From Sphaerolaimus hirsutus (lineage: Eukaryota > Nematoda > Chromadorea > Monhysterida > Sphaerolaimidae): a DNA stretch of 64,000 nt. Position numbers and translations under genes: made by a program. Under the pieces are notes generated by a model. The model saw nothing but the letters and a program-made list of their open reading frames with translations. It was not told the origin of the DNA and ran no database searches. The DNA is taken from contig OZ038454.1 in NCBI GenBank assembly GCA_964036195.1, forward strand, positions 26,212,315 through 26,276,314, given 5' to 3'. Position 1 is the first letter of the stretch. Every line of letters starts with the position of its first letter. This document shows, piece by piece, positions 1-64,000 of the stretch.

Positions 1-258
1 CACAAAATATGGTTTATAAACACACTACTGTGCCATTTTTCTTAGATTGGACATAAAAATTGACCCCATGGCCTTAAGGAGGAATTATTAGAAGGGGGAT
101 GACTTGTTCTCACTTGCCTGCCAGGGGGGAATTATTCAAGAGGGGGGAATTATTTAAGTAAATATAGTTTGCCATATATGGAGGATTTTTTACAGGCAAA
201 AATACTTAAACCTTTCCCAACCCAGTGTAACAGCATTTTACTTAAGTCTTACTTAAGC
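1..258. other. Repeat-derived flank, no gene seen
   Basis: No credible coding frame. The stretch has G-rich fragments reading ggggggaattattcaag, which resemble pieces of the CCGTATTT repeat family described further on. I see nothing else that can be supported. Confidence 0.4.
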
Positions 259-264
259 ACTTTT

Positions 265-622
265 ACATGGTCGGGCTGAAAAGTCCCCGGGCAGTGCTCG
301 CCATTCGCGCTAGGGGTAAGCTACGGTTATAAAATTTTAACACGTTAACATATCAGGTGTTTTGAGTTTTCACCCAAAATTTCAACCCTCTAGCTCCACC
401 CACTGCGGAACTGTGGGGGTTACAATTTCGGTCATTTGTACATCAGTACAAAATGACCGAAATTGTAACCCCCACAGTTCCGCAGTGGGTAGAGCTAGAA
501 GGGTGAAATTTTGGGTGAAAACTCAAAACACCTGATATATTAACGTGTTAAAATTTTATAACCGTAGCTTACCCCTAGCGCGAATGGCAGCACTGCCCGG
601 GGACTTTTCAGCCCGACCATGT
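265..622. mobile_element. Snapback MITE, 358 bp
   Basis: The two halves are near-perfect reverse complements, with arms of about 170 bases meeting near position 443. The ends read ACATGGTCGGGCTGAAAAG and its complement. The word ACTTTT at 259-264 is repeated at 623-628 directly outside the ends, which fits a target-site duplication; it can be read as 8 bases (ACTTTTAC) if the end is drawn two bases further in. There is no coding capacity. It is a non-autonomous foldback element of unassigned superfamily. Confidence 0.85.
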
Positions 623-1214
623 ACTTTTACATTTTCATGTGCATAACTGAATTGTTTTTACTCATGTTTCTGCTCACTTGTGAGTGTGTGGGTTGGGTGG
701 ATATGCAACAGTATGGTGGATACGCGACAGTACATGTTGTCTTACACCCAAGGATGTATCCAGGGGGGCTGCAGCCCCCCCCCCCTGTTCCCAGGTGAGT
801 CATGAAAAATGCTGGAAAATGGATGTTCAGTATGAATTTTCAAGGTGTTTGTAATTTTTTCCCGCATATTCAGTCCCAGATCAGATATTTTCAGCAAATC
901 AGATGCTGCAGCCCCAAATCCCTATTAAATGCACACAATTTTTGCCTGCCACACTTTAAATATGTACATATATTTACATACATATACAGTGGTTCTCAGT
1001 GCCAATGGCACCATGGCATGGTGCCTATGAATGGCGCTAGTGCCAAAATGCCATTCTGTTTCTGTGTCAATAAAATTTTAGGGGGGGTTGAGCCCCCCCC
1101 ATTCGCTGGCTTATGTAAACAAGCAGGCCCCCCCCTACTCAAAAATTATGGATATGTCCCTGCTTATACCCATTGGCTATTCACTTCAGGGGTATCCAGA
1201 AGCAGGCTGGCCGT

Positions 1215-2395
1215 GAAAGTATAACACGTGATATAACAACATGTTATATGAGGCGCAAACTGCTTTTTGCATAACGCGCAATAGTAATTAAGATGCGCGG
1301 TATTGTTTACCCTAATTTAGATTAACCCGACTAGTTACGGGTAAGAGTGGGCACGCGAAACAGAGGTCAATCGATCTAGCGTGTTGGCAATTTTCACTAA
1401 CACGCATCGTTGGGAGGGAATCGTGTTATAAAAATGTGGCATACCACAATGAAACGATTTTATCGGGTCAAGCGTGTTATAACTTGATAAAAACAGAGTG
1501 AAATCTTGGGTCTGGGTGGAGTAAGCAAGTTGGACAAATAAATCCAGATATACTCGGCGGACATCACACTTAGTATGGAAACCTACCATAACCCATCTGA
1601 ATAATGAACCAAAAACTACACAGTTTAATTTATTTGTCAATTTTCCATTAAATTTTAATTTTTTCTGAGATTTTGCCAACCCTGCACTTGATACCAAATA
1701 TAGCAGTAAAATATGATGTGAGCAGATTTTGCTTAAAAAGGTATGTTTGGGCAGTGTGCATCAACGAGCAGAAGCGGTGCACACACAAAATAGGTGCGCG
1801 TATTGCAGCGGCATCTTCACAGAACTGAATGCTTTGTACAGAATGCGGCAACATACAACCTTACCATGAAATGTACCATATTTCATCTGAATAAAAGAAC
1901 AAACATAAAAAATTTCATCATATTTATCAATGCGATTTGATTTTCTATCTTTATGGTAGATTTGATTGTAAGGTGTATTGTCGCTATCGACATAAATATA
2001 TATATATATAAATATAAAGATAAATATACACATAAATATATAAATAAATATATAAATAGCTGAAAAAACGATTTCCCTAGCATCCCATGGGCCATGTTTA
2101 TTCATCCCAGTATTGTGTTGAATTACGTGTTATAAACGTCTGGTTGCACGCAAATCAGTCGTGTTATAGATATTTGTTGCACCCGACCCCATTTTAGGCT
2201 TACATAATGATGACATGAAGTGAACACATAACACGCGCCTGTCCGTGTTATAAAAAAATCGATTTCTGATTCTGTCGGTCACTTGCGCGTTAGACGGGTA
2301 ACGCTTACAATGCCAGGTGACCTCTTTTTTTGTAATAAACACAAAGTCGTGTTGTGCGCGTGTTATATTTGCAATTTTAGCGTGTTAGGGGGTTA
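1215..2395. mobile_element. Putative non-autonomous element with CGTGTTATA subterminal motifs
   Basis: The word CGTGTTATA or its complement recurs near both ends (about 1225, 1430, 1470, 2118, 2160, 2225, 2240, 2360), the pattern of subterminal transposase-binding repeats. Borders are approximate and I could not define a target-site duplication. It holds a segment at about 1548-1617 that recurs inverted at 52786-52852, and a (TA)n-rich stretch at about 1990-2060. Frames open on the minus strand are AT-rich and unconvincing. Confidence 0.45.
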
Positions 2396-2890
2396 TTGAA
2401 AAATGCTTTATCTCACGGACAGCCTGTCCAGAAGGGCATTTCAAGTGGATTACCTATGGTACAGATACGCAGCAGGTAGATACGCATCAAGAATCTGCCC
2501 TTTTAGCTACTTTTCAGCTTTACGTTCAAGTGTGCACTGAACGGCATTTATTTGCATGCAAATGAAACTCAATCTACCCATTCCAGATGACTGCAAAAAG
2601 AGCTTGTTTGAAGCAAAACTGCTCAAATGAGAAATTTCGCCCCACAATTCCTTTGGGGAAATTGATAAGCGCAATGTGGGAAAATGACTGTATCTTCTAA
2701 TAAAATGCTGTTCTGATAAAAATTCCGTTCTGGTAAAATACCATTTTCAATTATACACCATTTGAAAGATATTTTATCGAGAAAATACAATACGGTTGGA
2801 TATATGCTCCGGACCATGCCAATTAACTAGTATCAGGATCAGGTGACATGTTCCCAGTTAAATTTCACAGTTCTCTGAAATTTCACTCGA
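2396..2890. other. Spacer, nothing recognised
   Basis: AT-rich sequence with no convincing frame, RNA gene or repeat border. Confidence 0.3.
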
Positions 2891-2898
2891 CAAGAGTA

Positions 2899-3686
2899 CA
2901 TAGTTGTTAAAATACCGGTATTTTTGGAAAGCGTAAGCGTAAGCGTAAATACACTTTCCAAACTTTGAGTGTGGATACTAAAAGCGTAAGGTATTTTTTA
3001 AATACTTTGGAAAGCGTAAAATAAAGCGTAAGCGTAAAAATTTTCAGGGATTTTTTGCTCAGTGAATTCGTTAAAAATCAAGCTTTCAGCGACATTTTTC
3101 AGATGTACACTTGGTAATCTGCCCTTAGATGTTGATGGCACTTTATCGACAGCACCAGTTAATTAATCTTCATTTCCAAACTCGGACTCTGTGCTATCGA
3201 TTTTTGCGATGTATTTATGCATAATTCTCATAAATACTTACCTCATTTCTTCGTATAGCGTAAATGTAAGATACACTTATGTCATCTTCATTTTCGAACT
3301 CGTGCATTTTCGGTCAGAAAATTTCTATTCTGAAGCCATTGCCATCTAAAGCCATCTAAATATTTCGCCCGACGACACAGTATAAAGGAGACATTCATAT
3401 TGCGACACAATTTGTAAAATACATGTGCATTGTGCCGTTACTTCCACACACACTGCCGTGCCGTGACTGTACACATGCAGTCTTGTTTGTATAAAGTTTC
3501 GTTTTACGAAAGCATAAAACCGGACCATGTGAAAAACTTTTTTACGCTTTTAGTCACCGGGTATTTCGACCGGGAAAGCGTAATAAAGCGTACGGGTATT
3601 TTTTGAAAGCGTAAGCGTAAGCGTAAGTATAAATACCCATTTACCCGGGTATTTCGGGTAAGCGTAAATACGCTTTCGCAACTCTG
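2899..3686. mobile_element. hAT-like non-autonomous element, GTAAGC-rich, copy 1
   Basis: The target duplication CAAGAGTA occurs at 2891-2898 and 3687-3694. The right end reads CGCAACTCTG; the left reads CATAGTTGTTAAAAT, a slightly decayed form of the CAGAGTTG terminus seen in copy 2. Subterminal regions are tandem hexamers (gtaagcgtaagcgtaa) pointing inward from both ends. An 8-base duplication with a CAGAGTTG-type end is typical of the hAT superfamily. No transposase is encoded. Confidence 0.85.
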
Positions 3687-3694
3687 CAAGAGTA

Positions 3695-4842
3695 GTCCAA
3701 AGTAGGGATAAAAGCTTCACATATGATTGTGAAATCGCCCATCCCATGTTGAAAAAATGTTCGAAATGTACTTCAAATGTTTTCGAAGGATGCACGAGTC
3801 ATGAGTTCAAACTTTTACATTTGTCGAAAAAGATTCAGCAACGCATCAATCATTTATCTGAGAAGTATCAAAAAGAGAATTTTAATATTTCGCCCAAGCA
3901 TGTAATCTGACAGGCATGCAAAATGCTGGCATGCAATAATAAAATGTGTAAGAAGTGGAACAAAATACGGGGGTAGAACAACCTTCTTAATTCCACTCCT
4001 GAATCCAGATTTACATTGACTGCGGAATATAGCGCCGCTGAGCAATGCTCATACTTATAAATCAGTTTTAAATTATTGTAGTCATGCGCAGTCTAAGCAT
4101 GAAGCGGCTGCATGCATTATACCATTGATATATTTACATGATTATGTGCCATAAATGTATGTATATAGGTATTTTCAGCTGTAACACCCACCTTTAATTA
4201 CCTTATGCATGCCCAACAAATGTCTACCTAAATATATTTACGTGTGGTTGAATATGGAACATAGGTACCTATGTAACAAACTGATCAGGTGCCAATTTCA
4301 ATCCCTGTAAAGTAGATTGTGAAATGACCTGCAAAGTGTCAATTGTCATGACAAATGGAAAGTAAGGTATCAGTTGTCATGCAATGTTCAGTAATAAAAT
4401 CTTTTCTTTTTTGATTTGATTGACATTTTACATGACGTTTGGCACTTTACATTACACTTTACAGGATCTGGGACTGCCCCCAGAAGCTTTCAATTAGCCT
4501 ACCTACACTCACCAGTTTTCAATTGTAAATTGTAAAACATTGAGGTAAACTGAATGGCGACAAAATGAGACATGGGCACCATTGACTTTTCTAAAGCCAT
4601 GAAACTTTTCATGGGATACTCCAAAAATGTTTCTTCCTCAAAAGAAAAAGAAAAACAAAGAATAACAAAAAACTAAAAAATTGCAAATGGTCGCATAAGC
4701 TCGCGCCCACTTTTACTGTTTTGGGAATGTCTGTGAAATTTTTTTGAAAACTGTTTTGATTGAGATTTCCATGAAATCCATTTTTATAGGAAACCAGCTC
4801 ACAATTAAGCAGTGCTGTTGTGCAATGTAATCCAATTTCACA
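3695..4842. other. Spacer with a palindromic GTCATGTAAAATG-type repeat
   Basis: About 4310-4480 is a member of the palindromic family whose arms carry TTTTACA and end near gggactgccccc; its arms are diverged. The rest is AT-rich with no credible coding frame. Confidence 0.45.
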
Positions 4843-4844
4843 TA

Positions 4845-5284
4845 CCGTATTTCCTCGAAATACCCCCGGGGAGTTTATTTTTTCAGAGTGAGAATTTTGA
4901 GGGGGGGGGGGGTTAAACGAGGGGGGGTATTTCGAGGGGGGGGGTATTATTTCGCCAGAAATTTTTTGAAAACCAAGTACTAAATTGTCGTCTGAAACGT
5001 ACGCAGACGTCGCAAATGCAACAAAAATCGCCATTTTTAAGACTCTAAAGACTTGTAGAAGTGTGTAGACGTATAATCACTGTTCTCACATAACAGAATC
5101 ATCGTTTTTAACGTGTGTTTTGCATTACCCGGATGACAAACCGCAGCCTTTGTCATTTACGTTCTCTATACACTAAATTGGGGGGGGGGTATTTCGAGGG
5201 GGGGTTTATAAGTTCATTGTGTCCATTTTGAGGGGGGTTTTCGAGGGGGGTATTTCGAGGGGGGTGTATTTCGAGGAAATACAG
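4845..5284. mobile_element. CCGTATTT family MITE, copy 1
   Basis: Terminal inverted repeats read CCGTATTTCCTCGAAATAC on the left and the complement (with one change, ACAG) on the right, with TA at 4843-4844 and 5285-5286. Inside each end lie G- or C-runs spaced by tatttcgag. The 440-bp interior aligns in inverse orientation with 14753-15185. TA duplication suggests mobilisation by a Tc1/mariner-type transposase. It has no coding capacity. Confidence 0.85.
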
Positions 5285-5406
5285 TAAATACAAAAATAGA
5301 TATTTTTGGTTGAAGGTGCAACTGAAATTGCACTGATTAGAATAGATATGGCGGGCGTCAATTTTTACTGTATTTATTTATTTTTTGCCAACCTACTCTG
5401 TATGTG

Positions 5407-5719
5407 CAGAGTTGTGACAGCGCATTTACGCTTACCCAAAACAATCACAAAATACTATTACGCTTTCCGGCCGAAATACCTAGGTACTGAGAAAGCGTGA
5501 ATGTACACTTACGATCCTAAATGTTTTCATACTTTTGCAGATTTTCACCTTCAAAATCCGATTTTTAAAATCTTTTCAATGCTTATTTTTAACTCAATTA
5601 GTATGTTATTTTAGTCATTTTATTCATTTTCAGCCCTTTAAAGCTTGAAAAAGCCGATATATTTAACACCCCAACCCCAAACTAATTTCCAGAATACCCA
5701 AGGTATTTTAACAACTCTG
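5407..5719. mobile_element. Short GTAAGC/CAGAGTTG-type element
   Basis: It starts CAGAGTTGTGACAGC and ends TTAACAACTCTG, the same termini as the three hAT-like elements of this window, with inward gcttacgc-type words. The flanking 8-base words do not match well, so the borders are less certain than for the other copies. Confidence 0.55.
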
Positions 5720-6113
5720 CATTGTGGGACAAAATTCATTCACATGCCCTGCTTAGCCTGCTAACGGGCAGTTGTCATTGTTGCTTAGATCTAATGTGAA
5801 ATTAATGGCTAGCGAGGGATTAAAAATGTTAATCACTGCATTCTTTTTTAATTTTTTTTACATCTGTTTGATAAGATAGATAAGATTGGCTCTGTTGTTT
5901 ATAAGATTTTTCATATGAATAATATCCTGTATGACTGTTGGCAATTATTCAAGGGGGGTTATTACTTCCTCAAAATTTTCAGGCATGTTTCTATTAACTC
6001 ATTCACGAAATGCGCTTTATCAACATAACAACGTGCGATTTTTGTTCAAACTGGACACAACGAATTGATTCAACATGTGGGGTATTCGAGAGGGGGATTT
6101 TATTATGGGGAAT
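5720..6113. other. Spacer, nothing recognised
   Basis: AT-rich. A few G-run fragments of the CCGTATTT type lie at about 5950-5965 and 6075-6105. There is no supportable gene. Confidence 0.3.
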
Positions 6114-6115
6114 TA

Positions 6116-6490
6116 CCATATTTCCTCGAAATACCCCCAGCGGGTTTCTTTTTTTGAAAAGGGAAATTGGAAATTAGTGGAAATATGAAAAGTGGACATT
6201 TTGAAGGGGGTATTTCGAGGGGGTTTATTTTTTCGCCAGAAATTTTCGTAAATTCCGTAGTAAACAATGGGCTTTTACATACCCAAAACTGGTAACCAAC
6301 GTCACCAAACGGGACGTATCCGAACATACAAACGTAGATAGCTATACAAACTACTCTATGTATAGCTGCGATGAGATCTGACCCCAATAAATACATCATG
6401 TACATTGTATGCATGATGTACGTACATCATTCAAGACAGGGGTATTTCGAGGGAGGGGTTAATTCAAGGGGGGATTTCTAAGAAATACGG
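6116..6490. mobile_element. CCGTATTT family MITE, copy 2
   Basis: The left end CCATATTTCCTCGAAATAC and right end GAAATACGG are bordered by TA at 6114-6115 and 6491-6492. The left subterminal block repeats the gggtatttcgaggg theme, while the centre differs from copy 1, so this is a variant subfamily. Confidence 0.75.
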
Positions 6491-6699
6491 TATTCAAGCA
6501 AAAACAGCAAATCTGTATTTGACACAAAAACAAAAGTGATAGATAAATAGAACAAAGCATTACAATGTACCGGTCGTTGTTGCCGCTGGGAGCTAAACGC
6601 ACATTTAAATATGCATGCACGCGCAAAAAATGCATGCGCGGGCGTGCGGAGTTCCTGATTCAGTTTTTTGACATCATGCTTATTTCAACAAGCTATGGA

Positions 6700-6855
6700 G
6701 AACAGTGAACTAGTTATGTAAAAGGCGCCATGGCGCTTTTCAAATGTCTAGCTAAAATTGCAAATTGTGCAACAACAAAATGGCGCCAAGCACCAAGACA
6801 GCCATGGCGCTAGTAGCGCCATAAATACGCCATTTGGCGAGCTTTTTTTGAACGC
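6700..6855. repeat. GGCGCCATGGCGC palindrome-rich repeat (relative of 19642-19817)
   Basis: The stretch is dominated by ggcgccatggcgct words and begins tatgtaaaaggcgcc, like the termini of 19642-19817 and 29918-30064. I could not find its target duplication, so it is annotated as a related repeat only. Confidence 0.5.
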
Positions 6856-7640
6856 TACAGTGGACATGGACACTTCCTAATCATTAATCATGTTGCTAAA
6901 ATACACTGTGTACACGCCATAGTTGATTCCACCCTTAAAAAATTTACCTATGAAGGCCGAAAAAGCCCCTTTAAAAATGTTTATTGAGAGTGCAAATTGA
7001 ATGCAATGTCATTCAACTAAGATGTCTTTCGCGAAGCGCGTCGATGCCACATCACCGGTAGTGGTTGTTGTTTAGTGATCATTTCTTAAGCTAATCAATT
7101 CACAACCATTGCAGCAATGTGCTATGCATGATATTACTGTAGGTTTTGAGTGATACAGGAAGCAAAAATGACTTTAACACAGTTATTTACATGATGTCCA
7201 TGTTACATGACTAGTCCCAGACCTTGTAAAATTCAAAATGTTATGAAAAGTGTCAAGTTACAATAATAATCATGTAAAATATAAAATTTTACATTCTTTG
7301 TACTGATCATTTGACATTTTCCATGATATTTTACATGATGTTTGACACTTTGCATTGACATTGTTTTGACACAATTTGCATTTTACACGGTTTTTTACAG
7401 TAGCTGGGAGTGGCCCTAGGTGCTTTTTGCCCTAGGAGTGGCCCTAGGCCCTAGGCCCTTTTAGCAATCAACATAAAAGGCTTGTAAATGGGGGATATCA
7501 GAATGAAGGGATGGAGAATACATTTATTTCTTTTGGTGCTAAAAAAAGAATCCTGCTGAACTGAACCAAAAGTCTGATCTTAATTAACTGCTTATCATGA
7601 TACACACCTTATTTCGATGAATTATCCTATTTTAATTAAC
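6856..7640. other. Spacer with a diverged palindromic repeat
   Basis: Roughly 7200-7410 is another member of the TTTTACA palindrome family: a ccttgtaaaatt-like start, tttttacagtagctggga end, and a centre rich in tgtcaagttac and its near complements. The rest shows nothing I can support. Confidence 0.4.
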
Positions 7641-7781
7641 CACCCCTCAAAATACCCCAGCCCAGGTTTCAGTGAGCTGAGAAACCCCCCTTGAAATACC
7701 CCCAGGTTTGAGCGAGCTGAGAAAAATACCCCCATCTGGAATAATGTGCATCATGTATAGAAAGAGTGCAAAATTGCACTT

Positions 7782-7852
7782 GCCTAAGGCGGGAATTGAA
7801 CCGGCACCTCTTGCATAGAACAAGAGTGCCCTAACCCCTAGACTACGGAGGT
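7782..7852 (-). tRNA. tRNA-like sequence, degenerate, anticodon would be CUA
   Basis: Read on the minus strand there is an A-box-like TAGTCTAGGGGTTAGG, an anticodon arm with stem TCTTG/CAAGA closing the 7-base loop TTCTATG, and a B-box GGTTCAATTCC. The acceptor stem pairs poorly (about four or five of seven positions) and position 37 is U. With U33 in place the anticodon is CUA, which would read UAG. More likely this is a decayed tRNA or the head of a tRNA-derived repeat than a working suppressor tRNA. Confidence 0.5.
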
Positions 7853-8620
7853 GGCTGGGCTCTTCACTATTAGGGGGTGACATGCTGCGTCGGCAATGCC
7901 CTTAACAGTATTCAATGTACTATGTGTTAATTGCTGCCACTTTGCATTGCAGCTACACATTGACTTGTTTGTGTAAATATATGTGTTTGTCCAAATATAT
8001 CCAGTTGTGTCACTTCTAGTAGATGCCTATTCTCTACTATGATCCTCAATGAGAATTTCAGACAAAATAATAAAACCTTCTCAAATTAGCCCCATTCTCA
8101 AAATTTGCTGGCAAAAAACACTGGGTGTATTTTGAGGAAATGTGGCATTCTCAAAGAACTCATAAAGATAATATCCTAGTAGCATTTTACACAACAGAAT
8201 CAATAAATATTCAAAAATGACAATTCTACATAAAAATATGCATGTGAATTGTCAAAAAGCGCGCGGCTTGTAGAGTGCCCACTCTGGAAAATGGGCGTAG
8301 CCAGCACCGGTGCCAAACAAATGCATGCAATAACGGGGCAGACGTCGACAGCAAAACTTGCTTCTACATTGCGCCGCGCCAGTATAGTAATGCACAAAAA
8401 TTTCAGTTCACAGCGGTGCAGTTTGGACAAACGTACTTGTAAATGCAAATGAAATCACACTGAATCGCTGCGAACATGCCCGTCCGGTCTTCCGCGCTCA
8501 CTTTGGAACACTTTGATAGGGTACCGCGTGACGCATGAGATCTACCGTATTTTCCCGTATAAGGTGCCAAAAATATATTTCGGAAGATTTTTTTGTGCCT
8601 GCAGTCCAGGGGTATTCCAG
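7853..8620. other. Spacer, CCGTATTT-type fragments
   Basis: Diverged ends of the CCGTATTT family occur at about 7640-7740 and 8085-8150, enclosing the tRNA-like sequence. The sequence 8200-8450 is moderately GC-rich, but its open frames on both strands resemble nothing I recognise. Confidence 0.35.
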
Positions 8621-8628
8621 ATTTTGAC

Positions 8629-9236
8629 CAGAGTTGTTAGAATTACTGAACTTTTTTAAAAGTATACGTAAACGTAAAGTATTTTTTTTTACTCAACACA
8701 AAGTATAGAAAACGTAAAATACTTTTTTTTTACTCGTACGTACGCGTAAATGTGGGTACTTTTTTGTGAGTGTAGAAACGGCTACTTTTCTTCATAGAAT
8801 GTGTAAAAGTGGGCACTTTTCCATACGTGTACAGCACAACGTATGTTTTTCTAAAATCAAATGACAGATTATATAGTTTTCAAGGTCTCTTTGTTCTAGG
8901 AGATAAAAATCATCGTTCTCCCGACTCGTTTACCACATCCATTGTCTCCACAACCATTTCGATTTGGTTGCGAATTTTGAAATTTTTAAAGGCACTACAG
9001 CCGCATATCTATAATATTCAATGGAACCACTTCTGTAAATACGTAGCAGTGTAGTTACTTTATAAATATCTCCCACATTGAATTTTCATAAATACATTTT
9101 CCGTACGCGTACGCTTTGAAAGTGTACGCGTACAAGTGCGTACGATATTTTTTTGAAAAGTTTATGTAAATGTATTTACCGCGTACTCGCGTACGCGTAT
9201 TTTTCGAGTAAACGTACGTACCTTTTAACAACTCTG
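8629..9236. mobile_element. hAT-like non-autonomous element, GTAAACG-rich
   Basis: Ends CAGAGTTG and CAACTCTG are flanked by the identical 8-mer ATTTTGAC at 8621-8628 and 9237-9244. Subterminal words are gtacgcgtacg and gtaaacgtaaa rather than gtaagc, so this is a sister family of 2899-3686. It has no transposase. Confidence 0.88.
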
Positions 9237-9244
9237 ATTTTGAC

Positions 9245-10548
9245 CCTCTGCAAGGTTCGATAGATAATAAATCGCTCCACCGGAGGGGTAGATGCCTCGA
9301 CATATTTCGCTCCAGAAAAAACTCGGAAAAAACCTGCCCGACCTGAGGGGGGGGGGGTTCAGGAGATAGTAACCAAAAAAATTTGCCTCCGTGTCCGTGA
9401 TAGATAGATAATTGAGCGCCTCCGGAATAGATAGATAGTTGGGCGGTTTGGGGGGTTACCCGAAACCCCCTTTCCTACAGCTGGCGCAGTCACAGTGCAT
9501 TTGCATCAAAGATTCACACTGGGCCTACTACCACTTCTATTTTTCCATTTTGTTTTATCCAAGTTCACTTCTACGCGCCTGAGCATATGCCGCTTTTGTC
9601 TCACTCGTAGGAGTTTTCCGTGGGGAGCGTACTTTCCTTCAGTCGGTTGACACAAGGAAGTTATTTATGAGGGTGTATTTTCACTGGATCTGGATTCGCT
9701 GACTTTACGCGGGGGAATTGTTCAAGGGGGAGGGGTATCATGAGAACGATCACCCATTGCTATCGCTGTTGAAAGATGCGGCGAAAATTGTCATTGAAAA
9801 AGGGGGGCCACCGCGCAGCGTCGAAATGAAATAAAACGAAATGAAACAGTTCTCAAACACGATAATTTCAGATTTCGAAAACTCATGCAAAAATTTCGCT
9901 GAAAGTACAAGTAAATATTTATAATCCAACTAATATTTACATCATTATTTCACGTCAAAAACCAAAACCAAAACAAGTAACCGTGCCAAGTGAATGCCGT
10001 GGTTTGTGGGACTCAACTCAAAGACTTTATGATCGCCGGTTGGTGCCCACCGGGCCGTGCACAATCATTCGGATAAACAGACGCGGCACACGCGGCCCAG
10101 TTGGCTGCAGGTCGCCGATCGGCATTAATGCGACATTTGGACACACGCGCTAAAATGATATTGCATGGCGAGTGGTGACAGTGGACTGCAAGCAGGGGGC
10201 ACTATTGAATTGGTAAAATGCCATGTAAAATGTTAAATGTTATGCAAAGTGTTAACCCCATTTGCCATTTTACATGACTTTTAACACTTTGCATGGCATT
10301 TGACATTTTACAGTGTCTGGGAGGGAAATAAAAAAATTTCCAGAGCCAGATGAATAAAATGGTAGGTCAGAGACAGAAATCCCAAAGTTGCGGCGCGCAC
10401 ATTGATGAGTCAAAAAGTTGTTAGAAATTTTAAATAACTTTTAGCAAATTAATAATATAATGTACCATATTTCTTCTAATAGAACGGTGTACCCCCCATA
10501 GAATGGCAGGTTCTGGCATGTTTTTGCACTCAAAAAAATAGAAATCAG
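9245..10548. other. Spacer with GATAGATA/GGGCGGTTTGGGG repeat and a palindrome
   Basis: About 9330-9480 carries gatagatagat with a following gggcggtttgggg, a repeat also at 11440-11550 and 22150-22690. About 10205-10325 is a palindrome of the TTTTACA family with well-matched arms (catgtaaaatgttaa and its complement). No coding region is credible. Confidence 0.45.
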
Positions 10549-10556
10549 CCTCCAAT

Positions 10557-11260
10557 CAGAGTTGTTAAAATACCGGTATTTTTGGAAAGCGTAAGCGTAA
10601 GCGTAAATACACTTTCCAAACTTTGAGTATGGATACTGAAAGCGTAAGGTATTTTCAAAATACCTAGGAAAGCGTAAATAAAAGCGTAAGCGTAAAAATC
10701 TGTTAGAGGCTTTTTGCTCAGTGAATTCTTTCCAAATCAAGGTCTCGGTGACATTTTTCAGATGTCCATTTACCATAGTCTGCCCTCATATTTTGTTTGG
10801 TTATTGATCGGCAGCAACACTTAAGTCATCCTCATCTTCGAACGTGGAGTTAGTGCTGTCAAGGGCGATAAAATTGTCGTCGGGATTCATTTTCAGCAAC
10901 AAAATTTTCTCACCTGAAGCCACAAGTTTGCTCGATGACACAGAACATATTCACAAAACATTCATATTGTGACACAATTTGTACATGTGCCACTATTTCC
11001 AATGCATTACTGCATACCCGCAGTCATTTTTTGTTACGCAGCCTCGTTCACTCTTTTTTTGTGTTTTTATGCTTTTTCAAAAGCGCAAACTAAACTGAGT
11101 GAAAAACGTACTGTTTTACGCTTTTAGTACCCGGGTATTTTGGCCGGAAAAGCGTAAAAAAGCGTACGGGTATTTTACGAAAGCGTAAGCGTAAGCGTAA
11201 GTATAAATACCCATTTACCCGGGTATTTCGGGTAAGCGTAAATACGCTTTCGCAACTCTG
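10557..11260. mobile_element. hAT-like non-autonomous element, GTAAGC-rich, copy 2
   Basis: The target duplication CCTCCAAT lies at 10549-10556 and 11261-11268. Ends are CAGAGTTGTTAAAATAC and CGCAACTCTG. The interior aligns with 2899-3686, including the shared aagcgtaagcgtaagcgtaa arms and the tttttgctcagtgaattc segment. It is the best-preserved terminus of the family in this window. Confidence 0.9.
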
Positions 11261-11268
11261 CCTCCAAT

Positions 11269-12535
11269 TGAACACATTCAACTATACCAAGCATGATGAA
11301 AATATGCAATAAAACACATGACCTAGTTATTTCAAAAATGAAAATCTATAAAAAGTATAAAAATTAGTGACTTTGGGTGAAAATTAGAGTAAAATTGTTC
11401 AAAAGTGATCCAGATAGCTAGATGGCCAGGCAATTTTTATGGGGGGGGGGGGGTTCTGTTCAGGGAAAGGTAATCAAAAAAATTTGTCTCTGGTATAGAT
11501 AGATAGCTGGGCGGTTTGGGGTGGGGAACCCGCCCCCTTTCTTACCCATGTGGGTATAATGTGCCTATAATGGATGTAGATGCGTAATGGGTTTACATGC
11601 ATAATTAGCCTGACCCGCCAGCCGCCATGTTACATGACGTCACGCAGGATAGCCCAGCAATGGGCTTTCAAACTAGTATGTGACCGAAAAACTACCGGTC
11701 ACTTTAAACCCAAGAATGTCGATCGGCGGCCCGAGCACACGGCCGGGCGGAGACACAAGCAGCGGGCGCGCGCGGGCCCGTCTCGGAAACCACATAACCA
11801 GCTAAGTCCGTAAGTAGTGTCGCCCGTGGCAAACGCATCAAGCCACGCTGGCCGGCCCGTATTTGCATTGCGTTTGAGGCCTAGGTAGCCGCCGCCCCAG
11901 AGGTTCCAAGCGTCGCCGCCCCACCCGAGGGGAACGGGGCGGCGGCGCGGCGGCGCCGAAAAACCGGTCGCGCGCGCTAAAACCGGCCGCGCGGACCTCT
12001 TTGTCGGGCGTCCCGGCGCGCATGCAGATGCGACGCGGTGCGCCGCTCCGCCGCTCGTGTCGCGCCCGCGAGCGTTCCTCCACCTTACCGGCGCGGCGGC
12101 CGGCTTCTCTCTCAATAAAAGGGTGCTACAAGTGAATGGCTGCGGCCAGTCGCCGCCCGACCACTTGGCGGCTGGAGAGTTTTCTGCTACCGTAAATGGC
12201 TGATCAGAGGGTACATTGCCCCAATTTGATTGGGAAGGTGCGTCAAGGCACGCGTGACGCGCGTGGCATGTTCGTTTGAACACGGTATACGATTCACGTG
12301 TTTCGCAATTTAAGGCACGCAGGGCACATATGTAGGGTGAGGAGGGCACGAAAGCTACCCTGCAAGTTTGGTGTTGTCATGTGTATCCAAAACTTATTTT
12401 ATCATATTCAATAATGATATTTTATTATAATGTTTTTGTATCAAATCTTACTTTTTGACATTATATTTGGATACAAAACATAAGATTTGGACACAATAAA
12501 ATAAGAGTTGGATACACATTAAACTTTACAGGTTC
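11269..12535. other. CpG-rich island with long uncharacterised frames
   Basis: From about 11590 to 12350 the sequence is strongly GC- and CpG-rich, unlike its surroundings, and has a TGACGTCA site at about 11634-11641. A 216-codon frame is open on the minus strand (11699-12349), but I recognise no family and its residues are what GC-rich DNA gives by chance. It could be a host promoter island or first exon. About 12370-12536 is a diverged palindromic repeat ending in tttacaggttctttt. Confidence 0.35.
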
Positions 12536-14290
12536 TTTTCAGGAGTCTCCAAAGGGGGACTCCTGGGGGGCAAATGCAAATGCAAATGTGTTCTCATGCA
12601 AATCAAGCACCAATGTAAATCGACTGGGTTCATTTTGAAATGAGTATGCCAAGTACAGCCCAGCACAGACTAAATTCGCATGACTTGCAAGAGCATTTTT
12701 CAACTGAATGTGAGCCCTGCATGTATCGCGGGTATTGGCCAAGCTGACCTACGAGTAAATTGTGCTCAACACCCCCCCCCCCCCCCCGAATCGCAACTTC
12801 ACCCCCTGGGCCCTTACTAGTGGGCTACGGTACCTAAGCCACGCTTGAGTTAAACACGCCAGCGGGGGGGGGGGGGGGGTTATAATCGACACTCTACGGT
12901 AGCGGCGGCGCAAGGCATTCGATTGACGAAACGACTCCGGTCACACCCGTAGTAGCGGCCGCGCTGCGTGTTGCTCGTGTACATGGGATAGGATACAGGG
13001 CGGTCGGCGCTGGCAGCTCCCAGTTTCAGTGCCGCGTCAACATGGCTGAAATTTGGGGTTGCATTTTGGGGTGCGGGGGGGGGGGGTTCCGCCCCCCCCG
13101 TATAAGTCAGGTACCGCTCGACGAAAATTGTTGATATTTGGGTATAATACGATAACATGAAACCATATTACCGTATTTGCTGGAATAATTCCCCGGGGTA
13201 ACTATTTGTTCCTCAGACCTTTTTCGGGGAAGCTAAACAAGGGGGGGAATTGTTCAAGGCACTATCCAACTATCACCAATTTTCGCCAAAGGTTCCCGAG
13301 TTATAAGCAGGCACTCGGGGGGGGGGGCGGACCTCCCCCACCCCAAAATGCTACCCCAAAATTCAGCTGTGCGTGTCATACATAAATATGCATCTAAGTG
13401 TGAACGAGCCGTCGGCGGGGGACTAATCGACTTGGTCGCACCGTACAAATCTGACGCTAATTTAGACTTAAAATTGGCCAAATGAAAAATGAGTTAAGGC
13501 AGTCTCTCATTAATTTTTGCTGAATTTTGTTTATTAGTGACGCGGACATCAAACGCCGCAAAGTTCTTATGCATCAAGCCACTGGCGCCATAGCACATTC
13601 TGATCACTATTTTTTTCATACAAACGCAAATGATTAATCGGATAAATCGATCTCATGTCCTGGATAAACACTTCTCTTCTCCACAATTGGGTCATATGGA
13701 CTTTTTAGATCGGCAATGTTCCTAATCAGAGTCTCGCCGTACATTGCGAATGGATATCTAGGCGTAGCGTGCGCGTGTTGGCAGCGTGCCAGCGACAAGT
13801 GCGGCACATCCTTAATTGTCGGGAAGGCAGGGAGTGAGACGCGCAAACTGCAGCTAGGCCGCCGTGCAAGTAACATAAACGCACACACAGTGTGCGAGCG
13901 AGGTGCGGCCGGATATCTGATGAGCGCTGCGGCCGCACTTGCGTCAAGTGCGGCTGCATGAATACATTCGCATATTTAGGTGTGCGGCGCATGCGCCAGC
14001 TAAAAGTCCAATTTAGAATGACTGGAAATAGCGCTGAAATGCTCGGGCACTTCAAACACGTGTGCACCAAAACCGAACCCCCCCCCCCCATTCATGCACG
14101 AGGAAATTTTAGTTGCGTATTTTTGATTCGTAATAAAAACAACTCCGTAAAATTTTTTTGACATAAATATGTTGAGAACGCTCGCATATAGACTGTACAT
14201 CTCGTTTATTTATAAATCAAAACGTATGAAAAATAGTTGAATGTTCGTGTGAAAGTTAAAAATTTAACCTTTAACTCTATTTATAAGTAC
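12536..14290. other. Mixed spacer with C/G homopolymer runs and one exon-like minus frame
   Basis: Long C or G runs occur at about 12771-12787, 12865-12880, 13075-13100 and 13317-13327. A minus-strand frame ending at 13634 has a peptide-like C-terminus (…YPFAMYGETLIRNIADL…) that might be a host exon, but no splice context or homologue is apparent. About 13173-13260 is a fragment related to the CCGTATTT family. Confidence 0.3.
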
Positions 14291-14750
14291 AGAATTTTTT
14301 TCAAAGTAAACGTAAAGTATTTGTTTTTACTCACCCTGAGTACAGAAAACGTAAAGTAATTTTTTTACTTTTACACTGCGTAAAAGATGAGTAAACGTAA
14401 ATACCAGTATTTTTACTCGAGGAAAACGTAAAAAGTAAGGATGTTTTTCGATTTTGTAATAAAACGTAAGAATGAGCAAAGGTGAAAGCGGGAGTCGTCG
14501 CTTTCACTACCCATCGCGCAAATTCCATAATTTCCGCTGTCATTTAACAGCCGTTTCAATTCGTTTGAGTGGTTTTTGTTCTTCATGCACCCGAAATTTT
14601 TATCACCATTACGTTTTCTGTACTCGCGCACTTTCAAAAAGTACTCGAGTAAGTGAGTACCGGTATTTTGTTCGGGAGGAAACGTAAACGTATTTACGCA
14701 GTACTCGCGTTTACGTATTTATCGCGTAAACGTAAGTACGTTTTGACAAC
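14291..14750. mobile_element. GTAAACG-rich hAT-like element, diverged
   Basis: The subterminal gtaaacgtaaag words point inward from both sides and the right end reads cgttttgacaacta, close to the family terminus. It directly abuts a CCGTATTT element. No target duplication was found, so the borders are approximate. Confidence 0.5.
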
Positions 14751-14752
14751 TA

Positions 14753-15185
14753 CCGTATTTCCTCGAAATACTCCCCCCCTCGAAATACCCCCCTCAAAAT
14801 GGACACTATGAACTTATAAACCCCCCCTCAAAATACCCCCCCCCCCAATTTAGTGTATAGAGAACGTAAATGACAAAGGCTGCGGTTTGTCATCCGGGCA
14901 ATGCAGAACACACGTTAAAAACGATGACTCTGTTATGTGAGAACAGTGTTTGTACGTCTACACACTGATAAATGTCTTTAGAGTCTTACAAATGGCGATT
15001 TTTGTTGCATTTTTCGACGTCTGCGTACGTTTCAGACGACATTTTAGTACTTGGATTTCAAAAAAATTCTGGCGAAATAATAAACCCCCCACCCTCGAAA
15101 TACCCCCCTCGTTTAACCCCCCCCCCCCCTCAAAATTCTCACTCTGAAAAAATAAACCCCCCGGGGGTATTTCGAGGAAATACGG
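14753..15185. mobile_element. CCGTATTT family MITE, copy 3 (reference-like)
   Basis: Both ends carry CCGTATTTCCTCGAAATAC with TA at 14751-14752 and 15186-15187. At 433 bp it is the cleanest uninterrupted copy and serves as the reference for the nested copy at 22111-26925, whose two halves it matches on either side of the Helitron-like insertion. Confidence 0.88.
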
Positions 15186-15480
15186 TACGCATGCTTCCTA
15201 GCTTCGATCCGAACCCAGCACCAGCAAAAATTAGAGGCTACATTCGAATTGAACTATGGAAGTTTGAAGTAAAATTAAAGACCGCACTGGGAATTGGGAT
15301 TGGGACTTTACATTTGTGGATGGGATCTAATGCCGAAGCGATTGCGAGCGAACTAAATGTGTATAATTCATACGGTGAAAGTGGTGCTCAAGAAACACAT
15401 GGGCTGGCAACAACTACGTAAATAGAATGAAGGTGTTAAAAAATCAGAAAAAATCGGATCGTTTCCTGGCTGGCAGTATG
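15186..15480. other. Spacer, nothing recognised
   Basis: A frame open across the preceding element continues to 15421. Its part outside the repeat is short, and I cannot support it as a gene. Confidence 0.25.
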
Positions 15481-15483
15481 TTA

Positions 15484-15909
15484 AGCCGGAATTACAGCTC
15501 AGCGGCGTTTGACGTGAAATGATGATGTCGTAAAATTGATTACATCAAAATAGACAAAGGTACAGCATTGAAATTTCAGAATTAGATAGTTCTAGTAATT
15601 GTGTGTAATCTCCCAAATTTTTTTTTGTCAAATAATCATTATTTAAGTAGCTATTAATTTAACGTCAAAATTTTTTGGTGACGTAGAATGTTTGACGTGA
15701 AATGTTGGCGTAGAATGTATAAATTTTGATGTAAAATTAATAACTTATTAAATAATAATTATTTTCTTAATTTTTTTAAGGACATTACACACAATTACTA
15801 GGACTATCAAATTCTGAAATTTCAACACTGTACCTATGTCTATTTTGATGTAATCAATTTTACGACGTCATCATTTCACGTCAAATGCCGCTGAGCTGTA
15901 ATTCCGGCT
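15484..15909. mobile_element. PIF/Harbinger-like MITE, 426 bp
   Basis: Terminal inverted repeats of roughly 140 bases begin AGCCGGAATTACAGC, and the 3-base target TTA is present at 15481-15483 and 15910-15912. A 3-base TWA duplication is characteristic of PIF/Harbinger. The AT-rich centre is non-coding. Confidence 0.8.
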
Positions 15910-16147
15910 TTATATCATTGTAGGGTGTATGGTCTGATTACATAGGGTCTGTTCTATTTACATACCTAAGTACACTTTTGCATATTTTCATTTCACAATA
16001 ATGTCCTACAGTACAAAGTGTGCATAAAGAACACAGTGCATAAATAAATACATGGATACAAGCATTATTATAATAGGTAATTTTATCAAAGAAATTGGGA
16101 TGCAATCCACAATAGTTCTGTAAACTGACGGAAACAGCTTCTAACTA

Positions 16148-16526
16148 CCGTATTTCCTAGTAATACCCCCAGGGGTTTTATTTTTTCGCAAGCAAATTTT
16201 GAGGAGGGTGGTTAATTCAAGGGTAGGGTTTATTCAAGGGGGCTCTACTATTTCTAACAAGATTTTATGAAATTGCACATACTCAGATGTAGAATAATCG
16301 AAAATAACAGGGATTTATAAGCGTCGATGGGCATCATTGTTTTTAAACATGTGTTCTGTATTACACGGATCACCAATTGCAGTTTTATCATTCATATTAT
16401 CTTTACACTAAAGTCGGGTGGGGTATTTTGAGGGGGGTGATTATTTCCCCACCTCGCTCAGACCTGAACGTTTTTAAAGGCGGGGGGCGGGGTCAATTCA
16501 AGGGGGGTTAATTCGAGGAAATATGA
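16148..16526. mobile_element. CCGTATTT family MITE, copy 4
   Basis: The left end CCGTATTTCCTAGTAATAC follows TA at 16146-16147; the right end TTCGAGGAAATATGA precedes TA at 16527-16528. The interior retains the acgtgt…attac…atcac segment of copies 1 and 3 in diverged form. Confidence 0.7.
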
Positions 16527-16654
16527 TAGTTGGATTTCTACAATATTCTAAATTGTTAATCATACAAGTATTGTTCTGTGTGTGTCCACTCAGATGCACG
16601 GATGGTTTGAGTCACCGCTGCCACCCAACACCCAGTTCAAATGGCACCACGGCA

Positions 16655-17020
16655 CACCTGGTGCCACTCCCACACGCTGTAAAAGACCCTGTAATATGTC
16701 AAAGACCCCGTAGGCCGTAAAATGTCGTGTGTCATGTAAAAGACCCTGTAAAATGTCATGTGTCATGTAAAAGACCCTGTAAATTGTCAAATGTCATGTA
16801 AAAAAACCCTGTAAAGTGTAATGTGTATCCAAATCTTATTTTTCATATCCAAAAATAAGATTAGGATACACATAACACTTTACAGGGTCTTTTACATGAC
16901 ACAACATTTTACAGGGTCTTTTACATGACACGAAATTTTACAGGGTATTTTACATGACACATAACATTTTACAGGGTCTTTTGCACATTACAGGGTCTTT
17001 TACACATTACAGGGTCTGAG
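16655..17020. repeat. Palindromic TTTTACAGGGTCTTTTACA repeat cluster
   Basis: The left half is a series of gtaaaagaccctgtaaa units and the right half the complementary ttttacagggtctttta units, six or more in all, so the block is both tandem and palindromic. Its TTTTACAGGG words match the acceptor end of the palindromic intron at 54703-55034. It is non-coding. Confidence 0.7.
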
Positions 17021-17096
17021 TGCTCCCTGGCAGACTTCGCAGCTGGAAGCCGACATTTCATGCTCAATGTCAATGCATTTACTCTGTACACGAGTA

Positions 17097-17423
17097 CCTT
17101 ATTTCCTCGAAATACCCCCCAGGGGGTTCAATTATTTCACCAACAAATATTGATGGGGGTTCATATACAAACTAATTCATGTGTAGCTGCGGTGCAAAAT
17201 TGGGAGCAATTAAAACATCATGCTGCATACAGCACATGATGCACATAATTCCAGATAGGGGATATTTCGAGGGGGGGGGGGGAGTTCCTCAGCTCACTCA
17301 GACCTGGGGGTACTTCGAGGGGGGTCAATTCAAAGGGGGAATAATTCGAGGGGAGCCAATTCAAAGGGGGAATAATTCGAGGGGGGTCAATTCAAGGGGG
17401 GGGAATAATTCGAGGAAGTACAA
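17097..17423. mobile_element. CCGTATTT family MITE, copy 5
   Basis: TA flanks at 17095-17096 and 17424-17425; ends CCTTATTTCCTCGAAATAC and TCGAGGAAGTACAA. The right subterminal part has a short tandem array of ggggaataattcgag / gtcaattcaaag units. Confidence 0.68.
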
Positions 17424-17755
17424 TATGTATTTTTCGAGTAAATACACTTTATCAACAAGGTATAAATACTTCAGTCAGATAGGCATAACGGCCACCATCC
17501 AAAGTGCTTACGTCCTAATGGGTCCAAACCGGGCGCAAAACAGGAAATGATGCACCTTTCCTAGCGAAACAGGCGCGCAGACGGTGGCTTGATGGAAATG
17601 GAAATGATCAAAAACCGGAAATTACTCGGCGGAAAGAGCTAACGTTTCAGTAAACGGACTAGAAAATACAAATCAGTGGGAATGTATTTAATGGGGTTGT
17701 AATAGTGCACTCTGGATGGGCTCTGGGATGGGATTACGTGTGATGGCGCCAATGG

Positions 17756-17978
17756 CGGCCCGCACACTAGTTGACACTTTTGTGTCAACTGGTTTGTGTC
17801 AACTCAGATTTCGGCTTCACGTGTCGCAGAGGGATCTTCCAATGCACTTGCCGTTATAGTTATTTTTCGACATTGAACATTTGTACATTTGAAGATCGCT
17901 TGTCGACAAGTGAAGCCGAGATCTGAGTTGACACAGACCAGTTGACACACGTGTGTCAACTAGGTAGTGTGTCGGCCG
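17756..17978. mobile_element. Palindromic MITE with CACACTAGTTGACAC ends
   Basis: Arms of about 70 bases read ggcggcc…cacactagttgacac and its complement; inner words include tgtgtcaactgg and gtgaagccgag. It is a GTTGACAC-type relative of the CTAGTTTTCACCGTGAC elements at 27166 and 30869 and of 56724. Confidence 0.65.
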
Positions 17979-18459
17979 CCAATTGGTAGCTGTCTGAAAT
18001 TTCCACGGCTGGCTCTATTAGTGGCTAGGCAAAAGTCGTTTTTCTGTGTGAAAATGTCTCCAAAGTAGATATTTTGGCATCTTCCCAATTGAAGAGCACT
18101 TGACCCCATTTTAAAACGTAAAAATTCAGCACAACCTAAATATTGAAAAACCTAGGTATATTTACATTTTATAATTGTTTTCACTTCGATGATCGCCCAT
18201 TTCAAAATTCACGCATGAATGGACGCAAGTGGCCGGCGCTTGTGAAATGGCGCCGGCAATGGTGAATTCTGCTTTTTCAAAAAACGACCGCACGCAAAAT
18301 ATTTAAGAACGCATGCATTTTTCAACTGAAATATCTGAATGTAAATAATAGCCAGCGATAAAAATATCAAAATAAAGTCGCAAAAACAACGCTTGGACTT
18401 TCGAATCATTAATTTGCATCGGCGCCGCTTACACGTGGGCACCGGCGCCTTGTCAGTGA
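17979..18459. other. Spacer, nothing recognised
   Basis: AT-rich up to about 18180, then a moderately GC-rich patch. There is no supportable gene or repeat border. Confidence 0.25.
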
Positions 18460-18889
18460 CAGGGTTGTTAAAGTAAGGAACTTTTTTCAAAGTATAGTAA
18501 AGTATTTTTTACTCAACCCTGAATACAGAAAACGTAAAGTAAATTTTTTTGTTAAAAGCTGTGTAAAAGGTGAGTAAACGTAAATACCGCTATTTTTGCT
18601 CAGGGAAAACGTAAAAGCAAGATTTGTTTTCAATTTTGCACCTAAATAGGAAGACTTAAAATTAAGTAAAAGTAAACTTCCCTACTTTAATTCGTGTGAG
18701 TGATGTTTGCTTTTTATGCACCCAAGATTTGTTTCTCAATTACGTTTTCTGTACTCGCGTACTTTCAAAAAGTAAGCGAGTAAGTGAGTACGGATATATT
18801 TTTCGTCAAAAAACGTAAACGTATTTTACTCGATACTCGAGTACACGAGTATTTATCGAGTAAACGTAAATACGTTTTCACAACCACAG
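18460..18889. mobile_element. GTAAACG-rich hAT-like element, diverged copy
   Basis: Begins CAGGGTTGTTAAAG and ends gttttcacaacca, with inward aacgtaaa words. The outer 8-mers (gtcagtga and gtccacga) match only in part, so this is an older copy than 8629-9236. Confidence 0.55.
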
Positions 18890-19641
18890 TCCACGACGGC
18901 AGCATTTCCCCGCCACAAGCACAAGGCGGCCACCGGTGCGCCGATAAAGCGATAGGCGGCAGTGCGCACCAATAGTTATAATGGCCGGTCTAATGCGCGG
19001 CGTAATGCAGCCGGGCGCCCGTGGAATGATCAGAAAATCGGAAATGAAGCCGCCTCGTGGCTTGGGACCGGCCGGCCACAAAGTTCCGATGGAGAACACA
19101 CCGTACTTGCTCGAATTAGCTCCCCTCGAATTGATCCACATCTACTCGAAATACTTCCATGTTTCAGCGAGCTGTGGAAAAATGAACACCCCCTCGAAAT
19201 ACCCCCCTGATGTAAATGGTGTACATTATGTATGCAATGTAGATGATGTAATACAGTGCTGCCAATTTGGTTAGCAGCTACACATACTTGTTAGTGTAGA
19301 TAAATTTATACCTACATATTTATTTACTAACATAAATCTCTTGTTTTCTCACATTTATCGCCAGTTTTCGGTATGTAAAAGCTCATCCTGCACTATGATC
19401 CTTCACAAAAATTTATGACGAAAAAATAGCCTCCACACCGAATAAGCCCCTCCTCGAATAAACCCCCTCAAAAATTGTTGGCGACAAAATATTTTGGCAT
19501 TTCGAGAAAAAACGGTAACTTTTTCAATGGTTTTAATTTTTCACTGATTTTCCGAAATATTTCACCGTCTAAAATTTATTCACTTGGATTATTCTACTCC
19601 TTGGATGGGACTGATAACTTTTTAAAATTTTTTGTCTTAGG
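18890..19641. other. Spacer with a diverged CCGTATTT element
   Basis: About 19098-19514 begins ccgtacttgctcgaatta and ends atttcgagaaaaaacggta, a diverged member of the CCGTATTT family. The preceding 200 bases are GC-rich with no recognised gene. Confidence 0.4.
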
Positions 19642-19817
19642 TAGTGATGTAAAAGCGCCATGGCGCTGGCGCCTGGCGCTAGCGCCAAAGCAAAAAGCGC
19701 CATGGCGCTTTTGGCGCTTGGCGCTATAAGTCTGTGGCGCCATTGGCGCTTGGCGCCATGCCCATGAAAAGCGCCATGGGGCTTGGCGCCAAAGTCTTGG
19801 CGCTTTTTACATCACTA
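19642..19817. mobile_element. hAT-like MITE built of GGCGCCATGGCGC palindromes, 176 bp
   Basis: Ends TAGTGATGTAAAA and TTTTTACATCACTA are bracketed by a perfect 8-base duplication GTCTTAGG at 19634-19641 and 19818-19825. The interior is almost wholly made of ggcgcc/ccatgg/agcgct words able to fold into many hairpins. The intact duplication suggests a fairly recent insertion. Confidence 0.9.
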
Positions 19818-19825
19818 GTCTTAGG

Positions 19826-20409
19826 TCTTATAAAAGTCTCATGAATAAGAAACTTAGTGGATCCAGAAAATATTCCTTTTCGAATTCAAGACGGAAATTT
19901 CGCAAAATATCTATTTCCCAGTGTCGAGCTAAAATTCCAACCGCTCGCGGCATTTCTGGATGCAGCTAAAAACGTTGTACTTGAACGTTAACTTCACGTT
20001 TCCCCCCATGGACTTCTTCCCCCCGTGGTGGGATGCATTAGCGTTATGTCCGTGCGGACATAACGCTAATGGAACACGACAAAACGCTAATGCAACACGG
20101 ACAAAACGCTAATACAACACACTTCGGGGGCAAGTTGTCCACGGGGGGAAAAGTACCTGTAATCCTACTTGAATGCGTTACTGATTTTTACCCACATAGC
20201 AGGCATGAAATATTCAAATGTTCAGGTACATGTGCAAATATGTGGATAAAACAGCAAATATTTATGTTAATTTTTTTAAATCGCCCGTGAGCTAGTCTTT
20301 TGAAGCTGATGTTCACTAGCATTGATCTCATTCATGAATAATGGAATTTGTATTCTGACTTGCAGTGCAGGTTAATATTTACAACTTGATCACACATAAA
20401 TATTGAACA
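19826..20409. other. Spacer with a short perfect palindrome
   Basis: The sequence 20033-20072 is a palindrome, cattagcgttatgtccg followed by its complement, and the word acaaaacgctaatgcaac then recurs downstream. No gene is seen. Confidence 0.4.
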
Positions 20410-20411
20410 TA

Positions 20412-22001
20412 CCGTATTACCTCGAATTATCCCCCCCTTGAATCAACCCCCCCTCGAATTAACCCCCCCTCAAAAGGAGCTGGGGAAATAATAAATCCCC
20501 CCCCCCTCGAAATACCCCCCCTCCTGAATGATGGTCATCATGTATGCAATGTACATGATGTATTTATTACTACTTATTTGCATTGCAGATAGCATTAAAA
20601 AAATCTCTCAGAGATTTATATTTAAAAAATCTCAGAAAATCTCAGAAAATATAAGATTTTCTGAGATTTATATTTTTTTCATGATTTTCCAGAGAGATTT
20701 AATTATATTTTTTTCTGATTGGGAAAATCTCTCGAGAAAATCTCTCTATAAGAACATGTGTGATGCATTGATTTCAAGCAATGATTGCATGTTCAGCTGA
20801 AAAAATGAACAAAACACAATAATTTTAAATCACAGTAAGTGAAATTTTGTTGAATAGTGAATATTTGCAGAAAATGTAAAGTGAAATTTTATACTCTCAA
20901 ACATATACTTTTCCCCCAGAAAATGTAAAATGTATTTTTGAGAACTTTTGCCCCAATTTTCACAGAATCATCAATTTTTGAAATTTTCCCCCCATTTTCA
21001 CATTCAAATTCACAATCCATGTGATATTGACTGTTTTCACCTATTCTCAACGATATATGTGATTTTATACCCATTTTGACTACTTTTCACCATATTTTTT
21101 GGGTTTTTCTCCCTTCTCCCTTGTATGGCTTGAAAAAGCCTATATGAAAGTCTATCTTAAATACATTTTATCTCCTCAAGTACTGCCAAAAAGTATATGT
21201 AAGAGTGAGTATGGGCACTTTTTTAGACGAAACTTAAATGTATTTACTCAGTACTTAACTATATGTATTTAAATAGTACCAAATAGTAATAGTAAATGTA
21301 CCAAATATAGTTACCAAAATTAAGTGAAACAAAGGTAACCAATAAATTCTGTGCGGATGATCACACATGAAAGTACTGTATTCTATTATGAGGAAAAATG
21401 TACCTAAATCATACTTTTGTTGATTATTCAGATAGTAAAATAAATTAATGGTAGTACAGAGTGTGCTGTCCTAAACAATTGTTGTTATCATTTGAAATTG
21501 TGATTGAAGGGCTTAAACAATACATAAGGTACCTAATATCTACTCTAAATGATTCAAACACCGTGAAATATCGATGAAAACAGTTTAAGTTGAGAGATTT
21601 TCTGAGATTTTTTTTTCTGAAAGAGATTTTCTCAGAGATTTAATTATATTTTTGAAAATGACCCAAGAGATTTAATTATATTTATTTCTCGAGAGATTTT
21701 CTGAGATAATATTTAATTATATTTTCTCAAAATCAGTCGTTTTTTTCAATGCTAATTGCAGATACACTTATACGCTCATTTGTGTACATATGTACACCTT
21801 TAGCCCAAATATGACCTACTTTCTCACGTTTATTACCGCTGTTGTGTATGAAAAAGCGTATTCTTCACTATGAATTTCACGAAAATTTCTGACGAAATAA
21901 TAAAACCCCCCCTCGAATAACCCCCCCCCCTCGAATTAACCCCCCTCAAATTTTGCTGGCGAAATAATAAACCCCCATGGGGGTATTTCGAGGTAATACG
22001 G
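20412..22001. mobile_element. CCGTATTT family MITE, copy 6, interrupted
   Basis: TA at 20410-20411 and 22002-22003, ends CCGTATTACCTCGAATTA and TATTTCGAGGTAATACGG. Removing the insertion 20590-21754 with its duplication leaves about 420 bases, the family's normal length. Both termini share the same T-to-A change, so they have been homogenised or formed together. Confidence 0.8.
20590..21754. mobile_element. hAT-like non-autonomous element, 1165 bp, nested
   Basis: The 8-base target ATTGCAGA is at 20582-20589 and 21755-21762; ends are TAGCATTAAAAAAA and TTTTTTTCAATGCTA. Both subterminal regions repeat agagattttctgagattta-type words, likely transposase-binding sites. The interior is AT-rich without a transposase. 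It sits inside CCGTATTT copy 6 and is therefore younger than it. Confidence 0.85.
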
Positions 22002-22149
22002 TACATTTTACCTTACATTCTGATAAAGAAAACTGCTCTCATCGAATAACTCCCTCCGAAAAACTCCCCCTCGATTAATTCTCCTCGATTGTCCGTCGAA
22101 AAAATAGCTACCGTATTTCCTTGATATACCACCCTCGAAATACGGCCCC

Positions 22150-22690
22150 CCAGGGGTTTAGTGGATTTGGACCCCCGCGGGGGTTCATATAGATGGTAAA
22201 TCGCTCCTCCGGAGGGATAGATAGCTGAAAAAAATGGGGGGGGTGGGGTGGTGGTTTGGGGGGAGGGGAGGTTGGGGTGGTGGTTTGGGGGGGGGGGGGT
22301 TCGCGGGGGTTCAATATATAGGCTTTTCCGAGGTATAGAAGGAAGAAAAGGGAAAAAATCGCTAAACGTAGGAGAAAAACTGCTAAAAATAGGTATATAA
22401 GTGCATATAGTACAAAAAATAGCCGAAAACAGGCAATACGGAACATGAATTAGAATTTTGAAGGTGAAAAACTAAAAAAAAGTTACGAAAATTAGCGATT
22501 TTGAGCTAAAATTTGGGCAAAATTTCTTGAAAATCGCTCCAGATAGATAGATAGCTGGATGATTGGGGGGGGGGGGTTAGCGGATAGTAGCCAAAATATT
22601 CGCCTCGGGATAGATAGATAGCTGAGCGGCCTCTGGGATAGATAGATAGCTGGAGCGTTTGGGGGGGCTAACCCCCCCCCCATACTGAAC
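22150..22690. repeat. G-run and GATAGATA repeat block inside copy 7
   Basis: Runs of 5-12 G alternate with tggt and gatagatagatagctgg words; related blocks occur at 9330-9480 and 11440-11550. The G-tracts at about 22230-22300 could form G-quadruplexes. Frames open across it are proline/glycine-rich by-products. Confidence 0.6.
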
Positions 22691-23109
22691 CCGCCCCCCC
22701 TCAAAACGGACACTGACATCGAACCACCCTCGAAATACCCCCCTCAAAACGCCACTGAGTTTATAAACCCCCCTCGAAATCCCACCCCCCTACAAATATG
22801 GTGTATAGAGAACATCAATATCAAAAGCTACAGCTTGTGATATGGGAAACGTAGAACACACGTTAAAAACAATGACTGTGTTATCTCCACCTATACAATT
22901 GCGAGAGAACTGCACGCTAAGGATGCTTCAATGCAAAAGATAGGAGGCACAATCACAGGCCTCATTGTGCCCGATTCGTGTGTGTTTTTGCACACAATGC
23001 AGTCACTATTTATTAGTACAAATGCCCTTTACAAACACGATCCACAATCTTGACAAACAGGGTTAGTAGATGGCGAAGTTGCTTCCCAATAATGCAATTG
23101 CACATGTAT

Positions 23110-23330
23110 AGGGGGTTGACTTGAGTTTTTAGGGGCTGAGTTTACAATTCAGGGTTGAGTTGATGGGTGTTGATAAATTAGGGTTGAGTTGACAGAAGTT
23201 TAAAGATAAGGGGCTGTTGACACAAGTTTAAAAATTAGAGGCTGAGTTTATGGGAGTTGAGTTGATGGGTGTTTGCCAAATTAGGGGCTGAGTTTATGGG
23301 AGTTAACAATAACATTACCATAATCCTTAA
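23110..23330. repeat. Degenerate gagtttatgggagtt repeats
   Basis: Irregular copies of the 30-base unit seen in regular form at 25290-25690 (gagtttatgggagtt…aattaggggct), with the variant ttgacagaagttt and ttgatgggtgtt units. They precede the 117-base satellite. Confidence 0.6.
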
Positions 23331-23334
23331 GTGA

Positions 23335-25280
23335 GGCCCCCGGGGCTAAAAAATATAAATTGTGATATAATGCATTTGTGGGTTACTGATTACAATGATT
23401 TGAAATATGCACTCCATTCTGACAGTACATTACAATAACCCTGAAATTGAACCCAAAATGGGGCCAAAATTTTCAAATTGTGAAATGATGCATTGTGGGT
23501 TTCTAATTGCACTGATTTGATATACAATGCACTCCATTTTGACACTACATTACCATAACCCAAAAAATGAACCCATTACGCCAAATACTTTCAATTTGAG
23601 AAATGATGCATTTTCAGGTTTCTGATTGCACTCATTTGAAATATGCACTCCATTTTGACACTACATTACCATAACCCTCAAAATGGACCCATGGGGTTAA
23701 ATACTTTCAATTTGAGAAATGATGCATTTTCGGGTTTCTGATTGCACTCATCTGAAATATGCACTTCATTTTGACACTACATTACCATAACCCTAAAATG
23801 AACCCCCTGGGCCAAAAACTTTCAAATCATAAAATGATGGATTTGTGAGTTTCTGAGTGTAGTGATTTCAAATATGCCCAGGGCTTAAAAAATTAGAAAT
23901 TGTGAAATGATTCAATGTGGGTTTCTAATTGCACTGATTTGAAATATGCACTCCGTTTTGACACTACATAACCCTGAAAACTACATAACCATAACCCTGA
24001 AAATGAACCTCTGGAGCCAAAAACTTTCAATTTGTGAAATAATTCATTTTTGGGTTTCTGATTGCACTGATTTCAAATTTGGGTCTATGATTGCACCAAT
24101 TTGATATATGCACTCCATTTTGACACTACATTACCATAACCCTAAAAATGAACCCATGGGGCCAAATACTTTCAATTTGAGAAATGATGCATTTTCGGGT
24201 TTCTGATAGCACTCATTTGAAATATGCACTTCATTTTGACACTACATTACCATAACCCTAAAAATGAACCCCCTGGGCCAAAAACTTTCAAACCATAAAA
24301 TGATGGATTTGTGGGTTTCAGAGTGTAGCTATTTCAAATATGCCCAGGGCTTAAAAAATTAGAAATTGTGAAATGATTCGATGTGGGTTTCTAATTGCAC
24401 TGATTTGAAATATGCAATCCATTTTGACACTACATAACCCTGAAAACTACATAACCATAACCCTGAAAGTGAACCTCTGGAGCCAAAAACTTTCAATTTG
24501 TGAAATCATTCATTTTCAGGTTTCTGATTGCACTCATTTGAAATATGCACTTCATTTTGACACTACATTACCATAACCATAAAAATGAACCCCCTGGGCC
24601 AAAAACTTTCAAATCATAAAATGATGCATTTGTGGGTTTCTGATTGTAGCGATTTCAAATATGCACTCCATTTTGACACTACATTACTAAAACTCTGAAA
24701 TTGAACCCCTAGACCCAAAAATTTCTATTTGTAAAATGATGCATTTTGTAGGTTTCTTATTGCACTGATTTGAAATGACTCAATTTCAACTCTACATTAC
24801 TGTAAGCCTTAAATTGAACCCATGGGGCTAATAAATTAGAAATTGTGAAATGATGCATTTGTGGCTTTTTGATTGCCTTGATTTGAAATATGCACTTCAT
24901 TTTGACACTACATTACCATAACCCTGAAAATGAACCCCCAGGGCCAAAAATTTTCAAATCATAAAATGATGTGTTTGTGGGTTTCTGATTGTAGCGATTT
25001 CAAATATGCACTCCATTTTGACACCACATTACTAAAACCCTGATAATGAACCCCTGGGCACAAAAACTTTCAATTTGTGAAATGATGCATTTGTGGGTTT
25101 TTTATTGCAGTGATTTGAGATGTGCACTCCATTTCTACTCTACATTACCATAACCTTTTAAGTCTAACCCTTGGGGCTAAAAAATTGAAAATTGTGAATT
25201 GATGCATTTGTAGATTGATGATAGTGATTTTTTGAAATATTCATACCATTTTCACACTACATTACCATAAACCTGAAAAT
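23335..25280. repeat. Satellite array, unit about 117 bp, roughly 16 copies
   Basis: Each unit carries attttgacactacattacc, a aatgaacccctggg segment, actttcaaat and gatgcatttgtgggtttctg, ending tttgaaatatgcactcc. Spacing of the last word is 116-119 bases between neighbours. Higher-order variation is visible: a block with cataaccctgaaaactac recurs at about 23960 and 24440. It is non-coding. Confidence 0.88.
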
Positions 25281-25284
25281 GAGT

Positions 25285-25690
25285 TTACGGGAGTTTCCAA
25301 ATTAGGGGCTGAGTTTATGGGAGTTTCCAAATTAGGGGCTGATTTTAAGGGAGTTTCCAAATTAGGGGCTGAGTTTATGGGAGTTTCTAAATTAGGGGCT
25401 GAGTTTATTGGAGTATCCAAATTAGGGCTGAGTTTACAGCAGTTTCCAAATTATGGGTTGAGTTTACAGGAGTTTCCAAAATTGGGGGCTGAGTTTATGG
25501 GAGTTTTCAAATTAGAGACTGAGTTTATGGGAGCTTAAAAATAAGTGGCTGAGTTTATGGGAGTTTGCAAGTTAGGGGCTGAGTTTACGAGAGTTTGCAA
25601 GTTAGGGGCTGAGTTTATAGGAGTTTCCAAATTAGGGGCTGAGTTTACAGGAGTTTCCAAACTAGGGGCTGTGTTTACAGGATTTAGAGG
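25285..25690. repeat. 30-bp tandem array A, about 13 copies
   Basis: The unit is gagtttatgggagtttccaa plus attaggggct. A 30-base period equals ten codons, so frames stay open on both strands and give repetitive peptides; these are not genes. Confidence 0.88.
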
Positions 25691-26225
25691 GGGTCCCCAT
25701 GGGGTGCCATTTTTGGGGGGTCTCCAGGGGGTGCCATTTTCTGGAGGTACATATGGGGGTGCCATTTCAAGGGGGTCCACATAGGGTGCCATTTTTTGGG
25801 TGGTCCCCAGGGGTGCCATTTTTTGGTGGTCCTCAGGGGGGTGCTATATTTTTTTTTGCAGGGGGGTCCTAAGGGGGTGCCATTTTGGGGTGGTCCCCAG
25901 GGGGTGCCATTTTTGGAGAGTCCCCAGGGGGAGCCAACTTTGGGTGGGTCCCCAGGGGGTGCCATTTTTGTGGGGGTTCCTAGGGGGTGCCATGTTTGGG
26001 GGGTCCCCAGGGGGTGCTATTTTGGGGGGTCCCAAGGGGGTGCCATTTTTGGGGGGTCCCTAAGGGGTGCCATTTTTCGGTGGTCCTCAGGGGGTGCCAT
26101 ATTTGTGGGGCCATAGGGGGTCTCATTTTTGGGCGGTTCCCAGGGGGTGCCACATTTGGGGGGTTCCCCGGGGGGTGCCATTTGGAGGGGGGTTCCCATT
26201 GGGGTGTCAGTTTTTGCAAGCCTCT
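25690..26225. repeat. 30-bp tandem array B, about 17 copies
   Basis: The unit is close to ggggtccccagggggtgcca plus tttttgggg. Like array A its period is ten codons, so it yields long proline- or glycine-rich open frames on both strands with no evidence of being genes. G-runs make it a quadruplex-prone strand. Confidence 0.88.
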
Positions 26226-26241
26226 GAGTAGTGGGTGCCTA

Positions 26242-26298
26242 TAGCAGGATTCTCTCCAACCTTCAGTTGGGTTTTGTGGTTCTCTACAATTAATACCA
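26242..26298 (-). repeat. Inverted copy of the Helitron 3' end
   Basis: Read on the minus strand it matches 26658-26714 over about 57 bases, ending gagaatcctgcta, but its hairpin is weaker (aaccttcagtt) and the terminal CTAG has become CTAT. The 26299-26657 stretch between the two copies is AT-rich and non-coding. Confidence 0.75.
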
Positions 26299-26927
26299 CA
26301 AGGATTTACAAACACAAAAAGAACAGCAAAGCACAAATGTAACCAATTGAAGATTACAACAAAGTTTGACACCTTGCAAAAACCACACTATCATATCACA
26401 AAACCTATACCACACAGAATGCACACTGCACACCATCATACCAAATCGCAAACTGTCCACATTTTACTACCGAGTTTCATGCCCAACCATTTTACAGTTA
26501 ACAGTTTTACATTTTACCAACCAAGTTTACAAAAATCCATTCCAAAACATTGCATCTTTGGTATTGGTCTTGTTATTGTTGGTACATTACATACTGCATT
26601 TCAAAACACATGCCTAGCATGTGGGCAAACTTAACTAAAGTATCATATTTTCTCCAATGGTATTAATTGTAGAGAACCACAAAACCCGACCGAAGGTCGG
26701 AGAGAATCCTGCTAGTGTTAGAACAATGTTTATACCGTCTATGTACATATAAAAGTAGAGTCTTATACATGGCGGTTTTTGTTGCATTTTTCGACGTCTG
26801 TGTACGTAACAGACAACAATTTAGTACTGGGATTTCAAAAAAATTCTGGCGAAATAAGAACCCCCCCCCTCAAAAATCTCACTCTAAAAAAATAAACCCC
26901 CTGGGGGTATTTCGAGGAAATACGGTA

Positions 26928-27165
26928 CACTGACTTACTCGAGGACTTACAGATATCATACAGGAGAGCTAGAACAAAATTATCGAAAATAATGACCTGA
27001 AACGTAACTTGTTGCACCTGTCAGACGAACAGACGTCAAAAACTTTTTTTTGCAAAAGTAAAATCATAAAAAAGTAGTTAATTATATAGGCTGAAAGGCG
27101 CAGCTATTGTTAAATGAAGCGTATTAGAGCTAGGGTTCAAACGAGATTGACAGCTCTTTGAATGG
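26928..27165. other. Spacer, nothing recognised
   Basis: AT-rich, with no gene or repeat that I can define. Confidence 0.25.
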
Positions 27166-27405
27166 CCCTACACACACTAGTTTTCACCGTGACTTGTGTG
27201 AAAACTGAAATGGCCAGATGGCCACATTCAGCCTACTCTGTTTGTATGTTATACATGTTTTAGTTTTCAAATTTTCAAAATGTCACTTTCATTAATTGAA
27301 ATTCAAATTGAAATTAAATTTAATCATTCAACCGTGTTCATAAATTTGCACTTTTAAAATTTTCAGTTTTCACACGAAGTCACGGTGACAACTAGTGTGT
27401 GTAGG
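27166..27405. mobile_element. Palindromic MITE with CACACACTAGTTTTCACCGTGAC ends, copy 1
   Basis: Arms of about 50 bases read cctacacacactagttttcac and its complement, enclosing an AT-rich centre. Same family as 30869-31117. A target duplication is not clear. Confidence 0.7.
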
Positions 27406-27947
27406 CACAATGTAATGTAATGTACCTAATGGCTTTGCGAACACTAGTTGACGGGCCAAATTTTTGGAAACTTAGAAATCAGTTCTGGAAGCATTTCAGT
27501 TTACTCAATCATCGATCAGAACCGATCAACTACCGTTGACGGAGTACGAAAAAGATATTTCTTCATTCTAGTAAGCTCAAACGTTTTTCAAAAAGATTTA
27601 TAATTTTATAAAACTTTTGGCTGTAAACTGGCCTTCAGAGGCACAATGTTAATTTGCATAAAAGTGCACCAAAAATACGCCACCAATATTATAGGCGAAT
27701 ATCATAGTCGTCAAAAAGTATTTACGTTTACTCGGAATAAAATACAGAGGTATATTGAATAAATAGCGAAAAAGTACCTGTACCCGTTTTATGTATTTAT
27801 GCTTTTTGAAAGTACTTAACTACAGTCAACGTATTTCAGATACACTTTTATACGGGTTAGCTTTTTCAAGGTAGAGAATGGCAAAAGAAAGAAAGAGCGA
27901 AAAATAAGGAATATAGCCAAATGTGTAAATATATACGCTCATATATA
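27406..27947. other. Spacer, remnants of GTAAACG-type repeat
   Basis: About 27710-27880 holds gtatttacgtttactcgg-like words of the GTAAACG family; otherwise there is nothing I can support. Confidence 0.3.
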
Positions 27948-28330
27948 CCGTGTTTCATCTAATAGAAGAGCACCGTTCTATTCGTTCATCAACTTTTTAC
28001 CTGCCGTTCTATTGGAGGTGCCGTTCTATTCGAGGCTGCCATTCTATTTTTTTTCAGATTTGTCATTTGAACGTAGCCTTAATTTTAATGAAGCTTGGGC
28101 AATATTTTAATATCAGAGCATCAATTTGTCATTTAATGTATCTATTTGAAAGCTTAGCGCGTTCCATCCATAATTTTTTTATTAACAATTTTAGTGTTTT
28201 GGCATACTCCCAACATTATTTCTACATGCCGTTCTATTGGAGGGTGCCGTTCTATTGTTTTCGTGACCACAAAAATGTGCCAAAAACTGCCGTTCTATTG
28301 GAGGTATGCCGTTCTATTAGAAGAAATACG
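27948..28330. mobile_element. MITE with CTAATAGAA…CCGTTCTATT repeats
   Basis: The left end CCGTGTTTCATCTAATAGAA and right end TTCTATTAGAAGAAATACG are complementary with small differences; a TA precedes the left end and TTA follows the right. The word ccgttctatt(gg) recurs at least eight times inside, on alternating sides. A related end is seen at about 10456-10495. Confidence 0.65.
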
Positions 28331-28759
28331 TTAGTCAATATGACTGAAAATAGGCAAAAGCACATTAACTAACGAATTTGAACGTGAAAATTGGCAAAAA
28401 TTACTAGGTATATTAGCGATTTTAAGTGAAAATTCTCAAATACCCACTTTTACGCTTTCTAGCGAAAAGGTATTTTACTCGCATACACACATGAATAAAA
28501 CTAAAAAACACTCAACATTTCGCGCACCCAGGGCGTGAGTAAAAAATAAAACGTCACGCTACATACACTCCCAAAAAAAAATTTAAAAACTTTTCACAAC
28601 TCTGTCAAATATGCTAACTATCCAGGTAGACACTAAATATACTATATTTATGACGCACGGATGAGTGCGGCGGCCGGGAACGGATGAATAAACGGCCGCT
28701 TGACCGGTCGCTGCGGAAACGGGGGGCCGCGCGGCGCGTAAATACATGCAAAATGAGGT
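28331..28759. other. Spacer with a short CpG-rich patch
   Basis: A GC-rich segment at about 28655-28740 (gcggccggg…ccgcgcggcg) stands out; the rest is AT-rich, with a caactctg end at 28601-28608 that may be the border of a decayed hAT-like element. Confidence 0.3.
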
Positions 28760-28761
28760 TG

Positions 28762-28922
28762 GCCAGGTGCCAATCCCAGACCCTGTCAAATGTCATACAA
28801 AGTGTCAAAAGTCGTGTAAAATGCCCTGCAAAATGGCAACCGAGTTGCCATTTTGCAGGGCATTTTACACGACTTTTGACACTTTGCGTGACATTTTACA
28901 GGGTACGGGACTGCCCCCAGGG
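28762..28922. repeat. Palindromic element of the GGGACTGCC / TTTTACA family
   Basis: Arms of about 70 bases: the left has caatcccagaccctgtcaaa, gtcgtgtaaaatgccctgc; the right has gcagggcattttacacgac and ttttacagggtacgggactg. This is the best intergenic relative of the palindromic intron at 54703-55034: both end in TTTTACAGGG followed by GGGACTG. Confidence 0.75.
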
Positions 28923-29230
28923 GTAAACGCACGGACGGCTTATGCCCCGAATTTATTTACCGTGTTTCTTCTGATAATTGGGCTGATAGATGGGCGTGGC
29001 TTCGATCCGACAAATTAACGGCAAACATCCATTTAGGTTCAATATGCCCACCGTAAAATGCCAAATTCCAAGTTTCTTAAAATTATTTCAAGTATTTAGA
29101 GTGTCCGTAAATAGTAAATACCTAAGTAGAAACAATACGGAACGGCGCCATAACGACCGAAAAATACGGTAGCGCCTATCACTGATAGCTAAGAATTGTC
29201 CCGCCGTGTCAGGATCATAGCGCAAAAAGG

Positions 29231-29730
29231 AGTGTGGTCATACTGACATATTGTCTACCTTAACATAATGTGGAATCTGACATACCGCGGTGGGAATCTG
29301 ACATGCCCAAATGTGAAAGTGAAATACCCAGTGTGAAACTGACATACCCAAGTCCAAAGGCCTAACATGCGCAGCGTGTTCCCAAGTAAATACAAATGTT
29401 TTGCAAAATTATCTACATAATTATTATTAAATTAACACTGAATTCTACCTGTTTGTTATGAAAAATACTTTAAATTGAGAATGAATGAGATTTTTTGTTG
29501 TGATGGTAATATTTTCTCAGATCACTTTTGTTAAAGATATCATGTTATTTGCATATTTACATTTGCTTTTAAGTTTACATAGAATATTCATTGTTGCTTT
29601 ACGTGTACTTATCTCACACTAGGCATTTCACTTTCACATTTGGGCATGACAGATTCCACATTATGTCAGAATCCCACCGCGGTATGTCAGTTTCCACAAT
29701 ATGTTAGGGTAGACATCATGTCAGAGTGGA
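29231..29730. mobile_element. Inverted-repeat element with ACCGCGGT-centred arms
   Basis: Arms of roughly 100 bases share gtggaatctgacat, taccgcggtggga and gcccaaatgtgaaagtgaaat in opposite orientation around an AT-rich centre. Target duplication not defined. Confidence 0.65.
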
Positions 29731-29917
29731 TTCACCCCGCAAAAAGTCACATGAAAGGACATTTGCATACGCCGTTGCGACAATGGCAACCGCCATGTAT
29801 GCTAATCATTGCGACCTGTTGTAGCTTTGATCGTATGCAAAACATTTGACATGCATATGCATGCGCCTTCCGATAAGCGCCTCAAAGTGGCCCAGCGGTG
29901 GGAAAATGCACTTTGCG

Positions 29918-30064
29918 TTGTGATGCGAAAAGCGCCAGGGCTTTGGCGCCAAGCGCCATGGAGCTTTTCCGACCCACAGGGCCAAGTGCCAATGGTGCCA
30001 TGGCGCTTTTTGCTTTGGCGCTAGCGCCAGGTGCCAGCGCCATAGTGCTTTTACATCGTTGCCA
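29918..30064. mobile_element. hAT-like MITE, GGCGCC-rich, 147 bp
   Basis: Bracketed by ACTTTGCG at 29910-29917 and 30065-30072. Its interior is made of agcgccatggcgc-type words like 19642-19817, and the right end reads cttttacatcgttgcca. It is a diverged member of the same family with its own intact 8-base duplication. Confidence 0.8.
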
Positions 30065-30072
30065 ACTTTGCG

Positions 30073-30868
30073 TTGGCAAACATCACGGCGATTACTTTTT
30101 GGTGGATTTTCGACCTTCTGTTGCTATATGCTTCCAGATATAACCAGCCTACGGATGAAAAATTTCTCAATTATTTAAGGCCTTTTTATTGACCTGGTGT
30201 TTTGAAATGTTTTTTTTTATAAACCTTTGCAAACTGTTGGCCATTCCTAAAATAGCCACAAAACTTTTTCCCTTTACTGGCAGATATGGAACTTTATTCG
30301 GATTTATGACCTTTTTCACTTTATTTTTGTGTAAAAGCAGCTTTAAAAGAGTTTTTCAAATGAACGAGAACTGAGAAAGTAGTGTGAAACCAGCATAGCA
30401 CTTTTACAAGATAAAAACTATGGAACTTTGATATCCAACTTGATTTCGATTTGACAAGATATTTTTACCGACCTAAGACTGGCCCCCTCTAAAATGCCAC
30501 CCCTGTTACCATATTACTTCCAATAGAAGGTATAACTTTTAGCCTTTTTGAGCGTGACGAATCAAACAAAATCTTATTTTAAGTATAGCTCCAACATAAA
30601 GCAGAGCTGGCTGTGTGCCAAAATGCATAAAATTATTAAACGTGGCCAAACATGGCATTCAACGAATTGTGCCGACAACTCTGTCCCAGTTTGTATTAAC
30701 TTGGTTCACCATTTTGCTACATTCCAGTTTTATAAAATGAACTGCATTGTCGTTTACGGTTGGTGTAATGTTTGCAAAATCTGACGAAAAATATAAGGTA
30801 AGAGCTAATTAAGGTACAGTAAAAAAGTGACGAAATCAATCGAACGTATACCGTAAATTGGGGGTAAT
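30073..30868. other. Spacer, nothing recognised
   Basis: AT-rich. Short frames at 30189-30374 and 30548-30784 give unremarkable peptides; I cannot support them as genes. Confidence 0.25.
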
Positions 30869-31117
30869 GGGCCCACACACGCTAGTTTTCACCGTGACTT
30901 CGCGTGAAAACTGAAATTTTTTAAAGTGCAAATTGATCAACACGGTTGAAGTACTTAATTAATTTTAAATTTGAATTGAAATAAATGAAAGTTAAACTTT
31001 GAAAATTTCAAAAGTAAAACACGTAAATATAGCATACAATAAGAGTAGGCTGAATGTCGCCATGTGGCCATTTCAGTTTTCACATCAGTCACGGTGAAAA
31101 CTAGTGTGTGTAGGGCC
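30869..31117. mobile_element. Palindromic MITE with CACACGCTAGTTTTCACCGTGAC ends, copy 2
   Basis: Arms begin gggcccacacacgctagttt and end in the complement …ctagtgtgtgtagggcc. Centre and arm sequence align with 27166-27405, inverted. Non-coding. Confidence 0.72.
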
Positions 31118-31569
31118 ATTAAGGTAAATATGCTGTTCCTGGACGGCGCACATTCGGATACACGGATAGTACAAATTTCAAGATAGACCATTGGTAGGAT
31201 TTTTATCTGTGATGAATCGTATGTTCAATAAACGAATCACTACCACTCGTCGAAACAAATCACAATTATGCGAACTAAAATCGTAAATAATCGCACAGCG
31301 AAATCATAATTTATTGAGATTTTTCAATGATCTACTTTTAGATTCTGCATATGCATTAACTGAACAATGTACACATTTGATCAAAAAAGCACCCAGACAA
31401 CTGCATAATTTTACATTTTTAACAGTCCGCGAAAATCAGAATTTGCTCAATATAAAAAGAACGATCACGACGAAAAACAAAATTCGTACAAACTCAATCG
31501 GGTATGATTAGCGTTCCAAAATCTCGGGAGCTCTATTTTTTTTAATATAAGAAAAAATCTTTATTTATA
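31118..31569. other. Spacer, nothing recognised
   Basis: AT-rich, without a convincing frame, RNA gene or repeat border. Confidence 0.25.
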
Positions 31570-32216
31570 ATTGAGGCGTCTAATTCTAAAAGTCGACAAG
31601 TCCACAAAATGTGATTTCGAGTAAATCGCATTTTAAGTTTCCGGTCCAATTCCAGGCCCGTGGTGCATGTCCAATTTGGCTCTCTCATGGTTTTCATAAA
31701 GTTCCATATGTTGACAATTAAGTTTCAAATTTTCAGCCCCTAATCTCAACGTATATGTGAAAAATGGGGTGTCCATAAAATTCCATTCGGTCAGAGCAAA
31801 ACTGTTTCGGGGAGGGAAATGGACTTGTCGCCTTCTTGCACACGAGAACATTTTTGTTCCCGGGGAAGCGGAGGCTGCCTTATGGGAAAATTATGGACTT
31901 GTCGCCCTTTAGAAATCGGTTTCCATAGTGGACTTATCACATTTCTTGCGTTTTTTTCCCATAAAAAAGGAAGCGGAGGATAGACTTGTCGCCTTTTAGC
32001 CCAAAACTAAGTGGACTTGTCGACTTCTTGCCCAAACTTTTTGCATTTTTCCCCAAAAATGTCAGATTTGGCACTTTGCCATATGGGCATGTGAGGTCAA
32101 AAAATTTATGGAAAATGATGAAAAATGTGCAGAAATAGCCCCAGATGACGTTTCCGGGCCTAACTCGAAATTTTCATATTTTGGACTTGTCGACTTTTAG
32201 AATTGGACGCCTCAAT
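31570..32216. mobile_element. TA-flanked MITE with GGACTTGTCG motifs, 647 bp
   Basis: Ends ATTGAGGCGTC…ATTCTAAAAGTCGACAAGTCCA and complement, with TA at 31568-31569 and 32217-32218. The word ggacttgtcg(cc) recurs at least six times inside and forms the inner part of both arms, as expected of transposase-binding subterminal repeats. Confidence 0.78.
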
Positions 32217-32515
32217 TATTTACCTAACAAAAACAAATTTATTTATATTTATTTATAAACTATAAGAAACCTCTCATTTATATTTATGAAATATAAGAAA
32301 TATCTCATGTATCTTTTCATATTTTCTCTGCATTTTACAGATATAGTAAATTTTTATTTTTAGAAAATTTTCTGAGATTTTATTCCCGAAAAACACCCAT
32401 TTTTGGAACACTAGTTATGATACAACCAAGATCAATGATGTGATGTCACAAAACGTTCCACAATTAATGTGAGTAATTAATTACCTGCAAAACCGCAAAC
32501 GAACGTCAAATATAA

Positions 32516-32662
32516 TCAAATATGTTGCTCAACCCACTCCTCGATGCAATTGCAACACGACTGTGCGTGGTGTTGTGACGCTCCCGTGAGCTCTTTCAGC
32601 CACTCGACGAATAATTCATTGTCTTTTCTTAACAGCAGGTACTGGCCGAGAACCGTGTACGC
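32516..32662 (-). CDS. Exon-like ORF of unknown gene, partial
   Basis: On the minus strand a TTGTTTCAG acceptor at 32663-32671 is followed by a 48-codon frame starting AYTVLGQYLLLRKDNELFVE and ending CNCIEEWVEQHI before a TGA. The peptide is balanced in composition and contains a paired-Cys stretch (SCCNC), unlike the repeats nearby, so it looks like a real terminal exon. I do not recognise the family. A preceding exon could not be defined; 32703-32830 is a candidate. The frame also stays open 14 codons upstream of the acceptor, so an unspliced short protein is possible. Confidence 0.4.
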   Translation of the reverse strand, partial: AYTVLGQYLLLRKDNELFVEWLKELTGASQHHAQSCCNCIEEWVEQHI

Positions 32663-33430
32663 CTGAAACAAGTGCAGTTTTAGTTTACAAGTTTCAAATT
32701 GGGTCTACAAAACGACATCTCTGTCAAGGCCGACATCCAGTTCGCCAGCAAGCTTTTAATTGGGATGGGAACCATCTGACATTCAGTGTCGTTGTCAACA
32801 AGGATGTGTACAGCGTCATTGAAACTTCAGATCGACAAAAATGAGTCAATAACACATGTTGTGCCAATATAAAATTATTTTGGCAGTGTGCCAAAGGTGC
32901 ATCATATACCGGAAAATTTTGTTGAGAATTCGATCAGCTTTATCGGTGAGAATTTCAATTCCGGATACGAAACATAACCAAAAATAAACACGTTTAGAGT
33001 AGGGTTCAAACGGGACCGCGGTCCCGGTACATGGTTCGGCAAAAAGTCGGGACTGGGGCGGTCCCGGTCCCGACACCCCAGTCCCGGTCCCGGTTCCGAC
33101 CACCCAGTCCACCATTTTATAGCGGTCCCGACAAGGGATGGAAAAACGTATTTTTCAAAAAATTTTGCCAGAAATGGCACTTTTCTAAAGCAATTTTGTA
33201 GGAACATCTAAAAAAATTTTGCGCGCAGGCGCGCAGATACCCGGCCAATGATTGCTCTGTATTTTTCTATAATGTGACAGCGTTAAAAAGGTCCCCAAAA
33301 TGATTCTACTACGAAATATAGGTATATAATAAACCCTATATTGTAGACGTTAGTAGTGAGTACTACTACATAATGCAACACTTTCCACCTATTTTTACCA
33401 GAAAAGGAACACACATTGTATTTCAGTTTA
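32663..33430. other. Left flank of the Polinton-like element
   Basis: It contains a GGTCCCG-based short tandem stretch (about 33015-33130), a small palindrome gcgcgcaggcgcgc near 33221-33234, and AT-rich sequence. No terminal inverted repeat partner was found at 51.7-52.8 kb, so the left border of the element is undefined. Confidence 0.35.
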
Positions 33431-33907
33431 TTAATTATAACCAGACGATCCGAAACCAACGGAACGACCACCATGAGAACAACAAGCTATATCCACGTTG
33501 TGACATGTGGCATTCGAGAAACGCTCGCATATGAGTTGAGCAATTCTATCACCTTGACACACGTGATACCAACTGTTAGAATGATTATATAAGATCACTT
33601 TTATTTCACCATCGTAATCAGGGTCTATCACTCCAGCTCCAACCTCTAGACCATGAAACATTGATAGTCCACTGCGAGATGCTAAACGTCCGTAGCAACC
33701 ATCGGGTACTTGTATTTTCAAATCCGTTTTAGCAATCAGTTTCTCCCTCGGCGGGATGAAATATTCCTCTGAACTTGCAATGTCGTAGCCGGCAGCCTTA
33801 GGTGTGCATTTCATGGGTACTTTTGCGGTATTGCTCAATAATTCAAATTTCAATAACTCACCCGACATGACCGGCGTAAGTACTTTCTGTAAAGATAGAG
33901 TGCTCAT
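33431..33907 (-). CDS. dUTPase (deoxyuridine triphosphatase), trimeric type
   Basis: The enzyme hydrolyses dUTP to dUMP and pyrophosphate, keeping uracil out of newly made DNA. All five motifs are visible in the 158 residues: I AAGYDIAS (38-45), II GRLASRSGLS (73-82), III GAGVIDPDYDGEI (90-102), IV VCQGDRIAQLI (116-126) and V GRSVGFGSSG (147-156). The tyrosine in motif III and the glycine-rich C-terminal loop are intact, so activity is likely. It overlaps the upstream gene by 50 bases from the first ATG, or 11 from Met14 (33868), which I think the more natural start. dUTPases are common accessory genes of large DNA viruses and occur in some Polintons. Confidence 0.93.
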   Translation of the reverse strand: MSTLSLQKVLTPVMSGELLKFELLSNTAKVPMKCTPKAAGYDIASSEEYFIPPREKLIAKTDLKIQVPDGCYGRLASRSGLSMFHGLEVGAGVIDPDYDGEIKVILYNHSNSWYHVCQGDRIAQLICERFSNATCHNVDIACCSHGGRSVGFGSSGYN

Positions 33908-34541
33908 TTAATATTGTCCAACCATCCTGCCTTGTATATCTTTTAGCAATTATCCCATCTTCATACATGTCGTATCTATGTAATGGACCTCTATACCATT
34001 CGGATATTTCACCACGCTCCTCTCGTTTGAAATATGGGCTCATATTTACACCATTTAACCACAATGTATATTTTGAAAATTCATTCCTATACATTTCATA
34101 AAAACAACATTCTTGGTCAAGTAAACACAACTTAACAGTATCCTTATAAAAAACACCGTCGAGGTATTTATCGATTAATAACTCTGGACCTTCGTAGATA
34201 GGTTTATGGTAAGCATTTTCCATACTATCCGCGGTTATTTTTGTAACAAATATACGGTTGTTTGTATAACCGCTACTGGACATTAAATTGTATAGAATAT
34301 CCAAGTTTAATGGAATGAACTTTCTTTTACCCATTTTTCTTATAAGTTCTCTTACAGGTGTATTTCGTGGAATGCGGCAATTGTAATGGAAAACATTAGT
34401 TTGAAATCTTTTATAATTTTCCTTGTTTTCGTTAAAAGAAAGCGTAGTCAGATCTATATATTCTATAGGTAACGTGTACACTTCAATTATCACCTTTTTT
34501 ACATACCAGTGTTTCCTCCTTATAGTCTTCATGTCACTCAT
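33858..34541 (-). CDS. Uncharacterised Polinton accessory protein, paralogue of the next gene upstream
   Basis: A 227-residue protein of no family I recognise. It shares a layout with the 165-residue product of 34552-35049: a VRELI…KFIPLNLDILYNLM stretch here against VVELI…KLIPMTLFRVILHNL there, then a C-terminal WLNGVNMSPYF against WLNGMNLCNHL. The two probably arose by tandem duplication. There is no signal peptide or membrane segment. It lies in the leftward arm that is presumably transcribed from the 36.3-36.75 kb promoter region, and overlaps the dUTPase start. Confidence 0.75.
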   Translation of the reverse strand: MSDMKTIRRKHWYVKKVIIEVYTLPIEYIDLTTLSFNENKENYKRFQTNVFHYNCRIPRNTPVRELIRKMGKRKFIPLNLDILYNLMSSSGYTNNRIFVTKITADSMENAYHKPIYEGPELLIDKYLDGVFYKDTVKLCLLDQECCFYEMYRNEFSKYTLWLNGVNMSPYFKREERGEISEWYRGPLHRYDMYEDGIIAKRYTRQDGWTILNEHSIFTESTYAGHVG

Positions 34542-34551
34542 TTCTGAAAAG

Positions 34552-35049
34552 TTATTGCAAAAAACCAGAAAGTTTTATACCTTTGACGTAAACCATTTTA
34601 TCTGTTAAATGATTACACAAATTCATTCCATTCAACCATATGATATATAACTTATCGCCATGTTTGTAATATGAATTATTACACAATGACTTCTGTTCTG
34701 ATATGATAATATGATACTTTTCATTACCGCTTAATGGATGCACAAATTTTTTCAAAGGTATGTCCATATCAACCAAGTTATGTAATATTACGCGGAATAG
34801 CGTCATTGGGATTAATTTAGCTTTTGCAATCACATGTATCAATTCAACTACTTGCGTATTTATGTTCACTTTGTATGGAATCCCTGTTGAGAAATGATCT
34901 AGCGTGTCCATGACATCCCAAAATTCACTAGGCCCCAGCTCCCTCTTGTCGAAAGTGCTCTTATATTTGGTGACACCCCAACATGATAGAGAATGATTCT
35001 TTTTACAAGCAAAGAAATTGTTAGACAATGAATGTTTTCCAAATAGCAT
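34552..35049 (-). CDS. Uncharacterised Polinton accessory protein, paralogue of 33858-34541
   Basis: 165 residues, beginning MLFGKHSLSNNFF. The C-terminal IIWLNGMNLCNHL element and the VVELIHVIAKAKLIP element match the neighbour downstream, which is longer at its N-terminus. The function is unknown; tandem paralogues of this kind are common among host-interaction genes of viruses, but nothing here shows that directly. It is separated from the downstream gene by only 10 bases. Confidence 0.72.
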   Translation of the reverse strand: MLFGKHSLSNNFFACKKNHSLSCWGVTKYKSTFDKRELGPSEFWDVMDTLDHFSTGIPYKVNINTQVVELIHVIAKAKLIPMTLFRVILHNLVDMDIPLKKFVHPLSGNEKYHIIISEQKSLCNNSYYKHGDKLYIIWLNGMNLCNHLTDKMVYVKGIKLSGFLQ

Positions 35050-35065
35050 CTGAATAATGGAGAAA

Positions 35066-35440
35066 TTACAGGTCTTCTAACATGTAATTGTATTCCTCGC
35101 AACTTTTAATATCAAACAATTCCACACTCTTAGGTACAAAAGTAGTCAAATGTAAAAATGCTTCACGAGGAATATTTATATCACTGACACTGTCAATTAA
35201 TCGTCTACAAGCAAAATTAATGGCCTCAGATTTACTATTAAATTTGTGAACACGCTCTTTCAAATAATTTTCAAAATTTTTTTCCCAGTCTTTTTTATCT
35301 TTGCTTTTGAAGTCATCCCAATTTATTACAACGACATTGCCTTCATACATTCCATTGGATTCATAGCGGTTTTTCACATATTTTTTCATTTCTCTTATTA
35401 CTTTTCCATGAATGGCCATACCTATGAAAAAATGAGACAT
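35066..35440 (-). CDS. Uncharacterised Polinton accessory protein, 124 aa
   Basis: A charged, probably soluble protein with a lysine-rich centre (DDFKSKDKKDWEKNFENYL) and a KFNSKSEAINFACRRLI segment that resembles KCFATKEGALEYIRA of the next upstream gene, hinting at a distant relationship. It starts one base after the stop of that gene (sharing position 35440), typical of tightly packed viral genes. No known family. Confidence 0.68.
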   Translation of the reverse strand: MSHFFIGMAIHGKVIREMKKYVKNRYESNGMYEGNVVVINWDDFKSKDKKDWEKNFENYLKERVHKFNSKSEAINFACRRLIDSVSDINIPREAFLHLTTFVPKSVELFDIKSCEEYNYMLEDL

Positions 35441-35892
35441 CAGTAAGCTGTTATAACATCCACCTCAACTAAATCAAATTTATATGTTATATAAAACTTA
35501 TATAACGAATCGGAAATGTCGCCTGAATCGTTTGCCCTAATGTACTCAAGCGCGCCTTCCTTCGTCGCAAAACATTTCTCGATGGCGGTATCAACAGCCC
35601 TATCACCTGATACATGCCTTACTCTACTTTTATAAAATTCATCAATTTGACATGGTGATAAACCTGTACCTCTCGGAAAATACAACACCGATACGGCGTA
35701 AACACTTTTACGCCACACCATTATTTGTTTTGCAATTTGTTTTTTCAACTCCTTTTCACTTTCGGACTTCTGTATGGACTGTCCCATCTGTGTGTTGGGG
35801 AAACTATTTTCTATCAATACTTGTTTCCCTAGACGACGACTGAGACGACATTTCCGAAACCATAAATTCATCTGCAGAGGTGTATTCATCAC
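35440..35892 (-). CDS. Uncharacterised Polinton accessory protein, 150 aa
   Basis: The N-terminal 60 residues are basic and polar (RKCRLSRRLGKQV), the C-terminal half more hydrophobic with alternating aromatic and acidic residues (YKFYITYKFDLVEVDVI). It overlaps the upstream gene by 89 bases from the first ATG; a later start at Met36 (35787) would remove the overlap. Nothing identifies its function. Confidence 0.65.
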   Translation of the reverse strand: MMNTPLQMNLWFRKCRLSRRLGKQVLIENSFPNTQMGQSIQKSESEKELKKQIAKQIMVWRKSVYAVSVLYFPRGTGLSPCQIDEFYKSRVRHVSGDRAVDTAIEKCFATKEGALEYIRANDSGDISDSLYKFYITYKFDLVEVDVITAY

Positions 35893-36337
35893 TTAACCAA
35901 GTAAATACGAATAACGGATTACGAAGGTTAAGATAAAAATTTAGGTCTTTCATCCAAAATGAAATAAATGCCAATCTAGTGTTGGAATTTTCATTTCTTT
36001 TCTCTATATGATACAAGACTTTAATTTTTAACTTTTTATTCTTGTATTTACTTGCATTTAATATCTTGGACAATTTATTTCGCCGAACATGGGTTCTTAA
36101 TAAAATGTCCAACTTGATTGAATTTGGTAATATATGACACACATCTCTAATTTTTGAAGCTAATCTACACATAGATATAGAGTCGGCTACTTTACGTACA
36201 CGATACTTGTTTTTACTTAGCCTATTATCGTTTTTAAAGAAAAGATTTTGATACTCTGTACTAGTTATTTGACTATGGACAAAAATGTCATCATTCAACG
36301 TGAGTAGTTCCACATCTATATCTCTATATTTGACCAT
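35804..36337 (-). CDS. Uncharacterised Polinton accessory protein, 177 aa
   Basis: The first gene of the leftward arm. It is rich in Lys, Asn and Leu with a basic middle (KNKYRVRKVADS, THVRRNKLSKIL) that could bind nucleic acid, and a Ser-rich C-terminal tail (SEMSSQSSSRETS). I recognise no family. It faces the DNA polymerase gene across a 418-base intergenic region holding TTGTTACA-type motifs. Confidence 0.7.
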   Translation of the reverse strand: MVKYRDIDVELLTLNDDIFVHSQITSTEYQNLFFKNDNRLSKNKYRVRKVADSISMCRLASKIRDVCHILPNSIKLDILLRTHVRRNKLSKILNASKYKNKKLKIKVLYHIEKRNENSNTRLAFISFWMKDLNFYLNLRNPLFVFTWLSDEYTSADEFMVSEMSSQSSSRETSIDRK

Positions 36338-36755
36338 CTGAAAATTGCAGAATCTTTACGCTCAAATAACAAAAAATATTACAAGCTCACCTTGGTAATG
36401 TGAAATCCTTGTATTCTGTTGATCAAGAGAATACCAATGCAATTCTAACTGTTGATAAACTGCAAATAGTGCTGATACTGCCGATAAGCTGCCACCGTCT
36501 TGTTTATTCCGTTTTGCATGTAAAGAAAAAATCATTTTCACATGCACTTTTATATGTTCCCATTTTACGTTGTAATATTTTTACAACAAAACTACTAGTC
36601 ATTGCGAGTGTAATAAAATTGTTACAACGGGTTGTCGTTGTAATCTCGTTGTAATATTACAACATGTCATTGTTACAACATTATTACAACGAAATCTGAT
36701 ACCAGTATAAAATGAATGTGTTTGCTAGAAAAAGGTTTCATTACAATTCAATGTC
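36338..36755. promoter_or_regulatory. Divergent promoter region with GTTGTAAT/TTGTTACA motifs
   Basis: Between the leftward and rightward arms. From about 36570 to 36700 the words gttgtaat, ttacaac, ttgttacaac and the palindrome gttgtaatattacaac recur at least seven times in both orientations. A TATA box (GTATAAAA) at 36705-36712 stands about 45 bases before the polymerase ATG. The motifs resemble the array at 49540-49719, so a shared regulator or replication initiator is plausible; that link is inference. Confidence 0.7.
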
Positions 36756-39700
36756 ATGGCGAACCAAATAAATTACGAACTAGTGGATAGCCCACCTTCA
36801 GAGGAAAATGAACCTGCTCCAGACTTATCATCGGATGAGGACGAAATCGACGAGAACAAGATCAAATACGAAGAAGCTGATGCAGTTACACTAAACAAGC
36901 ACTATGAATATCTGAAGGACAACATAGCAGAGATCGAACGTAATGATCCGAAATGGAGGGATTTGTTTAAGATTAAGGAACCCTGGTTAGAAAAAAATGG
37001 AAAGTTTTACACCAACTATTACGTATACGATGTAAGTTTTGCACCAAAATTAGAAGACCATGTAAACGACCCTATAACGTTTCTAGAATACGTTTTAGGA
37101 AAATGTCTCGAGAAGGTGTATAAAGATTTTTTTACAGATAAAGAAAGCGAAGAAAAGGAACGAATTTTTGTCGGCATCAAAGTGATGTCAAAAAGTTTTG
37201 ACAAGGGGTATATACTTTCGAAAATTACTCACTTAAAAAATGTCTCTATAGCATCCATTTTGAACAGAGTTGAGATGATTTTTCAATCTGCGGGCTTAGA
37301 AGAAGATAATCTATTGAATGGATTTTCAGTGAATATTACTACAGTTGAGAGAAAGGACGTAATAGCCAAGGGGCTACATTCATTGACAAAATTTCTACCT
37401 GATATACAAAGTAGAATACACTATCACAAGAAAGCTTTGTTTAACCCACCCAACTTAGTATCTATTCCAGATGAATGTTTACCAGTCTGTCTTTTTATGG
37501 GTAGGCAATATTTGCTGTCTACAATTACCAAAAAGAGAAATCTATATAAGCGGTACAGACGAAAAAGTAGAAAAGGTCGATATGTCACACTAGAAAATGA
37601 TGTATCCAGATTTATAGAATTTGCATCCGTATCATACAAATATGATCGCCACTGCAAAGATTTATATAAAAATGTAAATATTCTTTTAAAGGCGTTAAAT
37701 AACTTTCCACCAAAACATAAACATGTTATATATAGATGTAGAGTATGGTCAATTTTATCTGGAGGCATTGAGATGATTTTTCAGAGCTCAACAAATACAA
37801 AGAAAAGTGCATGTATAGATCTATTGTATGACGAAGCTGAGAAACACATTGTTTTGATAAAATCATTGAATACCCTAGCAAATTGTTATAGAGTCACTGA
37901 ATGTTGTAATAAAATAATTTTCAATAAAGACACACCATGTAAGTGTTCAAAATCGGCTTGTCCCATGTGTTTTGCACCAAAAATTTGCCCAATAACAAAA
38001 GGCAAGAAAACAATTATATGCGAAACATGTAATAGATCGTTTTATAATAAAAGTTGCTATGACAATCACCTAGTTAACATTTTCCCACACAAATCTAATA
38101 ATCAAATTACTAAAATTATAGGTGATACAGATGAATCAGACAAGGAATGTCAACTGAATGAACAAGAAGTGCGGAAACTAGACGAATCATCATGCACGCC
38201 ATTGACTGTTTGTCAATGTGTCCATTTTTGCATCACGTGTAAGAGGAAAATTGTGTTAAGTGAAAATCACGACAACTGTGGTTTTACAAAATGCATATTG
38301 TGTAAAACCTATGTACCTCTCAATAAGACATTTAGATATCACCAATTTGAATGCTTCTTTCAAAAACCTATACCGTATGAAGTCAAATACCCCGGAAGAC
38401 CATTTCAAATCATTTTTTATGACACAGAAACATTTCAAAAACCAGTTATAGAAAAGAATCATCAAAAATGGGGACACGCTGAATCCACCTCAACCAAAGA
38501 AAATGTTGTTCGCAAAATACATGCTACATATGCTGTTTACTGCACAAAAAGATGTAACAATTGTATACTAGAACAAAGCGCATGCCCACCATGCGAATCT
38601 TGTACTAGTTTTTTCTACGGTTTGGATGCTATAAGTCAATTTTATTATTTCCTAATGGATTACAAAAAGCATTCAAACATAACGGTGATAGCACACAATT
38701 TGAGTTTTGATTTATGTGAAATTTTATCTTTGTTCATAAAAAATGGGCAAATACCTAATATGCTCCTTTCAAATGCGAGGAGAATATTTTACATGCGGTT
38801 AAATAGTAGAATAAGCTTTCTATGCTCCCTCAAATATTTCCCCATGAGTTTGGAACAGGTCGGTAAGGCGTTTAATTGCACTTCACTCAAAGGAAATTTT
38901 CCACACGGTGTGATAACAGAACACAACTTGGAAAGCACATATGAGGCGTTACCCGAACCAGATTTTTACGATGTTAATAACATGAAGAGTGAACAACAAC
39001 AGGAGTTTATGGAATGGTATCAAAAAAATAAACACAAGGAGTTTAACATTAAAAATGAATGTTATGAATATATTAAAGCAGACACCACGGTGTTAGAGGA
39101 AGCATTTGTCAAATTCACAAAGGAAATTTACTACACCTTTAATATTATTCCACATTTAAACTCCAAAAGTCTAAGCAGTCTAGCAAATTTTATTTGGAAA
39201 AGCCAACATGTAGACACATCTGTTATCGTACACACCCCACCCCATAATTCATTCAACATTGGTGATAATCAAAGTAAATGGGCTTTGAAGAGTATTATAG
39301 CTATTGCAAAATATTATGGGAATAAATATATTCAATATTCCAGATCTCAAGAAGGAGAAAAAACAATTTCATGTTATGATCCAAACATGGGCGATTTTAG
39401 AAATTTTAAGATAGATTGCGTTGTATACAAAGATGAAAATAAAACTGAAATAGACTTTCTACGAGAATTTTGTGGATGCAGCGTACACGGTTGCGTTTCT
39501 TGTTTTACAGCTAGACACGCTAAGCTAAGACAATCACATTTATCACACAAAGAAAATTACGAAAATACGATGAGAAGAAACGATTTAATTGAAAAGCAAA
39601 CGGGTCTCAAAGTTGAAGTATGGTGGGAATGCGACATACGCAAACTGAGAAGAGACAGCTTAACATTTGCAAGAATATACAATTCATCCAAGGTAAGGGA

Positions 39701-41240
39701 ACCTTTGAACATGCGCTCCGCTTATTACGGTGGACACACAGAATTATTCAGTTGTTTTGCATCCACTAATCTAGATGGAAATTTATTTGAAGAAAATTTA
39801 CCAACAGAATTTGACCCAAGCTATACTATAAATGCTGTAGATATATGTAGTCAGTATCCAGCAACTATGAAAAAGTTCCCAATGCCTATTAAAACGCCCA
39901 GAGTGTTAACACAGGAACAGTTAGAATTTTTATCGGGTTACTCGGGTAAACCATTACCATTTGTCGCCGGTGTTTTACAGGTCGATGTTTTACCCCCAAA
40001 CAATTTACTACTACCGTGTCTACCCATGAAGATAGACCAGTTTTCTGTATACGCATTATGTTACACATGCGCAAAAAAATACGCATCTGGTAAAGAAAAG
40101 CTACCACCACCAGATGGGTTATACGAGTGTAAATGCACCAATAAGAAAAGAAAGGTATGCGGGACATGGTCAGTAAATTGTTTAAACATGGCTTTAGAAA
40201 GAAATTACAAAATCATTAGAGCATACGAAGCTATTATTTTTGACAATGTCTCTGTATGGACGCCGGAATCACCGAATGAAGGAGTCTTTAGTACGTTTAT
40301 TGATAAAATTTTTGCTTTAAAAGTTTTATCAGCAAAACATAATTTCAAGAACGATCAAGAAAAGTTACAATTTTGCCAAAAATTCAATCAAATTGAAAAA
40401 TGCATGCTTGACCCAGATAAATTCCAAGAAAATTCAGCCAGGAGTAAAGTGTGTAAACTACTATTGAATAGCGCCTATGGGCAATTAGGTATGAACAACC
40501 AAAAATCAAAATATATGTTTATCAAGGACCCAAACAAGTTTATGACTACGGTGTTTTCCCCCATGAATGAAATCGAAGAGATTTTTATAATGAATGATAA
40601 TATCGCTAGGGTGAAGGTAAAAACAGCTAACGAATATGTACAAAATTCACCAAATTCATGTCTCATATTAGCATTGTACATAACTAGTTATGCTAGGTCA
40701 ATGCTGCAAAGACTCTTGGAACAATTTCAATATAACCAGTTACTGTACAGTGACACAGACTCATGTTATTACGTACATGACTCGTCACCGGGTACTAATC
40801 ATCAACACCCGGAACTAAACCCAGGTATTTTAGGAGGATTAGATAGCGATGTACCGAGAGATCAATTTATATCTGAATTCACAGCTATTGCAAATAAATT
40901 CTATTCACTTACTTATAGGAAGAAAGTCGATCCGCATTCTGCGTATACTGTGTTAAAAGCCAAAGGAGTGCGCATGACAAATGGTAATAAATATTTACTC
41001 CAAAGTAATGAACTCAAGAAACAACTGGTTTCATATTTTTCACCTTTAATATTCTCACCCCATTATATAAGTACCGTAAACCTCCAGTTCAGGCATACAC
41101 CTACACTTTTATCAATCACCACGGACAACGTTATCAAAAGAGTTCATTTCCAATTGAAAAAAAGATATCATTATTGGTACAATAACAAAGCCTGGTCGGT
41201 ACCCTGGGGATACTCTGGAAAAAAACCGCACAATGAGTGA
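36756..41240 (+). CDS. Protein-primed family B DNA polymerase (Polinton/adintovirus type)
   Basis: A 1494-residue replicative polymerase with proofreading exonuclease. Exo I is FYDTETF (D556, E558), Exo II HNLSFD (N648, D652), Exo III YIKAD (Y772, D776); polymerase motif A is DICSQYP (D1029), motif B KLLLNSAYG (K1234, Y1241) and motif C YSDTDS (D1333, D1335). All catalytic acids are present. The N-terminus is acidic, followed by Cys/His-rich segments at about 390-545. Between Exo III and motif A is an insertion (about 905-970) with a Cys-rich start and a VWWEC end at 955-959, like the endonuclease-type insert of other protein-primed polymerases. The enzyme would start synthesis from a terminal protein on linear ends. 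Its stop overlaps the ATPase start by 8 bases. Confidence 0.97.
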   Translation: MANQINYELVDSPPSEENEPAPDLSSDEDEIDENKIKYEEADAVTLNKHYEYLKDNIAEIERNDPKWRDLFKIKEPWLEKNGKFYTNYYVYDVSFAPKLEDHVNDPITFLEYVLGKCLEKVYKDFFTDKESEEKERIFVGIKVMSKSFDKGYILSKITHLKNVSIASILNRVEMIFQSAGLEEDNLLNGFSVNITTVERKDVIAKGLHSLTKFLPDIQSRIHYHKKALFNPPNLVSIPDECLPVCLFMGRQYLLSTITKKRNLYKRYRRKSRKGRYVTLENDVSRFIEFASVSYKYDRHCKDLYKNVNILLKALNNFPPKHKHVIYRCRVWSILSGGIEMIFQSSTNTKKSACIDLLYDEAEKHIVLIKSLNTLANCYRVTECCNKIIFNKDTPCKCSKSACPMCFAPKICPITKGKKTIICETCNRSFYNKSCYDNHLVNIFPHKSNNQITKIIGDTDESDKECQLNEQEVRKLDESSCTPLTVCQCVHFCITCKRKIVLSENHDNCGFTKCILCKTYVPLNKTFRYHQFECFFQKPIPYEVKYPGRPFQIIFYDTETFQKPVIEKNHQKWGHAESTSTKENVVRKIHATYAVYCTKRCNNCILEQSACPPCESCTSFFYGLDAISQFYYFLMDYKKHSNITVIAHNLSFDLCEILSLFIKNGQIPNMLLSNARRIFYMRLNSRISFLCSLKYFPMSLEQVGKAFNCTSLKGNFPHGVITEHNLESTYEALPEPDFYDVNNMKSEQQQEFMEWYQKNKHKEFNIKNECYEYIKADTTVLEEAFVKFTKEIYYTFNIIPHLNSKSLSSLANFIWKSQHVDTSVIVHTPPHNSFNIGDNQSKWALKSIIAIAKYYGNKYIQYSRSQEGEKTISCYDPNMGDFRNFKIDCVVYKDENKTEIDFLREFCGCSVHGCVSCFTARHAKLRQSHLSHKENYENTMRRNDLIEKQTGLKVEVWWECDIRKLRRDSLTFARIYNSSKVREPLNMRSAYYGGHTELFSCFASTNLDGNLFEENLPTEFDPSYTINAVDICSQYPATMKKFPMPIKTPRVLTQEQLEFLSGYSGKPLPFVAGVLQVDVLPPNNLLLPCLPMKIDQFSVYALCYTCAKKYASGKEKLPPPDGLYECKCTNKKRKVCGTWSVNCLNMALERNYKIIRAYEAIIFDNVSVWTPESPNEGVFSTFIDKIFALKVLSAKHNFKNDQEKLQFCQKFNQIEKCMLDPDKFQENSARSKVCKLLLNSAYGQLGMNNQKSKYMFIKDPNKFMTTVFSPMNEIEEIFIMNDNIARVKVKTANEYVQNSPNSCLILALYITSYARSMLQRLLEQFQYNQLLYSDTDSCYYVHDSSPGTNHQHPELNPGILGGLDSDVPRDQFISEFTAIANKFYSLTYRKKVDPHSAYTVLKAKGVRMTNGNKYLLQSNELKKQLVSYFSPLIFSPHYISTVNLQFRHTPTLLSITTDNVIKRVHFQLKKRYHYWYNNKAWSVPWGYSGKKPHNE

Positions 41241-41991
41241 AAAATATTTTACAGAAAAGGAAGTTCAATTTGCAGATTATGGTCAGTCATATCTTATTAT
41301 TGGACCCAGTAGATGCGGAAAAAGTTCGTGGTCGTTGAAATTTTTACAACACGCATTGAGAGGGTGGCTAAATTTAGACCAGATACCCGATAAAGTTTTA
41401 ATATGTTCAGGTAGTAATCAACATAATCATCCCGTATATCAACAACTACAATCAGAGTTTCCAGATAAAGTGGAAATACTGGAACGTAATAAAGTTCCAT
41501 CATTGTCATCATTGGAGGACAGCGAATTGGCACAAATCGTTGTTTATGATGATATGCAGTTATTAATGCCGCAATGGTATACTAGCCGTCTAATTACAAA
41601 TTCGGTTAGTCACTCGAAAAAGTTGTTAATATTGGTACAGGTACATGACCCATACTATTCCAGCTCCCTGCGCATTTTACGCCGATGTTGTACATATCTG
41701 GTTCTATTTAAATACCCGACGGAGCAAGTTGTAAATTCATTAGCATCAAGCTGGTTCGGTAAGAGTGATCAAAAGCGCAAATTTTTACTCGCATATAGCG
41801 ACGCAATTCTTACACCGTACGGGTATTTAATAGTATCATTCCAACACGTACCAGACCCAATATTTCAGGCGAGAACAAATATATTCAATGAAAACGACGC
41901 AGATCAAATCCTATACGACCTATCCTCGAATTTCAACAGCGGACCCGCAACTAGTTTGTTAACTGTCTCGGATCAACTGCGTCAACAATAA
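41233..41991 (+). CDS. A32/FtsK-HerA-type genome-packaging ATPase
   Basis: 252 residues. Walker A is GPSRCGKS (24-31), Walker B IVVYDD (102-107, two acids), and a VQVHDP segment (136-140) takes the place of the sensor motif. This family pumps viral DNA into capsids in adenovirus-relative elements and nucleocytoplasmic large DNA viruses, and is a core Polinton gene. It starts inside the end of the polymerase gene, and its stop shares a base with the next ATG (TAATG), so expression may be coupled. The 3' end is part of a 27-base direct duplication. Confidence 0.93.
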   Translation: MSEKYFTEKEVQFADYGQSYLIIGPSRCGKSSWSLKFLQHALRGWLNLDQIPDKVLICSGSNQHNHPVYQQLQSEFPDKVEILERNKVPSLSSLEDSELAQIVVYDDMQLLMPQWYTSRLITNSVSHSKKLLILVQVHDPYYSSSLRILRRCCTYLVLFKYPTEQVVNSLASSWFGKSDQKRKFLLAYSDAILTPYGYLIVSFQHVPDPIFQARTNIFNENDADQILYDLSSNFNSGPATSLLTVSDQLRQQ

Positions 41992-42015
41992 TGAAGAGAG
42001 TACCTGCGTCAACAA
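41962..42015 (+). repeat. 27-bp direct duplication across a gene junction
   Basis: The unit ctgcgtcaacaataatgaag plus agagta occurs twice in tandem with a single difference at its first base. It copies the ATPase stop and the downstream start codon, so the next gene begins twice (ATG at 41991 and again nine codons later) in frame. Confidence 0.85.
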
Positions 42016-42356
42016 TAATGAAGAGAGTACCAAGGGTGAAAAAGTATGCAAAAAAACTGGACAGAGTTGTAAATATAGAAAATGATAAAAAGTTGAGATC
42101 GTATTTAAGTACCGCGAATAGCCATGTGATTTCATCCATTTTGGACATTACCTTTAATATCAACTACAATCGTGATATAAGAAAGCTACTTGGTAGACAC
42201 GTCAATCGCTCATTGGACTATTTTATGCCAGTAATAAATTTGTTGTCAAATTGCCAATCCATCAAAAAAGGCAGAAAACTTTTAGTAAAGCACGCGTCTA
42301 TATCACTGATCAAACTGTTGATCAAATCCGTGGCTTTGAAAATATTCAATTATTAA
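41991..42356 (+). CDS. Uncharacterised basic Polinton protein, 121 aa
   Basis: A small, strongly basic protein (MKRVP twice at the N-terminus, KKYAKKLD, KSIKKGRKLL near the C-terminus) without a recognised domain. The first nine residues stem from the 27-base duplication; the ancestral start is probably the second MKRVP, at 42018. It lies between packaging ATPase and the acidic 340-residue protein, ends TAA immediately before the next ATG, and may be a DNA-binding structural protein; that is inference from charge and position. Confidence 0.7.
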   Translation: MKRVPASTIMKRVPRVKKYAKKLDRVVNIENDKKLRSYLSTANSHVISSILDITFNINYNRDIRKLLGRHVNRSLDYFMPVINLLSNCQSIKKGRKLLVKHASISLIKLLIKSVALKIFNY

Positions 42357-43379
42357 ATGATGGAATCTCAAAATAAATCAAATATAAGTGTAAAGGACTT
42401 CAAATATGTATTAAAAAAGTTTGTAGATGAGCAAGCGGGAAAAGAACAATTCCAAAAACTCATAGAAGACATTTTGAACAGTAAACGTATAACACCAGAG
42501 CAAAAATATCATTTACTTATGGCGGCGAGAAATAAATTATCATTAATATTGAATAATGTCAAAAACACAGAGGAAAAAAAATTACTATCTACCAAATTAT
42601 CATCAAACGTACAAAGCGGATTTGCGGGTCAATCGACTCCACCCACAGAACCGCCAGCAGAAAATACACCCCCTGAAACTAAACAAACACCGTTCAATAC
42701 ACCTGAGCAACCCAAGGAAACGTTTTTTCCAGTTCAACTATATCCACAAAAGGGTGAACTCCCTAAAACATCTACACAGAGTAGCTCCACACCTCGCCCA
42801 ACCCAGGAATCGTCAGTTAAACGCAACTTACTAAATTTTCGAGAGCCTGTTGTGGAAAATGAACAACGAGGTCACGATGATCAAGATGATGACGATGATC
42901 AAGATGATGACGAAAGCGATCAAGATAGCACATTATCATCTAAAGATGGGCGCGTAAAAAAAGGTGTGCCCAAGATTCAAATAAAAGACGGAGATCCGAA
43001 TATATTGTCAGCTAAAATGAGGGAAACGCACAGAAGATATATGCATAGAGTGTGGGTTGATACTAATAATCAAATTATTACTGATAATGCGAAGGTAGTA
43101 AAAAATTCAAATTATTCTGATATAATTCGATATTTGGCTACAATTGTGCTAAAAAAGCTCGGTGAACCCGCATTTATAAAAAAAAATCCAGAAAAACCGG
43201 CGGGGTTTGAAGAATTCTGGCGTTACATGACAACGCTAAGACAACACACACGCGCTGACCACAGACGGCAATTACAGGATCTAATCGGTAAGGGTAAAAA
43301 AAGAAATAGGAAAATCAAACGTAAGCCTTCCAAGATATCACGACTGCAAAACATTCAGTGGTTGCAAAATACTTGGTAA
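42357..43379 (+). CDS. Uncharacterised Polinton protein with acidic linker, 340 aa
   Basis: Three regions are visible: a helical, lysine-rich N-terminus (1-85), a disordered Pro/Thr/Gln-rich stretch leading to an Asp-rich run (DDQDDDDDQDDDESDQDS, about 177-194), and a C-terminal part ending in a basic tail (GKGKKRNRKIKRKPSK). The disposition resembles scaffold or minor structural proteins, but there is no motif to fix a role. Its last 22 bases overlap the longest integrase frame; the integrase may instead start at Met12, after the stop. Confidence 0.7.
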   Translation: MMESQNKSNISVKDFKYVLKKFVDEQAGKEQFQKLIEDILNSKRITPEQKYHLLMAARNKLSLILNNVKNTEEKKLLSTKLSSNVQSGFAGQSTPPTEPPAENTPPETKQTPFNTPEQPKETFFPVQLYPQKGELPKTSTQSSSTPRPTQESSVKRNLLNFREPVVENEQRGHDDQDDDDDQDDDESDQDSTLSSKDGRVKKGVPKIQIKDGDPNILSAKMRETHRRYMHRVWVDTNNQIITDNAKVVKNSNYSDIIRYLATIVLKKLGEPAFIKKNPEKPAGFEEFWRYMTTLRQHTRADHRRQLQDLIGKGKKRNRKIKRKPSKISRLQNIQWLQNTW

Positions 43380-44452
43380 CTCGAATAAAAATGAACAACA
43401 AAAAGAAACAAGCTTTATTGAAGTACCTATGGTACGGCAAATACAAAAAAGGAAAGTTGACGGCAAAGAAAATTACGCAGGGCCTTTTTTCCAGAGCCCA
43501 AGTGCTTTATAATGAATCTCGCAAGTATGATGAAGGTATAACTCACAAATTCGTTACAGACTGGTTAAAAAAACAATCTAGTTATGTGTTCACTAAACAA
43601 ACTAAATCATCAAAAAGAAACACAAGACCAGTTATCAGTACGGGAATTTACGACTGCCTCAGCATAGATTTGGCCTTTTTAGGACCACCAAAAACCAATT
43701 ACGGCAACCTGGCGGTGCTATTAGCAGTAGACACATTTTCAGACATGATACACTTTAGAATATGCAAAACTAAGGCAGCACCTCACGTTACAAAAAAATT
43801 CCAAGAAATTCTGCGTGAAATCGAAAATAGAGGCGGAACTGTCGAAACAGTTTTTTGTGATTTTGCCGCCGAATTTTTAAGCAAGGAGTTTACCGAATTT
43901 TTATCCAATGAAAGAATAACTTTGACACCATTAGCCAGTTATCAGAAAAATTCACCAGTTGAGAAAATAATTTCAACAATCCGCCTAAAATTAGCTAGAT
44001 TTTACGCTACAACGAAACACAGACGATATTATTTTGCTTTGAAATCTATAGTAGATGCTATAAATAGAACACCGCGTAAATATTTAGGCAATAAAGCCCC
44101 AATTCAGTTGAACATTTTACACGACAAAGAAATATTTAAAAGGCGATTTTTACCAAAACTCGAGCGAGGCTCTCTTAAAAACATACCCCTCAAGAAAAGA
44201 CCCAAGGTTAAGTTTTCTATAAACGACCCGGTAAGAGTTCGAATTCATAAAACTTTTGCAAAGTCCACTGACCAGAAATTTTCGTCAAACATATACTACA
44301 TTGCAAAAATTAAGACAAATTTTTGGCCTTATACATATTATATATCGAAAGAAAGGAACGCAACCGAATCTGAAATTCTGCCCAAAGTTTATTACGCAGG
44401 CGACTTGATAAATGTTGAGGAAAACGCCTCACCAAAGCAAGATGACACATGA
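43358..44452 (+). CDS. Retrovirus-like integrase (rve/DDE superfamily)
   Basis: The rve core has the full acidic triad: D104 in LSIDLAF, D168 in FCDFAAEF, and E202 in NSPVEK, with 33 residues between the last two. The N-terminus (1-80) is basic and may be the DNA-end-binding part; the C-terminus (about 275-345) looks like the small beta-rich domain usual in these proteins. Polinton integrases join the linear element to chromosomal DNA, normally leaving a 6-base duplication. A better start may be Met12 (43391), as the upstream gene stops at 43379. Its 3' end overlaps the next small gene. No frameshift or lost catalytic residue is seen. Confidence 0.93.
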   Translation: MVAKYLVTRIKMNNKKKQALLKYLWYGKYKKGKLTAKKITQGLFSRAQVLYNESRKYDEGITHKFVTDWLKKQSSYVFTKQTKSSKRNTRPVISTGIYDCLSIDLAFLGPPKTNYGNLAVLLAVDTFSDMIHFRICKTKAAPHVTKKFQEILREIENRGGTVETVFCDFAAEFLSKEFTEFLSNERITLTPLASYQKNSPVEKIISTIRLKLARFYATTKHRRYYFALKSIVDAINRTPRKYLGNKAPIQLNILHDKEIFKRRFLPKLERGSLKNIPLKKRPKVKFSINDPVRVRIHKTFAKSTDQKFSSNIYYIAKIKTNFWPYTYYISKERNATESEILPKVYYAGDLINVEENASPKQDDT

Positions 44453-44756
44453 ACCATTACCGCTCAACAATACAGGAAGCGACAATATGGAACCTCTCTT
44501 GTTATCACCACCTAACACTAAAAATATAAACTGTACCATAAATAAAAAACTAATTGTTCAAGTGGGTATGACGCTAGTTCAAGTGTTAACTGTAATTATC
44601 ATTTTGGTATATATTACCACCCACATGCCATCGAATATCATTGCTGAAAAATCACCAGATATATTAAGAGCTTTCTTGAGAGTTTTCGACAAAAATTCGG
44701 CACAAGAGCACGTTTACGATTTGATATTCGCTAACCATAAAAACTACAGTTTATAA
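44412..44756 (+). CDS. Small single-pass membrane protein of the Polinton
   Basis: 114 residues from the first ATG, with possible later starts at 44442 and 44487 that reduce overlap with the integrase. One strong hydrophobic segment (about residues 50-69, VGMTLVQVLTVIIILVYI) is preceded by a basic stretch and followed by a short helical tail. Small membrane proteins near the capsid genes are seen in several Polintons and adintoviruses; the role here is unknown. Its stop and the next ATG overlap as TAATG. Confidence 0.72.
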   Translation: MLRKTPHQSKMTHEPLPLNNTGSDNMEPLLLSPPNTKNINCTINKKLIVQVGMTLVQVLTVIIILVYITTHMPSNIIAEKSPDILRAFLRVFDKNSAQEHVYDLIFANHKNYSL

Positions 44757-45802
44757 TGGAACCAAAGTCTAACGAATACCACATAGATATAATTTTAGAA
44801 CCTGACAATGAAGAATGTGTTGCATCAAACATGACATATGATTTTCCAAGTCATTTACAGTTTAATTTGTCTCAAAATTGGGAAATTTCCATCACGCAAT
44901 TGTCATTTTCACACTTAGACAGAACAGAAAGCGTTCTAGAACACAATCGGCATGATAAATATTACATGGTGTACGATTTCAATAATCAATTTTATTATGG
45001 GAAACTGGACTTTTCCAAAATGATGAACAGAGGCAAATTTCTCAAATTACCAAAAAGCACTGAATTAATAAAATGTGTGCAAGAGGCATTTGAAAATTCA
45101 GAAGTGTGCAAGAATTTACAAGAATTGAAAGAAAAAAATATGCCATATTGGAATCACCTATTTGACTCAATAGAAGCATATCAAAACCCCAACACACGAT
45201 TTTACCTACCCCCATCCATAGACAGATCTAGAAAGCGTCGACACGTCCCGTTTGAAGATTTGAAGGAGCACGAATATGGATTGTCCTACGTGGAAAATTC
45301 ACTGAACCTTTTGACATATGATAAATTATACCCGATATCACCAAAACTTGATTTTAAAGTTAAACCCAATCTGGGGTTTGAAGATAAAGGAAATGACCTT
45401 TTCACTGCAAAAACAAATGTTTCCATGCTTATATTATCGGAACCTTTGAGAAATTTGTTATCACTAAACAACCATTTACTGAATGATGGATTTTTAGTTT
45501 ATCCAGAGTCAAGTTTTTTCCGCGGAACCCAAATGGTATATATAGCCGAAGTTTCATCACTTCAAAAATCTCTATTTGGCTGCAATAAGGTGTCATTAGC
45601 GAACATTTTTTTGAACAGTTCAAAGGTCATTCAAGAGATTGATTACCGACCGAGTTCACCAAAATTTCATCCTCTCGATAGTGTCTACACGAATAGATTA
45701 CAATTTTCATTCTTTTATGAGAACGGCTCTTATGTGAAATTAGCTTCAGGTACTAGGATTTTTATGTCTTTAACTTTGAGAAAACGCCCAATATTGCATT
45801 AA
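44756..45802 (+). CDS. Penton-like minor capsid protein
   Basis: 348 residues. Its place directly upstream of a basic core-like protein and the major capsid protein, its length, and its beta-rich sequence with an N-terminal strand pattern (YHIDIILEPD…HLQFNLSQNWEISITQLSF) fit the single-jelly-roll penton protein that fills capsid vertices in Polintons. I identify it by layout and size more than by an invariant motif, so a structural prediction would be decisive. No disruption is seen. Confidence 0.8.
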   Translation: MEPKSNEYHIDIILEPDNEECVASNMTYDFPSHLQFNLSQNWEISITQLSFSHLDRTESVLEHNRHDKYYMVYDFNNQFYYGKLDFSKMMNRGKFLKLPKSTELIKCVQEAFENSEVCKNLQELKEKNMPYWNHLFDSIEAYQNPNTRFYLPPSIDRSRKRRHVPFEDLKEHEYGLSYVENSLNLLTYDKLYPISPKLDFKVKPNLGFEDKGNDLFTAKTNVSMLILSEPLRNLLSLNNHLLNDGFLVYPESSFFRGTQMVYIAEVSSLQKSLFGCNKVSLANIFLNSSKVIQEIDYRPSSPKFHPLDSVYTNRLQFSFFYENGSYVKLASGTRIFMSLTLRKRPILH

Positions 45803-45805
45803 TAA

Positions 45806-46261
45806 ATGGATCACCCAGAATCTGAAAAACAGTGTGCAAATATTCACAAGTATAATTATGGGGTATATAAGACACCCGATGCATCATTTTATGAAAAGGA
45901 AATAATGAATAAAGCAAATTTTACCGGTTTAGTAGGATTGGGCCCACCCGGCATCGTTAGCACTAGATCATTGGCAGAACCCATAGTGACCAGTGAAAGT
46001 CAAGCTGCCGTAAAGTCAACAGACGACCCCGCAGAGAAACGCAAGAAAAGACGTAAATATGTAAAAAAGAAGATTGGTAAAGGTAAGCGAACAAACAAAG
46101 GCAGAGGACGGAGGAGAAGGGGTAGAAAGCGAGGCAGTAAAAAGTTTTTACCACCGTGGTTAAAAAAATCTGGCAAAGGAAAAAAGAGAATGGGGAAAGG
46201 GCGTAAAAGGAGGTCGAAGAAAAAGAAGTTTCCCGTATCTATTCCGGTATTCCCACGTTAA
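45806..46261 (+). CDS. Highly basic core-like protein
   Basis: 151 residues in two parts: an N-terminal 75 residues with a hydrophobic GLVGLGPPGIVS segment, and a C-terminal half almost wholly Lys/Arg/Gly (KRRKYVKKK, GRGRRRRGRKRGSKK, KKRMGKGRKRRSKKKK). Such composition suits condensation of packaged DNA, like adenovirus core proteins, or membrane-active minor capsid proteins that are processed by the viral protease. The gene lies three bases after the penton gene and before the major capsid gene. Exact homology cannot be shown by eye. Confidence 0.75.
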   Translation: MDHPESEKQCANIHKYNYGVYKTPDASFYEKEIMNKANFTGLVGLGPPGIVSTRSLAEPIVTSESQAAVKSTDDPAEKRKKRRKYVKKKIGKGKRTNKGRGRRRRGRKRGSKKFLPPWLKKSGKGKKRMGKGRKRRSKKKKFPVSIPVFPR

Positions 46262-46336
46262 CTCATAAACGCTCATTTCCTATATAAGCAGACATACAAT
46301 AATCAAATATTTCACTTTGAGCATTATTTTCAAAAA
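46262..46336 (+). promoter_or_regulatory. Likely promoter of the major capsid gene
   Basis: Most junctions in this rightward cluster overlap or are a few bases long; this 75-base gap is the longest. It contains TATATAAG at 46281-46288, about 50 bases before the capsid ATG, which suggests a separate strong, possibly late, transcript for the capsid and protease. Confidence 0.6.
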
Positions 46337-47785
46337 ATGGCCGCTTCGACAGCAAATATAGATGGATCCACGTTTGCACAACCAGAAACAATTTTGAAGC
46401 AGAAGCCTGACCCATCTTCATCTTTTGTAACATCTGATGAAGTAGAGTATTGGTCAGCACCGGTAATTGATACAACCTTTGTACAATCTCAACTTTTTGA
46501 GGTACCGTTGACGGTACAACACGCAGATTACAACACATCATGGACCTGGACAATAGACACATCTCAGTACTATATAGATTTGTCAAACATTTATGTCCGC
46601 ATGCAATACAAGGTCGTGAATGAAAATGGAACAGATATACCTACCGAGATGCAAATCGGACCGGTCACTGACCCCCCAACCCCAGCGACAAATATATCTA
46701 GCATGGTAGCTTTGATACCAGGTTTCGGCTCAACCTGCTGGCGCACTGTAAAATTATTCAGTAAAGATGCTCTTTTATTGGACATAAACGATAATTACGC
46801 GTACATGATGACCATGAAAAATAAATTATTGCAAAACATGGATGATGTTTACAAGGAGAAAGAAATTTCGGGTTTCTTCAACGAAACGTACACCGATGAC
46901 ATACAAGACCCCAATACCGAAAGTTACAGAAAGAGAGCGCTGCAAATATCAGGTAGCAGCACATGCGTCAGTTATTCGAGACTCGCATTGGATCTGTTTA
47001 CAACCAAACCTAGATGGCCAGCAGGGTATCCACTAACGATAGAACTGATCAGACACAGCGATCGATTTTGCATAGAATGTTTCAATGTACCTGTAGCGGC
47101 GGTTGCGAGGAATTACAAAATAAAAATAATGAGAATACAATTATTTGCCCTACATTTGCAACCCAGCGCGCAATGCGCCGTGGCAGTGGAAAGATCTGCT
47201 ATAAAAAGACCACTCAAACTTCATTTCCTCAATACCCGCGTAATTAGAGTAAACGTGCCCGGTAATTTGAAACAAACATCCCAACAAGCTATTTATGCGG
47301 GTAAGTTGCCGAACTTTTGCATAGTACAAATGATAAGTGGAGACCGATACTTAACCCAAGATGTATTACAAGCAAAATTTGCTTTCAAGCCACACAAAAT
47401 CGAAAGAGCGGCGTTACTGTTCGGGGCGGCCCGTCACCCGATGGTGCCCTATTATTTCGACCGTGACACTGACACCACATCGGATTTGGGATTTCCAATG
47501 GCCTTCTCAGAGTTGTACAGATGCCTAAGAAAGAACTTCAATGTGAAAAATTGTATATCGTACGATGAGTTTAAGTTAAATATGTTCGCTCTAGCTTTTG
47601 ACCCAGTAGTGTGCCCAGTAAATGCTGGAAAAACTGATCTAATGTCGATTGGTTCATTAGGCATTGATTTCTCTTTCCACGAACCAACCCCAGCAGAGGG
47701 TTTAGTTATATTAGTATACTGCTTTTCGATCGCATCACTTCATTTGCATCCAGACCGTACCATTTTGTCAAATGCCAATTATTAA
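46337..47785 (+). CDS. Major capsid protein, double jelly-roll (Polinton/adintovirus)
   Basis: A 482-residue protein with the sequence style of Polinton hexon-like capsid proteins: an N-terminal strand set (YIDLSNIYVRMQYKVV), a conserved-type ALIPGFGSTCWRTVKLF segment at about 127-143, and late strands ending in DFSFHEPTPAEGLVILVY. Trimers of this fold tile an icosahedral shell. With the penton, packaging ATPase and protease it completes the morphogenesis module that lets Polintons be viewed as proviruses. The frame is uninterrupted. Confidence 0.92.
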   Translation: MAASTANIDGSTFAQPETILKQKPDPSSSFVTSDEVEYWSAPVIDTTFVQSQLFEVPLTVQHADYNTSWTWTIDTSQYYIDLSNIYVRMQYKVVNENGTDIPTEMQIGPVTDPPTPATNISSMVALIPGFGSTCWRTVKLFSKDALLLDINDNYAYMMTMKNKLLQNMDDVYKEKEISGFFNETYTDDIQDPNTESYRKRALQISGSSTCVSYSRLALDLFTTKPRWPAGYPLTIELIRHSDRFCIECFNVPVAAVARNYKIKIMRIQLFALHLQPSAQCAVAVERSAIKRPLKLHFLNTRVIRVNVPGNLKQTSQQAIYAGKLPNFCIVQMISGDRYLTQDVLQAKFAFKPHKIERAALLFGAARHPMVPYYFDRDTDTTSDLGFPMAFSELYRCLRKNFNVKNCISYDEFKLNMFALAFDPVVCPVNAGKTDLMSIGSLGIDFSFHEPTPAEGLVILVYCFSIASLHLHPDRTILSNANY

Positions 47786-47802
47786 TTCTTGGCGATATAT
47801 GG

Positions 47803-48366
47803 TTGTGGAAAGGAGGGAGAAGTAGTTGCTTGGATTTGGCAAGGGTAATGGATGTGACAGATATAAACGCTATTATCAAAGGCGACAACACTTTGAGCAA
47901 AAATGGTACCAGATGCATTAATCTAAGTGATAGCGATCTAAATGCAGACATTCTTGTGGGAAGAGGAGCCGTGTGTTTTCTGCAGTACCCCGATTTGACT
48001 TGGGGTCATTTTATATCCATATATAGAATAATGCAAAATCACGTCTTCATTTTTGATTCATTGGGCCGAAGGAACTTATCTCAAAGAGTGATCAGTGATA
48101 TAAAAACGCAATTTGATAAAAGTTGCATTTTTTCATTTAATCATGTTGTGATACAAAAGAAAGCCGCCGATACGTGCGGCTTATACGCTCTTATTTTTAT
48201 AAAATTGATGTGCTTGTGTAAAAAGATTAAGAGTAAAGACTCCGTGTTGCAGGTTATATCACTAATTTGTAAACACGATGTGAAATTTTTATTTTTTGCT
48301 TTATTCAATAAGTTGACGACAACAACAATGTTGTCAAAAGGTGCAAAGGATGTCATATTCAAATAA
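47803..48366 (+). CDS. Adenain-like maturation cysteine protease
   Basis: 187 residues from the first ATG; Met16 (47848) is an equally good or better start. The catalytic set is readable: His69 in TWGHFISIY, Asp85 in IFDSLGR, Gln118 in VVIQKK and Cys125 in ADTCGLYAL. This is the adenovirus protease/Ulp1 fold, used to cut capsid and core precursors during virion maturation; the basic protein upstream is a natural substrate candidate. It is the last rightward gene before the convergent spliced gene, and AATAAA overlaps its stop (48363-48368), giving a likely poly(A) signal. Confidence 0.92.
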   Translation: MWKGGRSSCLDLARVMDVTDINAIIKGDNTLSKNGTRCINLSDSDLNADILVGRGAVCFLQYPDLTWGHFISIYRIMQNHVFIFDSLGRRNLSQRVISDIKTQFDKSCIFSFNHVVIQKKAADTCGLYALIFIKLMCLCKKIKSKDSVLQVISLICKHDVKFLFFALFNKLTTTTMLSKGAKDVIFK

Positions 48367-48414
48367 ACAAATCACTCAAAATCATGTCCTCAAATTATCA
48401 CTTAATTAAAAAAC

Positions 48415-49429
48415 TCAAATCTTCGTCCACTCATAATCGACAGGTAGAGTGCTACTGACACGGCTACCTCTGCGTTGCCTGTCTTCACATTTGTCATTAC
48501 TGCTTTCCACTTCATCCAGCTGCGGCGGGGGTTTGAATGGTCTATCCCAGGGTAAATAAACTTTGTCTTTCGCCTGGGCTTTCATCCTGTTTAGATCGGG
48601 ATCCATCGAGCAACTGGTTGAAATCGGCTCCTTTGGCAAGCAGAATTTTTGGTAAGCCGTCCAATCTCTGAATGTATCGGCACCCGTGAACCAATCGGGG
48701 CAACTGGGTGTGTACCACGAACTACCCCAGTCATCAACACCCCGGTAGCAATAATCATCTGGATCGATATCGTCACCTGCGAGCATCCATGGGTTCTTTT
48801 GATAGCGCGTTGGTGTGCAGGGTGCACATGCACGCGTGCGGGGAAAACTCACCAACTGGGATCGGATTTTTGCCGCTGGCAAAATCCATGCGAGTAAGAA
48901 AGTCGTGGAACTCCCTCTCGCCATTCATATAGTAACTGCTTCGCATGGGTGCATTCGGCGGCAACTCAATCATTTCTGGAACCATGAACTTTTCCAGCAC
49001 AATGTTAGCAATGTGCATTCCACGGAAAACAAAAAACGGTTTCAGTGATAGGTTGAGCAACAATATGCCGCAATTCCCACTGTTGTCGATCAAGTCTGTT
49101 TTGATGAGGTAGGGGTGCATTTAGGTGAGTGTGTCAATAACACACCCAGCTAACTTACCGTTTATAGACACGACGCCGTAGAACAACGCTAGGCACAGTT
49201 GATTGGACACGCGCAAGTATACACCAGTCGGGGTCCTAAAGCGAACATCCAACATTACGTAACAGCGTCCTCCGGGGGGTATGTGATACTCATAGGCAGA
49301 GAAGACGCGAAATCCAACATCATCGTAACGATATATCGGTGCAAATGCATTTGGTGTAATTTTTTGAAATGCAATGTGTTTGGTCCTTTCTCCAAAGAAT
49401 ACAGCCGGGTGAGCGCTCTGCTCAGCCAT
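48415..49429 (-). CDS. Spliced, degenerate dUTPase-fold protein with C-terminal extension
   Basis: Three exons (49159-49429, 48853-49095, 48415-48776) with canonical borders: GTAAGT…CAG and GTGAGT…CAG, introns of 63 and 76 bases, keeping one frame for about 291 residues. The first two exons follow the dUTPase order: a DVGFRVFSAYEYHIPPGG segment, a GVVSIN segment near the motif III position, LIDNSGNCGILLLNL, and FRGMHIANIV in place of the usual GDRIAQL. Key residues of motifs I and II are changed and the Gly-rich motif V is absent; a Trp/Cys/Pro-rich tail of about 120 residues replaces it. It is likely not an enzyme, comparable to the dUTPase-related proteins of herpesviruses, though relatedness is inferred. 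The adjoining array 49540-49719 may control it. Confidence 0.68.
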
Positions 49430-49539
49430 ACCGATTGGTAGGTTGCTTGATTAGTTTACCAGTTGAAATGCGGTGTCATATAAAAGTTTTAGAATGCAAT
49501 GGCGACCCTTAAATATGTTTCAAGCTTTACAATCACCAT

Positions 49540-49736
49540 TGTCACACAACAGCATGTTGTAATATTGTTACAATGTGTCACCCATTGTAAATTTGTTACA
49601 CAGCAAATTTGTTACACAGCAAAATTGTTACACAGCAAAATTGTTACACAGCAAATTGTTACACTGTGGAAATTGTTACACTGTGGAAATTGTTACACTG
49701 TGGAAATTGTTACACTGTGTGGATGCATATAAAAAG
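49540..49736 (+). promoter_or_regulatory. TTGTTACA tandem array and TATA box
   Basis: From 49593 to 49719 eight units of about 15-17 bases repeat: ttgttacacagcaaaa (four forms) then ttgttacactgtggaaa (four forms). Just upstream is gttgtaatattgttacaatg, very like the gttgtaatattacaac of the Polinton promoter region. ATATAAAAAG at 49727-49736 follows, about 100 bases before the rightward ATG. These look like iterated binding sites for one factor. Confidence 0.75.
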
Positions 49737-49836
49737 GCATGTTTGGAAACAGTTTCCTTTCATACGCTTTTCAATCCAGCAAACACACCGATACTCCTGC
49801 ACGCTCAACTACTACTACAACACAACCCACCAGACA

Positions 49837-51845
49837 ATGGCATCTTACGTGGCAGCGAAAATGGCTTCCGCAGCGCACAAAGCCGCCGGAGCAGCTATCG
49901 AAGACCATCTTTTGGGACAGAAACGACCCATCCCCGATGATGACAATGTAGACAGCAATAATGGAGAGGAAGATCAGGAAGTAGAGAAATTAGGCCTCGG
50001 TGGTGACGTACCAGATGAGAGACAGAGTTTAATTGATAAACAAACTCAACAAAATGAAGGTGGGTATGGAGGCATCTATGGACGCGAACGCAGAGAGATT
50101 GTCTATAAGCGAAGAAAAATGAACTTTCCGCTATGCTCAATGTACTCGTATAAATTTCTATCGTTTTCGTTGTGCAGAATTTGTGAAACGCGCACAAAAT
50201 ATTTGCCATCTAAACTGTATTCAGACGACAGTATAGAAGTGCAAGTAAAATTGTGTAGGAATTGCCGTATAAGGCATGAAAAAATGGTGGATGCAATTCG
50301 TCACAGACCAACTACAGGGACAAGTGAAGGGGCGTCCAACAACTCCGCAGCCGGTGCGGCGGCAGACGAATTCGGTGGACGTGGAACCGCCGCAATCCCT
50401 GACCCTCCACACCACAACTTCCAACAGCCACCGCCAGCGAACAAATACGTCAAGAGATTTTAACGAAGGGCCAGTTATCAATAAACTTTTGGAAAAAATT
50501 AAAAAACTCGAGAAAAAAACAAGTGTGGATGATGCGGACGCAACAGCCACAAAGCAGCAGGAAGAAGAGTGCAGCATGGATGTTGACGGAAGCAATGAAG
50601 GAGACGATTGGGACAAAAACAATGAAATGCAAAAAATAAAAAGTGTGTCTACTACCGTGTTACAACCGTGGGGCGTAATTTATCAGTGGGAGGGTGACAG
50701 GGTGGTTGAGAGCGCGCTCGAACACACTTGTATTATAGAACCCCGTCAGTGTAGTAACAGCATTCCATGCAACCATTGCCAGTGCGGCAGTGGTGAAAAA
50801 AACAAAAATTCTCACAACCCTACAACGGTCGTTGGCGACGCCACCCCGGGCGGCGCCGGTTGCGACATTGTCGTAAACATATATAATTATAAATAGTCAT
50901 TCCCTAATTTTTCAGAAACCTTCCCAAAATTCTGGTTCAACAGAAAAGGTTCCATTTTCACTCTATGTAACCCAAAAGATTTTTATCTTCGAGCGGACAC
51001 ATCGCCCATTCAATTGGATCAGGTGAAACAGCTTCTGTACCTCGTCGTCAACGATTTTCTAGATATACGAGAAATGACCTTACAAAGTCTCATGGAAATG
51101 AACTTGGCTACGCACATTGAGTGCTTTCAGGCCCTGCGGCACAAACGTTGCCCTTATTCGGGTCGCCCAGGTTTTCTGCTAGCTCAAAGATTTCTACATC
51201 TGCAGTATGCTTTGCTACCATTTCAAAATATGTACTTGATGGGTATTACAACGACCATCAATCTTGAGACCCTAATTAGATCTTGGCCAGACTCGGAAAT
51301 AAATTTGCAAATAGCCAGAAATTACATCGCCGACAAATACGCCGCCCTGGGCAGCAATGATATTGCCAATGGTATTTATCACTCCTGGCCGCGCGATGGT
51401 AAAATAGGCCCCTGCGATGGCAGAAAGGCGCTAGTGAAGGCTTGGCAATTGGTTGGCTACGCCTGCCACCCATTATTCAGCAGACATTTGCGCAATAAAG
51501 AGCAGGACGATGAAGAGGCGGTGGTGTGCGATGGAGACTGCCTCTGGCACAGAGCCAGTAATTTTTTCTTTCTTTTTTTTTGTAAAAAATGTAAAAAATG
51601 TAAAAAATGTAAAAAAGGCCGCGCCTAAAAACCTATTTTTTACTTTCCTAAACCTATTTTTTACTTTTAAACCTATTTTTTACATTATTTTTACTGTCAG
51701 ACGCCTGCGTCTGACAGTAAAAATAATTTTTCATCATCACCACCACTCAGTGAGGCGGGCAAATGTCACACCCACCGACAACGGCGACCCTCCCGACAAC
51801 AGCTGCTCCGGGGATGGACAGTTGGTGATGGCAACCCAACCGTAG
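49837..51845 (+). CDS. Spliced gene of unknown function with a Cys-rich motif
   Basis: Starts MASYVAAKMASAAHKAAG. The first frame (49837-50463) has an acidic stretch, then a zinc-ribbon-like CRICETRTK…KLCRNCR. Coding then appears to move to the +1 frame (from about 50464) with a coiled-coil KLLEKIKKLEKK and an acidic region, either by an intron I could not fix, a shifted frame at TTT-TAA-C, or a decay indel. That frame meets TAG at 50894-50896 but an intron 50793-50915 (123 bases, GTGAAA…TTTTTCAG) removes it and keeps frame. The long 50916-51557 exon is helical and Leu/His/Cys-containing. A last intron 51558-51750 (GTAATT…CTCAG) leads to a 31-codon end at 51845. I recognise no family. Confidence 0.55.
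51684..51727. repeat. Perfect 21-bp hairpin inside an intron
   Basis: attatttttactgtcagacg plus c, two spacer bases, and the exact complement. It lies in the predicted last intron of the 49837 gene, after (tgtaaaaaa)n and three aaacctattttttac units that also pair with each other. The AT-rich arms and T-tract could equally be a transcription-related structure. Confidence 0.8.
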
Positions 51846-53024
51846 AATGATGCAAATTTGAGAAAATGCTCCATCCGTCATCTGATGTGTGATTTTTTGT
51901 GTGATTTTTGTGATTTCTATACCCTCAAAGATGTAACACAGGTTATCAACGCATCTGTGCTGTTTTCCGTGCATTCGTGTACCTACTTACAACACCTTTC
52001 CATTTCCGTTGACGTAAAGTTTTCTGCGCGTTGATACCCTTTCAACCACAGTCGCAGAAGGATATATTATCCAACTTCATATATGACACTGGGCGGGTGA
52101 GGGCTCAATAAACCAAATATAAAAATCAAATCGAATCATCTTCAAAAAACCAACAGAACAGTAACAAAAGCACCATGGTGCGCTGAGAAAATGTTTGCGC
52201 AATATGCGTATGCAAAGAGCGAAAAAAATTCTCAGCACACCATGGGGCTGAGCGAATCGTGACTTAAAGCTAAAAACCTACTAGATAATGCACTGGAGAT
52301 GAATTTGAAATGCACTGGGAATGAATTTGTAAAATGCCTAAGTGAAACGAAAACCAATGCCTTTGCTTTTGACTGAAAATTGCTAAATTCATGCTTTTTA
52401 CTGGAAAAAAACATTTTTGTGATTTTTCATATAGCAAAGGTGTTGGGAAAATATGCTGCAAAAATGTGGTGGCTGCGTGGTGGGTAAGTACTGCTTTTCT
52501 GTCAACCGACATGCGCCAAAAATGCACAACCCAGCACGCAGCGATGACGATACACTGGGAATGGGTTTTTGGGGTTCGCGTGAACATTTTCATGTTTTTT
52601 CGTTGGTGTCTGGTTCTTAAACATTGTTAAAATAGAGATTACCCCCACGCGAACCCTGGAAACTGCGCGTGCAAAATACGAGTGCGCAGGGTGCGCCACA
52701 AAAAACCTAAATAGCACCAGCAAAGTATACTCGGTGAACAGCAAAGTATGTGCAGAATCCTACCATAATTTAATGAAAAGGGTATATTTTTGGTTCATTA
52801 TTCGGATGAGTTATGGTAGGTTTCCATACAAAGTGTGATGTCCGCCGAGTATACACAAAATTTCACACACACGCGCCAACCGAATCAGCAACTGCGGCGC
52901 TGCCCGCCCCGCCCAAAAACTGCCGCCCGCCCCGCCCGCCCGCTACAGCTCTACTGCGCGGATGGTTGTGTTTGTGTGGATGTTGACGAAATGGGGAAAA
53001 TTGAGGCAAACATTTTCACGCACC
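51846..53024. other. Intergenic stretch with small inverted repeats
   Basis: Two small palindromes are visible: 52172-52246 (ccatggtgcgctgagaaaat and complement) and about 52725-52855 (agtatactcgg…ccgagtatac), the latter sharing about 67 bases, inverted, with 1548-1617. A Pro/Arg-rich frame at 52835-53347 lies antisense to a gene and is not supported. No terminal repeat of the Polinton was found here. Confidence 0.4.
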
Positions 53025-56000
53025 TTACCAACCTGTTTCAAACTCTTCGCCCGCGTCCACCATGCCCGATGTGCTGCTCATGTAGTAGCGGGGTCTGGAG
53101 CCCCTGCCGGCCGGGCGCTGCGCCGCGTCGGTCACGTACGCGGGGCGGCTCATGCTGCTCATGCCGGCACCGGAATAGGACCTTTGGATGGTGCGCTGGC
53201 CTGCGCCGATGGTGCGCTGGCCGGTGCCGTACATCAACTGGTCGGTGCAAAGGGCTGCGGGGTCAATCTGGACCAGTCCCAATCCCTCTAAAGTTTTTGA
53301 CCGTCAAAATGTCAGGTAAAACATTTGAGCGTCAAAATGTCAAGTAAAACAAAACTTTATGCTCGCGTTGACATTTTGACGCTCAAATGTTTTACCTGAC
53401 ATTTTGACGGTCAAAAACTTTAGAGGGATTGGAACCAGTACCTGCTCTTGGTGACGGTTAGCCATGCGGCTACTGGTGCGGCTACCGGTGCGGCTACCGG
53501 TGCCGGTGCGACTGCCACCCACGATGTTGCTGTGGGGGGCTGCGGTGTCGATCTGCAAGCGGTACAGATTATGTTTTACTTGACATTTGGTGTTCAAAAA
53601 ATTTACAGGGTTTGGGACTGTCACCTGCTCGTGGGACCGATGCGCGGCGCGGCTGAAGCTGCGCACAGACTCCTCCCTGATGGACATGTCCAGGAGGTTT
53701 TCTGTGGGGTGGGAGGTGATATTTGGGAATTTAATTCAAATGTGCATAATTGAATTCAAACCTACCCTGCATGCTGGTTACGGTGTTGCACACATTGTTA
53801 TGCTCCTTTGTTAAGGAGTCGATGCAATCGCGCAAGATGCCCAGCTCCGATTTCAGGGCGCCGGTTTCCTGGGGGTTCGAGCCATCGCAACCTTGTTGCA
53901 CTATTTACACAAGCACACCCTTCTCTGCGTGGCCCGGTGACAATAAATTCTCAACTGTGTAGTATGTGTAAACTGTAGGGTGGTTAGCGGGCTGTTGAAG
54001 TGACACATATCCATACCCGATTATCGAGTCGGGTAAAAATTAGCCCGACAGTGGGTGAAGCGTAACCGATTCCGACTAGACGGAAATTTTTTCCGTATTG
54101 ATTCGATATTTACAGAAATGCATACCGATTATCGAGCGAGTCGGGTAAAAAAAGAAACCGATGGTGGGTGAATCGCCACCGGTTCCGACTAGTTGATGAA
54201 ATTCCCCGTATTGATTCGATATTTATCGAAAACATAAAACAGACAACAAAAATTTTGTCTAGTTGGGGGTTGTTGCACTCTACCCGCCGTCGGGCTAGTT
54301 TTTACCCGACTCGGTAATCGGGTATGGATACCTGTCGCTTCAACAGCCCGCTAACCACCCTACAGTTTACACATACTACACAGTTGAGAATTTATTGTCA
54401 CCGGGTCACGCTGTGAGGGATGCGATTCTGTAAAATAGCAAACCGGTCGGCGGTTTGGTGAATGTGACCATTTCGTGGGAGCCGGCGCCGCGACCAGTGC
54501 CGCTGTCGGCGCCGCCTACCAGTGCGTGTACGGGTGGGCGGTTGGGTAGGGCTGGGTGCGTCGGGACGTTTTGGATCTGTGCCTGGGGGTTTTGGATCTG
54601 CGTCGGGGGGTTTTGGATCTGCGCCGGGGGGTTTTGGATCTGTGCCGGGGTGTTTTGGTTCTGTGCCAGGGGTTCGTTTCGCTCTGAATGCAGTCCCGCG
54701 CCCTGTAAAACGTAAAGTAAGGTCTCAATTGTCATGTAAAAGTTTAATCGAATGCAAAAAATCAATTTTTTATTTTGATTGGTATTTTACGTGATTTTGT
54801 GCTTACAACAATAAAAACTTTCATTCTATTTTTGCATTTTATTGGTATTTTACATGATTTTGCACTTAGAACCGTAAAAAAGTGAAAACTTTCATACAAT
54901 TTTTGCATTTGATTGGTATTTTACATGATTTTGCGCTTACAACCGTAAAAACTTATTCTATTTTTGCATTCGATTAAACTTTTACATGACAATTGAGATC
55001 TTACTCTACGTTTTACAGGGCGCGGGACTGCCACCTGGTTGGGGGTCCTGTCGCTCTGCCGAGGGGTCGTGTCGCCTGCGCGCGCGGTTGGTGCACCCGC
55101 AGCCGCAGCCGGTTTTCTGCATGCGCTGTAAATTTTGGGGGTGTTTGTTTATAGAAGTTGTAGTTGGATATTTGCCAATTTGGTACTCACTAGAGCTATC
55201 ATGCGGAGTAAGCAGACCAAGCCGATGACCAACAAATTGGAGCCGGCTTGAAACCCCGCGTCCTTTGTTTTGTAGTACCAATCAGTCATGTACTCTTCAA
55301 TTGTCATGACGGCGGAGAAAATCAGATCAAGTTTGGAGTTGATCTGATACAGGGTCTTCTCGATGGCTTGCAGCTGCGTGAAATGCAGATTTGTTTGACA
55401 TTGTAAGAATGGTAGCTAGGGTTGGTTTTTAAAAATTTCAAATTTGAAAGTGTGTCTTAAAATTTTATTTTATATTATTTAATGTTGATTAAGAATATTT
55501 TAATTATTCAAAATTTGTTTTTTTGTTCAAGGAACTTTTAAATTTAGTCTATTTACCAACCCTAGCTATTTTTCACAGCACCCCACGGCGCTAACTGAAA
55601 TGCTATTCTATTTCTATTAGCTATTGATGTACCTGTTGCAACACCTTCTCATCTGGTAGAATGTCACCACCATCACCATCACCCAATGTATGCACAGCAC
55701 CAGCACCAACACCCTCCAGGGTGTATTTTGCGCTTTTCCTGCTGACCACTGATGCAATATGTACAGAATCAGTGGGTGCAGTCAGTGCGCTTTCCGGGGT
55801 AGCTGTAGTGGTTGATGGAATAGCGTTAGTGGTTAGTTCCATCACCACTGTAGACATGGCTGGTGACGTAGAGCTAAAACATCAAACAACTTAATATAAC
55901 TAAATGCGTTATTCACCGTCAGAATCAAAAATTCAACACTGGATCAACTCACACTTCTGTGTGTGCGTACAAGTTTGGTGCAAACTGGCGACAGAGTCCT

Positions 56001-57645
56001 TCAAAATAATCTTTTCTGTCCAAAACAGTGCGCACGGCTGCCAGAAATTCGTCTTCATTTTTCAGAGGGGGGGTGGTGGGTGTTGTGGTGTCAGGGGTGG
56101 GTTTGGAGGTGGTTGAAGTGGCAGGTATAGGAGGGGTGGTGGGGGGTGTGGAGGTGGGGGTTGCGGTTGGTGTGGGGGTGGGGGTTGCGGGGGACGTTCC
56201 GTTGGGTGGCGACGGAGAAATCTAAAATGATAGCTAAAACTCAATATCCCATATATACATTTGATGAAAAACATTAAACAAACCCAAATTATACTTGGGC
56301 TGCATCGCCGGCATGGTTCTGGGGTGGGGCAGGGTTCGGGTTTGGGGCAGGGGCAGTTTCTGGCGCATGCGTCACATTCACAAGTAACAGAGCGAACAAT
56401 GCACCACTTTACACCACCCTCAGGGGCATTGTACGGCACCATCCGTTTAGGATTGTTGATCAGTGTTGTTGTCAACAACTCAGTACTGGCAGTTGTAGTT
56501 ACTGACATGTCAGTAGTAGAAGTGGTGGTGAATGGACTAGTGGTAGTGGTGTCAGTAGAAGAGTGCAAACCAGATAACTCACCACTCAGCGCTGGAGGCT
56601 GCACATTTTGTTTTGATTTTTTATGTTTACTTGATATTGTAAAAAATAGAAAAAGCTGTACACACATTCAGTGGGAATTGTATACATAACCGGTTGGAAA
56701 TATTAGCGCCACCCTGCGAGATTGGCCCCACACACGCTAGTTGACATTGACACAAATGTCAACTGGTTCCGATCCCAAATCAATACTTGCTGGCGAACCA
56801 AGGATCGACCTTCAGATACAAGCTTGAAATTGGCCCCGGAACCAGTTGACATTTGTGTCAATGTCAACTAGCGTGCGTGGGGTCATTTGAGCAAGACTGG
56901 ATAATTTAACTGCGGTGAAAGCTCGCCGGGTGGTGCTAATTTTTCAGCCGGTTATCCTAGAAAAGTCGCTGAATGTGTTCCCTGACTGCGGGCTTTTTCT
57001 ATTTACTGCACAAATAATGAAATAATACCAACCGCGAGTGTGGTTTTCTCCATGGCGGCTGTATATTTTCGGAGGTCGTGGGTGGATGCGGTGAAGGCTG
57101 CCGGTGGGGGGTTCTTGCTCCCGCTCTGAATTTGGGTTCATTTTTTTAAAAATTTTGTGAAAAAAACGGCGCATAAAAGGGTTTTGAATTTGAGTTCATT
57201 TTAAAAAATTTGTAAAATAACAGTGCATAAAAACAGTTTTAAATTTGGGTTCATTTTTAAAAACTTTTATGTAAAAATAAGCGCATAAAAAAAACGTTTT
57301 AATAAACCAACTGCTACCATGCAGTTGTAGTTATCGGCATACGGGAATTTATCTTTGAGCTGCATGCAGAGCGGCTGGAATGGGGCGCTGATAATTAGCG
57401 TCCTGATTTTGATGTCCTTGCTGTATCTGCGTTGAAAAATAAGTTTTTTGGCAATTTTAATGATATTTCGATTGAAAATTAAAATTTTCTCACTGCGATT
57501 CGTCAAAATTCGATTTGACGTTGCAGTGCGCTTCGATGCCATCGCACCGGCAGAGAACCCCGTTGCACGGGGACCTGGCCAACGTGGTGGTCACCAGCGC
57601 CACGGCGGCAAAGAGCGTGCAGAAAAACATGCGGGGCAGCTCCAT
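53025..57645 (-). CDS. 13-exon gene for a predicted secreted or membrane mucin-like protein
   Basis: Exons by GT/AG and phase: 57494-57645, 57318-57426, 57007-57125, 56284-56629, 55953-56221, 55633-55873, 55191-55373, 55035-55125, 54410-54702, 53766-53868, 53625-53701, 53442-53552, 53025-53267; every phase joins, giving about 778 residues. Exon 1 encodes a clear signal peptide (MELPRMFFCTLFAAVALVTT) then CNGVLCRC. Exon 4 has Thr/Ser-rich mucin-type sequence and a Cys cluster (CECDACARNCPC), exon 5 a Pro/Thr run, exon 7 an amphipathic helix and a hydrophobic LLVIGLVCLL, exon 8 a GCGCGC plus Arg cluster as found after membrane spans. Exons 9-13 are Pro, Gln, Arg and Ser-rich, with a short coiled coil in exon 10. 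A type I glycoprotein is likely, of host or viral origin. Donors at 56283 and 54409 are weak. Confidence 0.55.
53268..53441 (-). repeat. Palindromic intron (174 bases) of the mucin-like gene
   Basis: Arms of about 64 bases (ccaatccctctaaagttttt…aaatgtca and complement) fill most of the intron. The donor CAG/GTACTGG and acceptor CCAG/ATTGACC sit at or beside the arm ends. Flanking exons both start ID-x-AA, see the related finding. Confidence 0.75.
53933..54405. repeat. Long inverted repeat within an intron of the mucin-like gene
   Basis: Arms of about 115-130 bases: cccggtgacaataaattctc…gttgaagtgacac and a near-perfect complement, with an inner region of cccgattatcgagtcgggta words. The donor (GTGACC at 54409) lies within the terminal word of one arm. 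The cccgattatcgagtcggg core is shared with the 58-kb foldback cluster. Confidence 0.8.
54691..55030. repeat. Palindromic intron element (CAGTCCCGCGCCCTGTAAAAC ends)
   Basis: Arms of about 70 bases run from cagtcccgcgccctgtaaaa to gaatgcaaaa, and back in complement. The acceptor TTTTACAG (54703-54710 on the minus strand) is part of the arm itself, and the outer GGCGCGGGACTG of that arm is read as exon. The donor GTGGCAGTCCC overlaps the other terminus. Tandem ttgcattt…gattggtattttac(a/g)tgatttt units fill the centre. Confidence 0.8.
56724..56884. mobile_element. Palindromic MITE with CACACGCTAGTTGACA ends, intronic
   Basis: Arms of about 60 bases begin ggccccacacacgctagttgac and end in the complement; same family as 17756-17978. 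It lies in the predicted intron between exons 3 and 4 (56630-57006) of the mucin-like gene, showing that recent MITEs do land in these introns. Confidence 0.75.
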
Positions 57646-58013
57646 TCCTAAACGGTGTGATTCAATTTGATTAAAATAATGGGAAAGAGAAAATATTGGC
57701 AATTATTAAAGATAAAATTCGACTTGAATGCAATTTACATGTTCTTTTACATTTTTTTAGACACTTGCAATAATTGTGTTTGATAACAAATTTTAGGACC
57801 CCCAATCATGTGCGAAACATTTCCCATTTTCCACTTCACGGGCATCGCTACAAAATCACCCACCGTGCGCAGTCACCGACAGTTTGGCAAACGGCCAGAA
57901 AACGCGTGCGTCCGACAGCAGCTCGGCGTGGGTCGACAGCAACTCGGTGTCGCTGCGGCGGCGCTCTGCAATATGTACACATTTATTGTGTATTTTGGCT
58001 TTGCCCGATTATC
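57646..58013. other. Upstream region of the mucin-like gene
   Basis: The sequence ccgtttag directly before the start codon on the minus strand could be an acceptor for a 5' untranslated exon. GC-rich frames at 57774-58085 are probably fortuitous. No clear TATA box. Confidence 0.35.
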
Positions 58014-58738
58014 GAGTCGGGAAAAATCGAACCCGACGCCGCCCGACGGAGGGCGAATCGCGGCCGGACCCCGCTAGGTGGGTAAAAATACAATATCAAA
58101 TAAAACGCGGACTTTTCTGTGCGATTTTGCCCACCTAGCAGGGTCCGACCGAGATTCGCCCTCCGTTGGGCGGCGTCGGGTTCGTTTTTTCCCGACTCGA
58201 TAATCGGTTTAGCTACCATTCATTTGAGACAGCAAATGCTGTGTCATATTTTTGGGGCGCTTTGCTTTTCAAGCAAGTGCAGTTTTATTGAGTCGGGAAA
58301 AAACGAACCCGACGCTGCCCGACGGAGGCTGAATTGCAACCGGACCCCGCTAGGTGGGTAAAATCGCACAGAAAAGTCTGCGTTTTATTTGATATTGTAT
58401 TTTTACCCACCTAGCGGGGTCCGGCCGCGATTCGCCCTCCGTCGGGCAGCGTCGGGTTCGTTTTTTCCCGACTCGATAATCGATTTAGCTATCATTCATT
58501 TGAGACAGCAAATGCTGTGTCATATTTTTGGGGCGCTTCGCTTTTCAAGCGAGTGCAGTTTTATCGAGTCGGGGAAAAAATGAATCCGACGCTGCCCGAC
58601 GGAGGGCGAATCGCTGCCAGACCCCGCTAGGTGGGCAAAATTACAATATTAAATGAAACGCGGACTTTTCTGTGCGATTTTGCCCACCTAGCGGGGTTTG
58701 GTTGCAATTCGCCCTCCGTCGGGCAGCGTCGGGTTCGA
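58014..58738. repeat. Three foldback units with CGAGTCGGG ends in tandem
   Basis: Inverted-repeat units at 58014-58207, 58286-58482 and 58562-58738, each with arms such as cgagtcgggaaaaaacgaac, gcccgacggagggcgaatcg and ccccgctaggtgggtaaaa. Between them a 78-79 base spacer (agctaccattcatttgagac…) is itself duplicated (58208-58285, 58483-58561), so the block is a tandem array of about 275-base composite units, the last truncated. The core also occurs at 53990-54330. Confidence 0.85.
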
Positions 58739-60010
58739 GGTACCAGGCGTATTGTGGGTCAAAACAAAAAAATAAAAAAACCAACTTTTCACAGAGGTCT
58801 TTCCAATGGGGGATTTCGCCTTGGACAACTTGACCTTTTTTGGTAATTTATTAGGTTTCCAGGTAGCAAATAAATTTGAAAAAATTGAATTTTATTAAAA
58901 TTTTGGTGGCAAATTTTGACGGACGACCAGTTTCGACGGATGGGTTGCTACTGCGAAATTGGGGGGAAATTTATGACAAATTGGATTAAAATGTCTTTTT
59001 ACGTTTATAAAAATGCGAGTAACTGGGTGTAAGATTGAAAAAAATAAACTTGAAACAATTGTAGTCTTGGATATTTGAGTTTGTGAATGGGGAAAAACAC
59101 AAAAAATACATTTATTTTTTCTAAAACACACACACATAACACGGGGAATGCTTAGGCGAGGTGAAAAGAGATAAGCGAATGCAGGATGTCAGTTGACATT
59201 TTGAATCCTGCATATGAATTGGATACGTCGTGAAAAAACCTTGATAAACCAAATTTTGATTTGCCTTTTTTATTGGTAATTGTCCACTTTGTACTCGGTA
59301 CATTGGACATAAATAACTCATTACTTTGGATGAAATACAGATTACGTATCGAATTTCGATTTTCCTTTTTCATTAGTAATTGTCCACTTTGTACTCGTTA
59401 CATTGGGCATAATTAACTCGTTACATTGCGCAAAATACAAATTATGTAATTTAAGCGACAAAAACTGAAACAAGTTTGAATTGAATAGAAATAGGATAAA
59501 AAGGGAAGGCAAATCAAAATTCGGCAATAACTTTATTCCAAAAGAAGCTTTGAACTGTAAAATTGAAGTTTATGTGCATTTCGAGAGTGATTTTCAATGG
59601 CTCCATCCACTTTTGTCGAATATGTTGAGATACCATGTTATTGAGTGTTGAAGTTGTGGTTTTGCGTTGTTATTTTCTTTTGATGGTGATGTATTGGGTT
59701 TATAATCTAGTAGGTGCCCATAAATAATGTCTGACGAAAGTATTTTTTTGCGCGCTTTACATTCACGTTGCGTTTTTATTAACTTTGTTTTCAGCTATAA
59801 TTCATCTTGGATACGGATCGATGGTGTGAAAATGTATTTACTTGTGGACTTTTAGAGGTAAATTATGTGTGGTGAATTTACTTGACAACTTTCTGATTCA
59901 TCTATAATTCTCGGTCACATTTATTTTATCTCTGCTTTCATTTTCCAACATGTTCCACGTAATTCAAACAAACAATTTCATTAAATCAACAATCGAATTG
60001 GTGCACAATT
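58739..60010. other. AT-rich intergenic stretch with a 100-bp duplicated segment
   Basis: The segment tattggtaattgtccactttgtactcg…ttggacataaataactc (about 59271-59345) is repeated at 59371-59455 in diverged form. Nothing else can be defined; open frames are AT-driven. Confidence 0.4.
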
Positions 60011-60710
60011 CTACATCATTCTAGAACGGTTCATGTAAAAATTAATCCAAACAGCCACAAAGTGTATCAATAAAAAGAACTCCCCTGATGAAGTGTCAAA
60101 CATGGCTATCTGAATTATAGCACACACCCTCATAACACCTTGTGATGTGGAACTAGGTCTAGCAAAATTTGTTGTGATATATTTGTGTAGCACAGGTGAG
60201 TTATGAAAAATAAACATATCATTCATTGTCCTCAAAAATGCAACTGCTGCGCCTTCCATTGACCATATGTTTGTATATATGATATCTCTAAGAATTCTGC
60301 TCGTGTGGAATGTATTTATTGCATCATATATGAATGTAGCATTGATGCTGGCTTGTATGGAACCATTGGCTGCCAGCATTTTGCCTAGGCCAACCATTGA
60401 AAGAAAAGCCGCTATTGTATTACCAAAGGCCATCTGTAAAAAATCTATTTTTGATATTTTTATAAAAATTATCCAAAAACTTTCTAACAAATGTTGTCAA
60501 TATTGCAGCATCGTCCAAAACCAGTAAATTGGCCATTTGTGGCGCCCAAGTTGTAAATCTTTCAAGGGCCCCCGACCTAATCAATTGCCCCAACGTTCTG
60601 CGGACCGATAGACATTTTTGTTAAATATAAAATGCTATTGATATTCTTACATTGAAATGTAGATTTGTTTACCTGAACTGGTTAAATGTATTCATTTGCC
60701 TAATATCCAT
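60011..60710 (-). CDS. 3-exon gene for a helical protein of unknown function, 189 aa
   Basis: Exons 60673-60710, 60489-60597 and 60011-60433 join in frame through short introns of 75 (GTAAAC…CGCAG) and 55 bases (GTTAGA…TTACAG). The start MDIRQMNTFNQF is the first in-frame ATG. The last exon has several hydrophobic helices (AFGNTIAAFLSMVGLGKML, MRVCAIIQIAM, FFLLIHFVAVWINF) that could be membrane-embedded or the core of an all-helical bundle. No signal peptide and no family I recognise. It is transcribed in the same direction as its two neighbours. Confidence 0.55.
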
Positions 60711-60722
60711 GTCCCTGAGGTA

Positions 60723-60853
60723 ATCCCATACCCCGTAAATTTCAAAATAAATGCCAATTAATAGTAAATTAAAATGTTATTAAAGTCCACTAAATTGTGT
60801 TTTTGAATTTACTATTAATTGGCATTTATTTTGAAATTTACGGGGTATGGAGT
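60723..60853. repeat. 53-bp inverted repeat upstream of the helical-protein gene
   Basis: The arm ataccccgtaaatttcaaaa…gtaaat (about 60727-60775) and its exact complement (about 60804-60852) surround a 30-base centre. It ends 13 bases from the start codon, so it lies in the likely promoter or 5' leader. Confidence 0.8.
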
Positions 60854-60999
60854 TACCTTAAATATGGGTGTGACTCTACATTTACATTGCCACTTATTGT
60901 ATTTATAGTTGGGGTCACCATTCGATAAATTGCTTGATAACAATTTTGCCGTCTTGCAGGATTATTTTGAGGCCTGTTTGGGTTTAAATTAATAATTTT

Positions 61000-62014
61000 T
61001 CAGAAAGTGCATAGTTTCCAATATTGATATACACACATTTGTTGTTGTTGTTGTTGTACATTTGGCACCATTTGTTGTTGCAGTTGTACATTTGGTACCA
61101 AATTCACAGCTTGTGTATTTGGCAGAAATTGATTCTGCTGCTGAGCATTGTAGTGAAAGGGGGCCGCATTTGGATTTAACCTCCTATGTAAATTTTGGTG
61201 TAGAGGGATGTTAGAAAAAGTAAAAAAAATAACAAACTGTTGCTGTTGTTGTAGTTGTGTCTGTCCTATTTGTGGTTGGTTTTGTTGAACTGTACCTTGA
61301 TGACCTATTGGTTGGGGTACACGGTTTGTGGGGGGGATAGTTGATGACATTCTACTAGGTCCGGGAAATAATTCATATCCATTTGGGAAATTTTGTGGTA
61401 GCTGCATGTTTTGTCTATTGTCCTGTGAATACGGTAATATTTTTATTTACGCATACATTTATCTTAAAATCGGTACCTGGGGGTTTTGGTCTACTACCAC
61501 TGTATGTACAGTGGGTGCATTTTGTTGCCGGATTGTTGGTCTCTGAAAAATGTGACTTATTTAAAAAAATTTCTCTGGTAAAGTTATTATTATAATTACC
61601 TGATTATTTTGTAGATTTGGTTGTGTATTTTGGTTCACATTTCCTCCATTTTGGTGGTTTCTGACATTTCTTATAGAATTTGAGCTTGATGGGATGTTTG
61701 GATCTTCCTCTTGGTGAATTTCATTTACATCAGCATTTTCTAACAGATCTGTAATTATTTTACCCTATGGTTTTACAATTTAATCATTCATTTTATAAAT
61801 AGATACTAAAAAACCTGGATTAAAATCTGTGAAAAATGTGCTGATATTATCAAACTGTTTTTCATATGCTCCAGATTTGCCATTTGGTCTATAAATAATT
61901 AAAAATTAAATATTCCAATAATATGAATACTTGAAAAATTAAAATAAAAACTTACTGTTTGATAGTGTATACAGATATAATTATTTGAAGTCCGATAAAA
62001 ACTTTTAGGTGCAT
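61000..62014 (-). CDS. 5-exon gene for a secreted Gln/Asn-rich protein, 256 aa
   Basis: Exons 61956-62014, 61815-61888, 61600-61748, 61477-61542 and 61000-61422 join in frame. Borders include GTAAGT (61955), TTATAG, TTACAG, CCCAG/GTACC and TTCACAG; the donor GTTTTT at 61814 is weak. Exon 1 encodes a signal-peptide-like MHLKVFIGLQIIISVYTIK. The rest is low-complexity: an acidic NEIHQEEDPN part, then Gln, Asn and Pro-rich sequence with QQQQQ runs. Such proteins are often secreted matrix or adhesive proteins, but I assign no function. The introns are 66-72 bases except the first three-part region, all short. Confidence 0.55.
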
Positions 62015-62779
62015 GGTTAATTTTCTATTAGCAATTTTGGGAAATTTGACTTGTTGCAACTAGACTAAAATTTTGTAGCTACAATCCACTGTATCCTTAT
62101 TACACATAATTATCTCTCCTAGCTCACAAAAATAGCTTCCATAAATCACCCTTTAAAACCAGTTTCACGGTAATTTCATCGATGGGCGGCTTACCTTTTT
62201 ATCCATAAAGGTCTTATTTGTGTCAGGTATGGAAACGTAGATCTATTATCCATTAAAGCATGCTGTTTCATTTTTACACACATTTGCACATGTTGTGTGT
62301 AAATAAAGGCAAACATCTATAAATCACCATTTTCTATGGATAGTATCCATGCAAATCGTTGCAATTTGTTTCGATTCCCATAGTTGCAATTCTATGATCA
62401 TGGATATCAGTTTTATGGGTCTTAATTACATCTCATTTATCATCCATGATACCGGGTTGTGCATGAAAGTAGATAAATGACTAGGGTTTCGTTTTTCCTT
62501 TACACCATATTTATGCACATGCATTTGATGAATATGTAATTTTCAATTTTCGAACAATTTGTTTTGCAAATGAAAATGGTGTATTTACAAGCGCTAATAT
62601 CCATGCGGCTATTTGACATATTTACCTATGTGGTTGAATGTCGGAAATTATCTTTGATATTTTAGGTGATTGTTAAAACGTGTGGTGTAAATAATTATAG
62701 TTTACAATGATCATTTTTATGTACTCTAACCATTTTAAATTATTTCTAGAGTAGTTGATTGAAATTTTCTTGTATAAAA
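62015..62779. other. Divergent promoter region between two spliced genes
   Basis: The leftward Gln-rich gene and the rightward gene at 62780 start at its two ends, so it probably holds both promoters. It is AT-rich; TTGTATAAAAATGG directly abuts the rightward ATG. No TTGTTACA array and no repeat border is visible. Confidence 0.45.
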
Positions 62780-64000
62780 ATGGTTGACGAAAGTGTGCAA
62801 AAATTCAAAGAGTATCTTGCTGGGAAAATAACATTTGAAGAGCTAAAAGCTGACATCAAAAGGCGAGATCTAAAAAGAAAAATTATGGCGTCAGAAAAAA
62901 AGAAATGTGGTAAAAAAAACAGACTTGAACATGAAAGTGATTCCGAGTTAGTTTTTTTCTGGGACGTTTATGCATTGCACATGTCATTTCCTATTTTATA
63001 AATGTAAGCTTGACACTTTACATGACATTTAGGAGACTGCATAAATTTTAGGTGACAGTTTCAAATTCACTGTAGATTACAATTGATAACATTTGATATC
63101 ACCTTTATTTACTCACCATTATTTAGGTATGTGTACGTGCCTACATCCCCGACACCTCGTGACTATTCTGATGACCAGGCTTGCAATGACAATTCCTCGG
63201 GACCTAGTTTGGCATATGTGCCAAGTTCACCTTATCCAGATTCTCCTCCCGTGCATGAAACCGCCACCGCTTCTACAGCTTGTTCAAATGATGGTGGAAA
63301 TTGGTCACCTGTATCTGTTGAGTGAGTATAGATAAAAGTTTGGGTTGACATTAAAATGTTTGAATTTTATGTATGGATGACTAAAAACCCCATGTAAAAT
63401 GTATAAAATGTCACTCAGAAAAATTACTTTTATGGTGTGAAAATAAAATGTTTCTAAACAGGTATCCAATGGCTTCACCGCCGTATATTTTTGATGAGTC
63501 AAACAAAAAAGTGATGGTGGGTGATGGTGAAGCTGCTCAAACATCGTGTGGTGGAATGGCTGGTGCAAATGTGTCATGTGCTGATGTACCAATTACAAAT
63601 ACGGTGGTTGAGGGTGCAGAAATCGTGTCTTTTCTGGACATGGATTCTTTGAGTGATGAGAGATTGGCATCTGAGGCCGCGGCTTTGAGTGTCGCTGCAG
63701 AGAATGCTATGGCTGCAGCGACAGCAGCTGTAGAATTGCGCCGACGGAAACGAAAACACAGCCCCATACCGCTGCCTTCGATTGGGTTAGTGAGGGTGTG
63801 TTTTAAACCCTTCCTACGGTCCCTCTTGTGTGTACATAATTGCATTTTAGTGATTGAATTTTACATATACTTTTGTATGTAGTTGCGTACTGGTATTAAA
63901 ACGTATTTGAATGTATTTTTGATAATAATATCATTGCAGCGAGCTGTTGTGGCCGTCATCGATGGGTACAAATCCTGCACCAGAGTCGAGCTCAAATGAG
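62780..64000 (+). CDS. Multi-exon gene of unknown function, 3' end beyond the window
   Basis: Exons 62780-62946, 63127-63321, 63462-63785 and 63940-64000 (open at the edge) join in frame; all three introns are phase 2 (GTTAGT…ATTTAG, GTGAGT…AAACAG, GTTAGT…TTGCAG). The N-terminus is Lys-rich and helical (MVDESVQKFKEYLAGKITFE, KRRDLKRKIM). Exons 2 and 3 both begin by completing a Glu codon and a Tyr, then Pro/Ser-rich sequence (YVYVPTSPTP, YPMASPPYIF), as though copied from one another. Exon 3 also has an Ala-rich helix ending RRRKRKH, a possible nuclear localisation signal. No recognised domain. Confidence 0.6.

Follow-up and report, generated by a model that had tools for sequence, protein, structure and literature searches.

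Among described systems, the closest to the locus studied here are the introners, which have been reported in 175 of 3,325 genomes, with target-site duplications (TSDs) in 49 of the 130 and terminal inverted repeats (TIRs) in 72 of the 177 families assessable for each feature (Gozashti et al. 2022, PMC9860276). According to the accessible sections of that survey, some families carry one splice site on the element and co-opt the other, which may be either site, from the TSD; in the case drawn in its Fig. 2C, which has a 4-bp TSD and lacks TIRs, it is the 5′ site that the element brings and the 3′ site that it co-opts. In fungi, recently gained introns contain remnants of PIF/Harbinger elements, as the available text of PMC8476143 describes, and this was the clearly relevant case that we found, within the openly accessible literature, tying introners or intron gain to PIF/Harbinger. 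A further point of reference is NuwaI of the PHIS superfamily, for which the part of the description open to us (PMC4482050) gives a TSD of 5′-CWG-3′, TIRs that usually begin with GGG, repeats of 12-61 bp, and animals as the only hosts reported.

Here, we analyzed a 64,000-nt stretch of the genome of the nematode Sphaerolaimus hirsutus (the window), in which some copies of an inverted-repeat element, termed family X, coincide with predicted introns. Quite probably, family X is a MITE, a foldback DNA transposon that is not autonomous and gives rise to spliceosomal introns through insertion at CWG and subsequent splicing, and it appears to be an introner of an already known kind. We considered and rejected the description "categorically new" for this family, since introners with TSD-derived splice sites are already in print (accessible sections of PMC9860276). 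What is possibly new here is the source of the family, as its CWG duplications, and the GGG start of some of its repeat ends, resemble those of NuwaI. The coordinates of the elements and genes are collected in Table 1.

Table 1. Elements, introns, and hand-read genes in the window. A slash marks a border of the element or intron; positions count from the first letter of the window.
Feature	Position	Strand	Length (nt)	Borders and remarks
Element/intron A	54684..55034	-	351	CAG/GTGGCAGTCCCGCGCCCTGTAAAA ... TTTTACAGGGCGCGGGACTGCATT/CAG/AGC
Element/intron B	53268..53441	-	174	GAGCAG/GTACTGGTTCC ... GGGACTGGTC/CAG/ATT
Intron C	53553..53624	-	72	GAGCAG/GTGACAGTCCCAAACCCTGTAAAT ... TTGCAG/ATC
Element D	16661..17033	+	373	CACCTG/GTGCCACTCCC ... 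GTGCTCC/CTG/GCAG/ACTT; possible CTG duplication
Element E	28767..28920	+	154	GGCCAG/GTGCCAATCCC ... GGGACTGCCCC/CAG/GGG
Element F	4289..4483	+	195	GATCAG/GTGCCAATTTC ... GGGACTGCCCC/CAG/AAG
Decayed copy G	7209..7419	+		Flanking trinucleotides CAT and TAG
Decayed copy H	10196..10343	+		Left end CAG/GGGGCACT...; another CAG at 10341-10343; right end too degenerate to place
Element/intron Y (other family than X)	60715..60856	-	142	TTTAAG/GTAACTCCATACCCCGTAAA ... TTTACGGGGTATGGGATTACCT/CAG/GGAC
Large-intron palindrome, unrelated family	53904..54434			Arms 187 nt, 85%; CCCGATTATCGAGTCGGG-type repeat inside; ends away from eye-read splice sites
Contrast MITE, CACTAGTTGACA kind	56723..56885			In intron of the same minus-strand region as the 53-kb gene; ~120 nt from each eye-read splice site (not frame-checked)
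53-kb gene, seven hand-read exons	55373-55191, 55125-55035, 54683-54520, 53868-53766, 53701-53625, 53552-53442, 53267-53033	-		Carries introns A, B, and C
Gene Q, nine hand-read exons	62014-61956, 61888-61807, 61764-61600, 61542-61477, 61422-61238, 61183-61037, 60973-60857, 60714-60673, 60597-60434	-		Carries intron Y

Introns of the 53-kb gene and of gene Q

The earlier note on this DNA had proposed three palindromic introns in the 53-kb gene. Inverted repeats were found at all three places, and at two of them the entire intron is an element, namely introns A and B. The interval 53268-53441 (intron B) had its borders exactly right, on the minus strand. For 54703-55034 (intron A), the element intron was upheld with a corrected border, 54684-55034, as TTTTACAG, formerly taken for the 3′ splice site, gives way to the frame-fitting acceptor CATTCAG/AGC at 54684. 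The third intron, 53869-54409, was not confirmed: in our own frame reading, a donor placed at 54409 results in phase 2 where the following exon (ETGALKSELG...) calls for phase 0, and the arm stops ~35 nt from the acceptor. This misfit of frame and borders led us to discard it as a family X introner, and the palindrome at 53904-54434 looks like a different MITE sitting within an intron. Two further introns were absent from the earlier note, namely C (53624-53553, a truncated copy) and Y (60856-60715, in another gene and of another family).

Intron A (GTGGCAGTCCC...GGGACTGCATTCAG) has the 3′ end TTTTACAGGGCGCGGGACTGCATTCAG/AGC, and intron B has the 3′ end GGGACTGGTCCAG/ATT. Each comprises a single inverted-repeat element with CAG at its end, and no other intron sequence; the arms are (i) 92 nt long and 87% alike in A (54690-55031) and (ii) 68 nt long and 99% alike in B (53276-53435). 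Intron A lies in phase 1, where the joined exons are open in a common frame, whereas a read-through of the intron runs into stops in every frame (4, 10, and 8); intron B lies in phase 0, between ...RHQEQ and IDPAAL.... Of the two TSD copies at intron A, we take the exonic CAG (55035-55037) to be the first and the 3′ CAG of the intron (54684-54686) to be the second.

Intron C resembles B over 49 nt of the left arm (81.6%) and, as the reverse complement, over 51 nt of the right arm (84.3%), and by this likeness it corresponds to the left end of a B-like element, the remainder of which would have been deleted. The borders of C and B are also alike, with 9 of 10 nt matching in the left exon flank and 17 of 19 nt at the right border (CAG and 16 nt of exon). 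Because the flanks are alike, C is probably a sister of B that arose through one event and later segmental duplication, rather than by an independent insertion, which leaves two independent intron positions of family X in the window. The lengths of introns A, B, and C (351, 174, and 72) are all divisible by three, so that keeping or skipping them leaves the frame unshifted and alternative exonisation could be permitted; intron C, being stop-free in the frame of the gene over its 72 nt, could also be read as exon.

In gene Q (60434..62014), whose N-terminus, MHLKVFIGLQIIISVYT, looks like a signal peptide, the nine-exon frame spans 342 codons with no stop; this model includes one donor picked because it leaves the frame open, and its last exon is read as far as 60434, short of a stop. 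Intron Y, at 142 nt, stands out against the other seven introns of the gene (42-75 nt), and it consists of a whole palindrome (arms of 57 nt, 95% alike) between in-frame exons. Its ends, GTAACTCC...GGGATTACCTCAG, resemble those of family X, its flanks are AAG and CAG and hence not identical, and no second copy of it was seen in the window, where only a 19-nt match to C was found. Judged from its sequence, Y represents, in another gene, an event of this type. Taken from the open reading frames only, element ends thus lie at splice sites in coding sequence in A, B, and Y, and at the 5′ side in C.

Copies of family X and their CWG flanks

The heptamer CAGTCCC/GGGACTG occurs 10 times in the window, whereas 30 simulated sequences that preserve its dinucleotide composition had 3.0 occurrences on average and at most 7; four of the 10 places (871, 33079, 33055, and 19613) lie outside family X. 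Two relatives that the earlier note had placed between genes were confirmed as family members, at 28763-28921 (E) and 16.66-17.03 kb (D), and one further copy was found at 4289-4483 (F). Elements E and F both start with GTGCCAAT and end with GGGACTGCCCCCAG, with CAG directly before each; their right ends are 83% alike over 60 nt, and the likeness reaches the terminal CAG in both and ends there. Intron A is alike to E and F up to within 6 nt of both of its ends. Element D (16661-17033) has a second MITE nested inside it. No open reading frame of at least 180 codons overlaps any copy in the window; inverted arms, direct CWG flanks, and the lack of coding capacity are features of a DNA transposon of the MITE type. 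An eye-read intron of a plus-strand gene, at 62950-63127, contains GACACTTTACATGACATTTAGGAGACTG, perhaps a decayed right end of family X.

Direct CWG repeats outside the inverted repeats were found in five of the seven copies with two recognisable ends (CAG and CAG in A, B, E, and F; CTG and CTG in D), and, by the flanks, they would be as left by a 3-bp target-site duplication. Copy G, with CAT and TAG, is a miss for this rule; H, with CAG on both sides and an unplaceable right end, and C, with its right end deleted, were excluded from the count. At two fixed random positions, CWG equalled CWG in 59 of 200,000 draws, and when both borders were free to slide by 8 nt, a match arose in 318 of 4,000 random pairs. 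A sliding scan of 22 of the 29 palindromes in the window (seven short or overlapping ones being omitted) gave five matches, three of them A, B, and E. The remaining two were palindromes of different kinds, one at 13045-13367 and one at 300-588, where the repeat seems to be inverted. Scanning the inner arms of D and H gave no match. As the right-hand CAG of A and B is also needed for splicing, these two introns are weaker evidence for a TSD.

The cleanest evidence comes from F. When F is removed, stops occur in all six joined frames over both 60 and 90 nt on each side, so that F is not a coding intron and its CAGs are not explained by the splicing of one. For E, one of six joined frames is open over 90 nt on each side, and for D, two plus-strand frames are open, so that E and D may or may not interrupt coding sequence. 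The introner reading of the earlier note is supported for two of the three introns that it named, and for C and Y, which it did not list, with element ends at splice sites, in-frame exons, CWG flanks in five of seven copies, and F between non-coding flanks; it does not extend to the third, which belongs to another family.

The non-coding flanks of F also bear on the possibility that ordinary MITEs were secondarily inserted into pre-existing introns, which were then trimmed until little of the original intron was left. MITEs of other families do occur inside introns here (56723-56885 and 53904-54434), and many introns of these genes are short (in gene Q, 42-75 nt), so that scant host sequence would remain in any case. 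However, A, B, and Y have no host intron sequence beyond the element and the terminal CAG, both splice sites fall at element borders in three introns, which would need a repeated coincidence, and F has the same ends where no coding intron lies. We thus regard secondary insertion as unlikely, and prefer the creation of introns by family X itself. The palindromes of other families that served as controls (53904-54434, 56723-56885, and 58005-58737) do not have their ends at eye-read splice sites.

The window holds several other repeats. At 58005-58737, nested palindromes of the CCGATTATCGAGTCGGG kind, with arms of up to 198 nt, are similar to a repeat inside 53904-54434; MITEs with common ACACACTAGTT or ACACACGCTAGTT ends lie at 17767-17963, 27167-27405, 30865-31121, and 56723-56885; repeats with TACCGTATTTCCTCGAAATACCCCC-like ends occur in several copies (4843-5286, 14751-15187, 21.9 kb, and 26.86 kb); and tandem-repeat tracts fill 23188-26215, with periods of ~116 nt (23.3-25.3 kb), 30 nt (25.2-25.7 kb), and ~27 nt (25.7-26.2 kb). 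The stretch 33858-51628 is a polinton/adintovirus-like element, with (i) a DNA polymerase B reading frame at 36729-41240 (PF03175, E 3.4e-29), which had just three distant matches at E ≤ 1e-10, none with an informative name, (ii) a frame at 41158-41991 with weak AAA matches, (iii) an integrase-like frame at 43325-44452, whose integrase-core match is below the Pfam cut-off, and (iv) further frames with no Pfam match. Rfam at gathering scores and a tRNA scan in bacterial mode found nothing in the window. Two IMG/VR motif matches were rejected as relatives of family X, having no further resemblance within the 601 nt around each; the search for related viral loci gave one pattern match and no relative.

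Hairpins, splice-site strength, and a candidate route to new introns

In RNA folding, introns A, B, and Y gave z-scores of -17.4 (100 shuffles, none as good), -24.7 (200 shuffles, none as good), and -15.9, respectively; in all three, the arms pair and the splice sites lie at the base of the hairpin. Among the 7265 GTs of the window, the donors of A, B, C, and Y rank in the top 20.7, 39.6, 12.4, and 2.9%, and among its 5771 AGs, their acceptors rank in the top 26.9, 91.3, 33.7, and 33.8%; for D, E, and F, the donors rank at 39.0, 25.3, and 25.3% and the acceptors at 27.3, 36.2, and 47.1%. Ordinary introns of the same genes have medians of 4.9% (17 donors) and 8.9% (15 acceptors), their sites being the hand-chosen training set, each scored with itself left out. 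By these ranks, the splice sites that the elements carry are of moderate strength and fall short of those of the ordinary introns. Read on the opposite strand, E has neither a GT start nor an AG end, so that the element should act as an intron in one orientation only. The outermost bases also differ between the ends, with GTG or GTA at the donor end and GGG (E, F), AAT (A), GAC (B), or GGA (D) at the other.

Moderate scores also speak for the reading that the 53-kb exons are no real gene, but chance GC-rich frames or a pseudogene, and the elements plain CAG-target MITEs whose match to splice sites is a mere look-alike of CAG/GT and CAG. An element that targets CWG and starts with GT mimics splice sites wherever it inserts, and searches with the predicted 53-kb protein gave neither a Pfam family (E ≤ 1) nor a homologue (E ≤ 0.01). 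Against this, the seven exons (53033..55373), of which the third has an uncertain donor at 54520, join into 964 nt and 321 codons with no stop in frame, as compared with 13 and 10 stops in the other two frames. Their GC by codon position is 0.57/0.49/0.77, with the high value in the third position, and introns A and B have 0.31 and 0.39. Further, Y sits in a second, well-formed frame, that of gene Q, although its protein, too, has no Pfam family and, over the residues searched (240-342), no homologue. We consider it quite improbable that these exons belong to no gene. That the introns were copied by segmental or tandem exon duplication, not by transposition, is most improbable for the set as a whole. 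B and C do lie at matching places of two similar segments with like flanks (EQ/IDTAA and EQ/IDPAA), and for this pair duplication stands, but the flanks of A, Y, E, and F, compared by eye over 30 nt, are unlike those of B and C and unlike one another.

For intron creation by family X, the following route can be proposed. A transposase from elsewhere would insert the element at CWG and duplicate that trinucleotide, as the flanks suggest. In the GT-first orientation, the upstream CAG and the GTG or GTA of the element would then form a donor, CAG/GT, and, at the other end, the last bases of the element and the duplicated CAG would form an acceptor, CCCC/CAG, CATT/CAG, or GGTC/CAG; these junctions are visible in the sequence. 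Splicing would take out the element with one CAG and thereby exactly restore the reading frame present before insertion, and the frames agree with this. Element D would be an exception to exact restoration, as its acceptor GCAG is placed 4 nt past the putative CTG duplication. The computed hairpin, with both splice sites at its base, may help the pairing of the sites.

The likeliest source of such an element would be a NuwaI-like transposon of the PHIS superfamily, with the terminal GGG kept at one end of some copies and GTG at the other. More tentatively, and as a possibility rather than a probability, a CWG-duplicating NuwaI-type PHIS transposon might be one base change away from an introner (from CAG + GGG to CAG/GTG ... 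CCC/CAG), and this genome might show that step, with a non-coding copy carrying ready splice sites and a second palindromic family nearby doing likewise. The origin of new introns has long been in question. Should the CWG link prove correct, it would name a transposase group, and the single substitution that turns a cut-and-paste transposon into an intron maker, and it would predict intron gain, at CAG, in genomes with NuwaI-type elements.

Comparison with known systems

The likeness to NuwaI (PMC4482050, in its accessible part) lies in the CWG flanks, with CAG in four and CTG in one of seven copies as judged by flanks only, and, at some ends, in a GGG start, E and F reading GGGGCAGTCCC inward at the right. 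These two right ends, and H at its left end, begin with GGGG, but left ends are GTG in A and C-F and GTA in B, and right ends are AAT, GAC, and GGA in A, B, and D. Unlike the NuwaI elements described in that part, E and A have repeats of 78 and 92 nt, which exceed the reported 12-61 bp, and their other end begins with GTG. No DDE transposase with a Myb/SANT partner, the NuwaI type, was found among the 11 protein readings and four short ones from the window that were scanned against Pfam, and no autonomous copy of family X was seen in the window. The fungal introns of PMC8476143 are comparable in having PIF/Harbinger-class sequence within gained introns; in that case the remnants are recognisable, and a CWG duplication, or a structure in which the element is the intron, was not encountered in the available text.

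Family X differs from the case of Fig. 2C in PMC9860276 in its 3-bp TSD (CWG) and in its foldback structure, where the repeats span much of the element, a comparison made from the published description. It shares with the introners of that survey, so far as its accessible sections describe them, the short non-autonomous element, the identity of intron and element, and, as in many of those introners, TIRs or a short TSD. In Amoebophrya, the introner elements are likewise described, in the open part of PMC7789003, as hairpin introns with an inverted repeat at either end, and with 3-5 nt direct repeats spanning the exon/intron borders. Their borders are chiefly non-canonical, and that part reports no family-specific repeat motifs, whereas family X combines canonical GT-AG borders with a common motif.
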